DNA of 64,000 nt from Coptis chinensis (Eukaryota > Streptophyta > Magnoliopsida > Ranunculales > Ranunculaceae), in NCBI GenBank assembly GCA_015680905.1, contig CM027378.1, positions 57,933,501 to 57,997,500 on the forward strand, in the 5' to 3' direction. This document shows positions 1-64,000 of this stretch, in pieces (position 1 is the stretch's first letter; every line of letters starts with the position of its first letter). A program made the translations under genes and the position numbers. The notes beneath the pieces were generated by a model. The model was given only the letters and a program-made list of their open reading frames with translations. It had not been told where the DNA came from and ran no database searches.

Positions 1-701
1 TTACGATATCAACCCCAACCCAATTCGTGAAACGGATACAAAACTCAGGAAAGAAACATAGCATTATGCGACAAACTAAGACAGGTATAAGAGGGTACTT
101 ATGCCTCATACTATGGGCGCTTGCTGAACTTAACACTAAGGTCAGGGGAAGGTCATAGAGCATACGTCCCTCAGCTAGAGCAAGGAAGACGTCACAAGTG
201 GCGTCATTCATAGAAGAAAGACCCCATTCCCCTAAGATATTTAGCATGATAAAAAAATATAATAGTGCCCACGTTAAGGGACAAGCTACCAAGGGCTACG
301 TTATATTGCCCTTGGTCCTCTACACGGGAAATTCCTGTCCCATAGGTCTCATGCAAAAACTCATAGTTGTAGGTGTACATATTATCTATCAAATAGCCCC
401 ATGAGTTTTGGATTTCAGCAGGCATTGAAAGTCCAATAGCAAAGGCCAACAAGAACTTAGTTATGTCCATTGTTTCATCATCAATGGTGACAGAGAACAC
501 TTGTTCTCTATCCAGTCGATCAAAGAAGTTACAATGATCATAAAAATAAGCTGTAAGTGCATGAGAATATAATTCATCAGAACGTACCATTAGAAGCTGC
601 CATCCTGCCTGTATAATCAAGTAGCGGAACCAAGATCTATACGTGTCACTTGAGAACAAATCTTCGAAGGACATCTCCAGTATGATCTGAGGAGACTTCA
701 T
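1..701 (-). pseudogene. Accessory ORF3 of element A (plant retroelement aORF), broken
   Basis: The likely start is the Met codon at 701-699, aligned with the start of the intact homologue at 46846. Shared features include the FEDLF motif near the N terminus, a GW..LMVR..ELYS block, LLAFA.GL.MPAEIQ, and EDQGQYNVALGSLS. A frameshift near 240-290 moves the rest (NDATC..FLALA, then a block ending RIMLCFFPEFC) into another frame that runs to the window edge. The family resembles the 'putative plant transposon protein' domain found in plant retroelements (Pfam Transposase_32-like). That assignment is from memory of the family, and its biochemical role is unknown. It lies at the 3' side of element A, after the protease and tail. 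Confidence 0.7.
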
Positions 702-774
702 ATCAAACAAACACACTCTAGAACTCTTGGAAGTAACTGTGGAAGATCCCACAAATAAGAACTTGCGTTGTGAT

Positions 775-905
775 GAGGTAAAGGCGTGTGCGCGCTTCGG
801 ATAGCCTATAGAAAGGCACGGGCGCACTCTGGCTTGACAAGAGGCGTGCACGCTCTGAGTATAGGCACAATAAGGGGTGTGCGCGCTCTGTGTAAATAAA
901 GTGCT
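775..905 (-). repeat. GC-rich block upstream of ORF3 (element A)
   Basis: About 130 bases dense in GCGC, GCGTGC and CACGCC words within AT-rich DNA. It lies just 5' of the ORF3 start on the minus strand. Words such as GAGCGTGCACGCC and TGTCAAGC recur, slightly changed, in this element's own leader at 20431-20530. Confidence 0.6.
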
Positions 906-1676
906 ATGAAGTGAAAGTGAAAGGAAAAGTGAGAGGTGCAAAGTGAGAGGTGTGATGTTAAGTTGAGAGTGAACCCTGTATTTATAGAAGACTAGTTTCT
1001 AAGTTCCACAAGTTGCCCAAATAGTTAAGGCAACAAGATGGAAAAAGAAAATCCAAAATCCAAAATGGAAACAGACCAGATGCATACTCCAAAACCAAAC
1101 CAATAGCTTTTTGGTTGTAATTAAAATAGCAATCATCTAATTACTACTCCTTGAGGTTGCACCAAACAACACTAGCTAATTCTAGCGACACCAATTTAGC
1201 AACATACTCACATAAACCGATCATTATCAAGCAGGCAATAATATTTCAACAAAAAACATATGGATATGATTAGAGGCATTGCTAAAATAAATAAGTCCAC
1301 CCCCAAACAAGTTGGAAGGGTGGGATTCACGAGACAAAACATAGCATATACCAGAATTTAAAACAACTTCAAATATAAAATAACAAAGACATAATTCAAT
1401 ATTAACTACATAATTAACTAAACAATTCGGAATCAAAATCTACTAAAAACAGGGAAAACACTCTTAACACAACAATAATACAATAAAAACTAGCCACGAG
1501 ACGAGGAAGGGATAAGAATAGGAAGTTGAGTGATCAAGAATGGAAAGACGAAACACCCCACCCCCAAACAAATTTTTGAAAACATGGTTTAGAAAATTTG
1601 TTTTTAAAACGTAGGTATTTAAAGTCAGATTCCCGAGACTTACTAGACTAAAACATGTATTAACATGCAGTTTTCC
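906..1676 (-). other. Non-coding spacer of element A with two G-tract sites
   Basis: No supportable gene. On the minus strand it holds a PPT-like tract, TTGTTTGGGGGTGG, at about 1297-1312. A second one at about 1549-1600 is preceded by an inverted repeat (AAACAAATTTT ... AAAATTTGTTT) and followed by GGGGGTGGGGTG. Equivalent sites are in E1 at 46190-46207 and 44146-44190. Confidence 0.6.
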
Positions 1677-2200
1677 ATATATCAACAATCTAAAGAGTTG
1701 CGGGTCTATCCATAAATAATTAACATGGACGACACCACCAAATAGAATCAACCACCAAGATGTCCTATGACATGGCGTAGTAGAATGAGAGTGAATACTG
1801 ATGAATCTAGAACCTAACCAAGCATGCAATTTCTTCTGTTTTCTCCGACAAAAGGGTAGCCAAGTGAATGAATATGAAAAAATGGATGGTTGTGGAAGAT
1901 ATGTGGGATATGAAAAAGTTTTAGAAGGAATGAATGGACAAAATGAGAATGTGGGTTTAGCACAAAACTTATTGGTAGTGTGGGTTGGTATAATCACACA
2001 TCTAAAAATGAAAGGGTCGGGTAGCTTATCCTTGGTTATTATTTCCATATCAGAAGGGTTTAAAAAATCATGAAGCACAGGAGAAGTAAAAGGGTCAAGT
2101 GCAAACTTAAGATTTCTTTGAAAAGGTGGAGGGGGAATATTGGTGATGGAAGGTCAAAGCGTGACATTAGGATGTGATGTGGGTGAATGGATGTTGATAG
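1677..2200 (-). pseudogene. Conserved tail of the gag-protease polyprotein, element A
   Basis: On the minus strand a frame starts with PPFQRNLKFALDPF (about 2130-2090), continues through a variable Ser/Pro/aromatic-rich stretch, and ends in a hydrophobic segment with LILFGGV and YLWIDPQLFRLLIY (1677-1751). The same start and end blocks occur in E1 (43310-43780) and D (57800-58256), so this is a real family feature. Its function is not known. The hydrophobic stretch could be a membrane segment, but that is inference. A frameshift near 2080 separates the two blocks. Confidence 0.55.
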
Positions 2201-2240
2201 GGAGGGACTCGCGAGGTGGTAAAGAAGAGTTGCAAAAGAG

Positions 2241-3260
2241 TCAGAGGAAATCTTCCTCAATTTCATCTACGTCTAGGGAGTCATTGTCAAAGTCGGAATT
2301 CCCGAAGGAAAGGAATTGGTGCATTTGATTCTTAGGAAATGTGTTGTTGAAATAATCTTGAGCTAAGCTCTCGATCATGCTACCTTCTCCATCGATAGTC
2401 ATTCTGGGTAACTGTTTCATCATTTTGAAAACATTTACCTCAACAGAAAGATGGCCAAAAGACATGGACATCGAACCATCACGACAGTTTATGAGCGCAT
2501 TGGCAGTTGCCAAGAAGGGACGCCCTAAAATGATAGGAACAGAGTCGTTAACGACTTCTGTGTCTAGGATAACGAAGTCTGCTTGATAGTAAAAATCTTG
2601 AACTTTAACCAGCACATTTTCAACCACACCGTTAGGATACTTAATAGAACGATCAGCTAATTGCAACATTATTTTAGTTGGTTGCATCTCTTGTAGACCT
2701 ATTTGTTTATATAGATAATATGGGAGTAAGTTAACATTCGCCCCTAGGTCTAATAACGCAGTCGTCATGTGGGTATCCCCCAAGGTGCATTGTACAGTAG
2801 GACGACCAAGGTTCTTGTACTTAACGATTCCATTATGTTTAGATAGAGTTGAAAACTGTTTAGTTAAAAAGGCGTCTTTTGGTATATGTGTTTTCCGCCT
2901 AGTAGTGCACAACTCTTTTAGAAACTTAGCATGTTCTGGCAATTTTTTAATAGCGTCAAGAAAAGGTAGGTTTATCGTTAGATTTTTAAAAGCTTCTCTA
3001 ATCTCATCAAAATTTGTATCTTTGTGTAACATGACTAGTCTCTGGGGAAATGGTGGGCTCTCTCTATATTTAACATATGGATCAATAGGAGTACCTTGGC
3101 CGTTTTTCTCTTGGGTTGAGGTTTAACTAGTACCTTTATAGGAGTAGGATCACCAATTACTACTTCGGTATCTAGTAATATATCAGGTGTAAAGACCACA
3201 GGTGGGGTAACAACTGGCATAGTTACGACGTTATCAACCACTTTGCCAGAACGGAGAGTG
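2241..3260 (-). pseudogene. Aspartic protease domain of element A (Athila-type gag-pro)
   Basis: The main frame runs 3032-2241 (263 codons). It holds the retropepsin active-site block ALLDLGANVNLLP; DLGA is the usual Athila-lineage form of DTGA. Downstream are LQLADRSIKYPNGVVENVLVKV and the flap/C-terminal block VPIILGRPFLATANALINCRDG. Upstream, 3241-3035 encodes the gag-protease linker (VVDNVVTMPVVTPP) in a shifted frame, so a frameshift lies near 3033. The linker is cut at 3261 by the solo LTR and resumes at 4549. The protease would process Gag. No reverse transcriptase follows; the conserved tail does. Confidence 0.85.
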
Positions 3261-3265
3261 GTGAT

Positions 3266-4543
3266 TGATAGGGTTATATACTAAAAGCATTACTTTTGTA
3301 TTAACTCTAATTCTTTATATTTTGAATGAGAATCATATGGGCAAATGTTATGCATATTATATATGTTATTAGTTATATGCATGTGTCTAATACTTTATAT
3401 ATGTTGTAGATGATATGGTGTGTGTTGACACACAGAAGATCATATCATCAGTACCTTATAAAGTATAAGTAAACGTTCATAACCTAAATGGATTTGGACA
3501 AACCATTGGTATGGTTATAGTATAATCTGGTATTAGTCTATCTTGACTATAGGATTACACTAGTGCACTTTATGTGTATTGAATAGGACGAAGTGAGGTT
3601 GTTTTTCTTTATACTAACTATGTAAGAGAACAAACACCTCTGTTATTATGGATGCTTATCCTCTTAATCCGAATATAATAACGGGCACTTACGTGCATTG
3701 TACATTGCTTTAAATCATCAATGAGTGAGATTCATTTGTAAATCAACAAACTCGATGAATTGGGTAATGACATTGTATGTAAGGTGTGTTTTTGATTATA
3801 GAAGGAATCCGTGTCCCGCAAAAAGTCGGGCTGATGATGTCCCCTTGAGGAGCTCATAAGGATTGTCATGTAAACCATGTAAGTGGATTTGATCCGACAT
3901 GGCAATGAGGTTGAGTGGTATTACTCAAGGACATAAGAAGTTGATTAATGTAGTTGTCAGTAACTTGACTTAATCAACGGGCATTTGATATCTTAAACAC
4001 GGGGAGATCAATGAGCATATAATATGGAGCCCATAAATGCTGACATGTAATTTGGGATTAGGGCGGTAGTGCAACAATGGCCTTTAGTGGAATAAGCCAT
4101 TTGTTGACGGACTTGGGTCGTGTGTTCTGGGCGAACATGGGAAGCCCAAGCCCGTCAGGAGGCCCAACCCTAATTTCTCTTCATGGTCCCTGTTGTAGCC
4201 TATAAATAGAAACCTCTTTCTCTGACCGTTTTCTACACAAGAAAAATCAAAGTTTTGCTCAAGAAAAATAGATCCAAAATCGGTTCCATTTTTAAGAGTG
4301 ATAGAGGCCAAGTGAGAAAGGAAAGGTTGGTAGATCGTTGCCCACACAACATCCAATCTAAAAATAGGAATACAACAGAAGATCAAGAGGTTGATTCGGA
4401 TTCATAGCTATTGGATTCTCAGAGTTATCTTAGCCGATCTACAGGTAAATTTCTAACCAAACCGTGACACCCCTTATTCCGCTGCGCATGGGTGTTTCGC
4501 GGTTCGTAGTAAATCATTCGGCGAAACCATAACGGTTCCTACA
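3266..4543 (+). mobile_element. Solo LTR (1,278 bp) of an unrelated LTR retrotransposon, inserted in gag of element A
   Basis: The segment starts TGATAGGG, ends TTCCTACA, and is flanked by a 5-bp duplication, GTGAT, at 3261-3265 and 4544-4548. Element A gag homology reads straight through once the segment and one TSD copy are removed. There is no coding domain. A TATA-box-like TATAAATAGA at 4201-4210 supports plus orientation. The sequence is not related to the TGATAAG-type LTRs elsewhere in the window. The family is not identified. Confidence 0.85.
4201..4210 (+). promoter_or_regulatory. TATA box of the solo LTR
   Basis: TATAAATAGA sits about 340 bases before the LTR end, a normal position for an LTR core promoter with U5 downstream. 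Transcription is inferred, not shown. Confidence 0.5.
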
Positions 4544-4566
4544 GTGATGGCATTTAACTCACCTAT

Positions 4567-5110
4567 CACTATAATAGAAAGGCTCAATTGCAACGCCATC
4601 TGGTGTCGCTACAAGTACGAAAAAGCGCTGCCAATGATCAATGGCAATGCCAATGCGGGCGTCACAGAGGCGTTGCAAAAAATTGGGTCACAAAAGCTAA
4701 ATTAAGACGCAACAATTGGCGTCGCAAAAGCTTGAAGGCTATTGCAACGCCTTGTCCCATTGCTATTACTTTATTAGCGTTGCTAAAGTATTTTCCCAAA
4801 CTAAAATGATTTTTAAAATATTTAAACTATTTGCAGCGGTTGGCATTGCAAAAGGTTAGTTTTAGCTACACCTGCTAGCGTTGCAAAAGGGTTACTTTTA
4901 GTTGCACCCTCTGGCGTCCCAAAAGAAGCAAAACATTAGCGGTAAGGTCACAAAAGGTTTAAACCATTAGCTGCACCAAGGGCGTTGCCAAAGGTGTGCT
5001 TTTAGCTGCCCCCTGTTGGTGGTTTTAGCTGCACCAAATGTGTTGGTAATTCTTTAAACACATTTGCAACCCCTAATTCTTTTACAACGAGCTTGGCATT
5101 GTAAATGGGT
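4567..5110. repeat. Left terminal and subterminal repeats of CACTA 1
   Basis: At least a dozen variants of GCGTTGCAAAAG / GGCGTCGCAAAAG occur in both orientations. Such arrays are the binding sites of the TNPA-type protein in En/Spm elements. The small open frame across 4588-4809 is an accident of the repeat. Confidence 0.8.
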
Positions 5111-5724
5111 TTACTCATATATATAATAGGTATTACGCATTATTTTGAATTATTTCAATTTATATAAACCTGCCCAATACAATTTATGATTAAACTAAAA
5201 ATACTGATAAGATGTATTCATTCACAATAAATTATAGCAAAATATATTTCATTAATTAAGATCATCCAAAATCATTATTTGAGCATCCATACAATTAGTC
5301 TCTGCCAATATACTGAATTACAAAATCTTCAAAGCCATAAACTAAATAAGATTAGTTCCTCAAAAAATAAGATTTTGGCCAAATTCCCATAATCTGCCGA
5401 TTCGAACAACATCCACCCAAGTTTTCTTTATCGATATACCGCCAACCAATCGGCCAATCTGGTACAAGCAACAAATTGGAAAAGAAAAGAAACATTAGTA
5501 AGTATACTTATCCAAATTAAAAGAAGATTGAAGCGAAAATGCAAGTAAGCAATGCATGGGAAATATTTTTATGTGGTCAAACTAGGGTCCCATCAACAAC
5601 ATAGAGATGCATCACGCAAAGGAAGTAAGATTATTCCTGGAACAAACCAACTCAATAGGGAAGGGAAGGCTAAAAAAAAAAGTAAAGATCCTCCAGATTG
5701 ATATTTAGTTCCAGATCCCAAGTT
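5111..5724. other. AT-rich stretch in CACTA 1, nothing recognised
   Basis: No coding frame, RNA gene or repeat that I can support. Confidence 0.4.
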
Positions 5725-7400
5725 GACTACTACCCCTCTCCTTGCTAGCTCCCTTAAGCTCGAGTATCTCTAGCAATAATATCTTCAACAAAATCAGGGC
5801 AAGACAACTACTACAAGAGAGAATGCATCTGACAAAATCAGTGCACGACAACTACTATTGTTTCATTCCCTTCTACAAAATCAGGGCAAGACAGCTACTA
5901 CTGTTTCGTTCAGGGCAAGACAAAATCAGGGCAAAATCATTAGCTAGTCTGAAACTAGCACCCAATCACTTGGACAGGGGATGGTACAAGGTCGTGTACA
6001 GAAAACTGAGCATATGCAGGTCTAGAAGGGCAGCCAGGCAGTCAAAATCACTGATTATTCCTTTAAAATCAATGATACTGCCTATGCCAGAGGACTACTA
6101 CCGCTCTCCTTGCTAGCTCCCTTAAGCCCGAGTATCTCTAGCAATAATATCTTTAACAAAATCAGGGCAAGACAACTACGACAAAAGAGAATGCATCTGA
6201 CAAAATCAGGGCAAGACAACTACTATTGTTTCGTTCCCTTCTATAAAATCAGGGCAAGACAGCTACTACTGTTTCGTTCAGGGCAAGACAAAATCAGGGC
6301 AAAATCATTAGCTAGTTTGAAAAAAGAGCATCAGTACCTAGTCTGAAACTAGCACCCAATGACTTGGACAAGGGATGGTACAAGGTCGTGTACAGAAAAC
6401 TAAGCATATGCAGGTCTAGAAGTGCGGCCAGGCAGTCAAAATAACTGATCATTGCTTTAAAATCAATGATACTGCCTATGCCAGAGGACTACTACCCCTC
6501 TCCGTGCTAGCTCCCTTAAGCCCGAGTCTCTCTAGCAATAATATCTTTAACAAAATCAGGGCAAGACAACTATGACAAGAGAGAATGCATCTGACAAAAT
6601 TAGGGCAAGACAACTACTATTGTTTCGTTCCCTTCTACAAAATCAGGGCAAGACAACTACTATTGTTTTGTTCAGGGCAAGACAAAATCAGGGCAAAATC
6701 ATTAGCTAGTCTGAAAAAAGGGCATCAATACCTAGTCTGAAACTAGCACCCAATGACTTGGACAAGGGATGGTACAAGGTCGTGTATAGAAAACTAAGCA
6801 TATGTAGGTCTAGAAGGGCAGCCAGGCAGTCAAAATCACTGATCATTCCTTTAAAATCAATGATACTGCCTATGGCAAAATACTACCTATGCCAGAGGAC
6901 TAGTACCCCTCTCCTTGCTAGCTCCCTTAAGCCCGAGTATCTCTAGCAATAATATCTTTAACAAAATCAGGGCAAGACAACTACGACAAGAGAGAATGCA
7001 TCTGACAAAATCAGGGCAAGACAACTACTATTGTTTCATTCCCTTCTACAAAATCAGGGCAAGACAACTACTACTGTTTCGTTTAGGGCAAGACAAAATC
7101 AATCAGGGCAAGACAAAATCAGGGCAAAATCATTAGCTAGTCTGAAAAAAGAGCATCAGTACCTAGTTTGAAGCTAGCACCCAATAACTTGGACAAGGGA
7201 TGGTACGAGGTCGTGTACAGAAAATTGAGCATATGCAGGTCTAGAAGGGCGGCCAGGCAGTCAAAATCACTGATCATTCCTTTAAAATCAATGATATTGC
7301 CTATGCCAGAGGACTGCTCATATCAATGATACGTGGGCGCCTTTAAAATCAAAATCACTGAACATAGAGTCACCATCTCTCGATACTGCCTATGCCAGAG
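5725..7400. repeat. Four tandem copies of a 370-414 bp unit, plus a partial fifth
   Basis: Copies begin at 5725, 6093, 6487 and 6898 with GACTACTACCCCTCTCC or close variants. A partial copy follows from 7312. Each unit holds a shorter nested repeat built on AAAATCAGGGCAAGACAACTACTA. The first copy lacks a 26-base segment (GAGCATCAGTACCTAG region) present in the others. Small open frames in the array repeat with the unit and are not taken as genes. Confidence 0.9.
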
Positions 7401-8205
7401 GAATGCTCACATGTATCATGTATGGAGAAGTATTCTTTTATTTAGGGAACCAATGACAACACACTCTTAGCTTTTCAAGAAATAACATAAAGTCGGTCAT
7501 TTTGTTCGTGGGCCTCTACACAATTCACTGTGTCTGTGTGCATGAGGAATTCACTAAGCTACTTGCTGGCATTTCATATTAAAAAAAATTATGTAAACAA
7601 AGTCATCCAAACAGAAAATGTACTCTGATGGCTAATCCATATAGTTATATACAAACTTTATTACAACAATGTATCTAGATAGTGGGTGGGCATGCTTAAT
7701 TTGTATCATTTAACTAATATGGGACCACTGGTAATATATTTTGAAAGGGGCTTGAATTTGGTGACATGCATTGACCTCGCTATATATACAAATCTCCCCG
7801 ACACAAGTACATATGATCTCCACATTGCAATTGAGAGATTAGAAATTCAAGCCTCTACCACATAGTACTTAAGATTGATAAGCTAAAAAAATTCTATAAA
7901 TATTCATCAATTTATCCTCAGAGCCATTTTTTATTCACACCTTTACCACATACCACATAGTACCCTCGTAGTTTTTCACACCTCTACCACATACCACTCA
8001 AACAAATGAGCATGTAATTTGGCCCCTTATCCTACTGGTAAGTTATTTCTGGTGAGTGGAAGACAAATTACGAGGTAATACAGAAAAAATTTGAGGAAAA
8101 AGGATACACGTATAGTTCTCGCAGACTAGTATAAATGCAAACACAAAACATCTCAGAAGGAGTTACTCGATCAGGCATGCAACCAATCAATTTAATACAA
8201 ACAGC
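7401..8205. other. Spacer between the tandem array and the TNPA-like gene
   Basis: No gene is recognised. It contains short AT-rich runs and a TATATATA stretch near 7780, but no convincing promoter context. Confidence 0.4.
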
Positions 8206-9838
8206 TCATATGTACCATGAAGAACTAGCATTGACTTGCAACATCCAAGCCTCAAACCTAGCTTGATGGACGGCCATCTCCTCTATTTGACTTCTTTGAG
8301 ATATCATTTCAGCAGTGAGCTCCTCGTTACGCTTTTCAGCTTCCTCAGCCCTCCTCCTTTGCACTTCCTCCTCTAAATGAAGGGATGCCAACCTTCTAGA
8401 TGACTCTGGCAGGACCCCATGCCCAAGGCCATGGGAGTATCCAAACCTTACACCCAATACTATAATAAAAATTTCATCCTCAGTCTTTGGCTCAGCGCTT
8501 TCTACTTCAGACTCGGCTTTAAGTTGTCGCATTCGGTCCTATAAGTTTAAATTGGGCATAAATATATCGAACTATAAGTACACCATGGTAAAGCTAGGTA
8601 CAAGTAAATTTACTTACATAGTTTTGTTCAGCAATGAGACTAGTCCATCCCTTACTACTGCTAGAGTGGGTTCGACAATAGAATTCGATCTTTCCAATAG
8701 GTTCCTAAGTCTCAGAGTCACGCTGTAAAGATTTGAAAACATATCCCTTTATAATTTACTTCAAATAATATCAAACTGCGAAAAAGCAACCCAATGTATG
8801 TAAATAAAGAAAGTTACAGATTCCTCCAAGTATCCTAGGAATGACTTTGAACCACCACAATGGTTTGTTTTGAGCTTTTGCCGATTATTTGAATTTTGCT
8901 CACTAATTTTCTACAATAAAATGAATACAATATCGAAAGCAATGCCAACAAAAACATTAAATTGAACTCATTCAAAATCCAATAAATTAAGTACTCCCTA
9001 CATCATCCAAATAGAAAGACAGACCAAGCTAAAACATAAAATTACAACGAGTATGTAGTTTTTCTTTAAGAAGTCAACACAACCCTTAAGTATAATTCAA
9101 TACATAGCAGTTTCCTAATTAGCACAATAAAGTATATTACCTTGAAATCTTCTCTTCTAAACCAATCACAACATGCATTCCATTTTTCTTGTGCCAAGCC
9201 ACTATAAGGGTGTGATCGTGCGACTCCATCATTTCTGAAACTCCTATAATGCTTGTGAAGATTACACCTAAATCCTCTTAAACGTGCCCCTAATATTGCG
9301 TCCACAACGTACTTCATATGTGGAAGGTGCATATCCACATCCAATTTTTCCTAACAAGAAATGTAGTTTAAAGTTACATAAAATAATTATGGTATATCAT
9401 ATAGCTAAAACATAAAACTCCATTACTAGAATACGGTCACGTAATGGTTTTCTCACTTCCTCTCCCACTTTACTCCAATCATGGCTAGTAAGAGGACCGT
9501 GTCGACGCGCAACTAGGCCAATCTCCCTGACAAATTGAGCACTCCACTTCCCCATAGGTCTAGTATTACTTGGTTGAATTTCTATCCTCGGTTTCTGACC
9601 AGTAACGTCTTTGTAGTCTATGACTTTCTGATTCTCAGCCTTGCCTCTTTTCTTCTTAAATGGAGTTGTTAAATAAAAAAGTATGAGCTTTCACAACATT
9701 TTATTTGAACTAACCAATGAATTACACAAAATGATTAATTATAATCTTATCGACACTCGAACCATTCACCTCGTTAACCACAGACTGAGGTTGTGAAATA
9801 GATTGTGCCCTCGAGGGTCGATTTAGACCAGGTACCAT
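8206..9838 (-). pseudogene. TNPA-like protein (plant transposase Ptta/En/Spm family), multi-exon
   Basis: Exons read on the minus strand: a possible first exon starting at 9838 (MVPGLNRPSR); about 9651-9425 with GKWSAQFVREIGLVARRHG; about 9350-9141 with MKYVVDAILGARLRGFRC and SGLAQEKWNACCDWF; about 8910-8820 with NRQKLKTNHCGGSKSF, the family signature; about 8723-8622; and 8543-8206, ending in a coiled-coil-like Glu/Arg-rich segment (EEEVQRRRAEEAEKRNEEL). Splice sites such as TTGTTAG at the third exon fit. The exon at 8723-8622 has an in-frame TAG. In En/Spm the partner protein binds the subterminal repeats. It lies downstream of TNP2, as is typical. Confidence 0.8.
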
Positions 9839-10000
9839 AACTATAGAAACAGATATAGCATGAATATGAAAGAAAGAATTCATGAATGATAAAAATCAGG
9901 TTTAATATAGTATTTCTACTCAATGGAAAAACAAGATAAAATCTAAGATAAAGCTCTTCATTCAATAACAAAATGGATAATGAAGTTACTAAAAAAATAT

Positions 10001-13000
10001 TCAATCTACGTTTGTGTCATCATCACTCGATATGACAACTTCTTCCTCTGAACAATAATCTATTAATGTATCATCATCCTCTTCATCAGTTACCTCATCA
10101 ACAATGGTATTGTCATGAAGGCAACTTTCCATAGCAGTCACGACCTCACTGGCATCAACTTCATTTGGGTCCATATCGTCTCTATTTAGTTGTATAGGTG
10201 TTATAGGTTCATTTTGGATTCCGCTACTACTAGCTTCATATGTTTCATCATGTTGGACATTATCCAAATCCATCCCAGTATGCTCCTCCTGTTGATATGC
10301 CTCATCAGTGCCTCCTGCTTCAATCTCTTCTTCCCTCTCTAGAATATCAAACACATTTCTAGGCTTTGTCTTTTGCACAACTTGCCAACTACTACCCAAT
10401 TTGGTATCATCGACGTAAAAAACTTGACATGCTTGTCATCTTTATACCACGTCTTAGAGGTATTAATACTAGTGAAAAAACCATCCGTTTGTATCCCTAT
10501 CCTTCTATTACCAACATCATACCAATCACATCTGAAAAGATAAACTCTCTTCCCGAATAGATAACTGACTTCAAAAACATCGGTCAAAATACCGTAAAAG
10601 TCAGTCTCTTTTCCTTGTGTGTTCTCCTTTTATAGTAACACCACTATTTTGGGTTCGAAGATTTTTCTCTCGATCTTTGGTGTGAAACCTAATCCCATTA
10701 ACAATGCAACCACTATAATGTTTTACACGTGTATCAGGTCCACATGCCAATGAATACAATTCATCGGTAGCTTCAGGAAAGTTCTCATTGTGTAATATTT
10801 GCATCTGTTCATAAAAATGTACACCAAATTAGTAAAGCATAATTAGCATATTATTCCGGTTCATAACAATAACATTAAAATAAACAATACGAACACTTAC
10901 ACGTTTTTCAAACCAACTAGGAAACAACATTTCTTGTCTCTCAGGCAAGTTGCGTGAGCTTTCCATTTGAAGCTCTGTCATGTGTTGGCTACATGCATAT
11001 CAAACACATAAACTTAACAACTTAAAGTGGCTTAAAATGTATAAAACATAATTGATAAGTTAAATGCAGTAGAACTTACTCTAAATAAGTTGATAACTCC
11101 TCTGTATTATTCAACACATAGTAATGAGCCTTGTCTCGATCCTTTGGTTCGAGAATGATATTTGTATAAGCTCCAAATGGTCGAACATTCTGCATGAAAA
11201 CTTCAAATCCTGTCTTTTGATTCTCATTACCACCATCATAATTTCTTTCTTCACGATTGAACCGAGTTTCAATTCCTTGAAGATACATGGAGCAAAATGT
11301 GAGACATTCATTGTCAACATATGCTTCAAACAATTGAACAACCGAGGCGAGCCTTATTTCGAACGTATTGTTTTAGCGTGGGTAGATACCTGTTTACAAA
11401 TCACACATATATGATTAATGTATAATAAATATTTTAACTTTAAAATGCTAATTTCACATTAAATGAATTCCAAGTTGTATGCCTTACCTTTCAATAGGAT
11501 ACATCCACCTATACTCCTCCAAGTATCGCCTCACGCGACAAGTGGACAACCAAATGAACCATTACATCGAAAAATGCAGGAGGAAATATTTGGTCGAGCT
11601 TACAAAGTATAATTGCAATGTCTTTTTCCATCTTCTCAAGTACTTCCAATTTTAGCATCTTGCAACATAACTCTTTGAAGAACATGCCCAACTCAACCAA
11701 TGCAATGGCTACATCCTTTGACAAGAAACCACATATTGCAATCAGGAGAAGTTGTTGCAAGAGCACATGACAGTCATGACTTTTCATTCATGTTATCTTG
11801 CCATCTTTAGCATTTGCACATCGAGAAATGTTAGACGCATAGCCATCAGGAAACTTCACCGACTTCAGCCACTCGCAAAAATATTTTTTCTTTGAAGATG
11901 ACAATGTGTAACATGCCAGGGGTATTACAAACTTATCACCTCTTGGGATTAGATGCAACTCTTTTCTTATACCCAATGCGGCCAAATCTAATCGAGCTTT
12001 TATTGAATCTTTTGTTTTGCTATCTAGGTTTAGCAATGTCCCCACAACATTGTCACAAATGTTCTTCTCAACATGCATAACATCAAGGTTGTGTCGCAGT
12101 TTAACAGTGTCCCAATATGGTAACTGAAAAAATATGCTCTTCTTTGTCCAGTTCAACTCCATCTCGGTACGCTTTCTTTTTTTTTAGGCTTTCCAAATTT
12201 TTAAAGGGGTTCTACATAGTTCACTTGTGATAACAATTCATCCCTAGACAACTCTTTAGGTGGCAACCTGCTCTCCCTATTTCCATCAAATAATTGTTTG
12301 CCATGAGTTCTCCAAGCATGCCTTAACGGTAGAAAATGACGATTTGCCATATAACATAACTTTCGTCCATTCTTCAAATACATGGAAATTGTATCCTTGT
12401 TACAATTAGGGCAAGCTAGTTTTCCCTTGGTACTCCAACTAGATAAATTACCATATGCGGGAAAATCAATTATAGTCCATAACACTACAGCATGCAACTG
12501 AAATGTTTTATTTGCCACTGCATCATAAGTCTCTACCCCATCTTTCCACAACTCTTTAAGTTCATCAATCAAAGGTCGTAAATAAACATTGATATCATTC
12601 CCAGGTGATGAAGGTCCTGGAATGAGTAACGTCATGAAGGTGAACGGTTCTTTCATACACTTCCACGGTGGTAAATTATATGGTATCACCATTACAGGCC
12701 ACATACTGTATTGGCTACTCATATTGCCAAATGGGTTAAATCCATCAGTTGCAAGACCCAAGCGAACATTGCGAGGATCATTGGCAAACCACTCATGTTC
12801 CTTATCAAAATCGCCCCAAGCTTGAGAATCTACTGGGTGCCTGAGTACATTCTCCTCCCGATCATGTTTTTCTTTGTGCCATCTCATATCTGCAGCAGTA
12901 ACCCTCAACATAAACAACCTCTTGAGCCTTGGTTTAAGTGGGCAACACTTTTTGTGCTATTTTTTAGTCTTTCCTTCACAAACTTTATACCTTGGCTCCC

Positions 13001-13832
13001 CACATTTGAGACAATTTTGAAGACTGTCATTTTCTTTCCAAAACAACATGTAATCATTCTTGCATGTATGTATTGAGATATAACCATGTCCCAGGTTACG
13101 CATTAGTGTCTTCGCCTCGTAATGAGACTTTGGCAGTGTCTCACCTTCAGGCAATCCAATTTTAATCAACTGGAGAATCATAGTGAACGATTTGTTACTC
13201 CAGTGATTGATTATCTTTAAGTGAAGCAATTTCACAAGATAATCTAACTTAGAAATCTTACAACCTGGATACAAAGGTTGGCGTGTTTCCCTCAAAAGGT
13301 CATCATATGGATCTATATTTCCTCCATTGTTGTTAAAGCTACCTTCACCTTCTGTGGCATTCAATGCATCATCATCTCCGGATCCCCCATGTTCCACGTG
13401 AGGCTCCAAATTATCAACATGTGTTGAAGCTTGTAAATCTTCAATCATGTCATCTAACCCATCAAAATTTACCATTTGAACACCATTCCCATCATCATCG
13501 TCATCACTTAATTCCTCATATTCTTCTCCATGAAACACCCAACGAGTGTACTTCTTGTCCATGCCTAACATCTCTAGATCATCATTTACCTCATTGATGT
13601 GCTTGTAATTCCTATTTTTGCACTCTTTGCATGGACACCTAGTCCTGCCCGCACTGTCTACATGACCATGAGCAATATCAATAAAATCCAGAATTCCTTT
13701 TTTATATGCTGGCCAAAACCTATTTGGTAATTGTATCCAACTCTTATCTATTTCCGTGTTTCCTACTACAAGAGAATAATTGTACGACCAATTTTGACAT
13801 AACAAACGAAAATAGTACACATGCCATACCAA
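10001..13832 (-). pseudogene. TNP2-type CACTA transposase, multi-exon, broken
   Basis: The N-terminal transposase-associated domain is at about 13760-13500 (DKSWIQLPNRFWPAYKKG, TRCPCKECKN), followed by an acidic linker. The core follows: AADMRWHKEKHDREENVLRHP and LATDGFNPFGNMSS (12900-12700), VVLWTIIDFPAYGNLSSWS and CPNCNKD (12480-12390), and HNLDVMHVEKNICDNVVGTL at about 12100-12030. Then come MKSHDCHVLLQ (11787), ECLTFCSMYLQGIETRFNRE (about 11310), CIVNGIRFHTKDRE (about 10700), KRVYLFRCDWYDVGN (about 10540) and an Asp/Glu-rich C terminus ending at 10001. Damage seen: TAG at 12957-12959, a frameshift near 12190, TGA at about 11788, and frameshifts near 11340, 11500, 10420 and 10600. Family exon order is kept. 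Confidence 0.9.
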
Positions 13833-16050
13833 CTTATCAGATTTGTTTCTGAGAACTTAAACTTTCACTTATACAACAACTAATAAACTTTCAAACCCTT
13901 AAACTTTAAGTGAAAGCCACTTAATGAAGGGTATTTTTGACATTCACTTCAAGAAAAGACAAACTGCAATATAAGACATAACACTTTTAACTTTTCAACT
14001 TTGCCCCTAATCTTCTACATAGTTTAGGTACTTTATCTCTGAGAAAGAGCATAGTTGTTACTTCTTTTTTTTTTCAAATTAAATTGGTTACAAAAAGTTT
14101 ACTTCGATTTATTCTTTTTATCACTATAATTGTCTAATGTAGTTATTGTATGTTAATAAATTTTGGTCTTATTGAATGTCTTTTATTTATTAAATTTGGT
14201 CTATTGAACTGTTCACTAATGCTCAATGGACAAAGATGCTCAAAATGACATTGACATTGAATATTTTTTACATAGTCCTGCTGTTTTACACTCTATAATC
14301 AGTGTGTGATCAGCTAGTGTGCATTTTTCGCAAAAGAAAAATAATAGCAATGCAAAATCATGAGGAGCGAGTCTGTATGAATAAGCAAGACCTATATATT
14401 CTTGTGGTGAGACAAAAACTATACGGTCCAAGCACTAGTTCATTTTTTAACCGAAACAATGAAACTGAAGCAACATACTAATCTAAGTATAAAACCATAT
14501 CTAGGCAAGGTAAAACAAACTCCTCTAAACAAAAGAAACAAACATTCAATCCATGTACGTATATAATATCATAAAGGCTTGTATATAGTGCTCATTAAGC
14601 CTACAAAACAAATAAAAGAAACCAAGTTCTACCAATCCAAATAAGTCTCAAGTGACAAAACATCATGCAACTAATTATAAGTTTTCTCTTAAGTTTAGAA
14701 ACTTAGTTTTGTAATATCGCTAAAGAAAGGCTACCACAAGCCTCCACCAGCCTCGAATGTTCGAAAAGCTTTACTAGAACTTATCTGGTGAGTTATTCCA
14801 AAGACAGGGAATGCCTAGATTGGGTCTTGTTCAGTTAAGATCTCCCATAGAGAAACTACTAATGAAATATATCAGACCTTGCCTCTAGATAATCTACAAC
14901 GACTAAAAAAAACTCGAGACCTTTCTTAAATATAGCTATCAATTGTTCAAAAGTTCAATTCTAAAATATAGCTATCAATTGTTTAAAAGTTCAATTCTAA
15001 AATATAGCTATCAATTGTTCAAAACTACTAAAATTGCATTACAACAAACAAAAGTTCAATTTTAATCTAAAAAATATACAAGCTAGAGAACATGAAAATG
15101 CTACCTGGAATAAGTTTACAGGTTCAACCTATTTTCCTTGTTGCAAGTGTTTAAGTTGAGGACTTGAACCAAGTTTTCAAACACACTCTATTACATTAAG
15201 TTGCAAAGATCGAGGAATCAACAAAATTAGCCAAAATAAAATAAGACATATAAGGTTCTCACTTGGAAACTCAAAACCCAAATTCACACGCACACGTCAT
15301 AAACAAGGCACCACTTACAATCGCTGAAATCGTACAAACCTTAATTGACCTAAAGAAAAAGTGAAGGAAAGATTCATACCATACTTTTCTACTTTCAGCG
15401 GTACTTTTCTATTCGCGCGATATCCATATCCAAAAATTGACTCAATATTTTAAAAGTCGGTCATTTTTTTTTAATATCTTCTTAGCAATAGGGCCATGGT
15501 TGGGAAACTAAGGTCTCCCTTTTGTTTCAATATGCTCCAGCAAAAGAGAACCATATATAAAAGCTAACTCAAGTATGGAATGAGCCACCACTCTTCTTTC
15601 TTGATATCATAACTTTACATGTATAGTCATGAAATTTGTTCTTTAACTGATAATACCAATATTTTTACAATAGTATGGCATGGTTCGTATATTGCATAAC
15701 AAGAATAATAAAAGGCAACGCTATTCCCATAGAAAGATTGATATTGGAAGAGGAGAAAGGGTGTGAGAAATATCTGTTGTGGGAAGTAGGGAAAAGTAAC
15801 AATGGAAGAAGAGAATGCTTATTATTTACTACTTGTGATCAAGAGTTTGAAAATGAGGATGTACTTGATAGGCATCGAGAAATCAACCCATTTCAAATGC
15901 CAAAGATTTGTCATGAGCAGTTTTAAGCGTTGGTGGAATGGCTATTCACGTTATTCGACTTCGGAGGAAACTCAAACTACTAACAACAACTCTTGATTGG
16001 CACGGCATTAATTTTCACCAGATTGTTTGAAACGCGTGACTGTTGTGCGG
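13833..16050. other. CACTA 1 region upstream of TNP2, no gene recognised
   Basis: AT-rich. It has a short tandem repeat at 14927-15023. A plus-strand frame at 15675-15926 (83 codons) matches no family I know and has no supporting context. Confidence 0.4.
14927..15023. repeat. 36-bp tandem repeat, about 2.6 copies
   Basis: TATAGCTATCAATTGTT starts at 14931, 14967 and 15003, with AAAAGTTCAATTCTAAAA between copies. Confidence 0.9.
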
Positions 16051-16790
16051 TCAAGGCTCAAAACTGAGTGTTGTAGTCCACGAACTTTGACTCTGGGGAA
16101 GTTCATTCAGTTATAGAATGCGTTAAGGGCTCTTAAGGAGAGAGAGGGGCAAGGCTGCCTGATTCTAAACAAGTTAAGGCGCCATCTGGGTTGTAGTATT
16201 GAGGGAGGTGGAATAGAAAATTCTGTGAATCAAGGCCTGCTGCGTCCCGTCGATGATTGTCTTATGGATGTCTTGAAAGAGATACCACAAGATGTTTCAT
16301 CAGACAAGTCCTCTTGATTGACTAATTGGTAATCCTGTATGTTATAGCTTCAACCTGAAGTCGACTACCGATAGGTGTTAGTCTATCTCTTTGAAGTTAT
16401 GCAGGTCTTGATTGACCTGCTGTGCCAGTCAAGGCTCAAAACTGAGTATTGTAGTCCACGAACTTTGACTCCGGGGAAGCTCATTCAGTTATGGAATGCG
16501 TTAAGGGCTCTTAAGGAGGAGAGATAGGGGCTAGGCTGCCTGATTCTAAGTAGGTTAAGGCGCCATTTGGGTTGTACTATTGAGGGAGGTGGAATAGAAA
16601 ATTCTGTGAATCAAGGCCTGCTGTGTCCCATCCATGATTGTCTTATGGATGTCTTGAAAGGGATACCACAAGATGTTTCATCAGACGAGTCCTCTTGATT
16701 GACTAATTGGTAATCCTGTATGTTATAGCTTCAACTTGAAGTCGGCTACTGACAAGTGTTAGTCTATCTCTTTGAAGTTATGCATATCTT
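16051..16790. repeat. Two direct copies of a roughly 370-bp unit inside CACTA 1
   Basis: TCAAGGCTCAAAACTGAGTR begins at 16051 and at 16429. The copies match closely through TTGAAGTTATGCA and differ by scattered substitutions and a few short indels. No frame is conserved, so this is a local tandem duplication of non-coding DNA. Confidence 0.9.
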
Positions 16791-18560
16791 TCACTTATGT
16801 TAAGCGCTTGACTGAATAACTTTACCTTAATAGCAAGCTGGTCTATGAATCTAGGTGAACCTAGAGGGCTGAGTTGGAAGGGGCTGGGGAAGAATTACCC
16901 AACGGGGTTTTGAGTTGGACTAATCGATGTTCAAATCTCACTGACAATGAACACCAACCCAATGAAAATCCACCCTCCCCTATACTATGCATTCGGTGGC
17001 GATAGAAAATTCGGCTTTCCGATTTCCTGGCTTTCGAAAGACAGTAGGTTTGGTACAGGACTAGCCAGAGGGGTATAGATGGTATAGAGGAGAAGACCAT
17101 AGGACAGGACCAAAATAAGTTGGGATTTCTATCTGAGACTTGACACAGCGTATGAATCCTTATTCCATAACGAAAGAAAGTGGACTAGATCTTTCGAAGT
17201 GTTGGACTAAATCCGCACTCGCCACCAGCGAATCTTTTCACTAGTTACAACTGTATCTGCAACTTCGGCCCCCACTTCACCATGCTCTCATTCAGAAAAT
17301 ACATATGTCACATTTGTTAACTCTAAATCCTGCGTTTCTGGTCCAAATAATGGTCGTCCTTCAATCGGCCCCTGCCAGTGACATCTAACAGAGCCCCAAC
17401 GTATCTGGAAACTAAACCCCTCTATCTAGTTTGGGATGATGAAGCCTTCTCCATGGAGGAAAATAGAGCATTTGACATGCATGTCAAACAAGAAGAAGCT
17501 TGCTGTTAAAAGTATGGGGTGGGTGAAACTAGCCAGATGATTGTCCCTGGATGCAGCAGATAGAAGGATATTGGTGTAGGCCTATTTTGGGTTCCCACGG
17601 ATATGTAGGTTGTAAATTTTATGGACTGAGTCACTCAGATACAGGGAGCAAAAAGACATATACGAGTAACTATATTTAACTACAAGGTGACATTGTATTT
17701 GAGGAAGGTCACAATATTGTTGTTGTATCTTTATGAATACTATAACTGAACCAAGAGTAAAAATGGACGACTAAAGGTCGTAGCGGAACTTTTACGTAAG
17801 ATTGATATTGGAATAGAATACACGCCAAAATTCCTTCAAATTGAAATATAAAGATTTGTTCTTTATATCACAAATCAAAAACAAAAACAAAATACCCAAA
17901 ATCAAAAGCAAAGCAATATATCTTACCCACTGTAGAGAACCCCAATTCGAGCAGTTTTACCTGGCTCCACAAATCACTGCAAAGAACACCAAAAATTCCA
18001 CTTTAAAGCTAAAACAATCAATCAAGACAAGAAAAAAAAAACAAAAAAAAAAACGATTTCAACTAGGGCAGGGAACAAAAAAACAAAGCTTTTGATTTTG
18101 TTATAGCTTCAATGACTTTTAAATTCTTCTCACCTCAGTAAAGTCAAAAAACAGTGGAGGTTGAGGGTGGAGGAGAGATAAGCTTTGAAGATGTGGAGAG
18201 AAAAATGATGAGTTTTGGAGATGGAGGAAAGAAGTTTCGGTTTAGATGGAGAGAGAGACAACAATCTAGGGTTTTAATATGTTTTTTTTTTGTGGTATTT
18301 CTAATTTTGTTATGACTTAGAGCGGGAACATGAAAACTGGAGCACGAATAATATTTGTAGCCAAAAAGAATATATCCGCCCAAACCAGAGCCCATTGGCA
18401 ACATCGAAATCGTCGCAACAAGCACATACACATAGTCTATCCCGGAATTACCAGTGACGACAAGGGGGTTGCAATAGATATTTAATCTATAGCAGCACCA
18501 CACTTGTTGCCAACAGTAAATATTATCAATTTAATTATTTTTCTTATTTTTCGTAAATTT
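16791..18560. other. CACTA 1, right-hand interior, no gene recognised
   Basis: Less AT-rich at 16850-17600, then A-rich at 17840-18080. A minus-strand frame at 18144-18503 has hydrophobic stretches but no family signature. I cannot support a gene. Confidence 0.4.
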
Positions 18561-18723
18561 AAGCAAACACTTTTGCAACGCTCTAGGTATTTCCCAAAAT
18601 GAAAATTCTATTAAGACAGATGACATTTAGCAACGCCACACGATGTTGTAAAAGATGACTTATTGCAACAAATTTTAGGCGTGGCGAAAGAGTGCGTTGG
18701 AACAGACCCCTTTTGTTGTAGTG
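18561..18723. repeat. Right subterminal repeats and terminus of CACTA 1
   Basis: Motifs TTTTGCAACGC, TAGCAACGCC and GGCGTGGCGAAAG match the left-end array in inverted orientation. The segment ends TTGTTGTAGTG at 18723, followed by TSD TAT. Confidence 0.85.
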
Positions 18724-20187
18724 TATGTTTATATTTTCATTACTAGGATTACCGGTTACTTCAAAGGCTGTGTTTGGCATTTTACGATTAGGTATGGCTT
18801 GACCTGGAAACACACCTTTGGGTTAACTATTGTATGGAATGATTAATGGATTGTAAAATCTGTTGGTTAGCCTACATGTGGGCTTCGAAATGATTCGGTT
18901 GTGAAGGTGTAGTGGCCACAGGTGGTGGGACTGGAACTATCTAACGTTGATTATTAACGGGTGGGTTGTGATAGTTATTATTAATCGAAATGATACCTTT
19001 ATTGTTATTATAATTATTATTATTATTATTATAATTACCTTGTCCTTGTCCTTGTCGTGGTGGAGCTTGGTTATAGTTGTTCGCTGGCCTAACATTTTGA
19101 TTATTAAACCCTGGAGGTGTAACTTGTTGATTATTTCTCAAACTGAAGTTGGGATTTTGTCTCCAAGGTGCGTTAGGTTAGCTATTAATGGAACAAACAT
19201 TGTCCGGCTATGCGGGTGGTTGTTCATAGAGGAAAGGACAATAGGAGTCAGAATGCTTAAGGCTGTAACAGAAATTACATAGAAGAGTGTTAACGTTCAT
19301 GACAAGAGTAGGCTTATGTTGAATAGAAATGGCATCTACCTTTTTAGTGAGAGATTTGATTAGAGTTCTAAGCTCGGGATCAAATTTAACCTTAAACATA
19401 CTGGCAGCCTTAACTGTGGAAGAAGAATTACTGGACCGAGGGATGTCATTACCCCCCAGTTATTCTGACGTTTAGATTGATTTTCTAAAAACCTATAAGC
19501 CTCTGAGGCACCTTTACTAATGAAACTACCCCCAGTCATTATGTCAAGAACCACTTTATGGTGATGTAAAAGCTTTTTGAAAAATGCACGAACAAACGTG
19601 TCTTTCACAAGGTTATGATGTGGACACTCGATGAGAAGATCAGTGAAACGATTTCAAGCCTCGGAAAAGGATTCATGAGGATTCTGGCGGAAGAAATGAA
19701 TCTTTTGAAGCATTGCATCTATCTTCAGAGGTAGGTAAAACTGTTCCATGAACAATTGAACGAGATTGGCCCATGAGTCCACACAATTAGGCAATTGGGC
19801 AGTTAACCAAGACGCCGCCTTATCGGCTAGGGTGAAAGGAAACACCCTAAGTTTAATTTGTTCCGAACATATGGTAGGATGATGAAATATGGTAAAAACT
19901 TGTTCAATCCTACGCATATGCTGATAAGGCTTCTCGTGGTCCAAACCATGAAAAATCGGTAACAAATTAAATATATTCAGGGGGATTCAAAAATCCCCCA
20001 CTGGGTCTGCAAGAACGGTGCAAGACTTAGGGCTATCATTAAGGGCCTTGTAAAAATCAGAGAGAGGAGTCTCTGTTTTAACAGCCATTAATGCAGGTGT
20101 AGTGTGTAGTATTCTAGATAGGCGTGTGTGTTGACGCTTACGATAAATAACAGAAGATGGTTTACTAGTACCAGACCTTAATCTCAT
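18724..20187 (-). pseudogene. gag of element A (Athila lineage)
   Basis: The start is the Met at 20187 (MRLRSGTSKPSS), in the same place as the MRL starts of E1 (40563) and D (56574). The capsid-like block is at about 19965-19660 (IFHGLDHEKPYQHMRRIEQV, VFPFTLADKAASWL). Near 19270 is a zinc knuckle, CNFCYSLKHSDSYC, with perfect CX2CX4HX4C spacing. Next comes an Asn/Gln-rich tract at 19141-18941. Breaks: TGA at 19987-19989 (where the homologue in B has Arg), TGA at 19654-19656, a one-base frameshift in a G run near 19460, and TAG at 19208. The frame continues as GVFPGQAIPN up to CACTA 1 at 18723 and resumes at 4563. Gag would form the retrotransposon particle. Confidence 0.85.
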
Positions 20188-20660
20188 GCAAGTCTAAGGT
20201 CAATATAAATATAAACCACTAACAGCAGTCAAAACAACCCTGATATGCTAGAGTTAAAAACTCCTCTAACAGAAGAGGTGAGGAGTGGAAGAAGGAGTAC
20301 CTAAATGCCTCCTTGTTATGCGTTTGAATAGCGTCTTGTATACGCAATCTCAATGTATTTACGAAGTTGGAAACACTGAATAACTTGAACGAAGAGAGTT
20401 AGAAACTAACCTGTAAAAAATTGGGCTTTCCTCAAAAGGGGCGCCGGCACGCTCTTGCTTGACACGAATTCCAGTAACTTGAGGGCATGTACGCTCACGA
20501 AATAGAGTACCTAGGGCACGGGAGCGCTTAAGGTAGAATTTTGAAAAAATTTATAATTTGAACCAAACAAACACAGTTAGAACTAGATAAGGGTGGGTAC
20601 GTTTAATGGGATTTTTCTAGGATCGAAAATACAAAAGGAAACGAATCTAAACAAAACTAA
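20188..20660 (-). other. 5' untranslated leader of element A with GC-rich block
   Basis: Lies between PBS and gag. At 20431-20530 it holds a GC-rich patch (GGCGCCGGCACGCTC, GGCACGGGAGCGC) resembling the block upstream of this element's ORF3 at 775-905. No coding frame. Confidence 0.55.
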
Positions 20661-20676
20661 GATGGCAGTGGCGCCA
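20661..20676 (-). promoter_or_regulatory. Primer-binding site of element A
   Basis: The minus strand reads TGGCGCCACTGCCATC two bases after the LTR end (...TTATCA AA). It matches the 3' end of plant tRNA-Asp (PBS TGGCGCCGTTGCC) except at one base. Confidence 0.85.
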
Positions 20677-20678
20677 TT

Positions 20679-21102
20679 TGATAAAATGTAAAACAATAGT
20701 TTTACCTACTCCTAACTAGTTATGCTATGCATAAGTAAAACTAAAGATATTTACTACTTTATATCAAAGTTATCTACTCTCGTTTATCATGCAATATGTG
20801 GAGTAGAAAATTAGTTCCACTCTTAGTTTATTTAGGCGTAAGTTTTGCTAGTTTAATCTATTCAAACAAAATCAATGAGAGTAATGGATTGTAATTTTAC
20901 TAATATGGTGATTGAACTAATTAAGATGTTTTAACTTATACTATAGCAATCAAATATTAAGATGTGAATATGGAGAACGAATTAGGGGGATTTGATTCCA
21001 CTTTCATTAATTCCTCATATGCTAGTGTAGATTATTGCAATCCTAACCAATAAAGATTAAGTAATTGATCACTGATTATTCATGGCAATCTCTACCAACT
21101 AA
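20679..21102 (-). mobile_element. 5' LTR of element A, U5-side part
   Basis: The reverse complement matches E1's LTR about 39600-40082 and ends ...TTATCA next to the PBS. It is cut at 21103 by CACTA 2. With the other part (28045-29008) the LTR totals about 1,385 bp, close to E1's 1,392 and 1,396. Confidence 0.85.
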
Positions 21103-21119
21103 TACTATACCAAAACAGG

Positions 21120-21580
21120 ACATACCTAATGGTTAGAAACCGTTACTAAAAATCTTTGTAACGGTTTTTTTGCGTCACAGTTTTGGCGTTTCTAATTCGT
21201 TATTAATTTTCGTAACGGTTTAGAACCGTTACATAATTATTTATTGTAACGGTTTTTTCCGTAACTGAAAATATTTGCTAACGGTTTTCTTTGTTAAATT
21301 GTATTACTCTTTAATAACGGTTTTATAAAATTAGTAACATTTTTTTTGTTACTCTTTTCTAACATCAATAACAGTTTTATAAAGTTAGTAACACTTTTTT
21401 GTGTTACTCTTTTCTGACATTAGTAACGGTTTTATAAGTTAACAACACTTTTTTGTATTACTAATTTATAAAATTTGTAACGGTGAATTTTCTTTTGGTA
21501 ACGGTTTTGCTGTTTCGTAAGTGTTACTCATTGCAAAATTTAGTTACGGTTTTCCACCATTACAAAACTATTTTATATGT
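21120..21580. repeat. Left subterminal repeats of CACTA 2
   Basis: At least ten copies or variants of GTAACGGTTTT and AAACCGTTAC in both orientations, comparable to TNPA-binding arrays. The family differs from CACTA 1. Confidence 0.85.
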
Positions 21581-22737
21581 AAAAAAAATAATTTCCCCAA
21601 AAACCACCCTTTTTGAGAGACTACTGATCTAAACCTGCATAAAGATGCCCCTACTTATTGGGTATTCTACAATTGTCCATAACATAAACAAGAAATCTCA
21701 CAAGTACATCCAATCACATAATCTTTTATTAAAATAACATCACCAAAACGTCTTTCATAAATAGGACTTGCCACAAATGAAATACAAATTGTTTTTCAAA
21801 CCAATAGGACTTGTCCTTAAACTCAAACTCTCACGTCATTTGTACAGAACTAGCTCCTTCAGTAGTTGCAAGCATCAGGGGATGACTTTGGGATGGTATT
21901 ATCAGAAAAGTCCCTTTCATTCTATACACCAATAGAAATAAATAAAAATAAGTCACAGAGTAAAAAACAAATATGTATAGATATATACTTATATCCTATT
22001 CTTAAGTAGTAGCTCCTTATACTAAAACTACGAAATTCATAAAAGAGAGTATGGTAGCATACTAGTAGCAATAGAAGCATAGTATAGACATGAAAGTTTA
22101 TGTAACACCCCAAAACCCTATATCCTTGTCAGACACCTTGACGAAAGACATAAAAATTTCAGTAGAATCTCCTTTGTATTTTCAATATTTCATAGACATA
22201 AATCCTGTCATAACCTGGAAATCAAATAATATATTGATTCGTAGAACCAGCTACTTAACCATCTCGACCAATACCAGTTAAGTCAAATAACCAATCCTCG
22301 AATAAAAAAGACACTGTAAATTATATACCAAAATTAAAATGAAAACAACATAAACATCACTTCCACTTATATCAGTGTTATACACCTCTATTAGTTCCAA
22401 CCAGAGATACCACACTTAGAATATATGTACACCATACCTTCACACTACTCACATGTAAAATCCCATCTTCCAAAATAAAACTCATGAATATTCCAACATC
22501 TGCATACAATTATCACATATGAAACGAAAGAAAACCACACAAGAACCTTACCTTTCATTAACTGCTAGGTCTCCTATTGCTGCTATCCATCTACGTTCCA
22601 ACATAAAACGCTAAAGCTAGTTCCTCACTTGGAGGCATTTTAGTTCCTTATTCCCCTAAGAAAATAACTAAAATAACATATACGGGATTATACAAAATAA
22701 CTATATTTAACTTTACTTTTACCTTTAACCGAGTTAG
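21581..22737. other. CACTA 2 interior, nothing recognised
   Basis: AT-rich with short frames only. It could contain introns or further captured sequence that I cannot identify. Confidence 0.4.
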
Positions 22738-22860
22738 TTTCACATCTGCTTTATGTGCCTTAATAGAAACTGAAGGTGTTTTCCCCAAACGGGTATCCCA
22801 TATGGCAAACGTACCATCCACAAAACATGATGCAAAAACATTAGCTTCGGTAGGGCTCCA
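22738..22860 (-). pseudogene. Captured exon of a GRWD1-type WD40 repeat protein
   Basis: The minus strand reads WSPTEANVFASCFVDGTFAI then WDTRLGKTP and KAHKADV. This is the glutamate-rich WD-repeat protein (GRWD1-like, ribosome biogenesis) signature with an IWD repeat end. A splice acceptor (ATGCAG) directly precedes the first Trp codon, where the family has LQW. About 41 residues match; past 22738 the sequence no longer does. It is a fragment of one exon with flanking intron, without the rest of the propeller. Confidence 0.75.
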
Positions 22861-23418
22861 CTGCATGAAGGAATTTAGGCAACTTTTAGAACGGAATAGA
22901 CTTCAAATTGAGGGCTTACCGCATTAAAACACACACATAAAAAAATGAAGAAGTTTTGTTATTCAAATCGAAAAGCGAGAGAATTCATCTACAAAGTGAT
23001 GAACACTCAACACATTGCACAGCGCATTTCCAAGTCGGAACTCCATTTAATCCATCCTTTTCTTTTGTGTTCATCTCATATCACTGCTCAAAGATAATAC
23101 ACAACACAGTTGGTAAAAAACCAGCTGTAAAAAAATTCAAAATTATGACTGTAAGTATCGAGTAAGTAGAAGATGAGATACTTCCAGGTTTTATCCGTTG
23201 GGTATGAGTTTTTTTGTTTAAAAAAAATATTGGTTATTTCTTTCAGGTATCCCAATCCCAACATTACATTATTTCCCCTCCAATTACATTCTTGCAGGTT
23301 CCCACTCAAATGCTACAAAGCACCAATGTATTCATAAAGAAACAATTAGAACAACAAAATGTTAAAATTAAAGTACTCTGCTCAAAGACATTGAATAGTT
23401 TGTGACTTCCATGACTAC
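22861..23418. other. CACTA 2 interior, unassigned
   Basis: Probably intron or captured non-coding DNA 5' of the WD40 exon. Small frames at 22956-23309 lack any signature. The last eight bases, ATGACTAC, are the TSD of the hAT element. Confidence 0.4.
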
Positions 23419-24676
23419 TAGGGTTGTCCACAAATAACCGAAAACCGATAAACAGAACCGAATAGGCTCGAACCGGCCATTTTTTCAGGTTTTTGGTAGA
23501 CCCGATTCGGTTTATGGTTCTGTCAACTAAGAACCGACTAGTAGAATGCAGTTTTCAGTTTTGTACCTCAGTTAACCGATATAACCGAACCGAAATGATG
23601 TATGTAAATAGTTTATTTTTAGATATCTAATTAAATGATGTTTATCAACAACCGTTGGATGATATCTTGTGTTCTCGTCAACACAAGTGTAACCTTATTT
23701 CCTCAAACAAAATAACCCACATACTGACATAGTCACCCTTCACTTCGACTGTGTAGCCACCATTCTCTACTTAGATCAAAACCCAACAACAATAAAGATC
23801 ACCATTCATATATTCCGACATCTCCATCTCCACGTACTAGTGAGGGCTTTAACCACCCACTCTGTATCACATTCTTGTGGTGATGAACAGTTTTGCAGAT
23901 CATTTTTTTCTTACTTTCGTGAATGTTCGAAGATATGATACACTATGGCAGCATGGGCTTGTTTGCCAAAAGCTAGCTTTAACTATGTGAATTTGTGAAG
24001 ATGTGAATTAAAGTGAATAGGGTGATTTACTTTTGTGAATTTGGGGAGATGCAAAAGCTATGGTAGTGCGTTGTGAATTTGTGGAGAAGTGGAGATAGGC
24101 ATATAGGAGTGATTATACTGACTTTTTGTATATTTTGAAGACAGTGTTAAGTTGAATGTTGTAACAGTTATTTTATCAATGGTTCAGTACTTTAAAATGC
24201 CTTGATAACTTTTGTCAGATCTGTGTGGGTAAGATAATGTTATAAATTAAACAAATATTTTTGGTTGTGTTAAGGACTTAATCCGACTACTTGATGCATT
24301 CTTGTAAGAACCTGTGTTTTAATTTTCTAACCAGCCTGCAAGATATATGAGGATGGGAGAAATGCTTCAAACATTTATTGTTGAATATGATATGTACTTA
24401 GCCTAGGCATGCGCCTGGGTTACAGGGCTTGTTTCAAAATTGTTGGAATGGGTGTCTATTAAATGAGTCTATGGTGAAGTGAAAATTATTGTTAGTTGGG
24501 CTTTAAGTCAATGGATTTGGTTTTAAACCGATCCGAATTGATTTTACAATTCGGTTAGAACTCGATTTTCTTCTAGCTGTGGTTCGGTAATGGTTTGAAA
24601 AGTTAGAAACCGACCCTTATGATTCAGTCTATATATTTGGACTAAACCGACCCGAACTGAACCGTGGACAGCCCTA
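23419..24676. mobile_element. Non-autonomous hAT-type element nested in CACTA 2
   Basis: The 1,258-bp element starts TAGGGTTGTCCAC and ends with the inverted copy GTGGACAGCCCTA. It is flanked by an 8-bp TSD, ATGACTAC, at 23411-23418 and 24677-24684, the hallmark of hAT. Subterminal regions hold AACCGA / TCGGTT repeats. No transposase frame. Confidence 0.9.
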
Positions 24677-24744
24677 ATGACTACAATAATCTTGCCTAAC
24701 ATGTCTGATCAAAGGAGAAACAAGACTTCAAGCTAAGATAGGCA

Positions 24745-24975
24745 AGGGTGGAATTCGAACCGAGCAGCTCAGGCTCGGCTCGAGCTCGCTCGTTTAACTA
24801 TATAAATTAAAGCTCGTGTAACAAATGAGCTTGATGAAACTCGGCTCGTTTAAGTTCAGTTCGAGTTCACTCATTTAACTATATGAGCCGAGCTCGAGCT
24901 CAATTTAAAATTTGTGTAATTAATGAACCGAACTTGAGCATGGTAAAGCTCGGCTCGTTTAGCTCGACCCTTAAA
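24745..24975. repeat. Cluster of CTCGGCTCG / GAGCTCGAGCTC motifs
   Basis: Dense short direct and inverted copies of GCTCGGCTCG and GCTCGAGCTCG with AT-rich spacers, ending near AAATATAG. It resembles the body of other small plant hAT/MITE elements, but I could not define termini or a TSD. Confidence 0.5.
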
Positions 24976-25146
24976 TATAGGAACAATATCAGAGCAAAAT
25001 TTAAATTTAAGACCGAACAAAAAATGTAAGACAGAACAAACAACCCTTAATATATTGCTAAAGCTATTCCCAATAACTTACAAGGAAATGGTTTTACTAA
25101 ACTAACATTTACAAAGTATGAAATTAAATCAAGGACAACACTCACC

Positions 25147-25433
25147 TTATTTCACATAGCAGGGCGCTCCTCCACCATGTTGCTACCTCTTCTAGGGCAA
25201 ATAGAACCCCCCCCCCCTACAGGTGAGCGCATACACCTGAAGCTGCTCCACATGTAATAAGATCCCTACGGTCCCTGTTGTTATTGACGTAATGTAACCA
25301 ATGCCATTCCAAGCGGTGTTTGTTTGGTCCACCTTGGCCTAGCAAGGAAGCAATGCAGGAACCGATGTGCACTAGTGGCCCTTCTTTTCCCAGATCTAGA
25401 CCAACAGAGACAGCACAAATTGCTTCTAATTAT
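25147..25433 (-). pseudogene. Captured exon of a CLC-type chloride channel / anion exchanger gene
   Basis: The minus strand reads VGLDLGKEGPLVHIGSC, ASLLGQGG, NNRDRRDLITCGAASGV, then VLFALEEVATWWRSALL. GKEGP and the FALEE helix are canonical parts of the CLC anion pathway. A splice acceptor (TTTGCAG) is at the 5' end and a donor-like AAATAAG|GTGAG at the 3' end, so exon and flanking introns were taken. The GxFxP-type block between GV and VLF is damaged: a deletion leaves an in-frame TAG next to a run of G. Only about 95 codons are present, so no channel can be made. Confidence 0.85.
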
Positions 25434-25733
25434 CTGCAAAGATGAGTAAAAAAAGGTTTTTTGAGATCATATATAAAAATGTACTTGTTTATCAGGTTTG
25501 AGAATGTTTCGGACTCCTGAAACTTGCTTTTACAAAACACAAAGCTGAAGTTATCATAGTGGTGAACTTTTTCCCACTAAAGACATTCCCATCTATAGGA
25601 GATAGAGTGTGTGTGAGTAGGAGATATTACGATTTAAATAAAAAAATATAACATGAAAAGAAATTTTCATTTTAGCAAATAAACAAATTTTATTCTATTA
25701 AAGAAACTTTATGCAAATAAACATGTGACTTAC

Positions 25734-26122
25734 ATTGCCCAATAACATTTGCCAATTTGTTTTTGCTCAATAACCAAGTGACATACACTGACGCATTTTA
25801 TCAGTATCCATTCCACCACCATCATCTGCAAAGGAAACTCATGCCATGATTTCGCCCATAAAGGAAACAAAACAATCGTACCGTTGGTTTACCAGTCATT
25901 TCCAAATAAATTAAAGCAGTTTTTTCTATTTACCAGTAAGAAAAAACAAAGCAAAAGGTATTATAGAAAATATAAATTAAGGATGTGCTTTTCTTTACTC
26001 ATAACAACATCACCTAAGGTTGACTTCAGCTCATGGCAGATTTGAAATCAAAGACTCCTTGCGCTTCAACCTTACTAACTAACGCCCCAAGATATAGATG
26101 AATGTAGCCCTCAAGGCCACAA

Positions 26123-26184
<62 letters not shown>

Positions 26185-26485
26185 ATATATATATTGGTTG
26201 CAATGTTGTACATGCATCTCAGATCTTAGGTCCAAGAAAGCAGATGCCCATCTGAAGTTGCATATTTTAAAGAGTACCTACCTTCAATTAGCAACATTCT
26301 GCTCCCATCCTTCTTATTTTCTAACACATCAACATTTACAAAGGTAGCTCCATAGCAGACCTAGCAAAGAAGTTAGAATCTTTAATGAAGACAGCAGAGA
26401 GTATGAAGGAAATCCAATATACCTTCAAATAGATAAACAGGATAATATACCTCGTCTAAAGAATTGTCAAGAAGCTCCACGAAAG
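25734..26485 (-). pseudogene. Captured three-exon fragment of a MORC-family GHKL ATPase gene
   Basis: Exon a at 26451-26485 encodes FVELLDNSLDE (the N-box of the GHKL ATPase). Exon b at 26282-26360 encodes YGATFVNVDVLE and GSRMLLIE. Exon c at 25734-25825 encodes DDGGGMDTDKMRQCMSLGY (the G1 box). Acceptors (TTTTTCAG, TTGCTAG, TTTGCAG) and donors (GAG|GTATAT, GAAG|GTAGGT, AAT|GTAAGT) keep the exon phases consistent, so introns are retained. Exon c then shows a TCA-to-TGA-type stop and a one-base frameshift. In plants MORC ATPases help silence transposons. Here only the start of the ATPase domain remains. Confidence 0.85.
26125..26182. repeat. (AT)n microsatellite
   Basis: About 58 bases of uninterrupted AT dinucleotides. 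The Ile/Tyr-rich frame across it is spurious. Confidence 0.95.
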
Positions 26486-26898
26486 CTGAAAAATGTATGG
26501 TTCAAATATTAAAAAACTAACCGTTGGGGGTGGGGGAAGAAACCATGGTAGGACCCAAGTACTCAAAACAAAAAAATAACGTAGTCTAACCTCCAAGAGC
26601 CCATTTATGGCTAGTGGGTTGGAGAAGAGTGTTATGTTTTTCTTAAGAAGTGGCTGCTATAGAGAGTTGCTTTCTGGGTCATTTTCTTCTGCATCTTCTC
26701 CTTCCATGTAATGAGCTTTTGTTGAGTCTTACTCTTACCTATAAATCCCATTTTAACATTCTCTTGTTTGCGTTCAATACTAGAACGAATTTCGCATCGA
26801 AGAAATTATTCATAAAGAGCAAATGAGCATTCACATTTCTTTTCGGACTGTAAGAAATAATACTTATAAGAAATGTACCTAAGGCATGAAAAACAAAC

Positions 26899-27783
26899 CT
26901 GATTAACAGTCTCTCCAAAAGCTACAAATGCGAATTCATATTGCTTATGCTCAATGATTCCATCAATACTCCAGTTGGAAATAACTTGAACAAGAGATGT
27001 CACTTGTAAAAGAACTTGAATAGGCTTTAGGCCATCCTGGGACAACGAAACACATTTACGTATAGCAGACTAGAAATACCAATTTCATGATCCAGGATAT
27101 CAAATAAATTAAAATCTATAGATTGGAAGAGATGAGAAAGGAGATGTTTGGAGTCTTCAGCAATCATATCAGCCACAACTATCTCAAAATAGTCAAGTAA
27201 ACAAACAATAAGACTAGTACAAGATTCCCAACGTTCAATGGCAAAATAGTCTAAGGCACCACCATCCTCCCTCCTTTATTCGGGCTTGGACAGCCATGTA
27301 AAAGCAATAAGAACAATATTTACCTTTATCCGAAAGTGTCGCCAAAAAAACCAAGTGACATCTACCGAATTTTACATATAGAAGAGCAAAATCAAACCAC
27401 AAAAATTGAATTTTTTAAGGAATAATACAAGTAATAAAAATCGCACCTTTGGTTATAACTGGAGCAACTAACACCCAAGTTAATTTTAGTTGTGATATCA
27501 CCTAGTAGTAGTGTGAAAAATCGAAAAAGAGATATGAGATGATGAAAAATAGAAAACCATAGAAGAAGAAGGTGAAGGAAGGTCATTACCTAATAGCGGC
27601 GACCGGTGCTGACTCCCCAAAGTAGTGGAACGGTACTGCTTGAGAGAGGGAACGATGAAAAATATGAGAGAGAGGAGATGATATAAAAGAGAGGCGATGA
27701 AAAGAGCAGACGATATAAAGCTGTTTTTTAGTAATCTTAAACATGGAGAGAAGAGCACGATCATTTTGGTGTTTCCCTCTCAC
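26899..27783 (-). pseudogene. Further captured gene fragments, gene not identified
   Basis: Three exon-like minus-strand pieces. 27783-27588 starts MRGKHQND and ends APVAAIR before a donor-like GTAATG. About 27290-27060 reads FAIERWESCTSLIVCLLDYF and further. 26899-27036 lies between a CCCAG acceptor and a CAG|GTTTGT donor and reads DGLKPIQVLLQVTSLVQV and YEFAFVAFGETVNQ. They lie upstream of and in the same orientation as the MORC piece. They could be its 5' exons or another gene; I do not recognise them. Confidence 0.45.
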
Positions 27784-27889
27784 CGAAAATTCTTATTTAG
27801 TAATCTTAAATTCTAATTTAGCTATTATTTTAATATTATATTTAACTTTAACGATTTCTTTAGACTTTCTGGTCGAAGCAAACACTTTA

Positions 27890-28044
27890 AAAACGTAACA
27901 AATTAATTCTCAAATTGGGCAAAATTAACGTAACAATTTATATACAATTTTAACACTTATAAAATGTTAGGAACCAAGTTACACTTTAAAACCATTACTA
28001 AGCAAAAATCTTGAGCGTTACTAATATCCTATTTTGGTATAGTG
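27890..28044. repeat. Right subterminal region and terminus of CACTA 2
   Basis: AAAACGTAAC, AAAACCATTAC and related motifs are in inverted orientation to the left array. The segment ends TATTTTGGTATAGTG, followed by TSD TAA. Confidence 0.8.
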
Positions 28045-29008
28045 TAATAATTAGCATGTGAGGAAGTTCAACCCATTCTCATGGCGAATCAACTAACCTA
28101 CTAGAGTGAAACTCTTAAAAAACAATAATCCTAACTAACACATCAAGTCGTCATCAAGCTTCATCAAACCCATCTAATGGAGATTTAGCTAGAAGTCATT
28201 AGACTATCATTAATAGATAAATAAGAAGAAGACATAATGAAGAACAATAACTTGGATTTTATTAATCTAATGGAATAGAATTTAAGAATTAAAAGCTATA
28301 TTAAAGACTAAGTATTGAATAATCAACTAACTTAAAACTAATGAAAGAGTTATATGAATTAAATCCTAGGTTATGGGGAGGGAAAAATTATTCTAAAAAC
28401 TAAAACTAAGTATCTAATTAAGTATATTTTGAGTTATACCTTAGTCCTCTTTATATAAGAGAGGGCTAGGTTTACAATTTCGTGCATGGGCTTTGGAGCT
28501 ATGTTTTGGGCCTTTAAATCAAGCCCAAAACCTAATTACTTAAGTCCAAAAAGGGTTTTTCTACTAGAATTTACTTCAACATCCTTTCCGTCTACTTTTT
28601 CTCTTCTGATTGGGTTAAGACCTAGACCATTAGAAAGCTCTTTCCGAGGTGGTCGTTTTGACATATAATAGGCTCAATTCTGAGGTCTGAGTTCAAAGAT
28701 ATAGCCTATGGAAGTTCTGTTGACTTTTCTGCTCTATTTCTACCCGCGTTGAGTTTGACTTTTCATCTTTGACCGAGCTTTAAAAAGGGTTTTTCTCCTT
28801 GAATCTTGGCCTTTAGTCATAGAACTTCTTAGCAACCAACCTTTGCTCCTTTATCTCTCAAAAGTGACATATTTCTTCACATATTGATCTCCAATACCTG
28901 AAATACACAAAAGCACGTAAACAATACTAACTCTTATTTATTATACACATAATTGGTCTAAATGTAATATTATTAAGGGGTTAAAACTACAATTTTGGGC
29001 TCTTATCA
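28045..29008 (-). mobile_element. 5' LTR of element A, U3-side part
   Basis: The reverse complement starts TGATAAGAGCCCAAAATTGT at 29008 and aligns with E1's LTR 38691-39600. It carries the MSKR small ORF (28536-28664). Confidence 0.85.
28536..28664 (-). CDS. Small open frame inside the LTR (MSKR peptide), element A copy
   Basis: 42 codons beginning MSKRPPRKELSNGLGLNP. Equivalent frames start in E1's LTRs (38920, 49840), in LTR G (minus, from 51453) and in D's LTR (52787) with the same MSKR start. Whether it is translated is unknown; conservation of the DNA alone could explain it. Confidence 0.3.
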   Translation of the reverse strand: MSKRPPRKELSNGLGLNPIRREKVDGKDVEVNSSRKTLFGLK

Positions 29009-29339
29009 ATACACCTGTAGTTTGTTCTTCATGATGAAAATATGCCACCTCTAAATAAGTTTGGGGCATGGGTTGTTTGATATAGAACGAGAAATACATG
29101 GTTTATTGTACTAGGGATAATTATTCTTCTATAAAATTTTTGGATTTTTGTATTTTTGAAAATATATGTAATGCAGAAAGAAAAATGGAAAATTTTGGCA
29201 TGATGTATTTGTATTACCTTCTACTCATATACGAAATTCCACAGAAGAAACAAATAAAACAAGCAGACAATATTAAAATTACACTACTAGTTATAATTAT
29301 ACATAAGTGCGAAAAGTGAACAAACTGAAAATAAATCAT

Positions 29340-30418
29340 AACTATGTATACGGACACTAGGGGGCTACCTAGTCAGAATCCGTGTGTGACTCATCACAAC
29401 GTCGAGAAGATCCTTCTCCATGTTGATGTCGGGTCCTAGGGTGTCTATCACTTCGCGGAGTGCATCTCTAATGATCTGCAGTATCCTTGTGACACTGTGC
29501 TGAAAACGCCGTTGTTCCTGCTAGAAAGACTGTTGCTAGGGTTTGCTGTGCCGCTTTAATAACTTGCTGACCTTGCCTGAGGTGGTGGATATGCTGGTGC
29601 AAAATCCTCTGGCCCTTATGGGGGAAATGAATTCCGTCCATGGGCTAAGTGAACTGTCGAGTGGCACCTTTAGCGAAGTAGTCCACTGGCCAGGTAGTAT
29701 GTGCTTGCTCGGCGACAGGTGGATGATAGAGTTTCTGGATGCAATGTGCATATATAATACCTATAGTAGCATCCCTGACCTCCAGTAGAGCGTCTGTAGC
29801 TTTGAACCTCCAGTGCTGCATGATCCTGGTGACCAACACTGGTAGAGGGGCGGTGGACCTCCTGGGTTTACAGAGTTGCTCCCAAATGAAGGTGGCAATG
29901 CAGAAGTTGTTCTTCTTCTCCTAAAGAATCCACAGGATGTGGAGCATCACCTTACCGATATCAGAAGGCATTACTGAGCCTATTAATTTGAAGGTTGTCC
30001 ATTGAGATACTGCCAAATGATTCCTTCGCAGTGAACTCTGAAATACGCAGTGTGACGTGGGGTTTTTCCTACCCTTGAGAAGCGTTTCTACCATTATAAC
30101 GTCGATGACCTTGTTGTCTAGGAACTGTTCCATCTGAGTATAGACTTTCAGAGGAATCCCCAGAGCCTCACTCACCACCTCCTTAGTGAGCTCAAACGCG
30201 TGGCCATCATTGATAACCATGACGTGGTCATCCTCCCCTCATTGCATGTTGTTGTAAAACAAAAGAGTAAGAGAGGGAGAATAACTCACGCCTTCCAACA
30301 AAACCAAAGACTCCCATCCTCTTCTTCTAATCTCAGCCTTGAAGTGCACTTTAAATAGATCGGAATTGAAGAGGGGTTCGAAATTTTGCTCCGGCACGAT
30401 TTTTAGGACTCGAGCCAT
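29340..30418 (-). pseudogene. Accessory ORF2 of element B, broken
   Basis: The start Met is at 30418. The frame begins MARVLKIVPEQNFEPLFNSD, continues RRRGWESLVLLEGVSYS and LTLLFYNNMQ, then an in-frame TGA. It resumes at 30220 with GHAFELTKEVVSEALGIPLK and runs to the block HILWIL (stop at 29921). It continues in the next frame as APLPVLVTRIM..WRF and GIIYAHCIQKLYHPPVAEQ. The homologue in E1 is 44877-45700. The PEQ.FE.LF, W..L, FYN and LG(I/L)P pattern is also shared with ORF3, so ORF2 and ORF3 look like relatives. Function unknown. Confidence 0.65.
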
Positions 30419-31014
30419 TTTGAGTAGGAGTTGATGAAATCAGGGTTTTTAGTTGGAATGAGGGTTGAAAATGGAGCTTACTGTAAAATTTTGTGTTTGT
30501 AGGTGGGGGGCGGTCGCGAGTTGATTTGGTGTAGCTAGGGTTTGGGCAATTTAGGGACGATGATTAGGTCAGGCGATCACAAGGGTTAAATACGAGTTGA
30601 TGGCACATGCTTCGCACGTACCTCTTAAGTTAAAATGAAATTTTGGCCCAAGCCCAAATAAAATCAGGTAATTCCGATCATATCCTAAGTGCCTTGACAA
30701 CTTCAAAAGCCAATCCGTGCTTTATTATTCGTTCGATCCTGATCCGTGAGGTACCAAAACGATCAGTATCAAAAATGGTATGCAAAGGTATAGGATATAC
30801 TCACATCCAATGGTGGATGAAAAATAGATAAGGGAAAGAAACGAAAAAGAACTGAAGGGAAATATATACAAACAAAAGAAGGAAAAAATTTAATTAATTT
30901 TTTTTGGGTTTTGAATATTGATAAATTGAAATTTTAAAAAGGTAGGTCATTTTCAGTCAGATTCCCAAGACTTTTAGAAGTTTTTGAAAACTTGAGTCAA
31001 TCCCATCCAGATGG

Positions 31015-31317
31015 TTAGATTACTCTCTTCAGCTGTGCTTGGTGAGCAGGTGGCTGGCACATGAAAACCTTGAAAAATAAATTTTCACTCTCAGGTTGAA
31101 GACCAAGACAAGTTGGTGTTTGACAGTTCGAGCACCAGCCTTCTCTCATAGCTCGTCTCTTACGTGCGTATAAACTCTTACCCAAACTAGGAATGGTTTT
31201 TGGTATATGTGTCCATATCTTCAGTTGCAGTTCTCTAGGAAGTGCTTGCACAAGATCATTGAAATTGATCCATCTAGTCTTGCTAGGTGGAGGGTTTTTG
31301 TTCTTAACAGAAAACAT
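31015..31317 (-). CDS. Unidentified 100-codon frame in element B
   Basis: It starts MFSVKNKNPPPSKTRWINF, contains LPRELQLKIWTHIPKTIPSLG, which looks loosely like an F-box, and a small Cys motif, CSNCQTPTC. I do not recognise a family. It lies between gag and ORF2, where the complete relative E1 has the conserved tail and spacer, so it may be captured sequence or chance. Confidence 0.25.
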   Translation of the reverse strand: MFSVKNKNPPPSKTRWINFNDLVQALPRELQLKIWTHIPKTIPSLGKSLYARKRRAMREGWCSNCQTPTCLGLQPESENLFFKVFMCQPPAHQAQLKRVI

Positions 31318-32344
31318 TTTTGAAAAAGTTTTGAAAGTTTTTAGAAAGAGAGATTGAGAAGGGGAAAGATTTTGAGAAGAAATGAAGAATTTTTGAAAAT
31401 TTGTACAAGTTTGAGTCTTTTAGCGTCGGATTCTCGAGGCAAATAGAGAGGTGGATGCAAAAGATAGAATTAAACAGAGAATAGAATCACTTTGAGTTAC
31501 TCTATTTGTTTAATTCTCATTTGGAGATGCCTTGTCTATTTTTTTTTAGTTGGTTTTCCCAAGAAAAAGATATCTCTAACCATATAGAGGTTTAGACAAG
31601 AAGATAAAATTATACGTGAATCCGGTATCATTTTGTTACTCCGGGGCATATAATTTTCATTTTTATATCCTCTAGTTTTGAAAACTATGGAGAGATATTT
31701 TAAGAAACTCATACTCAAAAGCTGTGATTCTAAACACTAATTTTTTAAAACAAACCATAATAGTAATCTAAGGCAACTTTTGTGTCATCTCTAGGACGAA
31801 CCCAATCTAGATAGACAGAGCTTCAGCTATGCGAGTTGGGGGATTTACTGCGCAAGACATGGAATGTCCTGACCCGTGCGAATAGCTTGGTGATATATGC
31901 GACCCTTAATAAGCAAAACTGATCTCAAACCGCCCTTAGATTGCGTTGTTCTAGGGGTTGGTCTGTGTAGAATCCATTGCCCGTTTTGTTTTTGGAAAGT
32001 CACATAACTATTGATGTATCGAGAATCTTGCATTAATAGAACGGAGAAAACAACTATTTTAAAAAAGAAATGTAAAATAAAGAAAAAAAATTGTATACTA
32101 GCTCTACAAGTTCACACTTACTCAAACGACGAGTAAAAGGTGTTTTACAAAGAATATGCGAGATATACATGGACTAAGGCTCCACGATGTATTCCTTTTA
32201 AAGAAAAAGGTGGAATGGAATGGGGAAGGAATACATCGTAGAAAAGCGGATTTAATCCTCGTAGATAGGATAATCATGAAAGAAGTTTTAGCACTCCAGC
32301 TTCGTTCACATCACTTGTTGCTTCAACGGCTGTGTTTGTTGGTT
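31318..32344. other. Middle of element B, no gene recognised
   Basis: It holds imperfect hairpin-forming repeats at about 31465-31525 and 31595-31660 of similar layout, and a perfect inverted repeat (GATGTATTCCTT 32186-32197, AAGGAATACATC 32226-32237). Confidence 0.45.
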
Positions 32345-33541
32345 TAGGGTTTGAAATAGCTTGTCTCGGGAACACACTTTTTTGGGTTTTGTCTTAGTCT
32401 AACAAGTTCAGAGATTGTTGCATGGATGCTAGGATTTGAGTTTGTTATTGCATGATAGATAACATTATCTTAGTGGGCTTATCTGTTTGGACACTAGTTG
32501 TAATTAGAACTACATCTCTTTGGTTGTTGATAAGTGGGTTTTGGTAGTTCTGGTTAAAATGGGATGGAACCAATGCTCTGATTGTTATAAGTACCTTGTC
32601 ATTGTCTGAATGTATGTGGTGGTTTATTGAGACCTGGAGGTGGTTGGGTTTGTGGATTATTAGTCCATGCGAAGTTTGAGTATTGTCTCCATGGTGCATT
32701 TTGTACATTGAAAGCACATACTTCTTCTGGTTGAAGTGATGATAGGTTTGTGATCAAAGGACAGGTGGTATCTATATGATTTAAGCTCAAATAGAAATTA
32801 CACGTTGAGGTATTTATATTCATGGCAGGATTAGGAGTTTGGTCTGTTTGCTTTGCTGTGAGGGCATCTATCTTTCTTATGCGGGTCGTTTAAAGTTTTC
32901 ATTTCTGGATCGGATTTTACCTAAAAAATACCACTAGCCTTAGATGTATTAGGTTGGAATGTTCTGAAATTGTTTATATCGCCCCAATGCGTACTCTTTT
33001 AAGCTTGGTTTTCAAGAAAGATTAAAGCTTCGGTTTCACCTCTATCCATTTTTTTCTTTCAAGAGGGTTACTTTGTGTTCTTGGAGAAGACCTTTGAAGA
33101 AACATTGGACAAGAGTGGATTTTTCTATTTTATGGTGAGGACATGAATGGAGTAGGTCAGAGAACTTATCCCATGCTTCGGAAAATGTCTCACTCGAACT
33201 CTGTCGGAAGACATGTATCTTACTTCTTATTTAATTTCTTCTATTTTCTTCGGTGTAAAGTACTTCTTCATGAAGGCGAACACAACCTTTTCCCATGTAT
33301 CGAAGAAATCGGGCTTTTGAGAAAAAAGCCATGTGTGACTCTTACCAGCTAGAGTGAAAGGAAACACTCATAGCTTCACTTGATCATTGGTGACACTCGG
33401 ATGGTGGAAAGTATTGCATACTTCATGTATCTGACGTAGATGTTTGTATGGTAACTCGTGTTCAAACTTGTGAAACATGGGTATAAGATTGAACACATTT
33501 GGTGGAATGCGAAAATCGCTCGTGAGCGGTGTGAGTTGTAT
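32345..33541 (-). pseudogene. gag of element B (Athila lineage), heavily decayed
   Basis: The minus strand reads DFRIPPNVFNLIPMFHKF, ELPYKHLRQIHEVCNTFHHP, then VFPFTLAGKSHTWL and, after frameshifts, FLENQA and a zinc-knuckle remnant CNFYLSLNHIDTTC in which the second Cys of the CX2C pair is Tyr. It ends near the GVFPGQ-type block at about 32350. Many stops are present. The N-terminal part was separated by the insertion of element C at 33543. Confidence 0.7.
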
Positions 33542-33542
33542 A

Positions 33543-34843
33543 TGATAAGCACCCAAAACTGTAATATAAACCCCGTAGAGACATAACATTTTGGTTAAAT
33601 ATGTATTTAATAAATGTAAATTAATTATATTTTTGTGCTTTTATAAGTTTCGGCATTCAAACGACAAAATACAAACAAAACCTGCGTTTTAGCATATAAT
33701 ACGGTCGAATAAAGCTTGGTCTTGAAATCTTTCATCTTAGTCGTTTAAAGCTCACAGACGCAAAAATAAAGCTCATGGACTTAACAGGCCAGAACAGGTC
33801 AGTAGTGCCAAAACGTCAACCAAATTCCAGAGCTCATATCTTCTTATTCTTAACTCCAAATTATGCAAGTGACCTGCCCAAAAGATCAGTGCAACATGCT
33901 TTATCCAATGCTAGATTTTGCAAAAAGTCGACTTTCAGGTCTCACTGGTAAAAACTACGGGTCCCACCACAAGAATGGGCCCCACCATGGAAAGGCCCAT
34001 GAAACAAGTTAAAAGAACAAACCTAATCCCCTGAGCCAGCCAAAAAAGTCATTTTCGGGTCAAGACTTGGTCAAACTGACCTAAAACAGTTCGAGAATTA
34101 TGAGAAAGTTCAAAAGGTGACATCTTCCATCTCCTAACTCTGATTGAAGCATACGACCTATCAAAATGATCATCGCAAAAAACTCTACACAATGGTATAA
34201 TGTTTCTACAAAATGGACATATGATTTGAAATCAGAGATAAAGCCAAGCACGTCACTATTCATAAAAAACGACATAGATATTTTAGATTTTTTTTATTAT
34301 TTAACTTTTTATAAAGTCAAAAGATAAATAGTTATAAATAGTGTTGAATAGTGTCAAATAGTGATTACTATTCTTTAAAGTCAAAAAGTTAAGTAGTAAT
34401 CAAATCTCAGTCGTTGGATCAGATTTTTTAGATTCAATCACGACCATCTATTCAACTATAAATAGAAGGGTCTAGTTTTAGTTTTTCTCATAGAATGGTT
34501 AGCATTCCATCATTAGGAGTAGTGTTAGATTTATTGCTTTCTAGTGTAATTTTACTACTTTCTAGATTAAGTTGATGCTTTTTGTTTTAAATTCATTTAC
34601 TGCTTTCAGTTTTCAATTTCATTTGACTACTTTCTGATTTCAAATTCTGTTTTCAATCTCTAAATCAATTAGGAAATAGAAAAATCTCAAAATGCTTTTA
34701 AAATAAAAAGAAAATTTCTCTCCTCCACTTTCTCACTAAATCACATGATCGAATTAATAGTTTATGTCTATAAATAAACATTTGCAATTTTATTAAATTA
34801 TGAATGAAATGACAAACCCAACTGCTGTTTTACACACTGATCA
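33543..34843 (+). mobile_element. 5' LTR of element C (1,301 bp)
   Basis: Starts TGATAAGCACCCAAAACTGT, ends CACTGATCA, and is followed after one base by a PBS-like TGGTGCCGCTG. Its start is related to the E1 LTR start, but the body is different. Confidence 0.75.
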
Positions 34844-34844
34844 A

Positions 34845-34857
34845 TGGTGCCGCTGTG
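34845..34857 (+). promoter_or_regulatory. PBS-like site of element C
   Basis: TGGTGCCGCTGTG directly after the LTR. Two or three mismatches to the tRNA-Asp PBS TGGCGCCGTTGCC. Confidence 0.55.
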
Positions 34858-34984
34858 TTTTTAGTAAAATTTGGAGAATAAATTAATTTGGTCACAACAC
34901 TCCCATAATCATTTCTATTCCCTCCACAATTTTTCATTTTCCTTCATAAAAAAAAAAAAAAAAAAAAGGTCGTAGGCATGTATA

Positions 34985-35015
<31 letters not shown>

Positions 35016-35688
35016 TCCTTTCTATCTCTGTTTCTTATTTCTTCTCTGCGCCTCTACTTCTTCCCATTTTGTATTCTCCCTCATGCCTCTCTTTCTCTCT
35101 TCTTTTCTTCTTTGTTTCTTCTCCTCTCCGAATGACATACTTACTAATTGATTGATTTCGTTTAGGTGAATTAGATGCTCGCTGGTGGCGATTGATGGTG
35201 GAGGGTGGTTTGGTGACTACTCGATTGGTGGTTAAAGAAGACGACGATGAATTAATGTGTTGACGGGGCAGACGAAAAGAAATGGTTGTGGTTGTTGTGG
35301 CGTGATGACGCTAGATGATGACTGGGTGTTGTGAAGCAGACGGTGATGGATAGTGCTGGCAGTGATTCTAGGTGGGTGCCTGGAAATGGTGGTGTTGGTG
35401 TTGAAAGTTGGAGGTCACGGTGGTTGGTAGTGATGATTGGGTATTAAGGTGACTGGGGTGTTGAATTTGTGACTGGAGCGGAACATTGATTGGTGTCGAC
35501 TGAAAAATAAAAATTAGGTGTCTGTGCTGGTGGTAGTTGTGCTGGTAGTTGTGTTGTGGTGGTCGGTGTTGTTATCGTGGAGTAGGTAGGTAGGGAGGCT
35601 GGTCAAGCTAGCTATCTGTATGTACCAGTGTACTCGTACCCCTACGAACGACCATCATTGGGTTCTACTATAAGAGCCGCTTTCTAAT
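34858..35688 (+). other. Leader of element C with simple repeats
   Basis: Non-coding. It has a 20-base A run at about 34948-34967, a TA run at about 34979-35007 followed by T9, a C/T-rich stretch to 35130, and a GT/GG-rich stretch of GGTGGT words at 35180-35590. Confidence 0.5.
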
Positions 35689-35888
35689 GAGGCGTGCTTG
35701 CTTGCCTGCTACTGTGACATTCCCGCTTGCCTACTAGTGAGGCGTGCTTGCTTGCCCGCTACTGTGGCATTCCCGCTTGCCTACTAGTGAGGCGTGCTTG
35801 CTTGCCCGCTACTGTGGCATTCCTGCTTGCCTACTAGTGAGGCATGCTTGCTTGCCCGCTATTGTGGCATTCCCGCTTGCCTACTAAT
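35689..35888 (+). repeat. Four exact-period 50-bp tandem repeats before gag
   Basis: GAGGCGTGCTTGCTTGCC begins at 35689, 35739, 35789 and (as GAGGCATGC) 35839. Each unit also has CATTCCYGCTTGCCTACTA. A 50-base period does not keep frame, so the array is unlikely to be coding. Confidence 0.95.
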
Positions 35889-35901
35889 GTTGCATTCTGA
35901 C

Positions 35902-37999
35902 ATGCCTACTAATGGAGCAAAAACTACAAGATCCCAGGTGAACAAGAATGCAAGAACACAACAACAACAAGAAGAAAATGTAGAAGTTCTAATCAATCAG
36001 GAAGTGATAGATCAACCCACTGTAACAGATCTGCAAGATCAGCCTTCACAGCTCCAAGTGCCACGACAACCCAGATATAGACGTCCACCACCTCAGGCTC
36101 CAGTAATTCACCCTCAAGATCTAGATGCTACAAATGCAAACAAAGTAGATCCTAAAAATATGGTGGCAAACGATGATTACCGTACATTAGAAATGATGCA
36201 TCAAAAGTCTATAAGAGAGAAGGAATGCAACAAAAACTTGCAAAAACAATTGGACCAAGGGAAGTAAGTACAGAGGGCTGACGTCGATGCTGCGCGCATC
36301 TTACACATTGGCAAGAGCCCCCAGATCTGGCGAAAACCGGAGTGTATTCAACCGAATACAAGATAATAACGGCAGATCCCATCTATTGGAACCTATCCCC
36401 GAACATTGTCAAGATTACTCGAGGTCAAGCAGACATTCATCCCATTCAAGAGGGCAACCCAGATCTCGAAATACCAACAACACTAGGCATAGAAATGGTC
36501 ATAACACAAGGCACGAAGAACAACAATACACATTGTTAGGTAATCATCATACCTCCCATAACAGGCCTAGGTCATTGAACGTTGATCGTAGCACGTCAGA
36601 AAGGTGGACAACAGCCACAATAAGAAGCAGTGCTAGACGCCAAGATCATGACCTCAGAGTCGAATTGCATCATGAGCTTAGACATGGTTTGAATGTGGCA
36701 AACCGGTACAGAAGATTTAATGCAAATCAGCCTAGAATGCAACCACACCAAAGGAACTACTCCCCATAACGGCAACCTAGCCTGTTTTATCAACACAGAT
36801 CCCGTAGTCCAAGGCATCAGCAAAATCTAGAAGTAAGAAACAACTGGGGGCGACTACACCATGAGATGCAACATAGTGAAGTCACTCCTCAAGTCGAAAG
36901 TCAAGAGGTCGTAGGAGCAGCATTTACGGAACAACAAATCAGAGACATTACCAAGAAAATAATGACCAATGCGGGTGTGGCTAAAACTCGATGGAAAGAC
37001 CTTGCAGTGAACGAAGATGTCGTTGGGCGATTTTCTCTAATCATACAAAATGCAAAACATCAAGACGGCTTCAAACAATCAGATCTTCCTAAGTTTGATG
37101 AAGCAGGAGGTGACCCGAACGATCATGTCATGGAATTTAAAAGTAGACTAATTCTCTGGCGTGGAGATGACCACCTCTTATGCAAACTTTTTTCGTCGAC
37201 ATTAAAAGGAGAGCTCTCCGTTGGCTCTCTGGCCTACCAGCTCGTTCTATCACATCATTCCAAGAATTAGCAAGTCCGTTCACAGACCGATTCAAGCATA
37301 ATTGGACACGCCCTAAGGATGTCAACATCTTGCTAAATACCAAGCAGCAAAAGGACGAAACTTTAGCAAAGTTCGTAATTCATTTTCGCCAAGTGCAAGC
37401 AGAAGTTAATGATGTCCCTGATGCAATGATCCTTCATGCATTCAAAGAAAGAATACATTTCGATAAAAATGGAATTTACAATTCCCTTGTACGGGACCCC
37501 CCGCAATCCAAGTCCGATTTCTTTACACGAGCACAACAATTCATTAATGTCGAAGAAGATGTTATAGCAAAAGCCTCAAGAGACAAAGATTATTTTCGAA
37601 GTAAAGATTCAAGTGATGGTAAAGCTAAACAGAAGCAAAACACTACGGAAGGACAACAACAAAAATCAGACTACAAAAAGCCGAACATGGTTTGCGAAGA
37701 AATGAAGCTCACTCCATTAAATGCCAAATATGCAGCAATATATGAGAAGATTAAAGGACGTAACTTACTTTTTCCTCTATTGCCCTTACCTGAAAACACA
37801 AAGTCTAGAAGTGACAAAAATCTTTGGTGTCACTTCCATAATGATTTCGGTCATGAAACTGAAGATCGCAAATCCTTTAGGGGAAAGATACAGAGGTTAG
37901 TTGAAAAATGACAGTTAGACGAGTTTTTACTTCTAAAGACTATGAAGCAAAATTTAGCAATGATGGGCTACAATGTCATACTAGCTGGTAACGCCAAAA
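35902..37999 (+). pseudogene. gag of element C (Ty3/gypsy, Tat/Ogre-like)
   Basis: The chosen start at 35902 gives MPTNGAKTTRSQ, like other Tat-type Gag starts. A Gln-rich and basic, Arg/Ser-rich N-terminal region (RSRNTNNTRHRNG) precedes the gag core: DLPKFDEAGGDPNDHVMEFK, then after a frameshift near 37190 ALRWLSGLPARSITSFQEL, DRFKHNW, and LLNTKQQKDETLAKFV. The C terminus has TPLNAKYAAIYEKIKGRNLL and CHFHNDFGHETEDRKSF, the Tat zinc-binding block. Stops at about 36265, 36767 and 37909 break it. It is a different lineage from the Athila-type gag of A, B and E1. Confidence 0.8.
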
Positions 38000-38020
38000 T
38001 TAATGACATTTCACGAATAT

Positions 38021-38209
38021 AAGGGTTTGGTCCAGAAAAGCTTGAATATTAGGGTTTGGTCCTACTTCGGGTTCTTGATTGTAAGTTAACTCAGTTGACT
38101 GTCCAAAATACAAGCATATTGACCACAATCAACTGAGTTAACTTACACTCAAGAACCCAAAGTAGGACCAAACCCTAATATTCAAGCTTTTTTGGACCAA
38201 ACCCTAATA
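38021..38209. repeat. Foldback repeat (MITE-like), about 190 bp with 80-bp arms
   Basis: The left arm starts AAGGGTTTGGTCCAGAAAAG and the right arm ends with its inverted copy. The arms are about 95% complementary, with a roughly 20-bp centre. A second AGGGTTTGGTCC word is inside each arm. No clear TSD. It sits just after the end of element C gag. Confidence 0.85.
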
Positions 38210-38690
38210 AACAAACAATTATTAGGACCCATACCTTAAAACCCCTAATTAAAATACTCTCAATATCATAGAAATAATGAGGAGTAGTCGTGTTCGAACC
38301 ACTCTAGTTGTACGTTACTTGAATGCAAATCTAGATTAGTTAAATGCTTTACTAGTGAGAGTAAAAATAGTATATTTGAGATGGAAACCAGTGTTTTATA
38401 TAATGACAGAAGATATTAGAGAAGGTTAATTCGCCACGCGATTTGATAGACTATTAGTTAGTTATTGAATCGCTTGTGTGATCCCTAGTGAACACCAAGT
38501 CATCTCGGATCAAGGTTTTACTAACTTGAGAGTTTAGCTCCCCCACAAATCTCTTTGGTGGTGGCTCTAAACTCTAGTTCTCCGTTATGACCTCTATCTC
38601 TAGACACTCACAACGAAGAACTTGACGTTCTTTATGCAAAATAATAATAAACTAATAGCTACTCATCCTCAAGTGGCTTCATAAACCCCC
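38210..38690 (-). mobile_element. LTR G, left part (U5 side on the minus strand)
   Basis: The reverse complement matches the second half of D's LTR (about 53211-53790): the block around GCTAAACTCT, the TTTCACTAGGGATCA block and the CGACTACTC end. About 100 bases near the end are missing compared with D, and the outer boundary is unclear. It is cut at CCCCC (38686-38690) by E1 and continues at 51010. Confidence 0.65.
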
Positions 38691-40082
38691 TGATAAGAGC
38701 CCAAAACTGTAGTTTTAACCCCTTAATAATCATACTGTTAGACCAATTATGTGAATAATAAGTAAGAGTTAACACTGATTACGCGTTTTTATGCATTTCA
38801 GGCTTCAAAGTCCATTATGTGCGAGAAATGTACCACTTTAGCGAGATCTGAGGAGCAAAAGTCGTGAGAACTTCGAAAGCCGTATCTTTGGACTCAGACC
38901 TCGGAATTGGGCATACCTTATGTCAAAACGACCGCCTCGGAAAGAGCTTTGCAATGGTCCAAGCCTTGACCCAATCAGAGGAGCAGAAGTGGACGAAAAG
39001 TCTGTGGAAGTCAACTGCAGCTTAAGAGGCCTTTTTGGACTGAAAGAATTGGGTTTTGGGCCTGATTCTCTGGCCCAAACCCTGGCTCCAAGCCCATGCA
39101 CGAATTTTGGATCTGGATGTATAAGAACAAAAGCTTAAGTCTTTGTTAATGGTAGATTAATTAGTAGAGAATTAGGGTTCATAGCTTAGAATAGAAAGTA
39201 GCCATTAAAATAGCTTCTAGATCTAGATTTAATTGTTTTTCTTTAATTAGTTTCAAATCCCTTATTAGATTAAACCTTTGAATCTTGTTCTTCATTTGAT
39301 TAGATCAATAAAGTAGTATTCTTTATCCATTTCGATTTTTGTCAATTCCAATTCTAGATCTAATTTCAATTCATGTCCTTAGTTCAATTTAGTCATTAAA
39401 TTAGATTTCATTATTGTTTAATTAAATAAATTTCAATGCTTTATATTATGTTTAGTTTTAATATAAATGGAAATGATTGGAATGATTCAAGGCTAAACCT
39501 CCATTAGAGGGGGTTGTGAAGCCTTGATGAAAGCTTGAGTCCGATTATCGTAGAGTCGTCGTATTTTCTATTCCACTCTAGAAATGATTAGTTCACCATG
39601 AGAATGGGTTTAATTGTTCACATGCTAGTTATAATTGGTAGAAATGCCATGTATAATTAGGGATTAGGAATAACCAATTGTTCTGAAGCGATTCAATTCG
39701 GATTCTGACGATTAACGATGTCGTTAGTGGATTAAGTTGAGTTATGGTGGAATCAATCCCCTCTAACTCCTTATCATAGAATCAACGTAGCATTCCCTTA
39801 GTATTACGATAACCGACTAGTTGCATCTTGTGGGTAGTTGCATCGTAGTATAATTCCCCCAGTAAAACTCTCATAGACTTAAAAACGACTAGTTAAATTA
39901 GAAAACATCCATGCTAGAGCACTAGGAGTGGAACGAACTTATCTACTCCACTATATCTCAATTGGTTGAGAGTAGAATAAAATTCTTTGATAAACAAGAT
40001 AGCATCAGTAATAAGTTTAGTTTACTTACGTTTTGAATTCATCGTTCATTTCGTAGGTAGACTAATCATTTTACGTTTATCA
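38691..40082 (+). mobile_element. 5' LTR of E1
   Basis: 1,392 bp, TG...CA ends, directly followed by AA and the PBS. Nearly identical to the 3' LTR apart from scattered, mostly indel, differences. Confidence 0.95.
38920..39138 (+). CDS. Small MSKR open frame in the 5' LTR of E1
   Basis: 72 codons starting MSKRPPRKELCNGPSLDPIR. The antisense strand is also open over the same stretch (minus 39101-38838). The 3' LTR copy starts at 49840 and ends at 49962. See the LTR small-ORF finding. Coding status unproven. Confidence 0.3.
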   Translation: MSKRPPRKELCNGPSLDPIRGAEVDEKSVEVNCSLRGLFGLKELGFGPDSLAQTLAPSPCTNFGSGCIRTKA

Positions 40083-40084
40083 AA

Positions 40085-40097
40085 TGGCGCCGCTGCC
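40085..40097 (+). promoter_or_regulatory. Primer-binding site of E1
   Basis: TGGCGCCGCTGCC, one mismatch to the plant tRNA-Asp PBS TGGCGCCGTTGCC, two bases after the LTR. Confidence 0.9.
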
Positions 40098-40562
40098 ATC
40101 TTAGTTGCACTTTATCATTGTTTTCATAATAGAATTAGTAATTTTTAAGTCCCATTTCACCCACCCACCCTTGTTTGATTCATCGTGGTTGCCGTTTCAG
40201 TTTGGGAAAAATTCGCGAGAAAACGATCGAAGGCCAGCGCTTCAAAAGAGAGCGACCAGCGCTATCTTCTTCGAGCTTCGACTTTGCCTTGGCCAGCATA
40301 CGCTTCAAGAAGCGCCCGCGCCTTTCTCACGAAATTCGGGATTTCCACGGTTTGATTTGAACCGAGTTGTCAAGTTTTTCGGTGTTCTATTCTCTTATAT
40401 ACACCGAACACGCGTAAACAAGACGCTATTCATAAGCGAAGCAAGGGCCTTAATCAGGTATTCCTTTCTTCCACACCTCGTGATCTCCTGTTAGAGGTTT
40501 ATACTAGTATATCAGAATTGTTTGGAGTGTTGCATGTGTAGTTAAGCTCGACTTAGTCTTGC
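40098..40562 (+). other. Leader of E1 with GC-rich block
   Basis: At 40215-40340 it holds GGCCAGCGCTTC, GAGCGACCAGCGC (40250-40262), GGCCAGCATACGC and GAAGCGCCCGCGCC. The same words occur upstream of ORF3 in this element. The frame at 40105-40494 spans it but has no gag similarity. Confidence 0.6.
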
Positions 40563-42594
40563 ATGAGATTAAAGATGCAGTCGTCACAAAAAACACGAGC
40601 GTAAATACACAACAACATCAACAATCAAGTCTATCTAGTATACCACACACTACACCTCTAGCTACTATTCCCACACACCACCCGATATAATGGGGAAGAA
40701 AGAGAGACTCCCTCTCGGACTTCTACAAAGCCTTGGCGATAGCCCCAAATCTTGCATCGTTCTAGCAAACCCAAAGGGGATTTGAGAATCCCTCCAAATA
40801 TTTTTAATTTGTTACCCGTTTTTCATGGTTTAGACCATGAAAAACCTTACCGGCTACGTCGTAGGATTGAACAAGTCCTAACAACATTCCACCATCCTAC
40901 GGTTGGTTGAACAAATTAAATTAAAGGGTATTCCCTTTCACCTTAGCCCGATAAAGGCGTCTTGGTTAAGCTGCCCAAGCGCCTAATTAACGTGGACTCG
41001 TGGGCTAAACTTGTTCAATTTGTTTATGGAACATTTTACCCACCCCTAAAGACGGATGAGATGCTTTCTAAGATTCATTTCTTTTCGACAAAATCCTCAT
41101 GAAACATTTTGAGGCTTGGAATCGTTTCACCGATCTGCTTATAGAGTGTCCACATCATAACTTAGCTTAAAGACACGTTAGTTAAATTGCCTTTTCAAAG
41201 GACTTCAACATCACCATAAAGAAGTCCTTGACATAATGAACGGGGGTAGTTTCTTAAACAAAGGAGCGAGGAGGCTTATAAATTTTTAGAGGACCAAACT
41301 AAAGCGTAATAATAATTGGGGGTAGTGGCGATTACTCCGCTCCGCTAGTTCTTCTTCCACGATTAAAAGGCTACCAAGTATGTTTGAGGTTAAATCAGAT
41401 CGAGCTTAAAACTCTAATTGAATCCCTCACAAAAGGTAGATGCCATTTACGTACAACAAAAGCCAATCCCCGTTATGAATGTAAATTCAAATCCATGTAG
41501 TTTCTGTTGGAGTCCACGAGCATCCCGAATCCCATCGTCCCTATAGCCTATGAACAGGCTTGTTCCATTAATAGTGAACCTAACGCCCTTGGAGACAAAA
41601 TCCCAACCGGTTGGAGAAATAACCAAAAGCGTCACACCTCAAGGGTACAATCATCAATATGTTAGGCCAACGCAGAGCTTTTAACCAAGCTCCACTCGAC
41701 AACAAGGGCGAGGGTCGGGTAATTTTAATAATTATAACAACCAAGTGCAACCTCGACAAGGTCAAGCACAAGGTCAAGGTAATTATAATAATTATAATGC
41801 TAATAGAGGTATCGTTAGGTAAATAATAACTATCAAAATCCACCAATAAATAATTCACGGGAAATAGTTCGAATAACACCCGTGACCACTACACCCACGG
41901 CCCGGATCGTCTTGACACCTTTATACAAGTGAGCCAAAACTTTTCCAAACCATGGCTCAATCAACCAACGCCTTCTACAATCCGTAACTAATTTAACCCA
42001 ACGGTTGGCTCAAGATAAAGCCCAAACCAAAGGTGTGTTTCCAGTAACGCAATACCTAATCCTAAAACAACAAACACAGCCTTTGAGGTAATGGATAATA
42101 CTAGTAATGAATATGAAAATGTAGGTGAGATAAATGCAATCACCACTCTCCGTTCTGGCAGAGTGGTTGATAACAAGGTAACTATGCCTATAGTTACCCC
42201 ACCATAACCCTACACCGCTATATTACTAGATCTTGAAATAGAAACTGAAGAGCCTACCAGCGTAGAAGTACCCGGTTACAACACAACCAAAAGAAAAGTA
42301 AAGCTACGGACAACATCCGGGGAGATACCATTGCTAAATATAGAGCCGAAACCACCGTTTCCACAAAAATTAGCCATGTTAACTAAGGATACAAATTATG
42401 AGGAGATTAGGGATGTTTTAAGAATCTAACTATAAACCTTCCCTTCCTCGAAGCTATTAAAAGCTACCACATCATGCTAAGTTTCTTAACGAATTGTGTA
42501 CTACTAGGCGTAAGACCAATATACCAAAAGACCTTTTTTAGCGTAACAATTCCCAACCTTATCTGAACATAATGGAATTGTTAAGTACAAGGAC
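40563..42594 (+). pseudogene. gag of E1 (Athila lineage), many frameshifts
   Basis: Starts MRLKMQSSQK at 40563, the same site as the gag starts in A and D. Capsid-like blocks follow in shifting frames: LLPVFHGLDHEKPYR, TTFHHPTV, a KASWL remnant and SFRQNPHETF (40800-41110), then FLEDQTKA-like sequence. Next come an Asn-rich tract (41700-41840), VVDNKVTMPIVTPP (about 42160) and the linker to protease. Frames change repeatedly, partly by single-base changes that could be sequencing errors. Confidence 0.75.
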
Positions 42595-43180
42595 CACCCG
42601 GTCGATCCCTATCAGACAATGCACCTTAGGAGATTCCTATCTGACGACGCGTTATTAGACACGGGGGCTAGTGTTAACTTACTCCCATTTTATTTGTATA
42701 GACAAATAGGTCTAGACAAGATGCAACCCACTAAAATGACGTTGCAATTAGCTGATCGGTCTATTAAGTATCCTAAGGGTGTAGTCGAAAATGTGTTGGT
42801 AAAAGTTCGGGATTTCTACTATCCAGGCTGATTTTGTAGTCCTCGATCACGAAGTCGCTAACGACTGTCCGATCATTTTAGGCGTCCCCTTCTTGGCAAC
42901 TGCCAATGCGCTCATTAATTGCCGTGATGGTTCAATGTCCATGTCTTTTGGCCATCTTGCTGTTGAAGTCAATGTTTTTAAAACAAGGACGCAGTTACCC
43001 GATTCGTCTATGGATGGAGAGGTTAGCATGATCGAGCTTTGCTCGAGATTATTTCAACAACACGCGTTCCACGATAGTCATATGCCCAAAATTCTTTCCT
43101 TTGGAAAGTCGGACTCCAACATTTTCATTCCTACACTAGTCGATACACATGTTATTGATGAGGGCCGGGATAGATGACTT
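42595..43180 (+). pseudogene. Aspartic protease of E1
   Basis: The frame from 42619 has ALLDTGASVNLLPF (active site DTG), YLYRQIGLDKMQPTKMTLQL and YPKGVVENVLVKV up to a stop at 42829. The rest continues in another frame: the ILG-PFLATANALINC block at 42875-42930, then RDGSMSMSFGHLAVEVNVFK to 43177. One frameshift near 42830 and one near 42885 split it. Expected to process Gag. It is the last enzyme domain of the element. Confidence 0.85.
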
Positions 43181-43906
43181 TCTCAAAGATGTAGAGGACT
43201 ACCATAGTAATGTGGATATGACCAATCTAGATGGGGAATTGATGAGTTTCTTCGAAAGTAGGTGACAATTCACCCTATCAAGAACTAACTTGCACAACAA
43301 CCACCTCGATGCCCCTCCTTCCACCCTTTCAAAGGAACCCGAAGTTTGCACTTTCGATCCTCGTTGTTTCTTACGGCTCTATAATTTTTAAATCCTCCTA
43401 GCAAACGAGATACTTGGAAGGACAAACTTTGTGACACCTTCATTTTCAGAATTGAGAGAGTCCGGTCCACACACACAATGAATGAGTTCGGTGCTAAACC
43501 AACAACCTCATTCAGGTACAGGGCTGCCTTTCTAAAACTTATCCATATCCACCATATCCTTCACAACCATTCACTTTTCCACACTTATTTACTAGTACAC
43601 CCACTCATTCAAAAATGAAAAGAAGGTGCATGATAGGTTACACAATAAGGTTATCCGACTTCGTTTGGATTCCACTAGGCCGTGGTCGTAGGAAATCGTG
43701 GTGCTTCATTGTGTTTGGATATGTCTTTACGTGATATTTATTTATGGAATGATCCACAACTATTTAGGTTGTTGATATATGATCAACTGCATGTTCATAC
43801 ATATGTTTTAGATCTGATCTTGAGTATCGACTATAAGCGACTCAAATTTCTGTGTTGGTGCATTCCCTTTCATTCCAATATATTGGTGAGTGCACCATTA
43901 AGGTAA
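43181..43906 (+). pseudogene. Conserved tail of gag-protease polyprotein, E1
   Basis: Contains LPPFQRNPKFAL at about 43318-43354, a variable stretch, and a frame 43682-43906 with YLWNDPQLFRLLIY at 43739-43780. This is the same pair of motifs as in elements A and D. Function unknown. Confidence 0.55.
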
Positions 43907-44876
43907 CCGGCCCCCTCCTATGGAGTGTGTGGTAAGTACGGATCCTAAGTCCACGGTTCACATAGTTCACGTTTTCCACTCTTGCATGTTTTTCGGATTT
44001 TTGAGTCATGTTTCTCTATGGTGTGAATTATGTCTTTATTGCTTATTGTTTTTCCTTCTAAAACTAAAATAAAAAAATAAAAAATATAAAATAAACATAG
44101 TAATCTAGGAAGTCTCGAATCGACTTTAAAAGACCCATTCGCTAAAAACAAATTTTCTAAAATTCTTGTAAAAATTTGTTTGGGGTGGGGTGTTAAATGT
44201 TTCGTACTAAATGTTTTATGTCCCACTAGAGTTGCTTAGGCCGTTTTATTGTATTACGATTCGGATTGACATGATCTATTAATTTAGAGTTCATTCGTCG
44301 CGATAACTTACGTCATGCACGCGCTTCGAGGCGTTTTCCACTATCTCATATGTCATCCGAAGTCGGAATAGAGTGTTTTATGGATCATTGGATAGGAAAT
44401 TCTCTCCTGATCATTTCCATATCTCATCATCGCAAATATCGGACCGTAACGAAGCGGGAATTTTGATTTGAAATTAGCGAAAAAATCAAAAAAAATCGAA
44501 AATTTTGATTTTGGGCTTGGGCCCAACTTCGCCCACCCGCCCATGGAGAGCGGCCAAGGCTCTTACCTTTTCAGCTACAGTTCAGTTCATGGCGTTCTTC
44601 ATCTTCCACCGCCATTAACAACCTCCAAACCTAGAAAAGCAAAAAAATAAAAAGAAACTAAAAACCCACGCCAAAAAAGCAAATCCAAACCCCATTTTGT
44701 TTGCAAACACCAATCAAAACAAACTCCACCAATTTAAAACTCGAAAACCACCGAAAAATCAAACCAATTGGTGCTGCCGCTACCACTCCACCACCTCCAT
44801 CGTTCTTCAAAGTCGGTCAAGTAAAACCACCACCACCACATCTTATTTAAACCCCAATTCTTATTCCAAACACTAG
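43907..44876 (+). other. E1 spacer between tail and ORF2
   Basis: No gene. It includes an inverted repeat AAACAAATTTT (44146-44156) / AAAATTTGTTT (44171-44181) directly followed by GGGGTGGGG (44182-44190). A Pro/His-rich, CA-rich stretch at 44600-44870 precedes ORF2. Confidence 0.6.
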
Positions 44877-45700
44877 ATGGCTCAACGAATTATTCCGAGC
44901 AAGTGTTCGCCGACCATTTCGCGCCGTTTTACGGTGATGAAATGGCTAGTAGAGACTGGAGTAGTCTGTGGTACTCGACCGAGGACTTCTATCACGAAGA
45001 CTTGGTCAGACGGTTCTATAACACCAGGGAGTTGGAGGGGAGTAAGATTTTTGTGTTGGTGAGGAAGAAGAGGAGGGAGTTGACTACGGGACTGTTGGCT
45101 GAGATTCTAGGCATTCCGCCTAGAATCAATCTGGATGCCGTTTTACAGGATCCCCAGTTTGACGGGGTCGAGCCTTTGATGGGCGTTACTGTCATCAATG
45201 GGAGCTACAATCCAAACTCCCATTGTGGTGCGCCGGGCATCCCTGAGGACCAACCAACTGGCTACAGCCCAGTGGATTGGTCGGAATGTCCTAGGCAAGG
45301 ACAAGGTCAGTGACATCGGTCTGACCTGCCTCCACGTCCTATGGATACTCCAGGAGCGGAAGTACGATTTCTGTATCCTGGAGTTTTTGCTGAACATGAT
45401 CAGGAGGTTCGGACGGTCGTTGGCACCTCTTCCTGTGCTTATCACTAAGATCATGTTGAAGATGAAGGCAACTCCGGCTTCTGGGAGGATTTACATTACC
45501 CTGCACGGGAACCCGCGTATCTATAGGAGTGTGTCCAACAAGTCTGGAAATTGCCCGAGGATAGGGAACAGGCTGAGGAGGAGGAGCAGAGGGTAGATGA
45601 GGATGAGTCGGAGGAGGAGGATGAGGAGGATGGCACCGCTTTGATACGGATGCCTTCCGAGGTGTTGGTCCGATCTTTGGCGCATGGCTATGCTTCATAG
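44877..45700 (+). pseudogene. Accessory ORF2 of E1, three frameshifts
   Basis: The start ATG at 44877 opens MAQRIIP. One missing base near 44896 shifts to EQVFADHFAPF, W..LWYSTEDFYHEDLV, RFYNTRELEG and LTTGLLAEILGIPPRIN. Near 45225 the frame shifts again to RASLRTNQLATAQW, LTCLHVLWIL and APLPVLITKIM. A third frame gives an acidic tail (EEEEQ, DESEEEDEEDG) ending LAHGYAS at 45700. The homologue is in element B (30418-29340). Similarity to ORF3 (PEQ.F, W, FYN, LLA..LG.P) suggests duplication within the element followed by divergence. Family resembles the plant Transposase_32-like domain; role unknown. Confidence 0.65.
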
Positions 45701-46564
45701 GGGCATCGTTCACTCAACACTCTCTCTGGACCTCCGGACTCGACAGGCGACCATTCACCACAACCGAGATCCGCACCCGGAGGGAGAATTAGAGATGGGA
45801 GCAGCGGTGAGATAGAAGCCCAGCCCGGTTTAGAGTGGACATGCTAGCACGCTTCCCACCTCATCACGGACTCTGCCTCGAGGACACAGCTACTAGGCAT
45901 GAGCGTCGGCGAACGGGCGACTGCTTGCTGGACCTTCCGGAGCCCGTGAGCCACCACTGAAGTTCAGCCTCCTCCGCCACGGTGGCGGAGGTGTTTAGGG
46001 AGGATGAGGAGTGATAGTCCTGTTATTTATGTTTTAGTAGTTGTTGTTTTATTTACTTTTGTTGTCTTTATTGTAATGTAATTTTTATTTCAGTAATGTG
46101 AATTTTGTAGTGATACTCCGAATGAAAATTTTAATATAAGGGGTTATTTTCAGTTTGTGTGCTTGTTTCATATTAATCCCACCTTCCAAACTTGTTTGGG
46201 GGTGGTTTGATCATTTCACGCTTTATTTTTTATAAAAAACCCTAGTGTTAGAATTTACTGCGGAGTAAGGTGAAAATATGGCCGTATAGGCATATCTATG
46301 ATTGAGAATCATTGTAGGATGAAATCTAGATTAAATAGGTACATTCAGTCATAAAATCCAAATAAGAGATACTGGGTTTGAATTAGAATCCAGGAGATGA
46401 GTTGTTTCCGTTTTCGAGTTTGGAAATTTTAGGATTTCCGGAAACTGCCGAAATTAGTTTTGGCAACTTTCCGATCCATTCTAGCAACTTTAAACCTATA
46501 TAAACTTGATACAATCTATCCTCACAACTCACACTACACCTAAACTCCATCACTCACCCTTCAC
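45701..46564 (+). other. E1 spacer between ORF2 and GC-rich block
   Basis: The end of the ORF2 transcript region, then AT-rich DNA. A PPT-like AACTTGTTTGGGGGTGGTTTGA is at about 46188-46209. No gene. CTATATAAACTTGA at about 46496 is a TATA-like box about 350 bases before the ORF3 start. Confidence 0.5.
46495..46503 (+). promoter_or_regulatory. Possible TATA box upstream of ORF3
   Basis: CCTATATAAAC lies ahead of the GC-rich leader and ORF3. It could give ORF3 its own transcript. Inferred from sequence only. Confidence 0.3.
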
Positions 46565-46790
46565 ACCCGCGATTCCCACGTTTCGTCTCCATTTTCACAA
46601 AGCGCAACTTCGAGGCCCACGCCCTAGTTTGAAGCTGGCCAGCGCCTCTAAAATTCTGTCGAGAAAATTTTGGTCGAGGCCGCCAAGTCAAGTCGAGCGA
46701 CCAGCTAAGTTTCTTGGAAATCAAAATACAAAAAGCGGCCGCTTAAGTTGAGCGCCAGCGCTACGACTTCTCTGGACCAGAAATTTTCCA
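46565..46790 (+). repeat. GC-rich block upstream of ORF3 (E1)
   Basis: Words GGCCAGCGCC, GAGCGACCAGC (46695-46705), AAGCGGCCGC and GAGCGCCAGCGC. GAGCGACCAGC is shared with the E1 leader and with F upstream of its ORF3. Confidence 0.65.
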
Positions 46791-46845
46791 GTTTTCGAGC
46801 GTAGTTTCCGGATCATTCGTAGCTATTCCAAAGCGTAATTTTGAG

Positions 46846-47775
46846 ATGACATCTCCAATATTGATACCGGAACAGTCTTTCGAAGATTTGTTCCAAAGCA
46901 CTACTTACGGTGCTTGGTTTCGCGAGGTGATCACATATGTTGGCTGGGAACCTCTTATGGTAAGACCGGCTGAACTTTATTCGACAGCACTTGCATCTTA
47001 TTTTTATAATAACTGCATTTTCTTTGAGAGACCGGACGGAGAACAAGTGTTCTCCATCAACATTGACAATGAACCAATGGAGATTACCAGGTTCTTGCTA
47101 GCATTTGTTCTTGGACTTGCTATGCCCGCTGAGATACAAGACCCATGGTGCTATTGGGTCGATAATATGCATGTCTACACTTATGAGTCTTTGCACGAGG
47201 CTTATGGGGCAGGCATTTTCCATATTGAGGACCAAGGGGACTATAACGTTGCCCTTGGTAGCCTGTCCATGAACATAGGAACTGTTATGTTTTGGATTAT
47301 GCTAAACATTTTAGGGGAATGGCGTTTTTCTTCTGTGAATGACGCCACTTGCAGCGTTTTCCTTGCTTTAGCCAATGGACGCCGATTCTATGACCTTCCC
47401 AGGACCTTGATGTCTAGTTTAGCACGAGCCTATACCATGAGGCATAAGTACCTTCTTATGCCTGTTTTAATTTCACGTATTATGCTATGTTTCTTTCCTG
47501 TTTTTTGTACACGTTTCACGGATTGGATTAAGGTAGACACGGTGCGACCCACCAATAGTATTATTCGATCTTTCCGTGCAATGACTTGGCATGGGTGGCG
47601 GATACAACCTCACCAGGTTGCGCCCTACACCCCATCAGACCAAGTGGCACTTAATAGGTTAGCAATCATAGATGATAAATGGCGTGAAGCCTGGCAAATT
47701 ATCATAGCATGGCAGGACGCGAAGGAACCTCACTTCTTTATAGAAGTAGAGGATGGCGAAGAAGATACCGAATAA
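46846..47775 (+). CDS. Accessory ORF3 of E1, intact, 309 residues
   Basis: An uninterrupted frame from MTSPILIPEQSFEDLFQS to EEDTE. Blocks conserved in A and F: GWEPLMVRPAELYS, FLLAFVLGLAMPAEIQDP, EDQGDYNVALGSLSMN, FLALANGRRFYDLPR, MRHKYLLMPVLISRIM, FTDWIKVDTVRPTN, then GWRIQPHQVAPYTPSD and DDKWREAWQIII. No catalytic motif of a known enzyme is evident. Distant likeness to ORF2 and to the plant Transposase_32-like domain. It sits where Athila elements often carry an extra ORF after pol, but here pol is missing. The start is supported by the same MTSP start in F (63420). Confidence 0.8.
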   Translation: MTSPILIPEQSFEDLFQSTTYGAWFREVITYVGWEPLMVRPAELYSTALASYFYNNCIFFERPDGEQVFSINIDNEPMEITRFLLAFVLGLAMPAEIQDPWCYWVDNMHVYTYESLHEAYGAGIFHIEDQGDYNVALGSLSMNIGTVMFWIMLNILGEWRFSSVNDATCSVFLALANGRRFYDLPRTLMSSLARAYTMRHKYLLMPVLISRIMLCFFPVFCTRFTDWIKVDTVRPTNSIIRSFRAMTWHGWRIQPHQVAPYTPSDQVALNRLAIIDDKWREAWQIIIAWQDAKEPHFFIEVEDGEEDTE

Positions 47776-48588
47776 CAACGGGAGTGGAGGTAAGTTTTAG
47801 TTTCTGTTAGTGTGCGCTTATGTCCCAAGCAATTTAATTAAGTTAACCCCATAATGGGTGGAACTCTTATAGAGTTGCGTCAGTTACTATTTCCTATATT
47901 AGTGCGTTCTAACATTGTTTTGCGGATGTTTACGAATTTCCATGGCGCTTCAATGGTATTTTTCCTACCCTCTTTATTTACAATGCTTTGAGGACAAATC
48001 ATGCTTCTTGTTTGGGGGCATAGAATCGCGTGTAATTAAGACATCTGTTAGGATATAGATATATATAATATGCATTTGTTTTCTAGTTAAAATTTCAAAA
48101 ATTTAAAAATATAAATAAATAAGTTTATGCTATACACTTAGGAATATTGGTATTGTTTTCTTTCTCCATGCTCTTAACAATCTAGAAGTCTCACATAGTT
48201 GTTGCATCGTAATAATTGTTAGAAACTTAGGTTAATCGTAGGTAATAATCTTTGCATCTATCTATAAATATATTACATGAGTATCTATGATTGTTAGTTA
48301 GAAGTTTGAAATCTAGGCTAGAGTACTTATTCTACAAATCCTGTGAGAATATAGCCTAAAGCCTTATATGAAGCGAAACATTTGAGAAATGACACAAGGG
48401 AGAAGTAAAATCGGATAGAGAAATCACACGTCCACTTGCTTGATCACTAAACCATATCCTAAGTGAGAATTTAGGCGCTCTTTGGATCGATATAGCGAGA
48501 AATTCAAACCTATGAATTATTTTCCGCTAGTCACCACTCGAGCCTTTTCTTTAGCCTTCCATACACCACAATTCCCTTTACCAAAAAC

Positions 48589-48621
<33 letters not shown>

Positions 48622-49569
48622 TAAATCAACCTACCCAATTTAGAATAAGTCCGAGGGAATAGAATGAGTGAAGAAAGAAAGAAGAAAAAAAACCACTGTG
48701 TAAACAAAAAAATTGTTAGTTGCTTCGGAAAATAAAAAAGAAGTTTCCATCCAAAGAAAAGAAAAATAGAAATAAAATAAAAACTCCAAAAAAAAATAGA
48801 ATAAAAAGGAGTCAAAAGCCAAGGAAAAGAAAAAAAAAAAAAAAAACTGGGATGGAAACAAAGTGTAGAAGCAAAAAAGAAAATAACAAGGTTTTCTCTA
48901 AGTTACATAATCTGAAGACTCTATTATCTCGGACTTGTCCTTTTGAATATCCATTTCCTTCCTTCTTAAACCATCTCCTAATCCCGTAACACCTAATAAA
49001 GACCTCTAGCTCAATTAGGAATAGGTTAGTGTGATAGTAAGTGGCAGATGTGTTTGATTGACCCGCTTCTGGGTTGTCATTGAGATTGTAAGGTAAAGTG
49101 TGCCCACTGTATTACCTTCGGAGTAGCGAAACTTGAGTGCAAAAAATCAGAGTGTTGTTTCTTGACTATTATTGTGAGAACCTACTTAGGGACGCTTATT
49201 CCGAAGTTCTCGAAACAAACACCGCTAAACATTTGATAGTACTACTCATTGTATATATGTTTATTGTAGATGATTGATTATTATGCATATATTAACTTAG
49301 GGTTTTGGTTGGTTATTCTTATGTAATTGCTAGAGAGATGTATAGATAGTTGAGCATGAATAAGGAAACAATAGTTTTATTTTCTTAGTCGTTGTAGTAT
49401 AGATGAAGTTTGTGAGTACCTTCATGGAAAACTCTCACGAGGCTATAACTTCGTCCACTAGGAATTCCTAATGGTTTAAGGCCTTGTTGCATATGGTCAA
49501 TGCAATCGACTCAAATAAAACGAGAGTAGTTAGAACTCCATTTTTGGTCACTTATTCTAATTTCTCATA
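47776..49569 (+). other. 3' non-coding region of E1
   Basis: It carries a hairpin TTTGAGGACAAA (47988-47999) followed by TTGTTTGGGGGCA (48009-48020), an A-rich low-complexity stretch with an A run at about 48586-48616 and AAAGAAAAGAAAAA tracts to 48860, and a stretch conserved in F (61010-62700). No gene. Confidence 0.6.
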
Positions 49570-49608
49570 TTTGCTTGAGGACAAGCAAAATCTTTGTTTG
49601 GGGTGGTT
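49570..49608 (+). promoter_or_regulatory. Hairpin plus polypurine tract of E1
   Basis: TTTGCTTG-AGGA-CAAGCAAA forms a perfect 8-bp stem (49570-49589). The PPT TGTTTGGGGTGGTT (49595-49608) then runs directly into the 3' LTR. The PPT primes plus-strand DNA synthesis. Confidence 0.85.
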
Positions 49609-51004
49609 TGATAAGAGCCCAAAACTGTAGTTTTAACCCCTTAATAATCATCATTTGTTAGACCAATTATGTGAATAATAAGTAAGAGTTAACACCGACA
49701 CGCGTTTTTATGCATTTCGGGCTTCAAAGTCCATTATGTGCAGAAATGTACCACTTTAGCGAGATCTGAGGGAGCAAAAGTCGTGAGAACTTCCGAAAGC
49801 CGTATCTTTGGACTCAGACCTCGGAATTGGGCATACCTTATGTCAAAACGACCGCCTCGGAAAGAGCTTTGCAATGGTCCAAGCCTTGACCCAATCAGAG
49901 GAGCAGAAGTGGACGAAAAGTCTGTGGAAGTCAACTGCAGCTTAAGAGGCCTTTTGATTTGAAAGAATTGGGTTTTGGGCCCGATTCTCCGCCCAAACCC
50001 TGGCTCCAAGCCCATGCACGAATTTTGGATCTGGATGTATAAGAACAAAAGCTTAAGTCTTTGTTAATGGTAGATTAATTAGTAGAGAATTAGGGTTCAT
50101 AGCTTAGAATAGAAAGTAGCCATTAAAATAGCTTCTAGATCTAGATTTAATTGTTTTTCTTTAATTAGTTTCAAATCCCTTATTAGATTAAACCTTTGAA
50201 TCTTGTTCTTCATTTGATTAGATCAATAAAGTAGTATTCTTTATCCATTTCGATTTTTGTCAATTCCAATTCTAGATCTAATTTCAATTCATGTCCTTAG
50301 TTCAATTTAGTCATTAAATTAGATTTCATTATTGTTTAATTAAATAAATTTCAATGCTTTATATTATGTTTAGTTTTAATATAAATGGAAATGATTTAGC
50401 GGAATGATTCAAGGCTAAACCTCCATTAGAGGGGTTGTGAAGCCTTGATGAAAGCTTGAGTCCGATTATCGTAGAGTCAGTAAGTATTTTCTATTCCACT
50501 CTAGAAATGATTAGTTCACCATGAGAATGGGTTTAATTGTTCACATGCTAGTTATAATTGGTAGAAATGCCATGTATAATTAGGGATTAGGAATAACCAA
50601 TTGTTAGGCGAAGCGATTCAATTCGGATTCTGACGATTAAATCGTTAGTGGATTAAGTTGAGTTATGGTGGAATCAATCCCCCTCTAACTCCTTATCATA
50701 GAATCAACGTAGCATTCCATTAGTATTCTGATAACCGACTAGTTGCATCTTGTGGGTAGTTGCATCGTAGTATAATTCCCTTCGTAAAACTCTCATAGAC
50801 TTAAAAACGACTAGTTAAATTAGAAAACATCCATGCTAGAGCACTAGGAGTGGAACGAACTTATCTACTCCACTATATCTCAATTGGTTGAGAGTAGAAT
50901 AAAATTCTTTGATAAACAAGATAGCATCAGTAATAAGTTTAGTTTACTTACGTTTTGAATTCATCGTTCATTTCGTAGGTAGACTAATCATTTTACGTTT
51001 ATCA
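49609..51004 (+). mobile_element. 3' LTR of E1
   Basis: 1,396 bp, TG...CA ends, followed by TSD CCCCC. A second MSKR open frame starts at 49840. Confidence 0.95.
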
Positions 51005-51009
51005 CCCCC

Positions 51010-51774
51010 TCTAATGGAGGTTTAGCCTTGTGTCATGGGATTCATATTAATCAAACAATTTAATAGAGACATAATAGTCAAAACAAGAATTGAAATTAAC
51101 TAAAAGCTTTTATTGAAGAAGGTTTAATGGAGGCTACACTACACACTAATTAATTAACCCTAAACTAAATTAAAACTAATGATAAACTAAGGGGTTTTAG
51201 AGAAAAGAAGAGGAGATGAGTGTTTAGCCCTAACCCACATTATATAGGAGAGTGTTAGGATTACATTTTCGTGTATGGGCAAAAAAGGGGGACTTTGGGC
51301 CTCTAATGTGAGCCCAAAGTCCATTAGGTTAAGTCTAAAGAGGCCACGACTGCTTGAAATTACTTTCATACCCTTTTCATCCACTTTTATAGCTTTTCTT
51401 GGGGTAAGGCCAACTCCATTGGAAATCTGGTTCCGATTCGGTCGTTTTGACATAAAGTAGGCCCAATTCGAGGCTCGAGTCCAAAGATACAGTCTGTTGG
51501 AGTTCTATTGAGTTTTCTGTTCTTTTTCTACCCGGATTGACTTTGACTTCCTAGTTTTGATTGGGCTTGAAAAAGACTTGTCTGTATGATTCTTAGGCCT
51601 AACCGTAGAACTTCCTCAGCAATCATCTTGACTCATTTTCCATGCAAAAGTTGTGTCTTTGGTCACCTAATCAGCTTCAAGTTCTGAAATACACAAAAAC
51701 ATGTAAACACTACTAACTCTCATTTATTATAAACATAATTGGCCTTTTTAAACTACACTTTTCGGTGCTTATCA
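51010..51774 (-). mobile_element. LTR G, right part (U3 side on the minus strand)
   Basis: The minus strand starts TGATAAGCACCGAAAAGTGT at 51774 and aligns with D's LTR from 52458, continuing to the E1 insertion point. It carries an 88-codon MSKRPNRNQISNG frame (51453-51187). It appears to be a solo or truncated LTR inside element C; a clear TSD was not found. Confidence 0.7.
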
Positions 51775-52200
51775 GGACACTCTCCGAAGGATCCATAAAC
51801 GGCTCTGCTTGTATATTTAATTGTAAAGTTCACTGAATGCATATTCATATGTAGATGTTTTGATTATTGTACATTTATTATGTAGGTTTCAAAGGAATTA
51901 ATCCTCGTTCCTCGCTTGTGAGATGTATATATATCTGATATCTAATGTAGGGAACAAGCCTTTGTTACTAAGTCATTATAGTATAGGTGAAGTTTGAAGA
52001 TATCTTCTCTGGAAAACTCTCACGAGGCTATAACTCATCGACTAGGTAATTCCTAGTGGTTTAAGGTCTTGTTGCATACTGTTAATGCAATCACACTCTG
52101 CGAAATGAGAATTAGTTAGAACTACACATTTTTTACCACTTATATGTTTTAATGTCTCTTCTTTGCTTGAGGTCAAGCAAAATGTTGTTTGGGGGTAGTA
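51775..52200 (+). other. 3' internal end of element C with hairpin and PPT
   Basis: Homologous to the last 400 bases of E1's interior (AAAACTCTCACGAGGCTATAAC, then the GTTTAAGG block). It ends with hairpin TTTGCTTG-AGGT-CAAGCAAA (52162-52181) and PPT GTTGTTTGGGGGTAGTA just before the LTR. Confidence 0.75.
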
Positions 52201-52457
52201 TGATAAGCACCCAAAACTGTAATATAAACCCCATAGAGACATAACATTTGGGTTAAATATGTGTTTAATAAATGTAAATTAATTGTATTTTCATGCTTTT
52301 ACAGGTTTCGGCATTCAAACAACAAAATACAAACAAAACCTGCGTTTTAGCACATAATACGATGGAATAAAGCTTAGTCTGGAATTCTTTTATCTCAGCC
52401 GTTTAAAGCTCACAGATGCCAAAATAAAGGTCATGGAGTCAATGGGCCAGAACAGGT
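52201..52457 (+). mobile_element. 3' LTR of element C, first 257 bp
   Basis: Matches 33543-33799 with few differences and is cut at AACAGGT by D. The rest is not in the window. Confidence 0.8.
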
Positions 52458-53788
52458 TGAGAAGCACCCAAAAGTGTAGTTTAAACCCCTTAATATTATT
52501 ACATTTAGGTCAAATTATGTTTATAATAAATAAGAGTTAGTATTGTTTACGTGTTTTTGTGTATTTCAGGTCTTGAAACTGTTTATGTGTTTAAAGATGT
52601 CATTTTGCATGGAAAATGAGTCAAGATGATTGCTGGGGAAGTTCTACATTTAAAGCCCAAGAATCATGAAGAAAAGCCTTTTTCAAGCCCAGTCAAAGTT
52701 AATTCGGGTACAAAAAAAACATAAAAGTCAATAGAATTTCAAATGGGCGTATCTTTGGACTCGGGCCTCAAAATTAGGCCTACTCTATGTCAAAACGACT
52801 AACTCAGAATAAGCTTTCCAGTGAATCTAGACTTCACCCAATCAAAGTTGTAAAAGTGTACAAAAGTGGAACAGAAGTAATTTCTAGCAGTTGTGGCTTC
52901 TTTAGACTTAACCTAATGGACTTGGGCTCATATTAGAGGCCCAAGGTCTCCCTTTTTGGCCCATGCACGAAAATGTAACCCTAACCCTCTCCTATATAAA
53001 GAGGGTTAAGACTAAACTTAATACTCCACTTCCAGCAGCCCTTTCTTTAGTGTAGAGTAGTTTAGTATAGTTTAGGGTTAAGTAATTATGGTTTATTCTT
53101 GTAGCCTCCACCTCCATTAAACCTCCATTAATAAAGCTTAGTTTCATTCAATTTATTATTCAATGCCTTTATTTATTGTTTCGATATTGTTCATACAATG
53201 AAATAAGGCTAAACTTCCTTTAGAGGAGGTTAATGAAAAAAACGTGAAGATGATTAATTAGTGGTTTAGTTATTGTTTTGCAATAGAGTTTCAAGTTTGA
53301 TTCTTATGATTGTTTAGAGATAAAAATCATAAGAGTTGAACTAGAGTTTAGAGCCACCACCAAAGAGATTTGTGGTGGAGCTAAACTCTCATGCTTGTGA
53401 ATCCATGATCCGAGACGACTTGGTTTTCACTAGGGATCAACAAGCAATTCAATAACCAGCCTAATGATTGATCATATTGCGTGGTGGATTAAACATCATT
53501 ATATATTCCTTCCAATATTTAAATCTACTATTTTTGCAATATTATTTACTATTTTCACATCACATATTACTCTCTCATTAGTGAAATAGTTGTTTAGTCT
53601 AGATTCGTGTTAAATACGTACAAGCAAGAGTGGTTCGAATACGACTACTCTCCTCTTCAACACATGTTTAGATAGTATAATTATCACATGATTTTGATGA
53701 GTTTTATCTATTGTTTTCCTCATATATCTATTGTTCCTCTCTTCTCATTACTGTTTTGATGATATATAAGAATATTTAATTATTTTCA
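52458..53788 (+). mobile_element. 5' LTR of element D (1,331 bp)
   Basis: Starts TGAGAAGCACCC, ends TTATTTTCA, then AA and the PBS. Same family as LTR G. TATATAAAGAGGG at about 52992 is TATA-like. Confidence 0.85.
52787..52936 (+). CDS. Small MSKR open frame in the LTR of D
   Basis: 49 codons starting MSKRLTQNKLSSESR and ending MDLGSY. Homologous to the frames in A, E1 and G. Coding status unproven. Confidence 0.3.
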   Translation: MSKRLTQNKLSSESRLHPIKVVKVYKSGTEVISSSCGFFRLNLMDLGSY

Positions 53789-53790
53789 AA

Positions 53791-53804
53791 TGGCGTCGCT
53801 TGCG
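53791..53804 (+). promoter_or_regulatory. Primer-binding site of element D
   Basis: TGGCGTCGCTTGCG two bases after the LTR. A degenerate match to the tRNA-Asp type used by E1. Confidence 0.6.
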
Positions 53805-53984
53805 ATTTTGTTTGCCTACGTATTGTGTGTTTAGGTAGAAAAACTGTTTTCACTATTCACACACCAAAACATTGTTTTCACTGTTCACGATTTTTTGAAA
53901 AATATCTGCTGTTGTTTTAGTGCATATGAGTTGAGCAACCAACTCCTTGCACCCCCGTGACCTAACCTTAAAAAGTTCACCCTA

Positions 53985-54195
53985 CTGTTTTAACTTACGA
54001 GCGCGCCCGCGCCTTAGATTTACCTTCATAAAACGTGCCATGCGCATTACACCCTAGGCGCAACCCGCGCCCAATTTACCCTATTCTTAACCACGTCTGC
54101 GCTCCTTTATATTTTCAAAAAAAAAATAATTTTAGACCCGCGCCCAATTTAGACTATTTTTTAGCGCGCGTGCACCCTAGTTTAAGTAGATTAAA
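53985..54195 (+). repeat. GC-rich block in the leader of D
   Basis: Repeated ACCCGCGCCCAATTTA at about 54066 and 54137, plus GCGCGCCCGCGCC and GCGCGCGTGCACC. Positionally equivalent to the E1 and A leader blocks, but with a different core word. Confidence 0.65.
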
Positions 54196-54199
54196 TTAA

Positions 54200-56225
54200 T
54201 TTTTTTTTTACAGTTAGTGCAATATTACCTCAAGAGTACAGTACAATACTCGTATGCCCAACCACTCCAATAATTGCATAAAAAAAATTCATACTTATTT
54301 TTTAAAGCAATAAGCTAGGGTTAGGCAGACCCCCACCTACATAGATTAACCAAAACATACATAGCTAGTTCCTAATGCATCCTTCCTCTATGAGATTATT
54401 AAGTTCTCTACCTATGGGAGGTCCATAATGCATTAGTTCATTATAATGTGAAGGATCTAGTCCTGCAAGGTGATCTGCAAGCCTATTGGCCTCTCTAAAA
54501 ACATGTGAAAATTTACAACTCATGAATTTCAGAGCAATGTCTAATATATGTGCCAACACGTCTTGACATATCCATGGCGGTTTGGCTATTTTTGTTATTA
54601 TCTGTATTGTTGAGAGAGAATCAGATTCCACTTCCATTTTTTGTAATCCCATTTCCAGACAAATGCAAAGTCCAACCTCTATGGATTTCATCTCTTGATA
54701 GATAATTGATTGCTCTCCTCCACTTCCTTTATATGCTGCCAACAAGACTCCCTTACTGTCCCGAATCACACCACCGTGACCCGTTCCCTTGTCTGACAAA
54801 GACCCATCAACATTTAATTTCACACTATCTTGTTCTGGGAATTTCCAATTTACATTTTGCTGTTTAACTATGTCAAACTTTACCTGCAGCCCGAGAGCTT
54901 GGTATAATCTTCTTGCTTCTGTCGAATCTTCCATTGAAGAGATCTTGAGTTGTACATATGCCTTCATTTTTCTGAAAATTCTTTTTAAAACCACTGCTGT
55001 TGGTTGCACATTGTTCTTGAACCTTCTGTCATTTCTTTCTTTCCAAATCCCATCTACAGCAGCACAAATATAGGCCTTTACAATTTCAGTTACTTGGCTA
55101 ACTCCTCGGTAGATTCTCAGTATGGAAAACCATTCTCGATTCGAATTACGGTGATCTGAAATAATGCCAAGCACCAACATGATTCCCTTAATGATTACCC
55201 AAGAATATTCACACTCAAAATAGAGATGGTTGGAGAACTCTCTACTTTGGTTACAAAGACAGCAGGAAGAATGAGTAAGGATTTTTTTATACACTAACTG
55301 ATCCTGAGTTGACAAGCTATTGGAGAATAATTGCCAGCAAGAAAAGGAGTGTCTTGGAATGACTAATCGACCCCAAACTAACCTCTGCCATCTGACTTTC
55401 CCTCCATGTCTTCTCAAGGCCTCATATGCGCTGCTAGACGTGAAATTTCCACTCTTATGTGGCTTCCAAATAACTCTATCTTTTTCTAAATGTCTCTCAA
55501 TTGTAGTAGACCTGATGTCCTCCCTTAGACGATTGCACTGAATACTTTCAACTATTCCATTCCAATTTCCACTTGATAGTAGCTCATTAACCTTTGCATT
55601 GAGAGGAAGTTGAATATTCATGACAGCTTGTGTATTTGCTAGAAGAGGGTTGCTATTACACCATAGATCATGCCATAATAGAGTGTCTTCTCCATTTGAT
55701 ATCGAGTAAAGGATAATATCTTTTGCATATTTTATACACTTTAGAATGTTTCTCAATGACCAGGAGCAGTCTTTCGATAGTGCCATGGTCCACAAGAATT
55801 TATTCTTAAGCTATTTCTTCCATATCCAATCAACCCACAGAGTATTTTCTTTACTCGTTATCTTGAACAATAACCCACATTGCGCACCTGTGTTCCATGT
55901 TTCCATATTCATAATGCCTAGTCCTCCTTCTTCCTTTGCTTTGCTGATAGTACCAAAAGTTGCTTGATGCACATACCTTTTCATAGGAAAGTAGCACATA
56001 TCTTTTCCACTTGTTCTAGAACAGTTATTGGTAAAATGAAAGTTCTGGCCCAATAGATGTGTAGTGAGCTAAGAATCGAAATAATCAACTGGAGTCTGCT
56101 TGCATGAGAGAGTAAACGTGCTTTCCAATCCTTGATTTTCCCAGTTACTTTCTCAACCAGAGGTTGGCAATCTTTGATACCTTCATCAAGCATAAAAGAG
56201 TGGGAGACCAAGGTATTTCACTAGA
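54200..56225 (-). mobile_element. 5'-truncated L1-type LINE inserted in the leader of D
   Basis: The minus-strand 3' end is marked by a T10 run at 54200-54209 on the plus strand (the poly-A tail). The coding part begins near 56222 with a YLG(L)PL remnant of the reverse transcriptase C-terminal region and ends at 54365. The 5' part including the YXDD core is absent, as usual for truncated LINEs. I found no clear TSD. Confidence 0.85.
54365..56222 (-). pseudogene. LINE ORF2 C-terminal part: RT connection, zf-RVT and RNase H
   Basis: From 56211: CQPLVEKVTGKIKDWKARLL and SRLQLIISILSSLHIYWART (after the RT palm), then EEGGLGIMNMETWN. After a frameshift or stop near 55810 the 476-codon frame has the zf-RVT block (LVWGRLVIPRHSFSCWQL, CCLCNQ, NHLYFECEYS). 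The RNase H domain follows: KLNVDGSLSDKGTGHGGVIR, the Glu in YQEMKSIEVGL, ESDSLSTI, and FREANRLADHLA, so the D-E-D-D residues are present. It ends at 54365. RNase H of this kind is common in plant L1-clade LINEs. Confidence 0.9.
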
Positions 56226-56573
56226 GGTTTGACAAGCTCAATTCCTAAAATTTGAGCTAAGTCAATGGAAAACTCAAAAAATTTCATACTTTACGGTGTC
56301 TTGAAAACTTAAAAAATTGGGGTTATCTAATTAAGGAACGTGCATGCATGGACAACCTCCCTCAATTCTTAAGTGGGCTAGCCGTTGGTTTGAAAAGTTT
56401 TTAGTAGATGTGCTTCAAGGCTGTTGAAGGCGCTATTCATACGCATAGCAAGGACGCTCTAGGTAACACCTCTATACCTCCTCGAATCTACTGTCAGAGG
56501 ATTCTATTTCTAGTAATAATTAGACTAATTTTTGCATGCTCATTAGGAATTGCCTATTAGATTTAAAACTTGC
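56226..56573 (+). other. Rest of the leader of D
   Basis: AT-rich, non-coding. It resumes the D leader after the LINE. Confidence 0.5.
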
Positions 56574-58256
56574 ATGAGATTAAGATCTAGTACTCATAAA
56601 CCTTCCATTTTAGTTTCAAGTAGACGCAAAAATAATCGCCTATCTAGAAATTTATAGTTAGAGTTTTTGTATATTAATTAACATAGAATATATCTTTAAA
56701 ACCAATATGGCTTATCAATATATAGACCAACAATCATGTGGTTATTATGCAAACCCTTCACCATGTTCATGTTGTGGTAATCCTTACTATTGGGCTTCTA
56801 AGTGCCCATCATACCAAGAGTTTGGGCTTACTAGCTATAGGATATAATTATAATTATGAGCCTCAATTTTCAAACTTTCATAGTAACCCATACAATCAAG
56901 AGTTTTTTAGTCATCCAAAATATTCATGGAGTTCCACCAAACACAATCAACCGCCCATTCAGCCTCAACCTAACCCATCACAGTACGAGATCAACCAAAG
57001 TAACTCAATCGCCATATCCCAAAAGGGACTCATATCATATCCATTCGCCAATAACTATGACTATCAAACACCATACCAACCAGAACCACACAACTAAGCT
57101 CCCCCTCCGCAAAAAACATTTGAGGAAATAATGGACCTAAATGAAATAATACTTTAGAACCTAGAATGAACAAGATTGATGCTAAACTCACCTACGCCTG
57201 ACCTTTCCACCATGCCAGAACTCAACCACCCATCTAGTTCACCACCCGTCCCAGACCGAATTTCCCGACTAGTAACCAACTCAACAAAAATATATAGGGA
57301 ACAAAATGCCATCACCCAAACTGTGCTTCAGAATCTAGCTCAGATGATTTCCATGATCCCCTCACCTAACATAGAACTTTTAAAATTATCAGAGATCGAC
57401 ACATAAGTAAAACAACCTATTCCCATAACCAAACCATTCGACCTAGTTGAGCCTTACCCTGAATTTCATGAACCATTACCTTCCCATAACCCTCCCATTA
57501 ACCATTGTATTGACTACACACCCTACTTGGATGAGGAAATTCTTGAAGATGACTCTTTAGGACTTATTTTGGATGACCACTCAAGTAATTCGAATGATAC
57601 TATTGAGGACACTCTTAAAGTTCTAGATGAAGAGAACAAAGAAATAGACAAGATAGAACTTGATGAAACTATGATAGAGGAAGAATTTCTCAACCAATTT
57701 TGTGATGCCAATGCTCAACCTACTGATCCACCAACCGATCACCATCCACCTGAGTCACCTCCTGAAATCCAACCATCTACCATAACTAAGCCATCCATTC
57801 ACCCACCATTTCAAAGGAACCTCAAATTTGCACTTGAGCCTTTTGCCTCAGAGATCCTCTATAATTTTTTCAACCCTCATAGTGAAGAGTTTTTGCCTAT
57901 AACACAAACCCATGAGTACACCATTCCTATAGTTGAGAGCCAAGCTTTGACTGAGTGTAGTGAGAAACCTAGTTTATCTTATTTTTCATCATCTGAGCCT
58001 CATGAAAGACATCAGGATCCATACTCCATTCCTTTCTCACCTAAAGTATCACTAGTTCATCTTTTGGGTCATTCTAACTCTTTAAAATAGCTAAAACATG
58101 ATGGTTTGCACATGTTCTTTGATGTGTTGTATAAGTTTTCATTCATTCTTCTACAAGATTACTTCCAATTATACCACTTCATTCTGTTTGGGGGTGCATT
58201 TAGTATCATGTTTTTATGGCTAGACCCCCAACTCTTTCAACTATTAGTTTATAGTT
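56574..58256 (+). pseudogene. Element D coding region: gag start, Cys-rich segment, Pro/acid-rich segment, conserved tail
   Basis: The gag-like start MRLRSSTHKPS at 56574 soon stops. At 56707 a frame reads MAYQYIDQQSCGYY with CSCCGNPYYWASKC, a zinc-knuckle-like array lacking the His. A Tyr/Asn/Pro-rich stretch follows (56820-57097), then DRISRLVTNSTKIY and LQNLAQMISMIP (57270-57360). 57416-58090 is acidic and Pro-rich (EEILEDDSLGLILDD, PPTDHHPPESPP) and includes PPFQRNLKFALEPF. After the stop at 58090 comes the hydrophobic tail with FILFGG and FLWLDPQLFQLLVY (58180-58256). The capsid core and protease seen in A and E1 are missing, so the middle has been replaced or lost. Confidence 0.55.
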
Positions 58257-59495
58257 GATCACGCATTATCCATCTTGTGCCACCCCAGTTTCTTGCTTGT
58301 TTGGAGGTGTGCACAGTCTTAGAGAATCTGACTTAAAACGAACCCACATAAAGTCTCAAGTATCTGACTGTAAACGACTCATAGTACTTTTCAGTGTTCT
58401 CCATTCCAATCTTATATTATGGGAGTACACCATGAGTTCCATTTTTATTTCTTCGTCGTAATTTTGTTTTTCAAAAATAAAACCAATAAAAAATTAAAAT
58501 TTAAAAACATAAACATATATTATTAAGTATAAGGAATCTGACTTTAAAAGACCCATATAATTTTTTGTAACATACAACCTTAATGGAGTTTAGGCCACAA
58601 AAAAATTTCAAACTTAAAAAAAAGTTTCAAATTTTGTTTTGGGGTGGCGTATTTTGGTCTTTCATTTCAAAACATTTTGCCACCCTTTGCCTGTCTAAGT
58701 TAGTTAGTTACATTATTTCATTGTTCCATTGAATTATTTCATGAACCCCCTTCTCCCAAATTGTTTGGGGGTAGTATATTTAATTTTAGCACATTGTACG
58801 TTAACGTATTAAAATTGCATGTGTAAATATCAAAATATATAACCCATGGGCCATGCATAATGCAATTAGGTACCTTAATTTCATTTAATTATTCTATTTC
58901 GCTGAATTTCAGAAGCTAATCCTATAGGACCCATGATATGTGCATGCTTTATTTGTGATCGTATATTATTATTTTATTTATATTAGAGTCCGCTTATGTC
59001 CCAAGCGCTACTTATTATTTCAAGGAACTCATATAGGAGTTGTGTATGTTTTTATTTATTTATATTAGTATAGATTAACCTTTTTTTTTTAGGTGCTCCC
59101 ATTTACAATCATGTTTCTATGGTACCCTCTATCCTTTATTTTCATTCCATACTTTGGGGACAAAGCATGATTCTATTTGGGGGTGGTATAGAAACATGTT
59201 GTAAATGTTTAAGCACATATTAGGTTATTTATTACGTATTATTTGTCGTATAAAAATTAGAAAAGTATAAAAATCATAAAAAAAGTTTATACTATGCACT
59301 TAGTGATAATGGTATTGTTCCCTTCTCCAAGATGATATTGGTCTAGAAATCGAACGTAGTACTTGAATTATGATTTAAATTTTAAAACTTAGATTAATAT
59401 GTAGGTAATAGTCATTGCATCTTTTCATGAACAACTTGCATGAGCATCTTTAATTGTACTTGGTAGTATTTTTCTGAGACCTAGGTTAGAGTACT
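58257..59495 (+). other. 3' region of D with PPT-like cassettes
   Basis: No gene. G tracts occur at about 58635-58646 (TTTTGGGGTGG), 58764-58783 (AATTGTTTGGGGGTAG) and 59174-59186 (TATTTGGGGGTGG). The last is preceded by hairpin CTTTG-GGGA-CAAAG (59152-59165). Homology to E1 47810-48330 (GCTTATGTCCCAAGC block) runs to the F insertion. Confidence 0.6.
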
Positions 59496-60969
59496 TGATA
59501 AAACATAAAATGAGTAGTTTACCTACAAAATGAACGATGAACTCAAAACGTAAGTAAACTAAAACTTTCTTATGAGCCTATATTTATCAAAGTTTCTACT
59601 CTCAATTCTATCGAAATAAAGTGGAGTAACAAATTCGTTCCACTCCTAGTTCTCTAGCATGGAAAGTTTAATAGTCTAATTTGTCGGTCTTAAGTCTAAT
59701 GAGAGCTTTACGAAGGGTGTTATACTACGATACCTATATGAAATTGATTATGTTGAATTTCACTACGAATGCTATGGAAATATGATTGTTTTTGAATCTA
59801 GATAAAGGATTAGAGGGGAATTGAATCCACCTCGAATCCAACTTAATAACCTAGCATAGATTCTTGTATCTCGATTCTTACATTCTTACGGCAAGAAATT
59901 CGAGTTCTAATCCCTAGTGTTCATGGCATTTCTACCGAATACTAACTAACATGTGAGGTCGTCCACCCATTCTCATGGCGAATCACCACCTTCTAGAGTG
60001 GAATAGATTCTACAATGCTTTTACACTATACCACTAAGTTTTCATCAAGGCTTCATCAACCCCTCTAATGGAGGTTTTAGCCTTGAGTCATCAAACCATC
60101 ATTTCCCATTGAATTATAACTACTCATCATATTAAAATTCTAACTTAACTAAATTAACTAACAATGTTTCAATCTACTTAAACTACGAAATGATAATCAA
60201 CAAGAATTAAAACTAGATCTATAAATTGAGATGACAAAAATCAAAATTGACAAAATAACTATTTTATTTATCTAATCAATCAAGAACAATGATTCAAAGA
60301 CTTAATCTAAAACAAGAATTGAAAATGGAACTAAAACTTAATTAATCTACTGAAAACTAGATCTAGAATTATCTATATGGTTTTAGGTCTAACTAGCTAC
60401 CATTAACAAAGAGCTAAGCTTTTGTTTTTATATGTTCAGATCCAAAAATCGTGCATGGGCTTGGAGTCATGTTTTGGGCCAGAGAATCACGCCCAAAACC
60501 CAATACTTTCAGTCCAAAAAGGCCTCTTCAGCTACAGTTGACTTCGACAGACTTTTTGTCCACTTCTATTCCTCTGATTGGGCCAAGGCTTAGACCATTG
60601 GAAAGCTCTTTCCGAGCCGGTCATTTTGACGAAAGGTAGGCCTAATTCCGAGGTCTGAGTCCAAAGATACGGCCCTCGGAAGTTTTGCTGACTTGTGCAC
60701 TGTTTCTGCCCGTGTTAACTTTTCAGCTTTTGACCGGGCTTTACAAAGGCTTTGTCTCCTTGAATCTTGGCCTTTATTCACAGAACTCCTTAGCAACCGA
60801 CCTTTGCTCCTTTATCTCACTAAAGTGGCACATTTCTGCACATAATAGACTTTGAAGCCTGAAATACATAAAAACACGTAATCAGTATTAACTCTTAATT
60901 ATTACTCACATAATTGGTCTAAAAGTATGATTATTAAGGGGTTAAAACTACAGTTTTGGGCTCTTATCA
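59496..60969 (-). mobile_element. 3' LTR of element F (1,474 bp)
   Basis: The minus strand starts TGATAAGAGCCCAAAACTGT at 60969 and ends in TTTTATCA at 59496. Close relative of the E1 and A LTRs. The MSKR frame has lost its start here (TCGTCAAAATGACCGG). Confidence 0.85.
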
Positions 60970-61008
60970 AACCACCCCCAAACAGCATTTTGCTTGTCCT
61001 CCAGCAAA
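60970..61008 (-). promoter_or_regulatory. Hairpin plus polypurine tract of F
   Basis: The minus strand reads TTTGCTGG-AGGA-CAAGCAAA (one stem mismatch), then GCTGTTTGGGGGTGGTT directly before the LTR. Confidence 0.8.
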
Positions 61009-62706
61009 GATGAGAATTAGAATAAGTGACCAAAAATGGAGTTTATCTACTACTCGTTTTTGAAAGTGCGATTGCATTGACCATATGCAACAAGGCCTTA
61101 AACCACTAGGAATTCCCTAGTGGACGAGTTATTGCCTCATGAGAGTTTTCAAGTGAAGGTACTCACAAACTTCATCTATACTACAACGACTAAGAAATAA
61201 AACTATTGTTTCCTCATTCATGTCTCAACTATCTATACATCTCACTAGCAATTGAATAAGAATAACCAAGTCAAAAACCTAAACTAATATATGCATAATA
61301 ATCAATCATCTATGATACAAATATATATACTATGAGTAATACTATGAAATGCCTAGCAGGTTCGTTTCTAAAAACTCGGAATAGCGTCCTTAAGTAGGTC
61401 CTCACATATATGTCAAGACAAAAACCACTCTGATTTTTCCACTAAAGTTTCGCTACTCCAGTGTGCAGTGGGCACACTTTACCTTACAATCTCAATGACA
61501 AACAAGGAAGCTGAAGTCGATCAAACACATCTGCCACTTACTATCACACTAACCTATTCCTAATTGAGCTAGAAGTCTTTATTAGGTGTTGCGGGGATTA
61601 GGAGATGGTTTAAGAAGGAAGGAAATGGATATTCAAAAGGACAAGTCTGAGATAATAGAGTCTTCATATTATGTAACTTAGAGAAAACCTTGTTATTTTC
61701 TTTTGCTTCTATACTTTGTTTCCATCCTTAGCCATATTTTTGTTTTTCTTTTCTTTGGCTTTTGACTCCCTTTTGTTCTATTTTTGGAGTTTTTATTTAT
61801 TTCTATATTTTTTTTTCTTTTCCTTGGATGGAAACTTTTCTTTTTTTTTGAAGCAACTAACTAATTTTTGTTTACACGGGTTTTTTGTTCTTCTTTTCTT
61901 CACTCATTCTATTCTCGGACTTATTCTAGATTGGGTAAGTTGAATTTTTTATTTTGTTTTGTTTTTGTAACAGGGTAAAGGAATTGTGGTTTATGGAAGG
62001 CTAAAGAAAGGCTCGAGGGGCGACTAGCGGAAAATAATTCATAGGTTTGAATTTGGCTATATCGATCCAAAGAGGGCCTAAATTCGCTTAGGATATGGCA
62101 TAGTGATCAAGCAAGTGGGGCGTGTGATTTCTCTATCCGATTTTACTTCTCCCTTGTGTCATTTCTCAAATGTTTCACTCATATAAGGCTTTAGGCTATA
62201 TTCTCACAGGATTTGTAGAATAAGTACTCTAGCCTAGATTTCAGAAACTTATTGCTAACAATCATAGATACTCATGTAATATATTTATATATAGATGCAA
62301 AGATTATTACCTACATATTAACCTTAGTTTCTAACAATTATTCTGATGCAAAAGCTATGTGAGACTTCTAGATTGTTAAGAGCATAGAGAAAGAAAACAA
62401 TACCAATATTCCTAAGTGTATAGCATAAACTTATTTATTTATGTTTTTGAAAATTTTTAACTTGAAAAAAAATGCATATTATACATTTCTATATCCTAAC
62501 AGATGCCTTAATTACCGTGTTTCTATGCCCCCAAACAAGAAAAATGCTTTGTCCTCAAAGTATTTAAATAAAGAGGGTAGAAAAATACCATGGAAACGGC
62601 GTGAAATTCTGGGACATATGCAAACAAGGTTAGAACATACTAATATAGGAAATAAAAATACTTGGACTTAACTCTATAAGAGTTCCACCCATTATGGGGT
62701 TAGCAA
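61009..62706 (-). other. 3' non-coding region of F
   Basis: Matches E1 47820-49570 in reverse, including the T/A-rich low-complexity stretch (61730-61970). Hairpin CTTTG-TCCT-CAAAG (62547-62560) is next to GCCCCCAAACAAG (62527-62539). No gene. Confidence 0.65.
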
Positions 62707-63420
62707 TTAAATTTGCTTGGGACATAAGCGGACAATAACAAAACTAAAACTTACCTTATCTCCGCTTTTAAGCATCCTCCTCCTCCTTAAAGAGATGAGG
62801 TTCCTTCGATCCCCGTCCATTATAACTTGCCAAGCTTGCCGCCATTTATCATCTACTAATGCTAACCTGTTAAGTATTATTATGTCTGATGGGATGTACG
62901 GGGTGACCAAATGAGGCTGCACCTGCCATCCCGGCCAACTCATTATTCACAATGAGCGAACCACCCAATTGGTGGGTCTCATGACTTCAACCCTTTTCCA
63001 ATCTGTGAATTTTTCACAGAATATAGGTAAACAACTATGCATGATGCGGCTTACTAAAACAGGCATAAGAAGATACTTACGCCTCATGCTTTGTGCTCTC
63101 TTAAGACTAGCGACTAAAACTCGGGGAATGTCATATCGGCGCGTCCACCATTAAAGCGAGGAAAATGTCACCTCTGATCTTGTTTGCAGAAATGAGCGCC
63201 ATTCCCCAAAATATTCATCGGGATGAATAACATGGTGGTGCCCTACGTTTAGGGAAAGGCTACCAAGGGCAATGCTATATCGCCCCTAGTCCATTACTCG
63301 AAATACGCCTCTCCCATAATACTCATGGAAATATGTATAATCATAAAGGTATGCATTATCAGTCATATATGCCCATGTGTGAACAGGATCAGGTATTGGT
63401 ATAACTATAGGAGATGTCAT
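62707..63420 (-). pseudogene. Accessory ORF3 of F, internally deleted and frameshifted
   Basis: Starts MTSPIVIPIPDP at 63420 and jumps to AYMTDNAYLYDYTYFHEYYG, skipping the roughly 100 residues that hold the FEDLF to PAEIQ region in E1. A stop (GVFRVMD) is at 63286. Later blocks continue in other frames: ALGSLSLN, the RKYLLMPVLVSRIM equivalent at about 63090-63050, then GWQVQPHLVTPYIPSD and DDKWRQAWQVI (62943-62707). Confidence 0.7.
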
Positions 63421-63479
63421 CTCAACTACTCTTTGAACAGTTCCAAAAAAAAATCCTAGAATGATCCTCTGAAAATTTG

Positions 63480-63670
63480 AATTTTCCGCGTTCCGAAATG
63501 GCGTGGATGCGGCTAAGCTTAGAGGCTTGGTCGCTCGTGGGTTTTTGCAATAACATTGTTTTTTGAAGTCAGCATCCGCCCGGTAGGCTGGTCGCTCGAA
63601 GTAAACTTTTCGGAAGTAATGCGAGTGGTGAGTCGCCTCGACGAAGCGTAAGCGGCTTCGTAAATCTTTG
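63480..63670 (-). repeat. GC-rich block upstream of ORF3 (F)
   Basis: The minus strand has GAGCGACCAGCC (63586-63597) and GAGCGACCAAGC (63525-63536), plus GCTTACGCTTCG and GGCGAC. The core word GAGCGACCAGC is shared with both blocks of E1. Confidence 0.65.
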
Positions 63671-64000
63671 AAAACGAAGTTTGGAGGAAAAAGAAGGAAA
63701 AACTTGGAGTGAAAGGTGAGGGATGATGGTAGGGTGTAGTGTGGTTTGTTAGTGTAGAATGAAGGGGGTTTAATTAGGTTCTGTGCTTCTAAAACGAATC
63801 GGCAAGTTCCCAAATTGTTTTAATGCAATTTCCGGAAATAGAAAAATTCCAAACCCGAAAACGGAAACAAACCATTTTCGTGATTTTCTAAAAATCTTGG
63901 TATCTTTCATAATGGATTTAGAATAGTAATTTCTAAACTCTCCTACATTTCATGCTACCACCACACAATTCATAGATATGCCGATATCGGCCAAATTCTC
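63671..64000 (-). other. F spacer upstream of the GC-rich block
   Basis: Corresponds to E1 about 46230-46560 in reverse (the CCGGAAATAG / AAACGGAAACAA area). No gene is seen up to the window edge. Confidence 0.5.

What the first reader, a model, noticed from the sequence alone, without database searches (positions are those of the whole stretch)
21103..28044. Pack-CACTA carrying intron-containing pieces of at least three host genes
CACTA termini with TSD TAA enclose fragments of a MORC ATPase (three exons), a CLC channel exon and a GRWD-type WD40 exon. All are on one strand with splice signals kept, and no transposase is present. Capture was therefore at DNA level and from several loci, possibly giving a chimeric transcript.
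Basis: partly seen in the sequence, partly recalled or inferred. Interest (0 to 1): 0.75.

Follow-up and report, generated by a model that had tools for sequence, protein, structure and literature searches.

The report
Mosaic jumping gene carrying host-gene scraps
A non-autonomous plant CACTA transposon has been patched together from two transposon families and pieces of at least four host genes or loci, an unusually readable example of a known way in which plants shuffle gene fragments.

Summary
The element is real: 21103-28044, terminal repeats TACTATACCAAAACAGGA / CACTATACCAAAATAGGA, TAA duplication; the joined flanks match an uninterrupted repeat at 40 of 40 scored places. Parent loci lie in the same genome. 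MORC: a 1.04-kb contiguous piece (exons 3-5, introns, parts of exons 2 and 6) of a C2 gene, found in no other copy. CLC: from a C6 gene, but second-hand, inside the interior of a different CACTA family ("B") that carries it at 12 other loci held. GRWD1: from a C3 gene, an old passenger of the element's own family ("A"; 27 of 29 other loci fetched). A further fragment (22963-23185) comes from C6:7.84 Mb. The two ends fit different A subfamilies. MORC replaced the middle of the CLC piece, with 4-bp and 9-bp microhomologies. Two hAT-like elements are nested inside. CLC and MORC frames are broken, so a chimeric protein is unlikely. Known in kind; unusually well traced.

The parts
21100..21102 (.). 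TAA target-site duplication, left
   Evidence: empty site at 40 of 40 scored places
21103..21120 (+). 5' terminal inverted repeat (TACTATACCAAAACAGGA)
21103..22738 (+). 5' part of CACTA family A, closest to subfamily A1, with GTAACGGTTT subterminal repeats
   Evidence: over 21103-22966, 92% to A5, 90% to A6, 85% to A3;
22739..22966 (-). GRWD1 fragment (C3:100.37 Mb gene, L029 1501-1728); coding about 22860-22739, acceptor kept, donor lost
22963..23185 (+). Fragment of the locus at C6:7.8376 Mb (L075 3084-3295); 9 A-family loci held carry an overlapping piece of that locus; about 0.6 kb missing at 22963-22966 relative to L019
23192..25154 (+). Interior of a second CACTA family (B): 23192-23418, 24677-24742, 24974-25154; interrupted by two nested elements
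23419..24676 (.). Nested hAT-type element, TSD ATGACTAC (23411-23418 / 24677-24684); empty site in L072
24743..24973 (.). Second nested element, hAT-like, imperfect TSD; empty site in L072
25155..25581 (-). CLC chloride-channel fragment (C6:48.897 Mb gene, L048), carried by B; exon about 25433-25155, acceptor kept, donor lost, two frameshifts
25578..26615 (-). MORC ATPase gene fragment (C2:21.28 Mb gene, L010 1415-2458): end of exon 2, exons 3 (about 26485-26451), 4 (26360-26282), 5 (25825-25734), start of exon 6, introns kept; stop at 25769-25767
25578..25581 (.). B/CLC-MORC junction, 4-bp microhomology TAAA
26607..26615 (.). MORC-CLC junction, 9-bp microhomology ATGGCTAGT (shared with CLC gene L048; B copy L072 has one mismatch)
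26607..26730 (-). CLC first-exon fragment, the far side of the same CLC piece
26754..26937 (.). Stretch shared at 95% with B copy L046 (C1:12.9 Mb); origin not identified
26936..28044 (+). 3' part of family A; 27372-28044 closest to subfamily A2 (89% to A3, 92% to C9:62.05 Mb; 71-78% over shorter stretches to A5/A6)
28027..28044 (-). 3' terminal inverted repeat (CACTATACCAAAATAGGA on the minus strand)
28045..28047 (.). TAA target-site duplication, right

Best explanation
This is a non-autonomous composite Pack-CACTA. SHOWN: the outer 5' part is closest to one subfamily (A1) and the outer 3' part to another (A2) of the same CACTA family, with inherited GRWD1 and C6:7.84-Mb passengers on the 5' side; between them sits the interior of a second CACTA family, B, which carries a CLC gene segment elsewhere too; the middle of that CLC segment has been replaced by 1.04 kb of contiguous MORC genomic DNA with short shared sequences at both junctions; the two ends were inserted together, with a 3-bp duplication, into a high-copy repeat; two hAT-like elements interrupt the B part. 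INFERRED: the A1 5', B and A2 3' parts were joined by nesting or neighbouring insertion followed by loss of inner ends; the MORC piece came in by template switching during repair of a break or gap inside B/CLC; the composite was mobilised by the tnp2 transposase of an autonomous relative. It probably makes no functional protein.
For: Parents on three chromosomes: L010 MORC, L048 CLC, L029 GRWD1, L075. B sequence lies beside the CLC exon at 12 other loci (L043-L047, L049-L053, L055, L056), with the same B-CLC breakpoint in L072. Of 12 B-type loci lined up at their left end, 11 start with CACTA/CGCTA at the chosen place and one two bases on; 9 of the 12 have different flanks, L062, L063 and L068 share one. 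The CLC middle lost here is present in L043, L044, L046, L047, L050 and L072, and L072 holds a readable CLC exon there. Microhomologies of 4 and 9 bp; at least 4 bp in 2.0% and at least 9 bp in 0.0055% of 200,000 random MORC/CLC gene junctions. Ends: 5' part 92% and 90% to A5 and A6, 85% to A3; 3' part 89% to A3, 71-78% to A5/A6. Of the 39 best other 5' matches only one has one of the 39 best other 3' matches within 40 kb downstream on the same strand (C9); that element has TSD CTC at both ends and is A2-like at both (5' end 90% to A3, 86-87% to A5/A6). A/B nesting: B-type sequence (71-83%) lies on both sides of the A element at C5:57.83 Mb. Empty site 40 of 40. tnp2 (PF02992 E 3.5e-34 and 1.4e-22) lies between the 3'-end match and the GRWD match of a family-A relative on C1.
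Against: The diagnostic interior is single-copy: MORC only here besides its gene and a paralogous exon (3 of 3 candidates); the A-B junction region only here besides the L075 locus (2 of 2). So nothing shows that B and MORC were inside before the element landed here. No intermediate (A+B without MORC, or B with MORC) was found. The subfamily contrast rests on four elements read at both ends and on capped lists; the short stretch 27215-27289 is 91% to A6 and 87% to C9, so not all of the 3' part speaks for A2. 23186-23191 and 26731-26753 are unassigned. B's right end was not seen, and no autonomous A or B element was read end to end. The microhomology control uses random junctions of the two genes, not of B.
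Confidence: 0.62

Rival explanations
1. In-situ decay: an A element landed here, and later B insertion, deletions and break repair with MORC filler DNA piled up in a dead copy. The mosaic never moved as a unit.
For: Single-copy diagnostic parts; two nested hAT-like elements show that the copy collects insertions; filler-type repair explains the MORC patch equally well.
Against: The two ends fit two subfamilies and were inserted together, so an A1-A2 joining preceded this insertion. The MORC gene lies 36.7 Mb away on the same contig, so the patch was not local; this does not exclude the rival.
Confidence: 0.28
2. Serial direct capture: one CACTA element took MORC, CLC and GRWD fragments straight from their genes.
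For: All three parent genes exist and the fragments keep intron sequence.
Against: The CLC piece is flanked by B-family DNA at the B-family breakpoint; the GRWD piece is shared by 27 of the 29 other loci fetched that have family-A sequence beside it.
Confidence: 0.07
3. A young chimeric gene under selection, using MORC and CLC exons.
For: MORC exons 3-5 keep splice sites and sense orientation; the window's own GRWD piece has no stop or frameshift.
Against: Stop and frameshift in MORC exon 5, two frameshifts in the CLC exon. Across copies pN/pS is 2.2 for the GRWD exon (27 loci; 4 with stops, 9 with frameshifts) and 0.80 for the CLC exon (13 loci; 5 with stops, 5 with frameshifts); counts uncorrected, copies not independent.
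Confidence: 0.03
4. Assembly artefact joining unrelated pieces.
For: Repeat-rich region; reads could not be examined.
Against: Matching TSD and empty sites; junctions with microhomology, and K2P of 0.027-0.101 from the parent loci.
Confidence: 0.02

Closest known systems
Tgm-Express1 (soybean CACTA element; PMC1947982, abstract and passages seen)
   Same: CACTA ends, 5.7 kb, exonic and intronic fragments of five unrelated host genes; chimeric transcripts shown there.
   Different: Here parents, junctions and a second-hand route through another CACTA family are traced; no transcripts tested; frames broken.
Pack-TYPE elements formed by fusion of neighbouring insertions (Gisby and Catoni 2022, PMC8903248, outline and section 9 seen; Catoni et al. 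2019 not held, known only through it and PMC13317346)
   Same: Outer ends from two related elements with foreign DNA between; stepwise additions.
   Different: Here the inside includes the interior of a second CACTA family that had itself captured a gene, and a later patch replaced part of it.
Gap-filling / template-switch Pack-TIRs of animals (PMC8277862, passages seen)
   Same: Single-copy, foreign gene piece inside the element, microhomology at breakpoints, breakpoints internal.
   Different: Plant CACTA; the replaced stretch is itself captured gene DNA and is longer (738 bp in L072) than the small gaps reported there.
Tpn1 family of Japanese morning glory (Kawasaki and Nitasaka 2004; seen only as a reference-list entry, otherwise recalled)
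   Same: En/Spm-related elements capturing host genes.
   Different: Not compared here by sequence.

Membership tests
CACTA (En/Spm) superfamily | TIR beginning CACTA | tested here: met
   3' end CACTATACC; 5' end TACTATACC, one letter off; A-family copies A3 and C9:62.08 Mb have CACTATACC at the 5' end
CACTA (En/Spm) superfamily | 3-bp target-site duplication | tested here: met
   TAA/TAA; empty site at 40 of 40 scored places; the C9 relative has CTC/CTC
CACTA (En/Spm) superfamily | Short subterminal repeats | tested here: met
   GTAACGGTTT-type repeats within 21148-21578
CACTA (En/Spm) superfamily | tnp2-type transposase in relatives | tested here: inconclusive
   PF02992 in L078, between the 3'-end and GRWD matches of an A-family relative; that element was not read end to end
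Pack-CACTA | Host gene fragments between intact ends | tested here: met
   Three parent genes and one further locus identified
Pack-CACTA | No transposase of its own | tested here: met
   0 of 10 ORFs tested hit a transposase in Pfam
Pack-CACTA | Mobile as a unit | tested here: inconclusive
   Ends inserted together, but the diagnostic interior is single-copy
Chimeric gene / exon-shuffling product | Spliced transcript joining the fragments | not testable with these tools
   No RNA data
Chimeric gene / exon-shuffling product | Open frame under purifying selection | tested here: not met
   Stop and frameshifts in this copy; pN/pS 2.2 and 0.80 across copies

The most novel reading that the evidence does not exclude
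Gene-fragment relay: captured exons pass from one CACTA family to an unrelated one when the elements nest in each other, and are then overwritten piecemeal by template switching, so that much apparent multi-gene capture by Pack-CACTAs is second-hand exchange between transposons. This element would be a traced example that afterwards moved as one unit.
Probability: 0.4. Interest if true: 0.5.

Novelty: new member of a known kind. Interest (0 to 1): 0.37.

Why it matters
Two routes by which Pack-type elements acquire gene pieces are proposed in the papers seen (fusion of neighbouring elements, PMC8903248; gap filling with template switching, PMC8277862). This single element carries traces that fit both: ends from two subfamilies, and a replacement patch with microhomology from a known parent gene. 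It also warns that counting gene captures per element overstates direct capture, because fragments can be inherited (GRWD1) or taken over with another transposon (CLC). The parent loci and the A and B families in the same assembly would let the two routes be separated genome-wide.

Tried and rejected
Rejected: an unknown further gene at 26936-27066 ("IQVLLQVTSLVQ..."): no Pfam or PDB match for the exon-like piece, and only TCA17 hits at E 0.15 for the neighbouring frame. Its protein-level matches end at query residue 33-38, about where the B-derived part begins, and its DNA matches are repeated; I treat it as family-A sequence fused to B sequence, not proven. Rejected: the tnp2 CACTA at 4567-18723 as the element's own family, because its subterminal repeats (GCAACGCC) differ. 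Rejected: C9:39.157 Mb (L074) as GRWD parent; it shows family-A-like stretches and an aconitase-type exon. Checked because it could have spoken against two subfamilies: the C9:62.05-62.08 Mb pair, which proved A2-like at both ends. Led nowhere: Rfam and tRNA scans; PDB search with the kinesin-like fragment.

Limits: the MORC name rests on HATPase_c_3 hits and on recalled gene layout of plant MORC proteins; the GRWD1 and KCBP names are recalled. Copy numbers are lower bounds, because only the best 40 candidates are scored. In the pN/pS count L029 (reference), L030 and L034 (second loci of elements already counted) were left out. The 9-bp microhomology is counted against the CLC gene; B copy L072 has one mismatch in it. 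The place of the L075 fragment relative to nearby genes (a GH79-type domain lies some 5 kb off) was not resolved. The tnp2 on C1 lies about 8 kb from the left end of that B copy, whose right end was not seen.
Full report
What was checked. The element at 21103-28044 has 18-bp terminal inverted repeats differing at two positions and TAA on both sides. The window lies in a 936-Mb genome in 116 contigs at C2:57,933,501-57,997,500. The first 1001 bases have 41 listed rows (40 of 478 candidates scored) at 76-100%, and 36 of 41, self included, begin at base 4 or earlier. The last 755 bases have 43 listed rows (40 of 327 candidates scored), and 38 of 43, self included, end at base 754-755. The two flanks joined with one TAA match, as one piece, a high-copy repeat at 40 of 40 scored places at 91-94%. 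The boundaries and TSD are therefore firm.

Parent of the MORC piece. 26210-26540 has three matches of three candidates: itself, C2:21,280,668-21,280,997 at 95%, and a paralogous exon on C5 at 80%. The C2 locus (L010) has, in order, an acidic N-terminal exon, the SHKWALG exon, AFAELLDNSLDE, VCYGATFVNVDVL..., DDGGGMDPDKMRQCMSLGYSAKSKL... and GNGFKTSTMRLG..., a layout that I recall from plant MORC ATPases; a hand-joined product hits HATPase_c_3 at 3.4e-17. The element matches it over 25578-26615: end of exon 2, introns, exons 3-5 and the start of exon 6, at K2P 0.059. Capture was at DNA level. Exon 5 carries a TGA and a frameshift.

The CLC piece is second-hand. 25100-25480 has 31 matches of 31 candidates, 17 of them short or partial. 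L048 (C6:48.897 Mb) is a CLC gene with longer open exons (PF00654 E 3.3e-40 and 1.5e-23). Twelve other loci (L043-L047, L049-L053, L055, L056) have, beside the CLC exon, the non-CLC sequence 24974-25154 or part of it that the element also has; most of them also have 23192-23418 and 24677-24742. Twelve loci of that family were lined up at their left end: 11 start with CACTA or CGCTA at the chosen place and the twelfth (L050) two bases on; nine have different flanks and three (L062, L063, L068) share one. This is CACTA family B (CACTACAAAAGAAGTCACTTTACCCGACTGACGG type), with a subterminal sequence unlike that of the element. On C1, tnp2 (PF02992 E 7.6e-37) lies about 8 kb from such a left end, but the right end was not seen. 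The B-to-CLC breakpoint of the window is that of L072, and the match of the CLC gene stops there. A further CLC piece, from the first exon, lies at 26607-26730 on the far side of MORC.

The replacement. In L072, the stretch between the positions equivalent to 25581 and 26607 is 738 bp with a readable upstream CLC exon; in the window it is MORC. At the left junction TAAA is shared by CLC/B and MORC; at the right, ATGGCTAGT is shared by MORC and the CLC gene. Random junctions between the two genes give at least 4 bp in 2.0% and at least 9 bp in 0.0055% of 200,000 trials. Microhomology of this kind is described for gap filling with template switching in animal Pack-TIRs (PMC8277862, passages seen), where the median length is 2 bp.

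The old passengers. The GRWD1 gene is L029 (C3:100.37 Mb; consecutive WD40-type exons). Its fragment was matched at 40 of 40 scored candidates (141 in the first look); of the 29 other loci fetched for it (L013-L041), 27 have further family-A sequence beside it, L013 and L034 being two pieces of one element; the exceptions are the gene L029 itself and L041. Next to it, 22963-23185 matches C6:7.8376 Mb (L075); a query over 23000-23210 found only itself and that locus (2 of 2 candidates). Nine A-family loci held here carry an overlapping L075 piece directly after the GRWD piece. Relative to L019 the window lacks about 0.6 kb at 22963-22966.

Two ends, two subfamilies. Over 21103-22966 the element is 92% and 90% identical to elements at C5:57.84 (A5) and C6:25.44 Mb (A6) but 85% to one at C3:100.99 Mb (A3). 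Over 27372-28044 it is 89% to A3, but 71-78% to A5 and A6 over shorter stretches; one 75-bp stretch, 27215-27289, is 91% to A6. Of the 39 best other 5' matches and the 39 best other 3' matches, only one pair lies within 40 kb on one strand, on C9. That element has TSD CTC at both ends and is closer to A3 than to A5/A6 at both (5': 90% against 86-87%; 3': 91% against 71-74%); its 5' end is 87% to the window's first 1.1 kb. So the element joins a left end of one A subfamily to a right end of another, within the limits of capped lists and four elements read at both ends. This fits the fusion-of-neighbours model (PMC8903248 section 9). At C5:57.83 Mb, B-type sequence (71-83%) lies on both sides of an A element, so the families do insert into or beside each other.

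Later events. A 1258-bp hAT-type element (23419-24676, TSD ATGACTAC) and a 231-bp hAT-like element (24743-24973) interrupt B; L072 has both empty sites.

Function. MORC and CLC frames are broken in this copy; its GRWD piece is open but truncated. Across copies, neither the GRWD exon (27 loci; pN/pS 2.2; 4 with stops, 9 with frameshifts) nor the CLC exon (13 loci, L054 included; 0.80; 5 with stops, 5 with frameshifts) shows purifying selection (uncorrected, copies not independent). Only MORC exons 3-5 keep both splice sites. A chimeric RNA is possible, as shown for Tgm-Express1 (PMC1947982, abstract and passages); a useful protein is unlikely.

Order of events (inferred). GRWD1 and L075 pieces entered family A long ago; CLC entered B; A1 5', B and A2 3' were joined; MORC replaced the CLC middle; hAT-like elements inserted into the B part at an unknown time. 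Divergence from the parents is 0.059 for MORC, 0.027-0.059 for CLC, 0.07 for GRWD and 0.10 for L075; the CLC value is not higher than the MORC value, so divergence alone does not order these two events. The order rests on the structure (MORC inside CLC). Whether B and MORC were in place before the element landed here cannot be told from one copy.

Novelty. Multi-gene CACTA elements, fusion of elements and gap-filling capture are all in print (PMC1947982, PMC8903248, PMC8277862; review PMC13317346, passages; also gene fragments in CACTAs of Chenopodium, PMC8978399, and grapevine, PMC2528002, passages). In the listings of six searches of the open library and the passages read I saw no description of a gene fragment handed from one CACTA family to another; subscription papers are mostly not held, so this is weak evidence.

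Noticed in passing
window 4567-18723: A second CACTA element (TSD TAT, ends CACTATAATAGAAAGG / CACTACAACAAAAGGG, GCAACGCC-type subterminal repeats) with tnp2 (PF02992 E 6.8e-100) and PF13963; a different family from the finding.
   Followed up: partly
L041 and L074: GRWD-bearing loci that also carry an aconitase/LeuC-type exon (PF00330 E 3.1e-7 for the L041 piece; L074 by eye), so further genes were probably captured. L074 has family-A sequence; for L041 none was seen beyond the GRWD piece.
   Followed up: partly
L079 / C1:12.90 Mb: Near a B-family left end with tnp2 further on, exon-like pieces resemble a kinesin-like calmodulin-binding protein (name recalled; no Pfam or PDB hit).
   Followed up: partly
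L007/L034/L077, C5:57.832-57.842 Mb: An A element with B-type CACTA sequence on both sides, and two copies of the GRWD piece about 0.8 kb apart in that element.
   Followed up: partly
L080/L081, C9:62.05-62.08 Mb: A-family ends about 26 kb apart with matching CTC duplications; possibly a very long or nested-into A2 element; the middle was not read.
   Followed up: partly
window 26119-26190: TA-dinucleotide microsatellite within MORC intron 4 of the element; the alignment to the parent gene is interrupted there.
   Followed up: no
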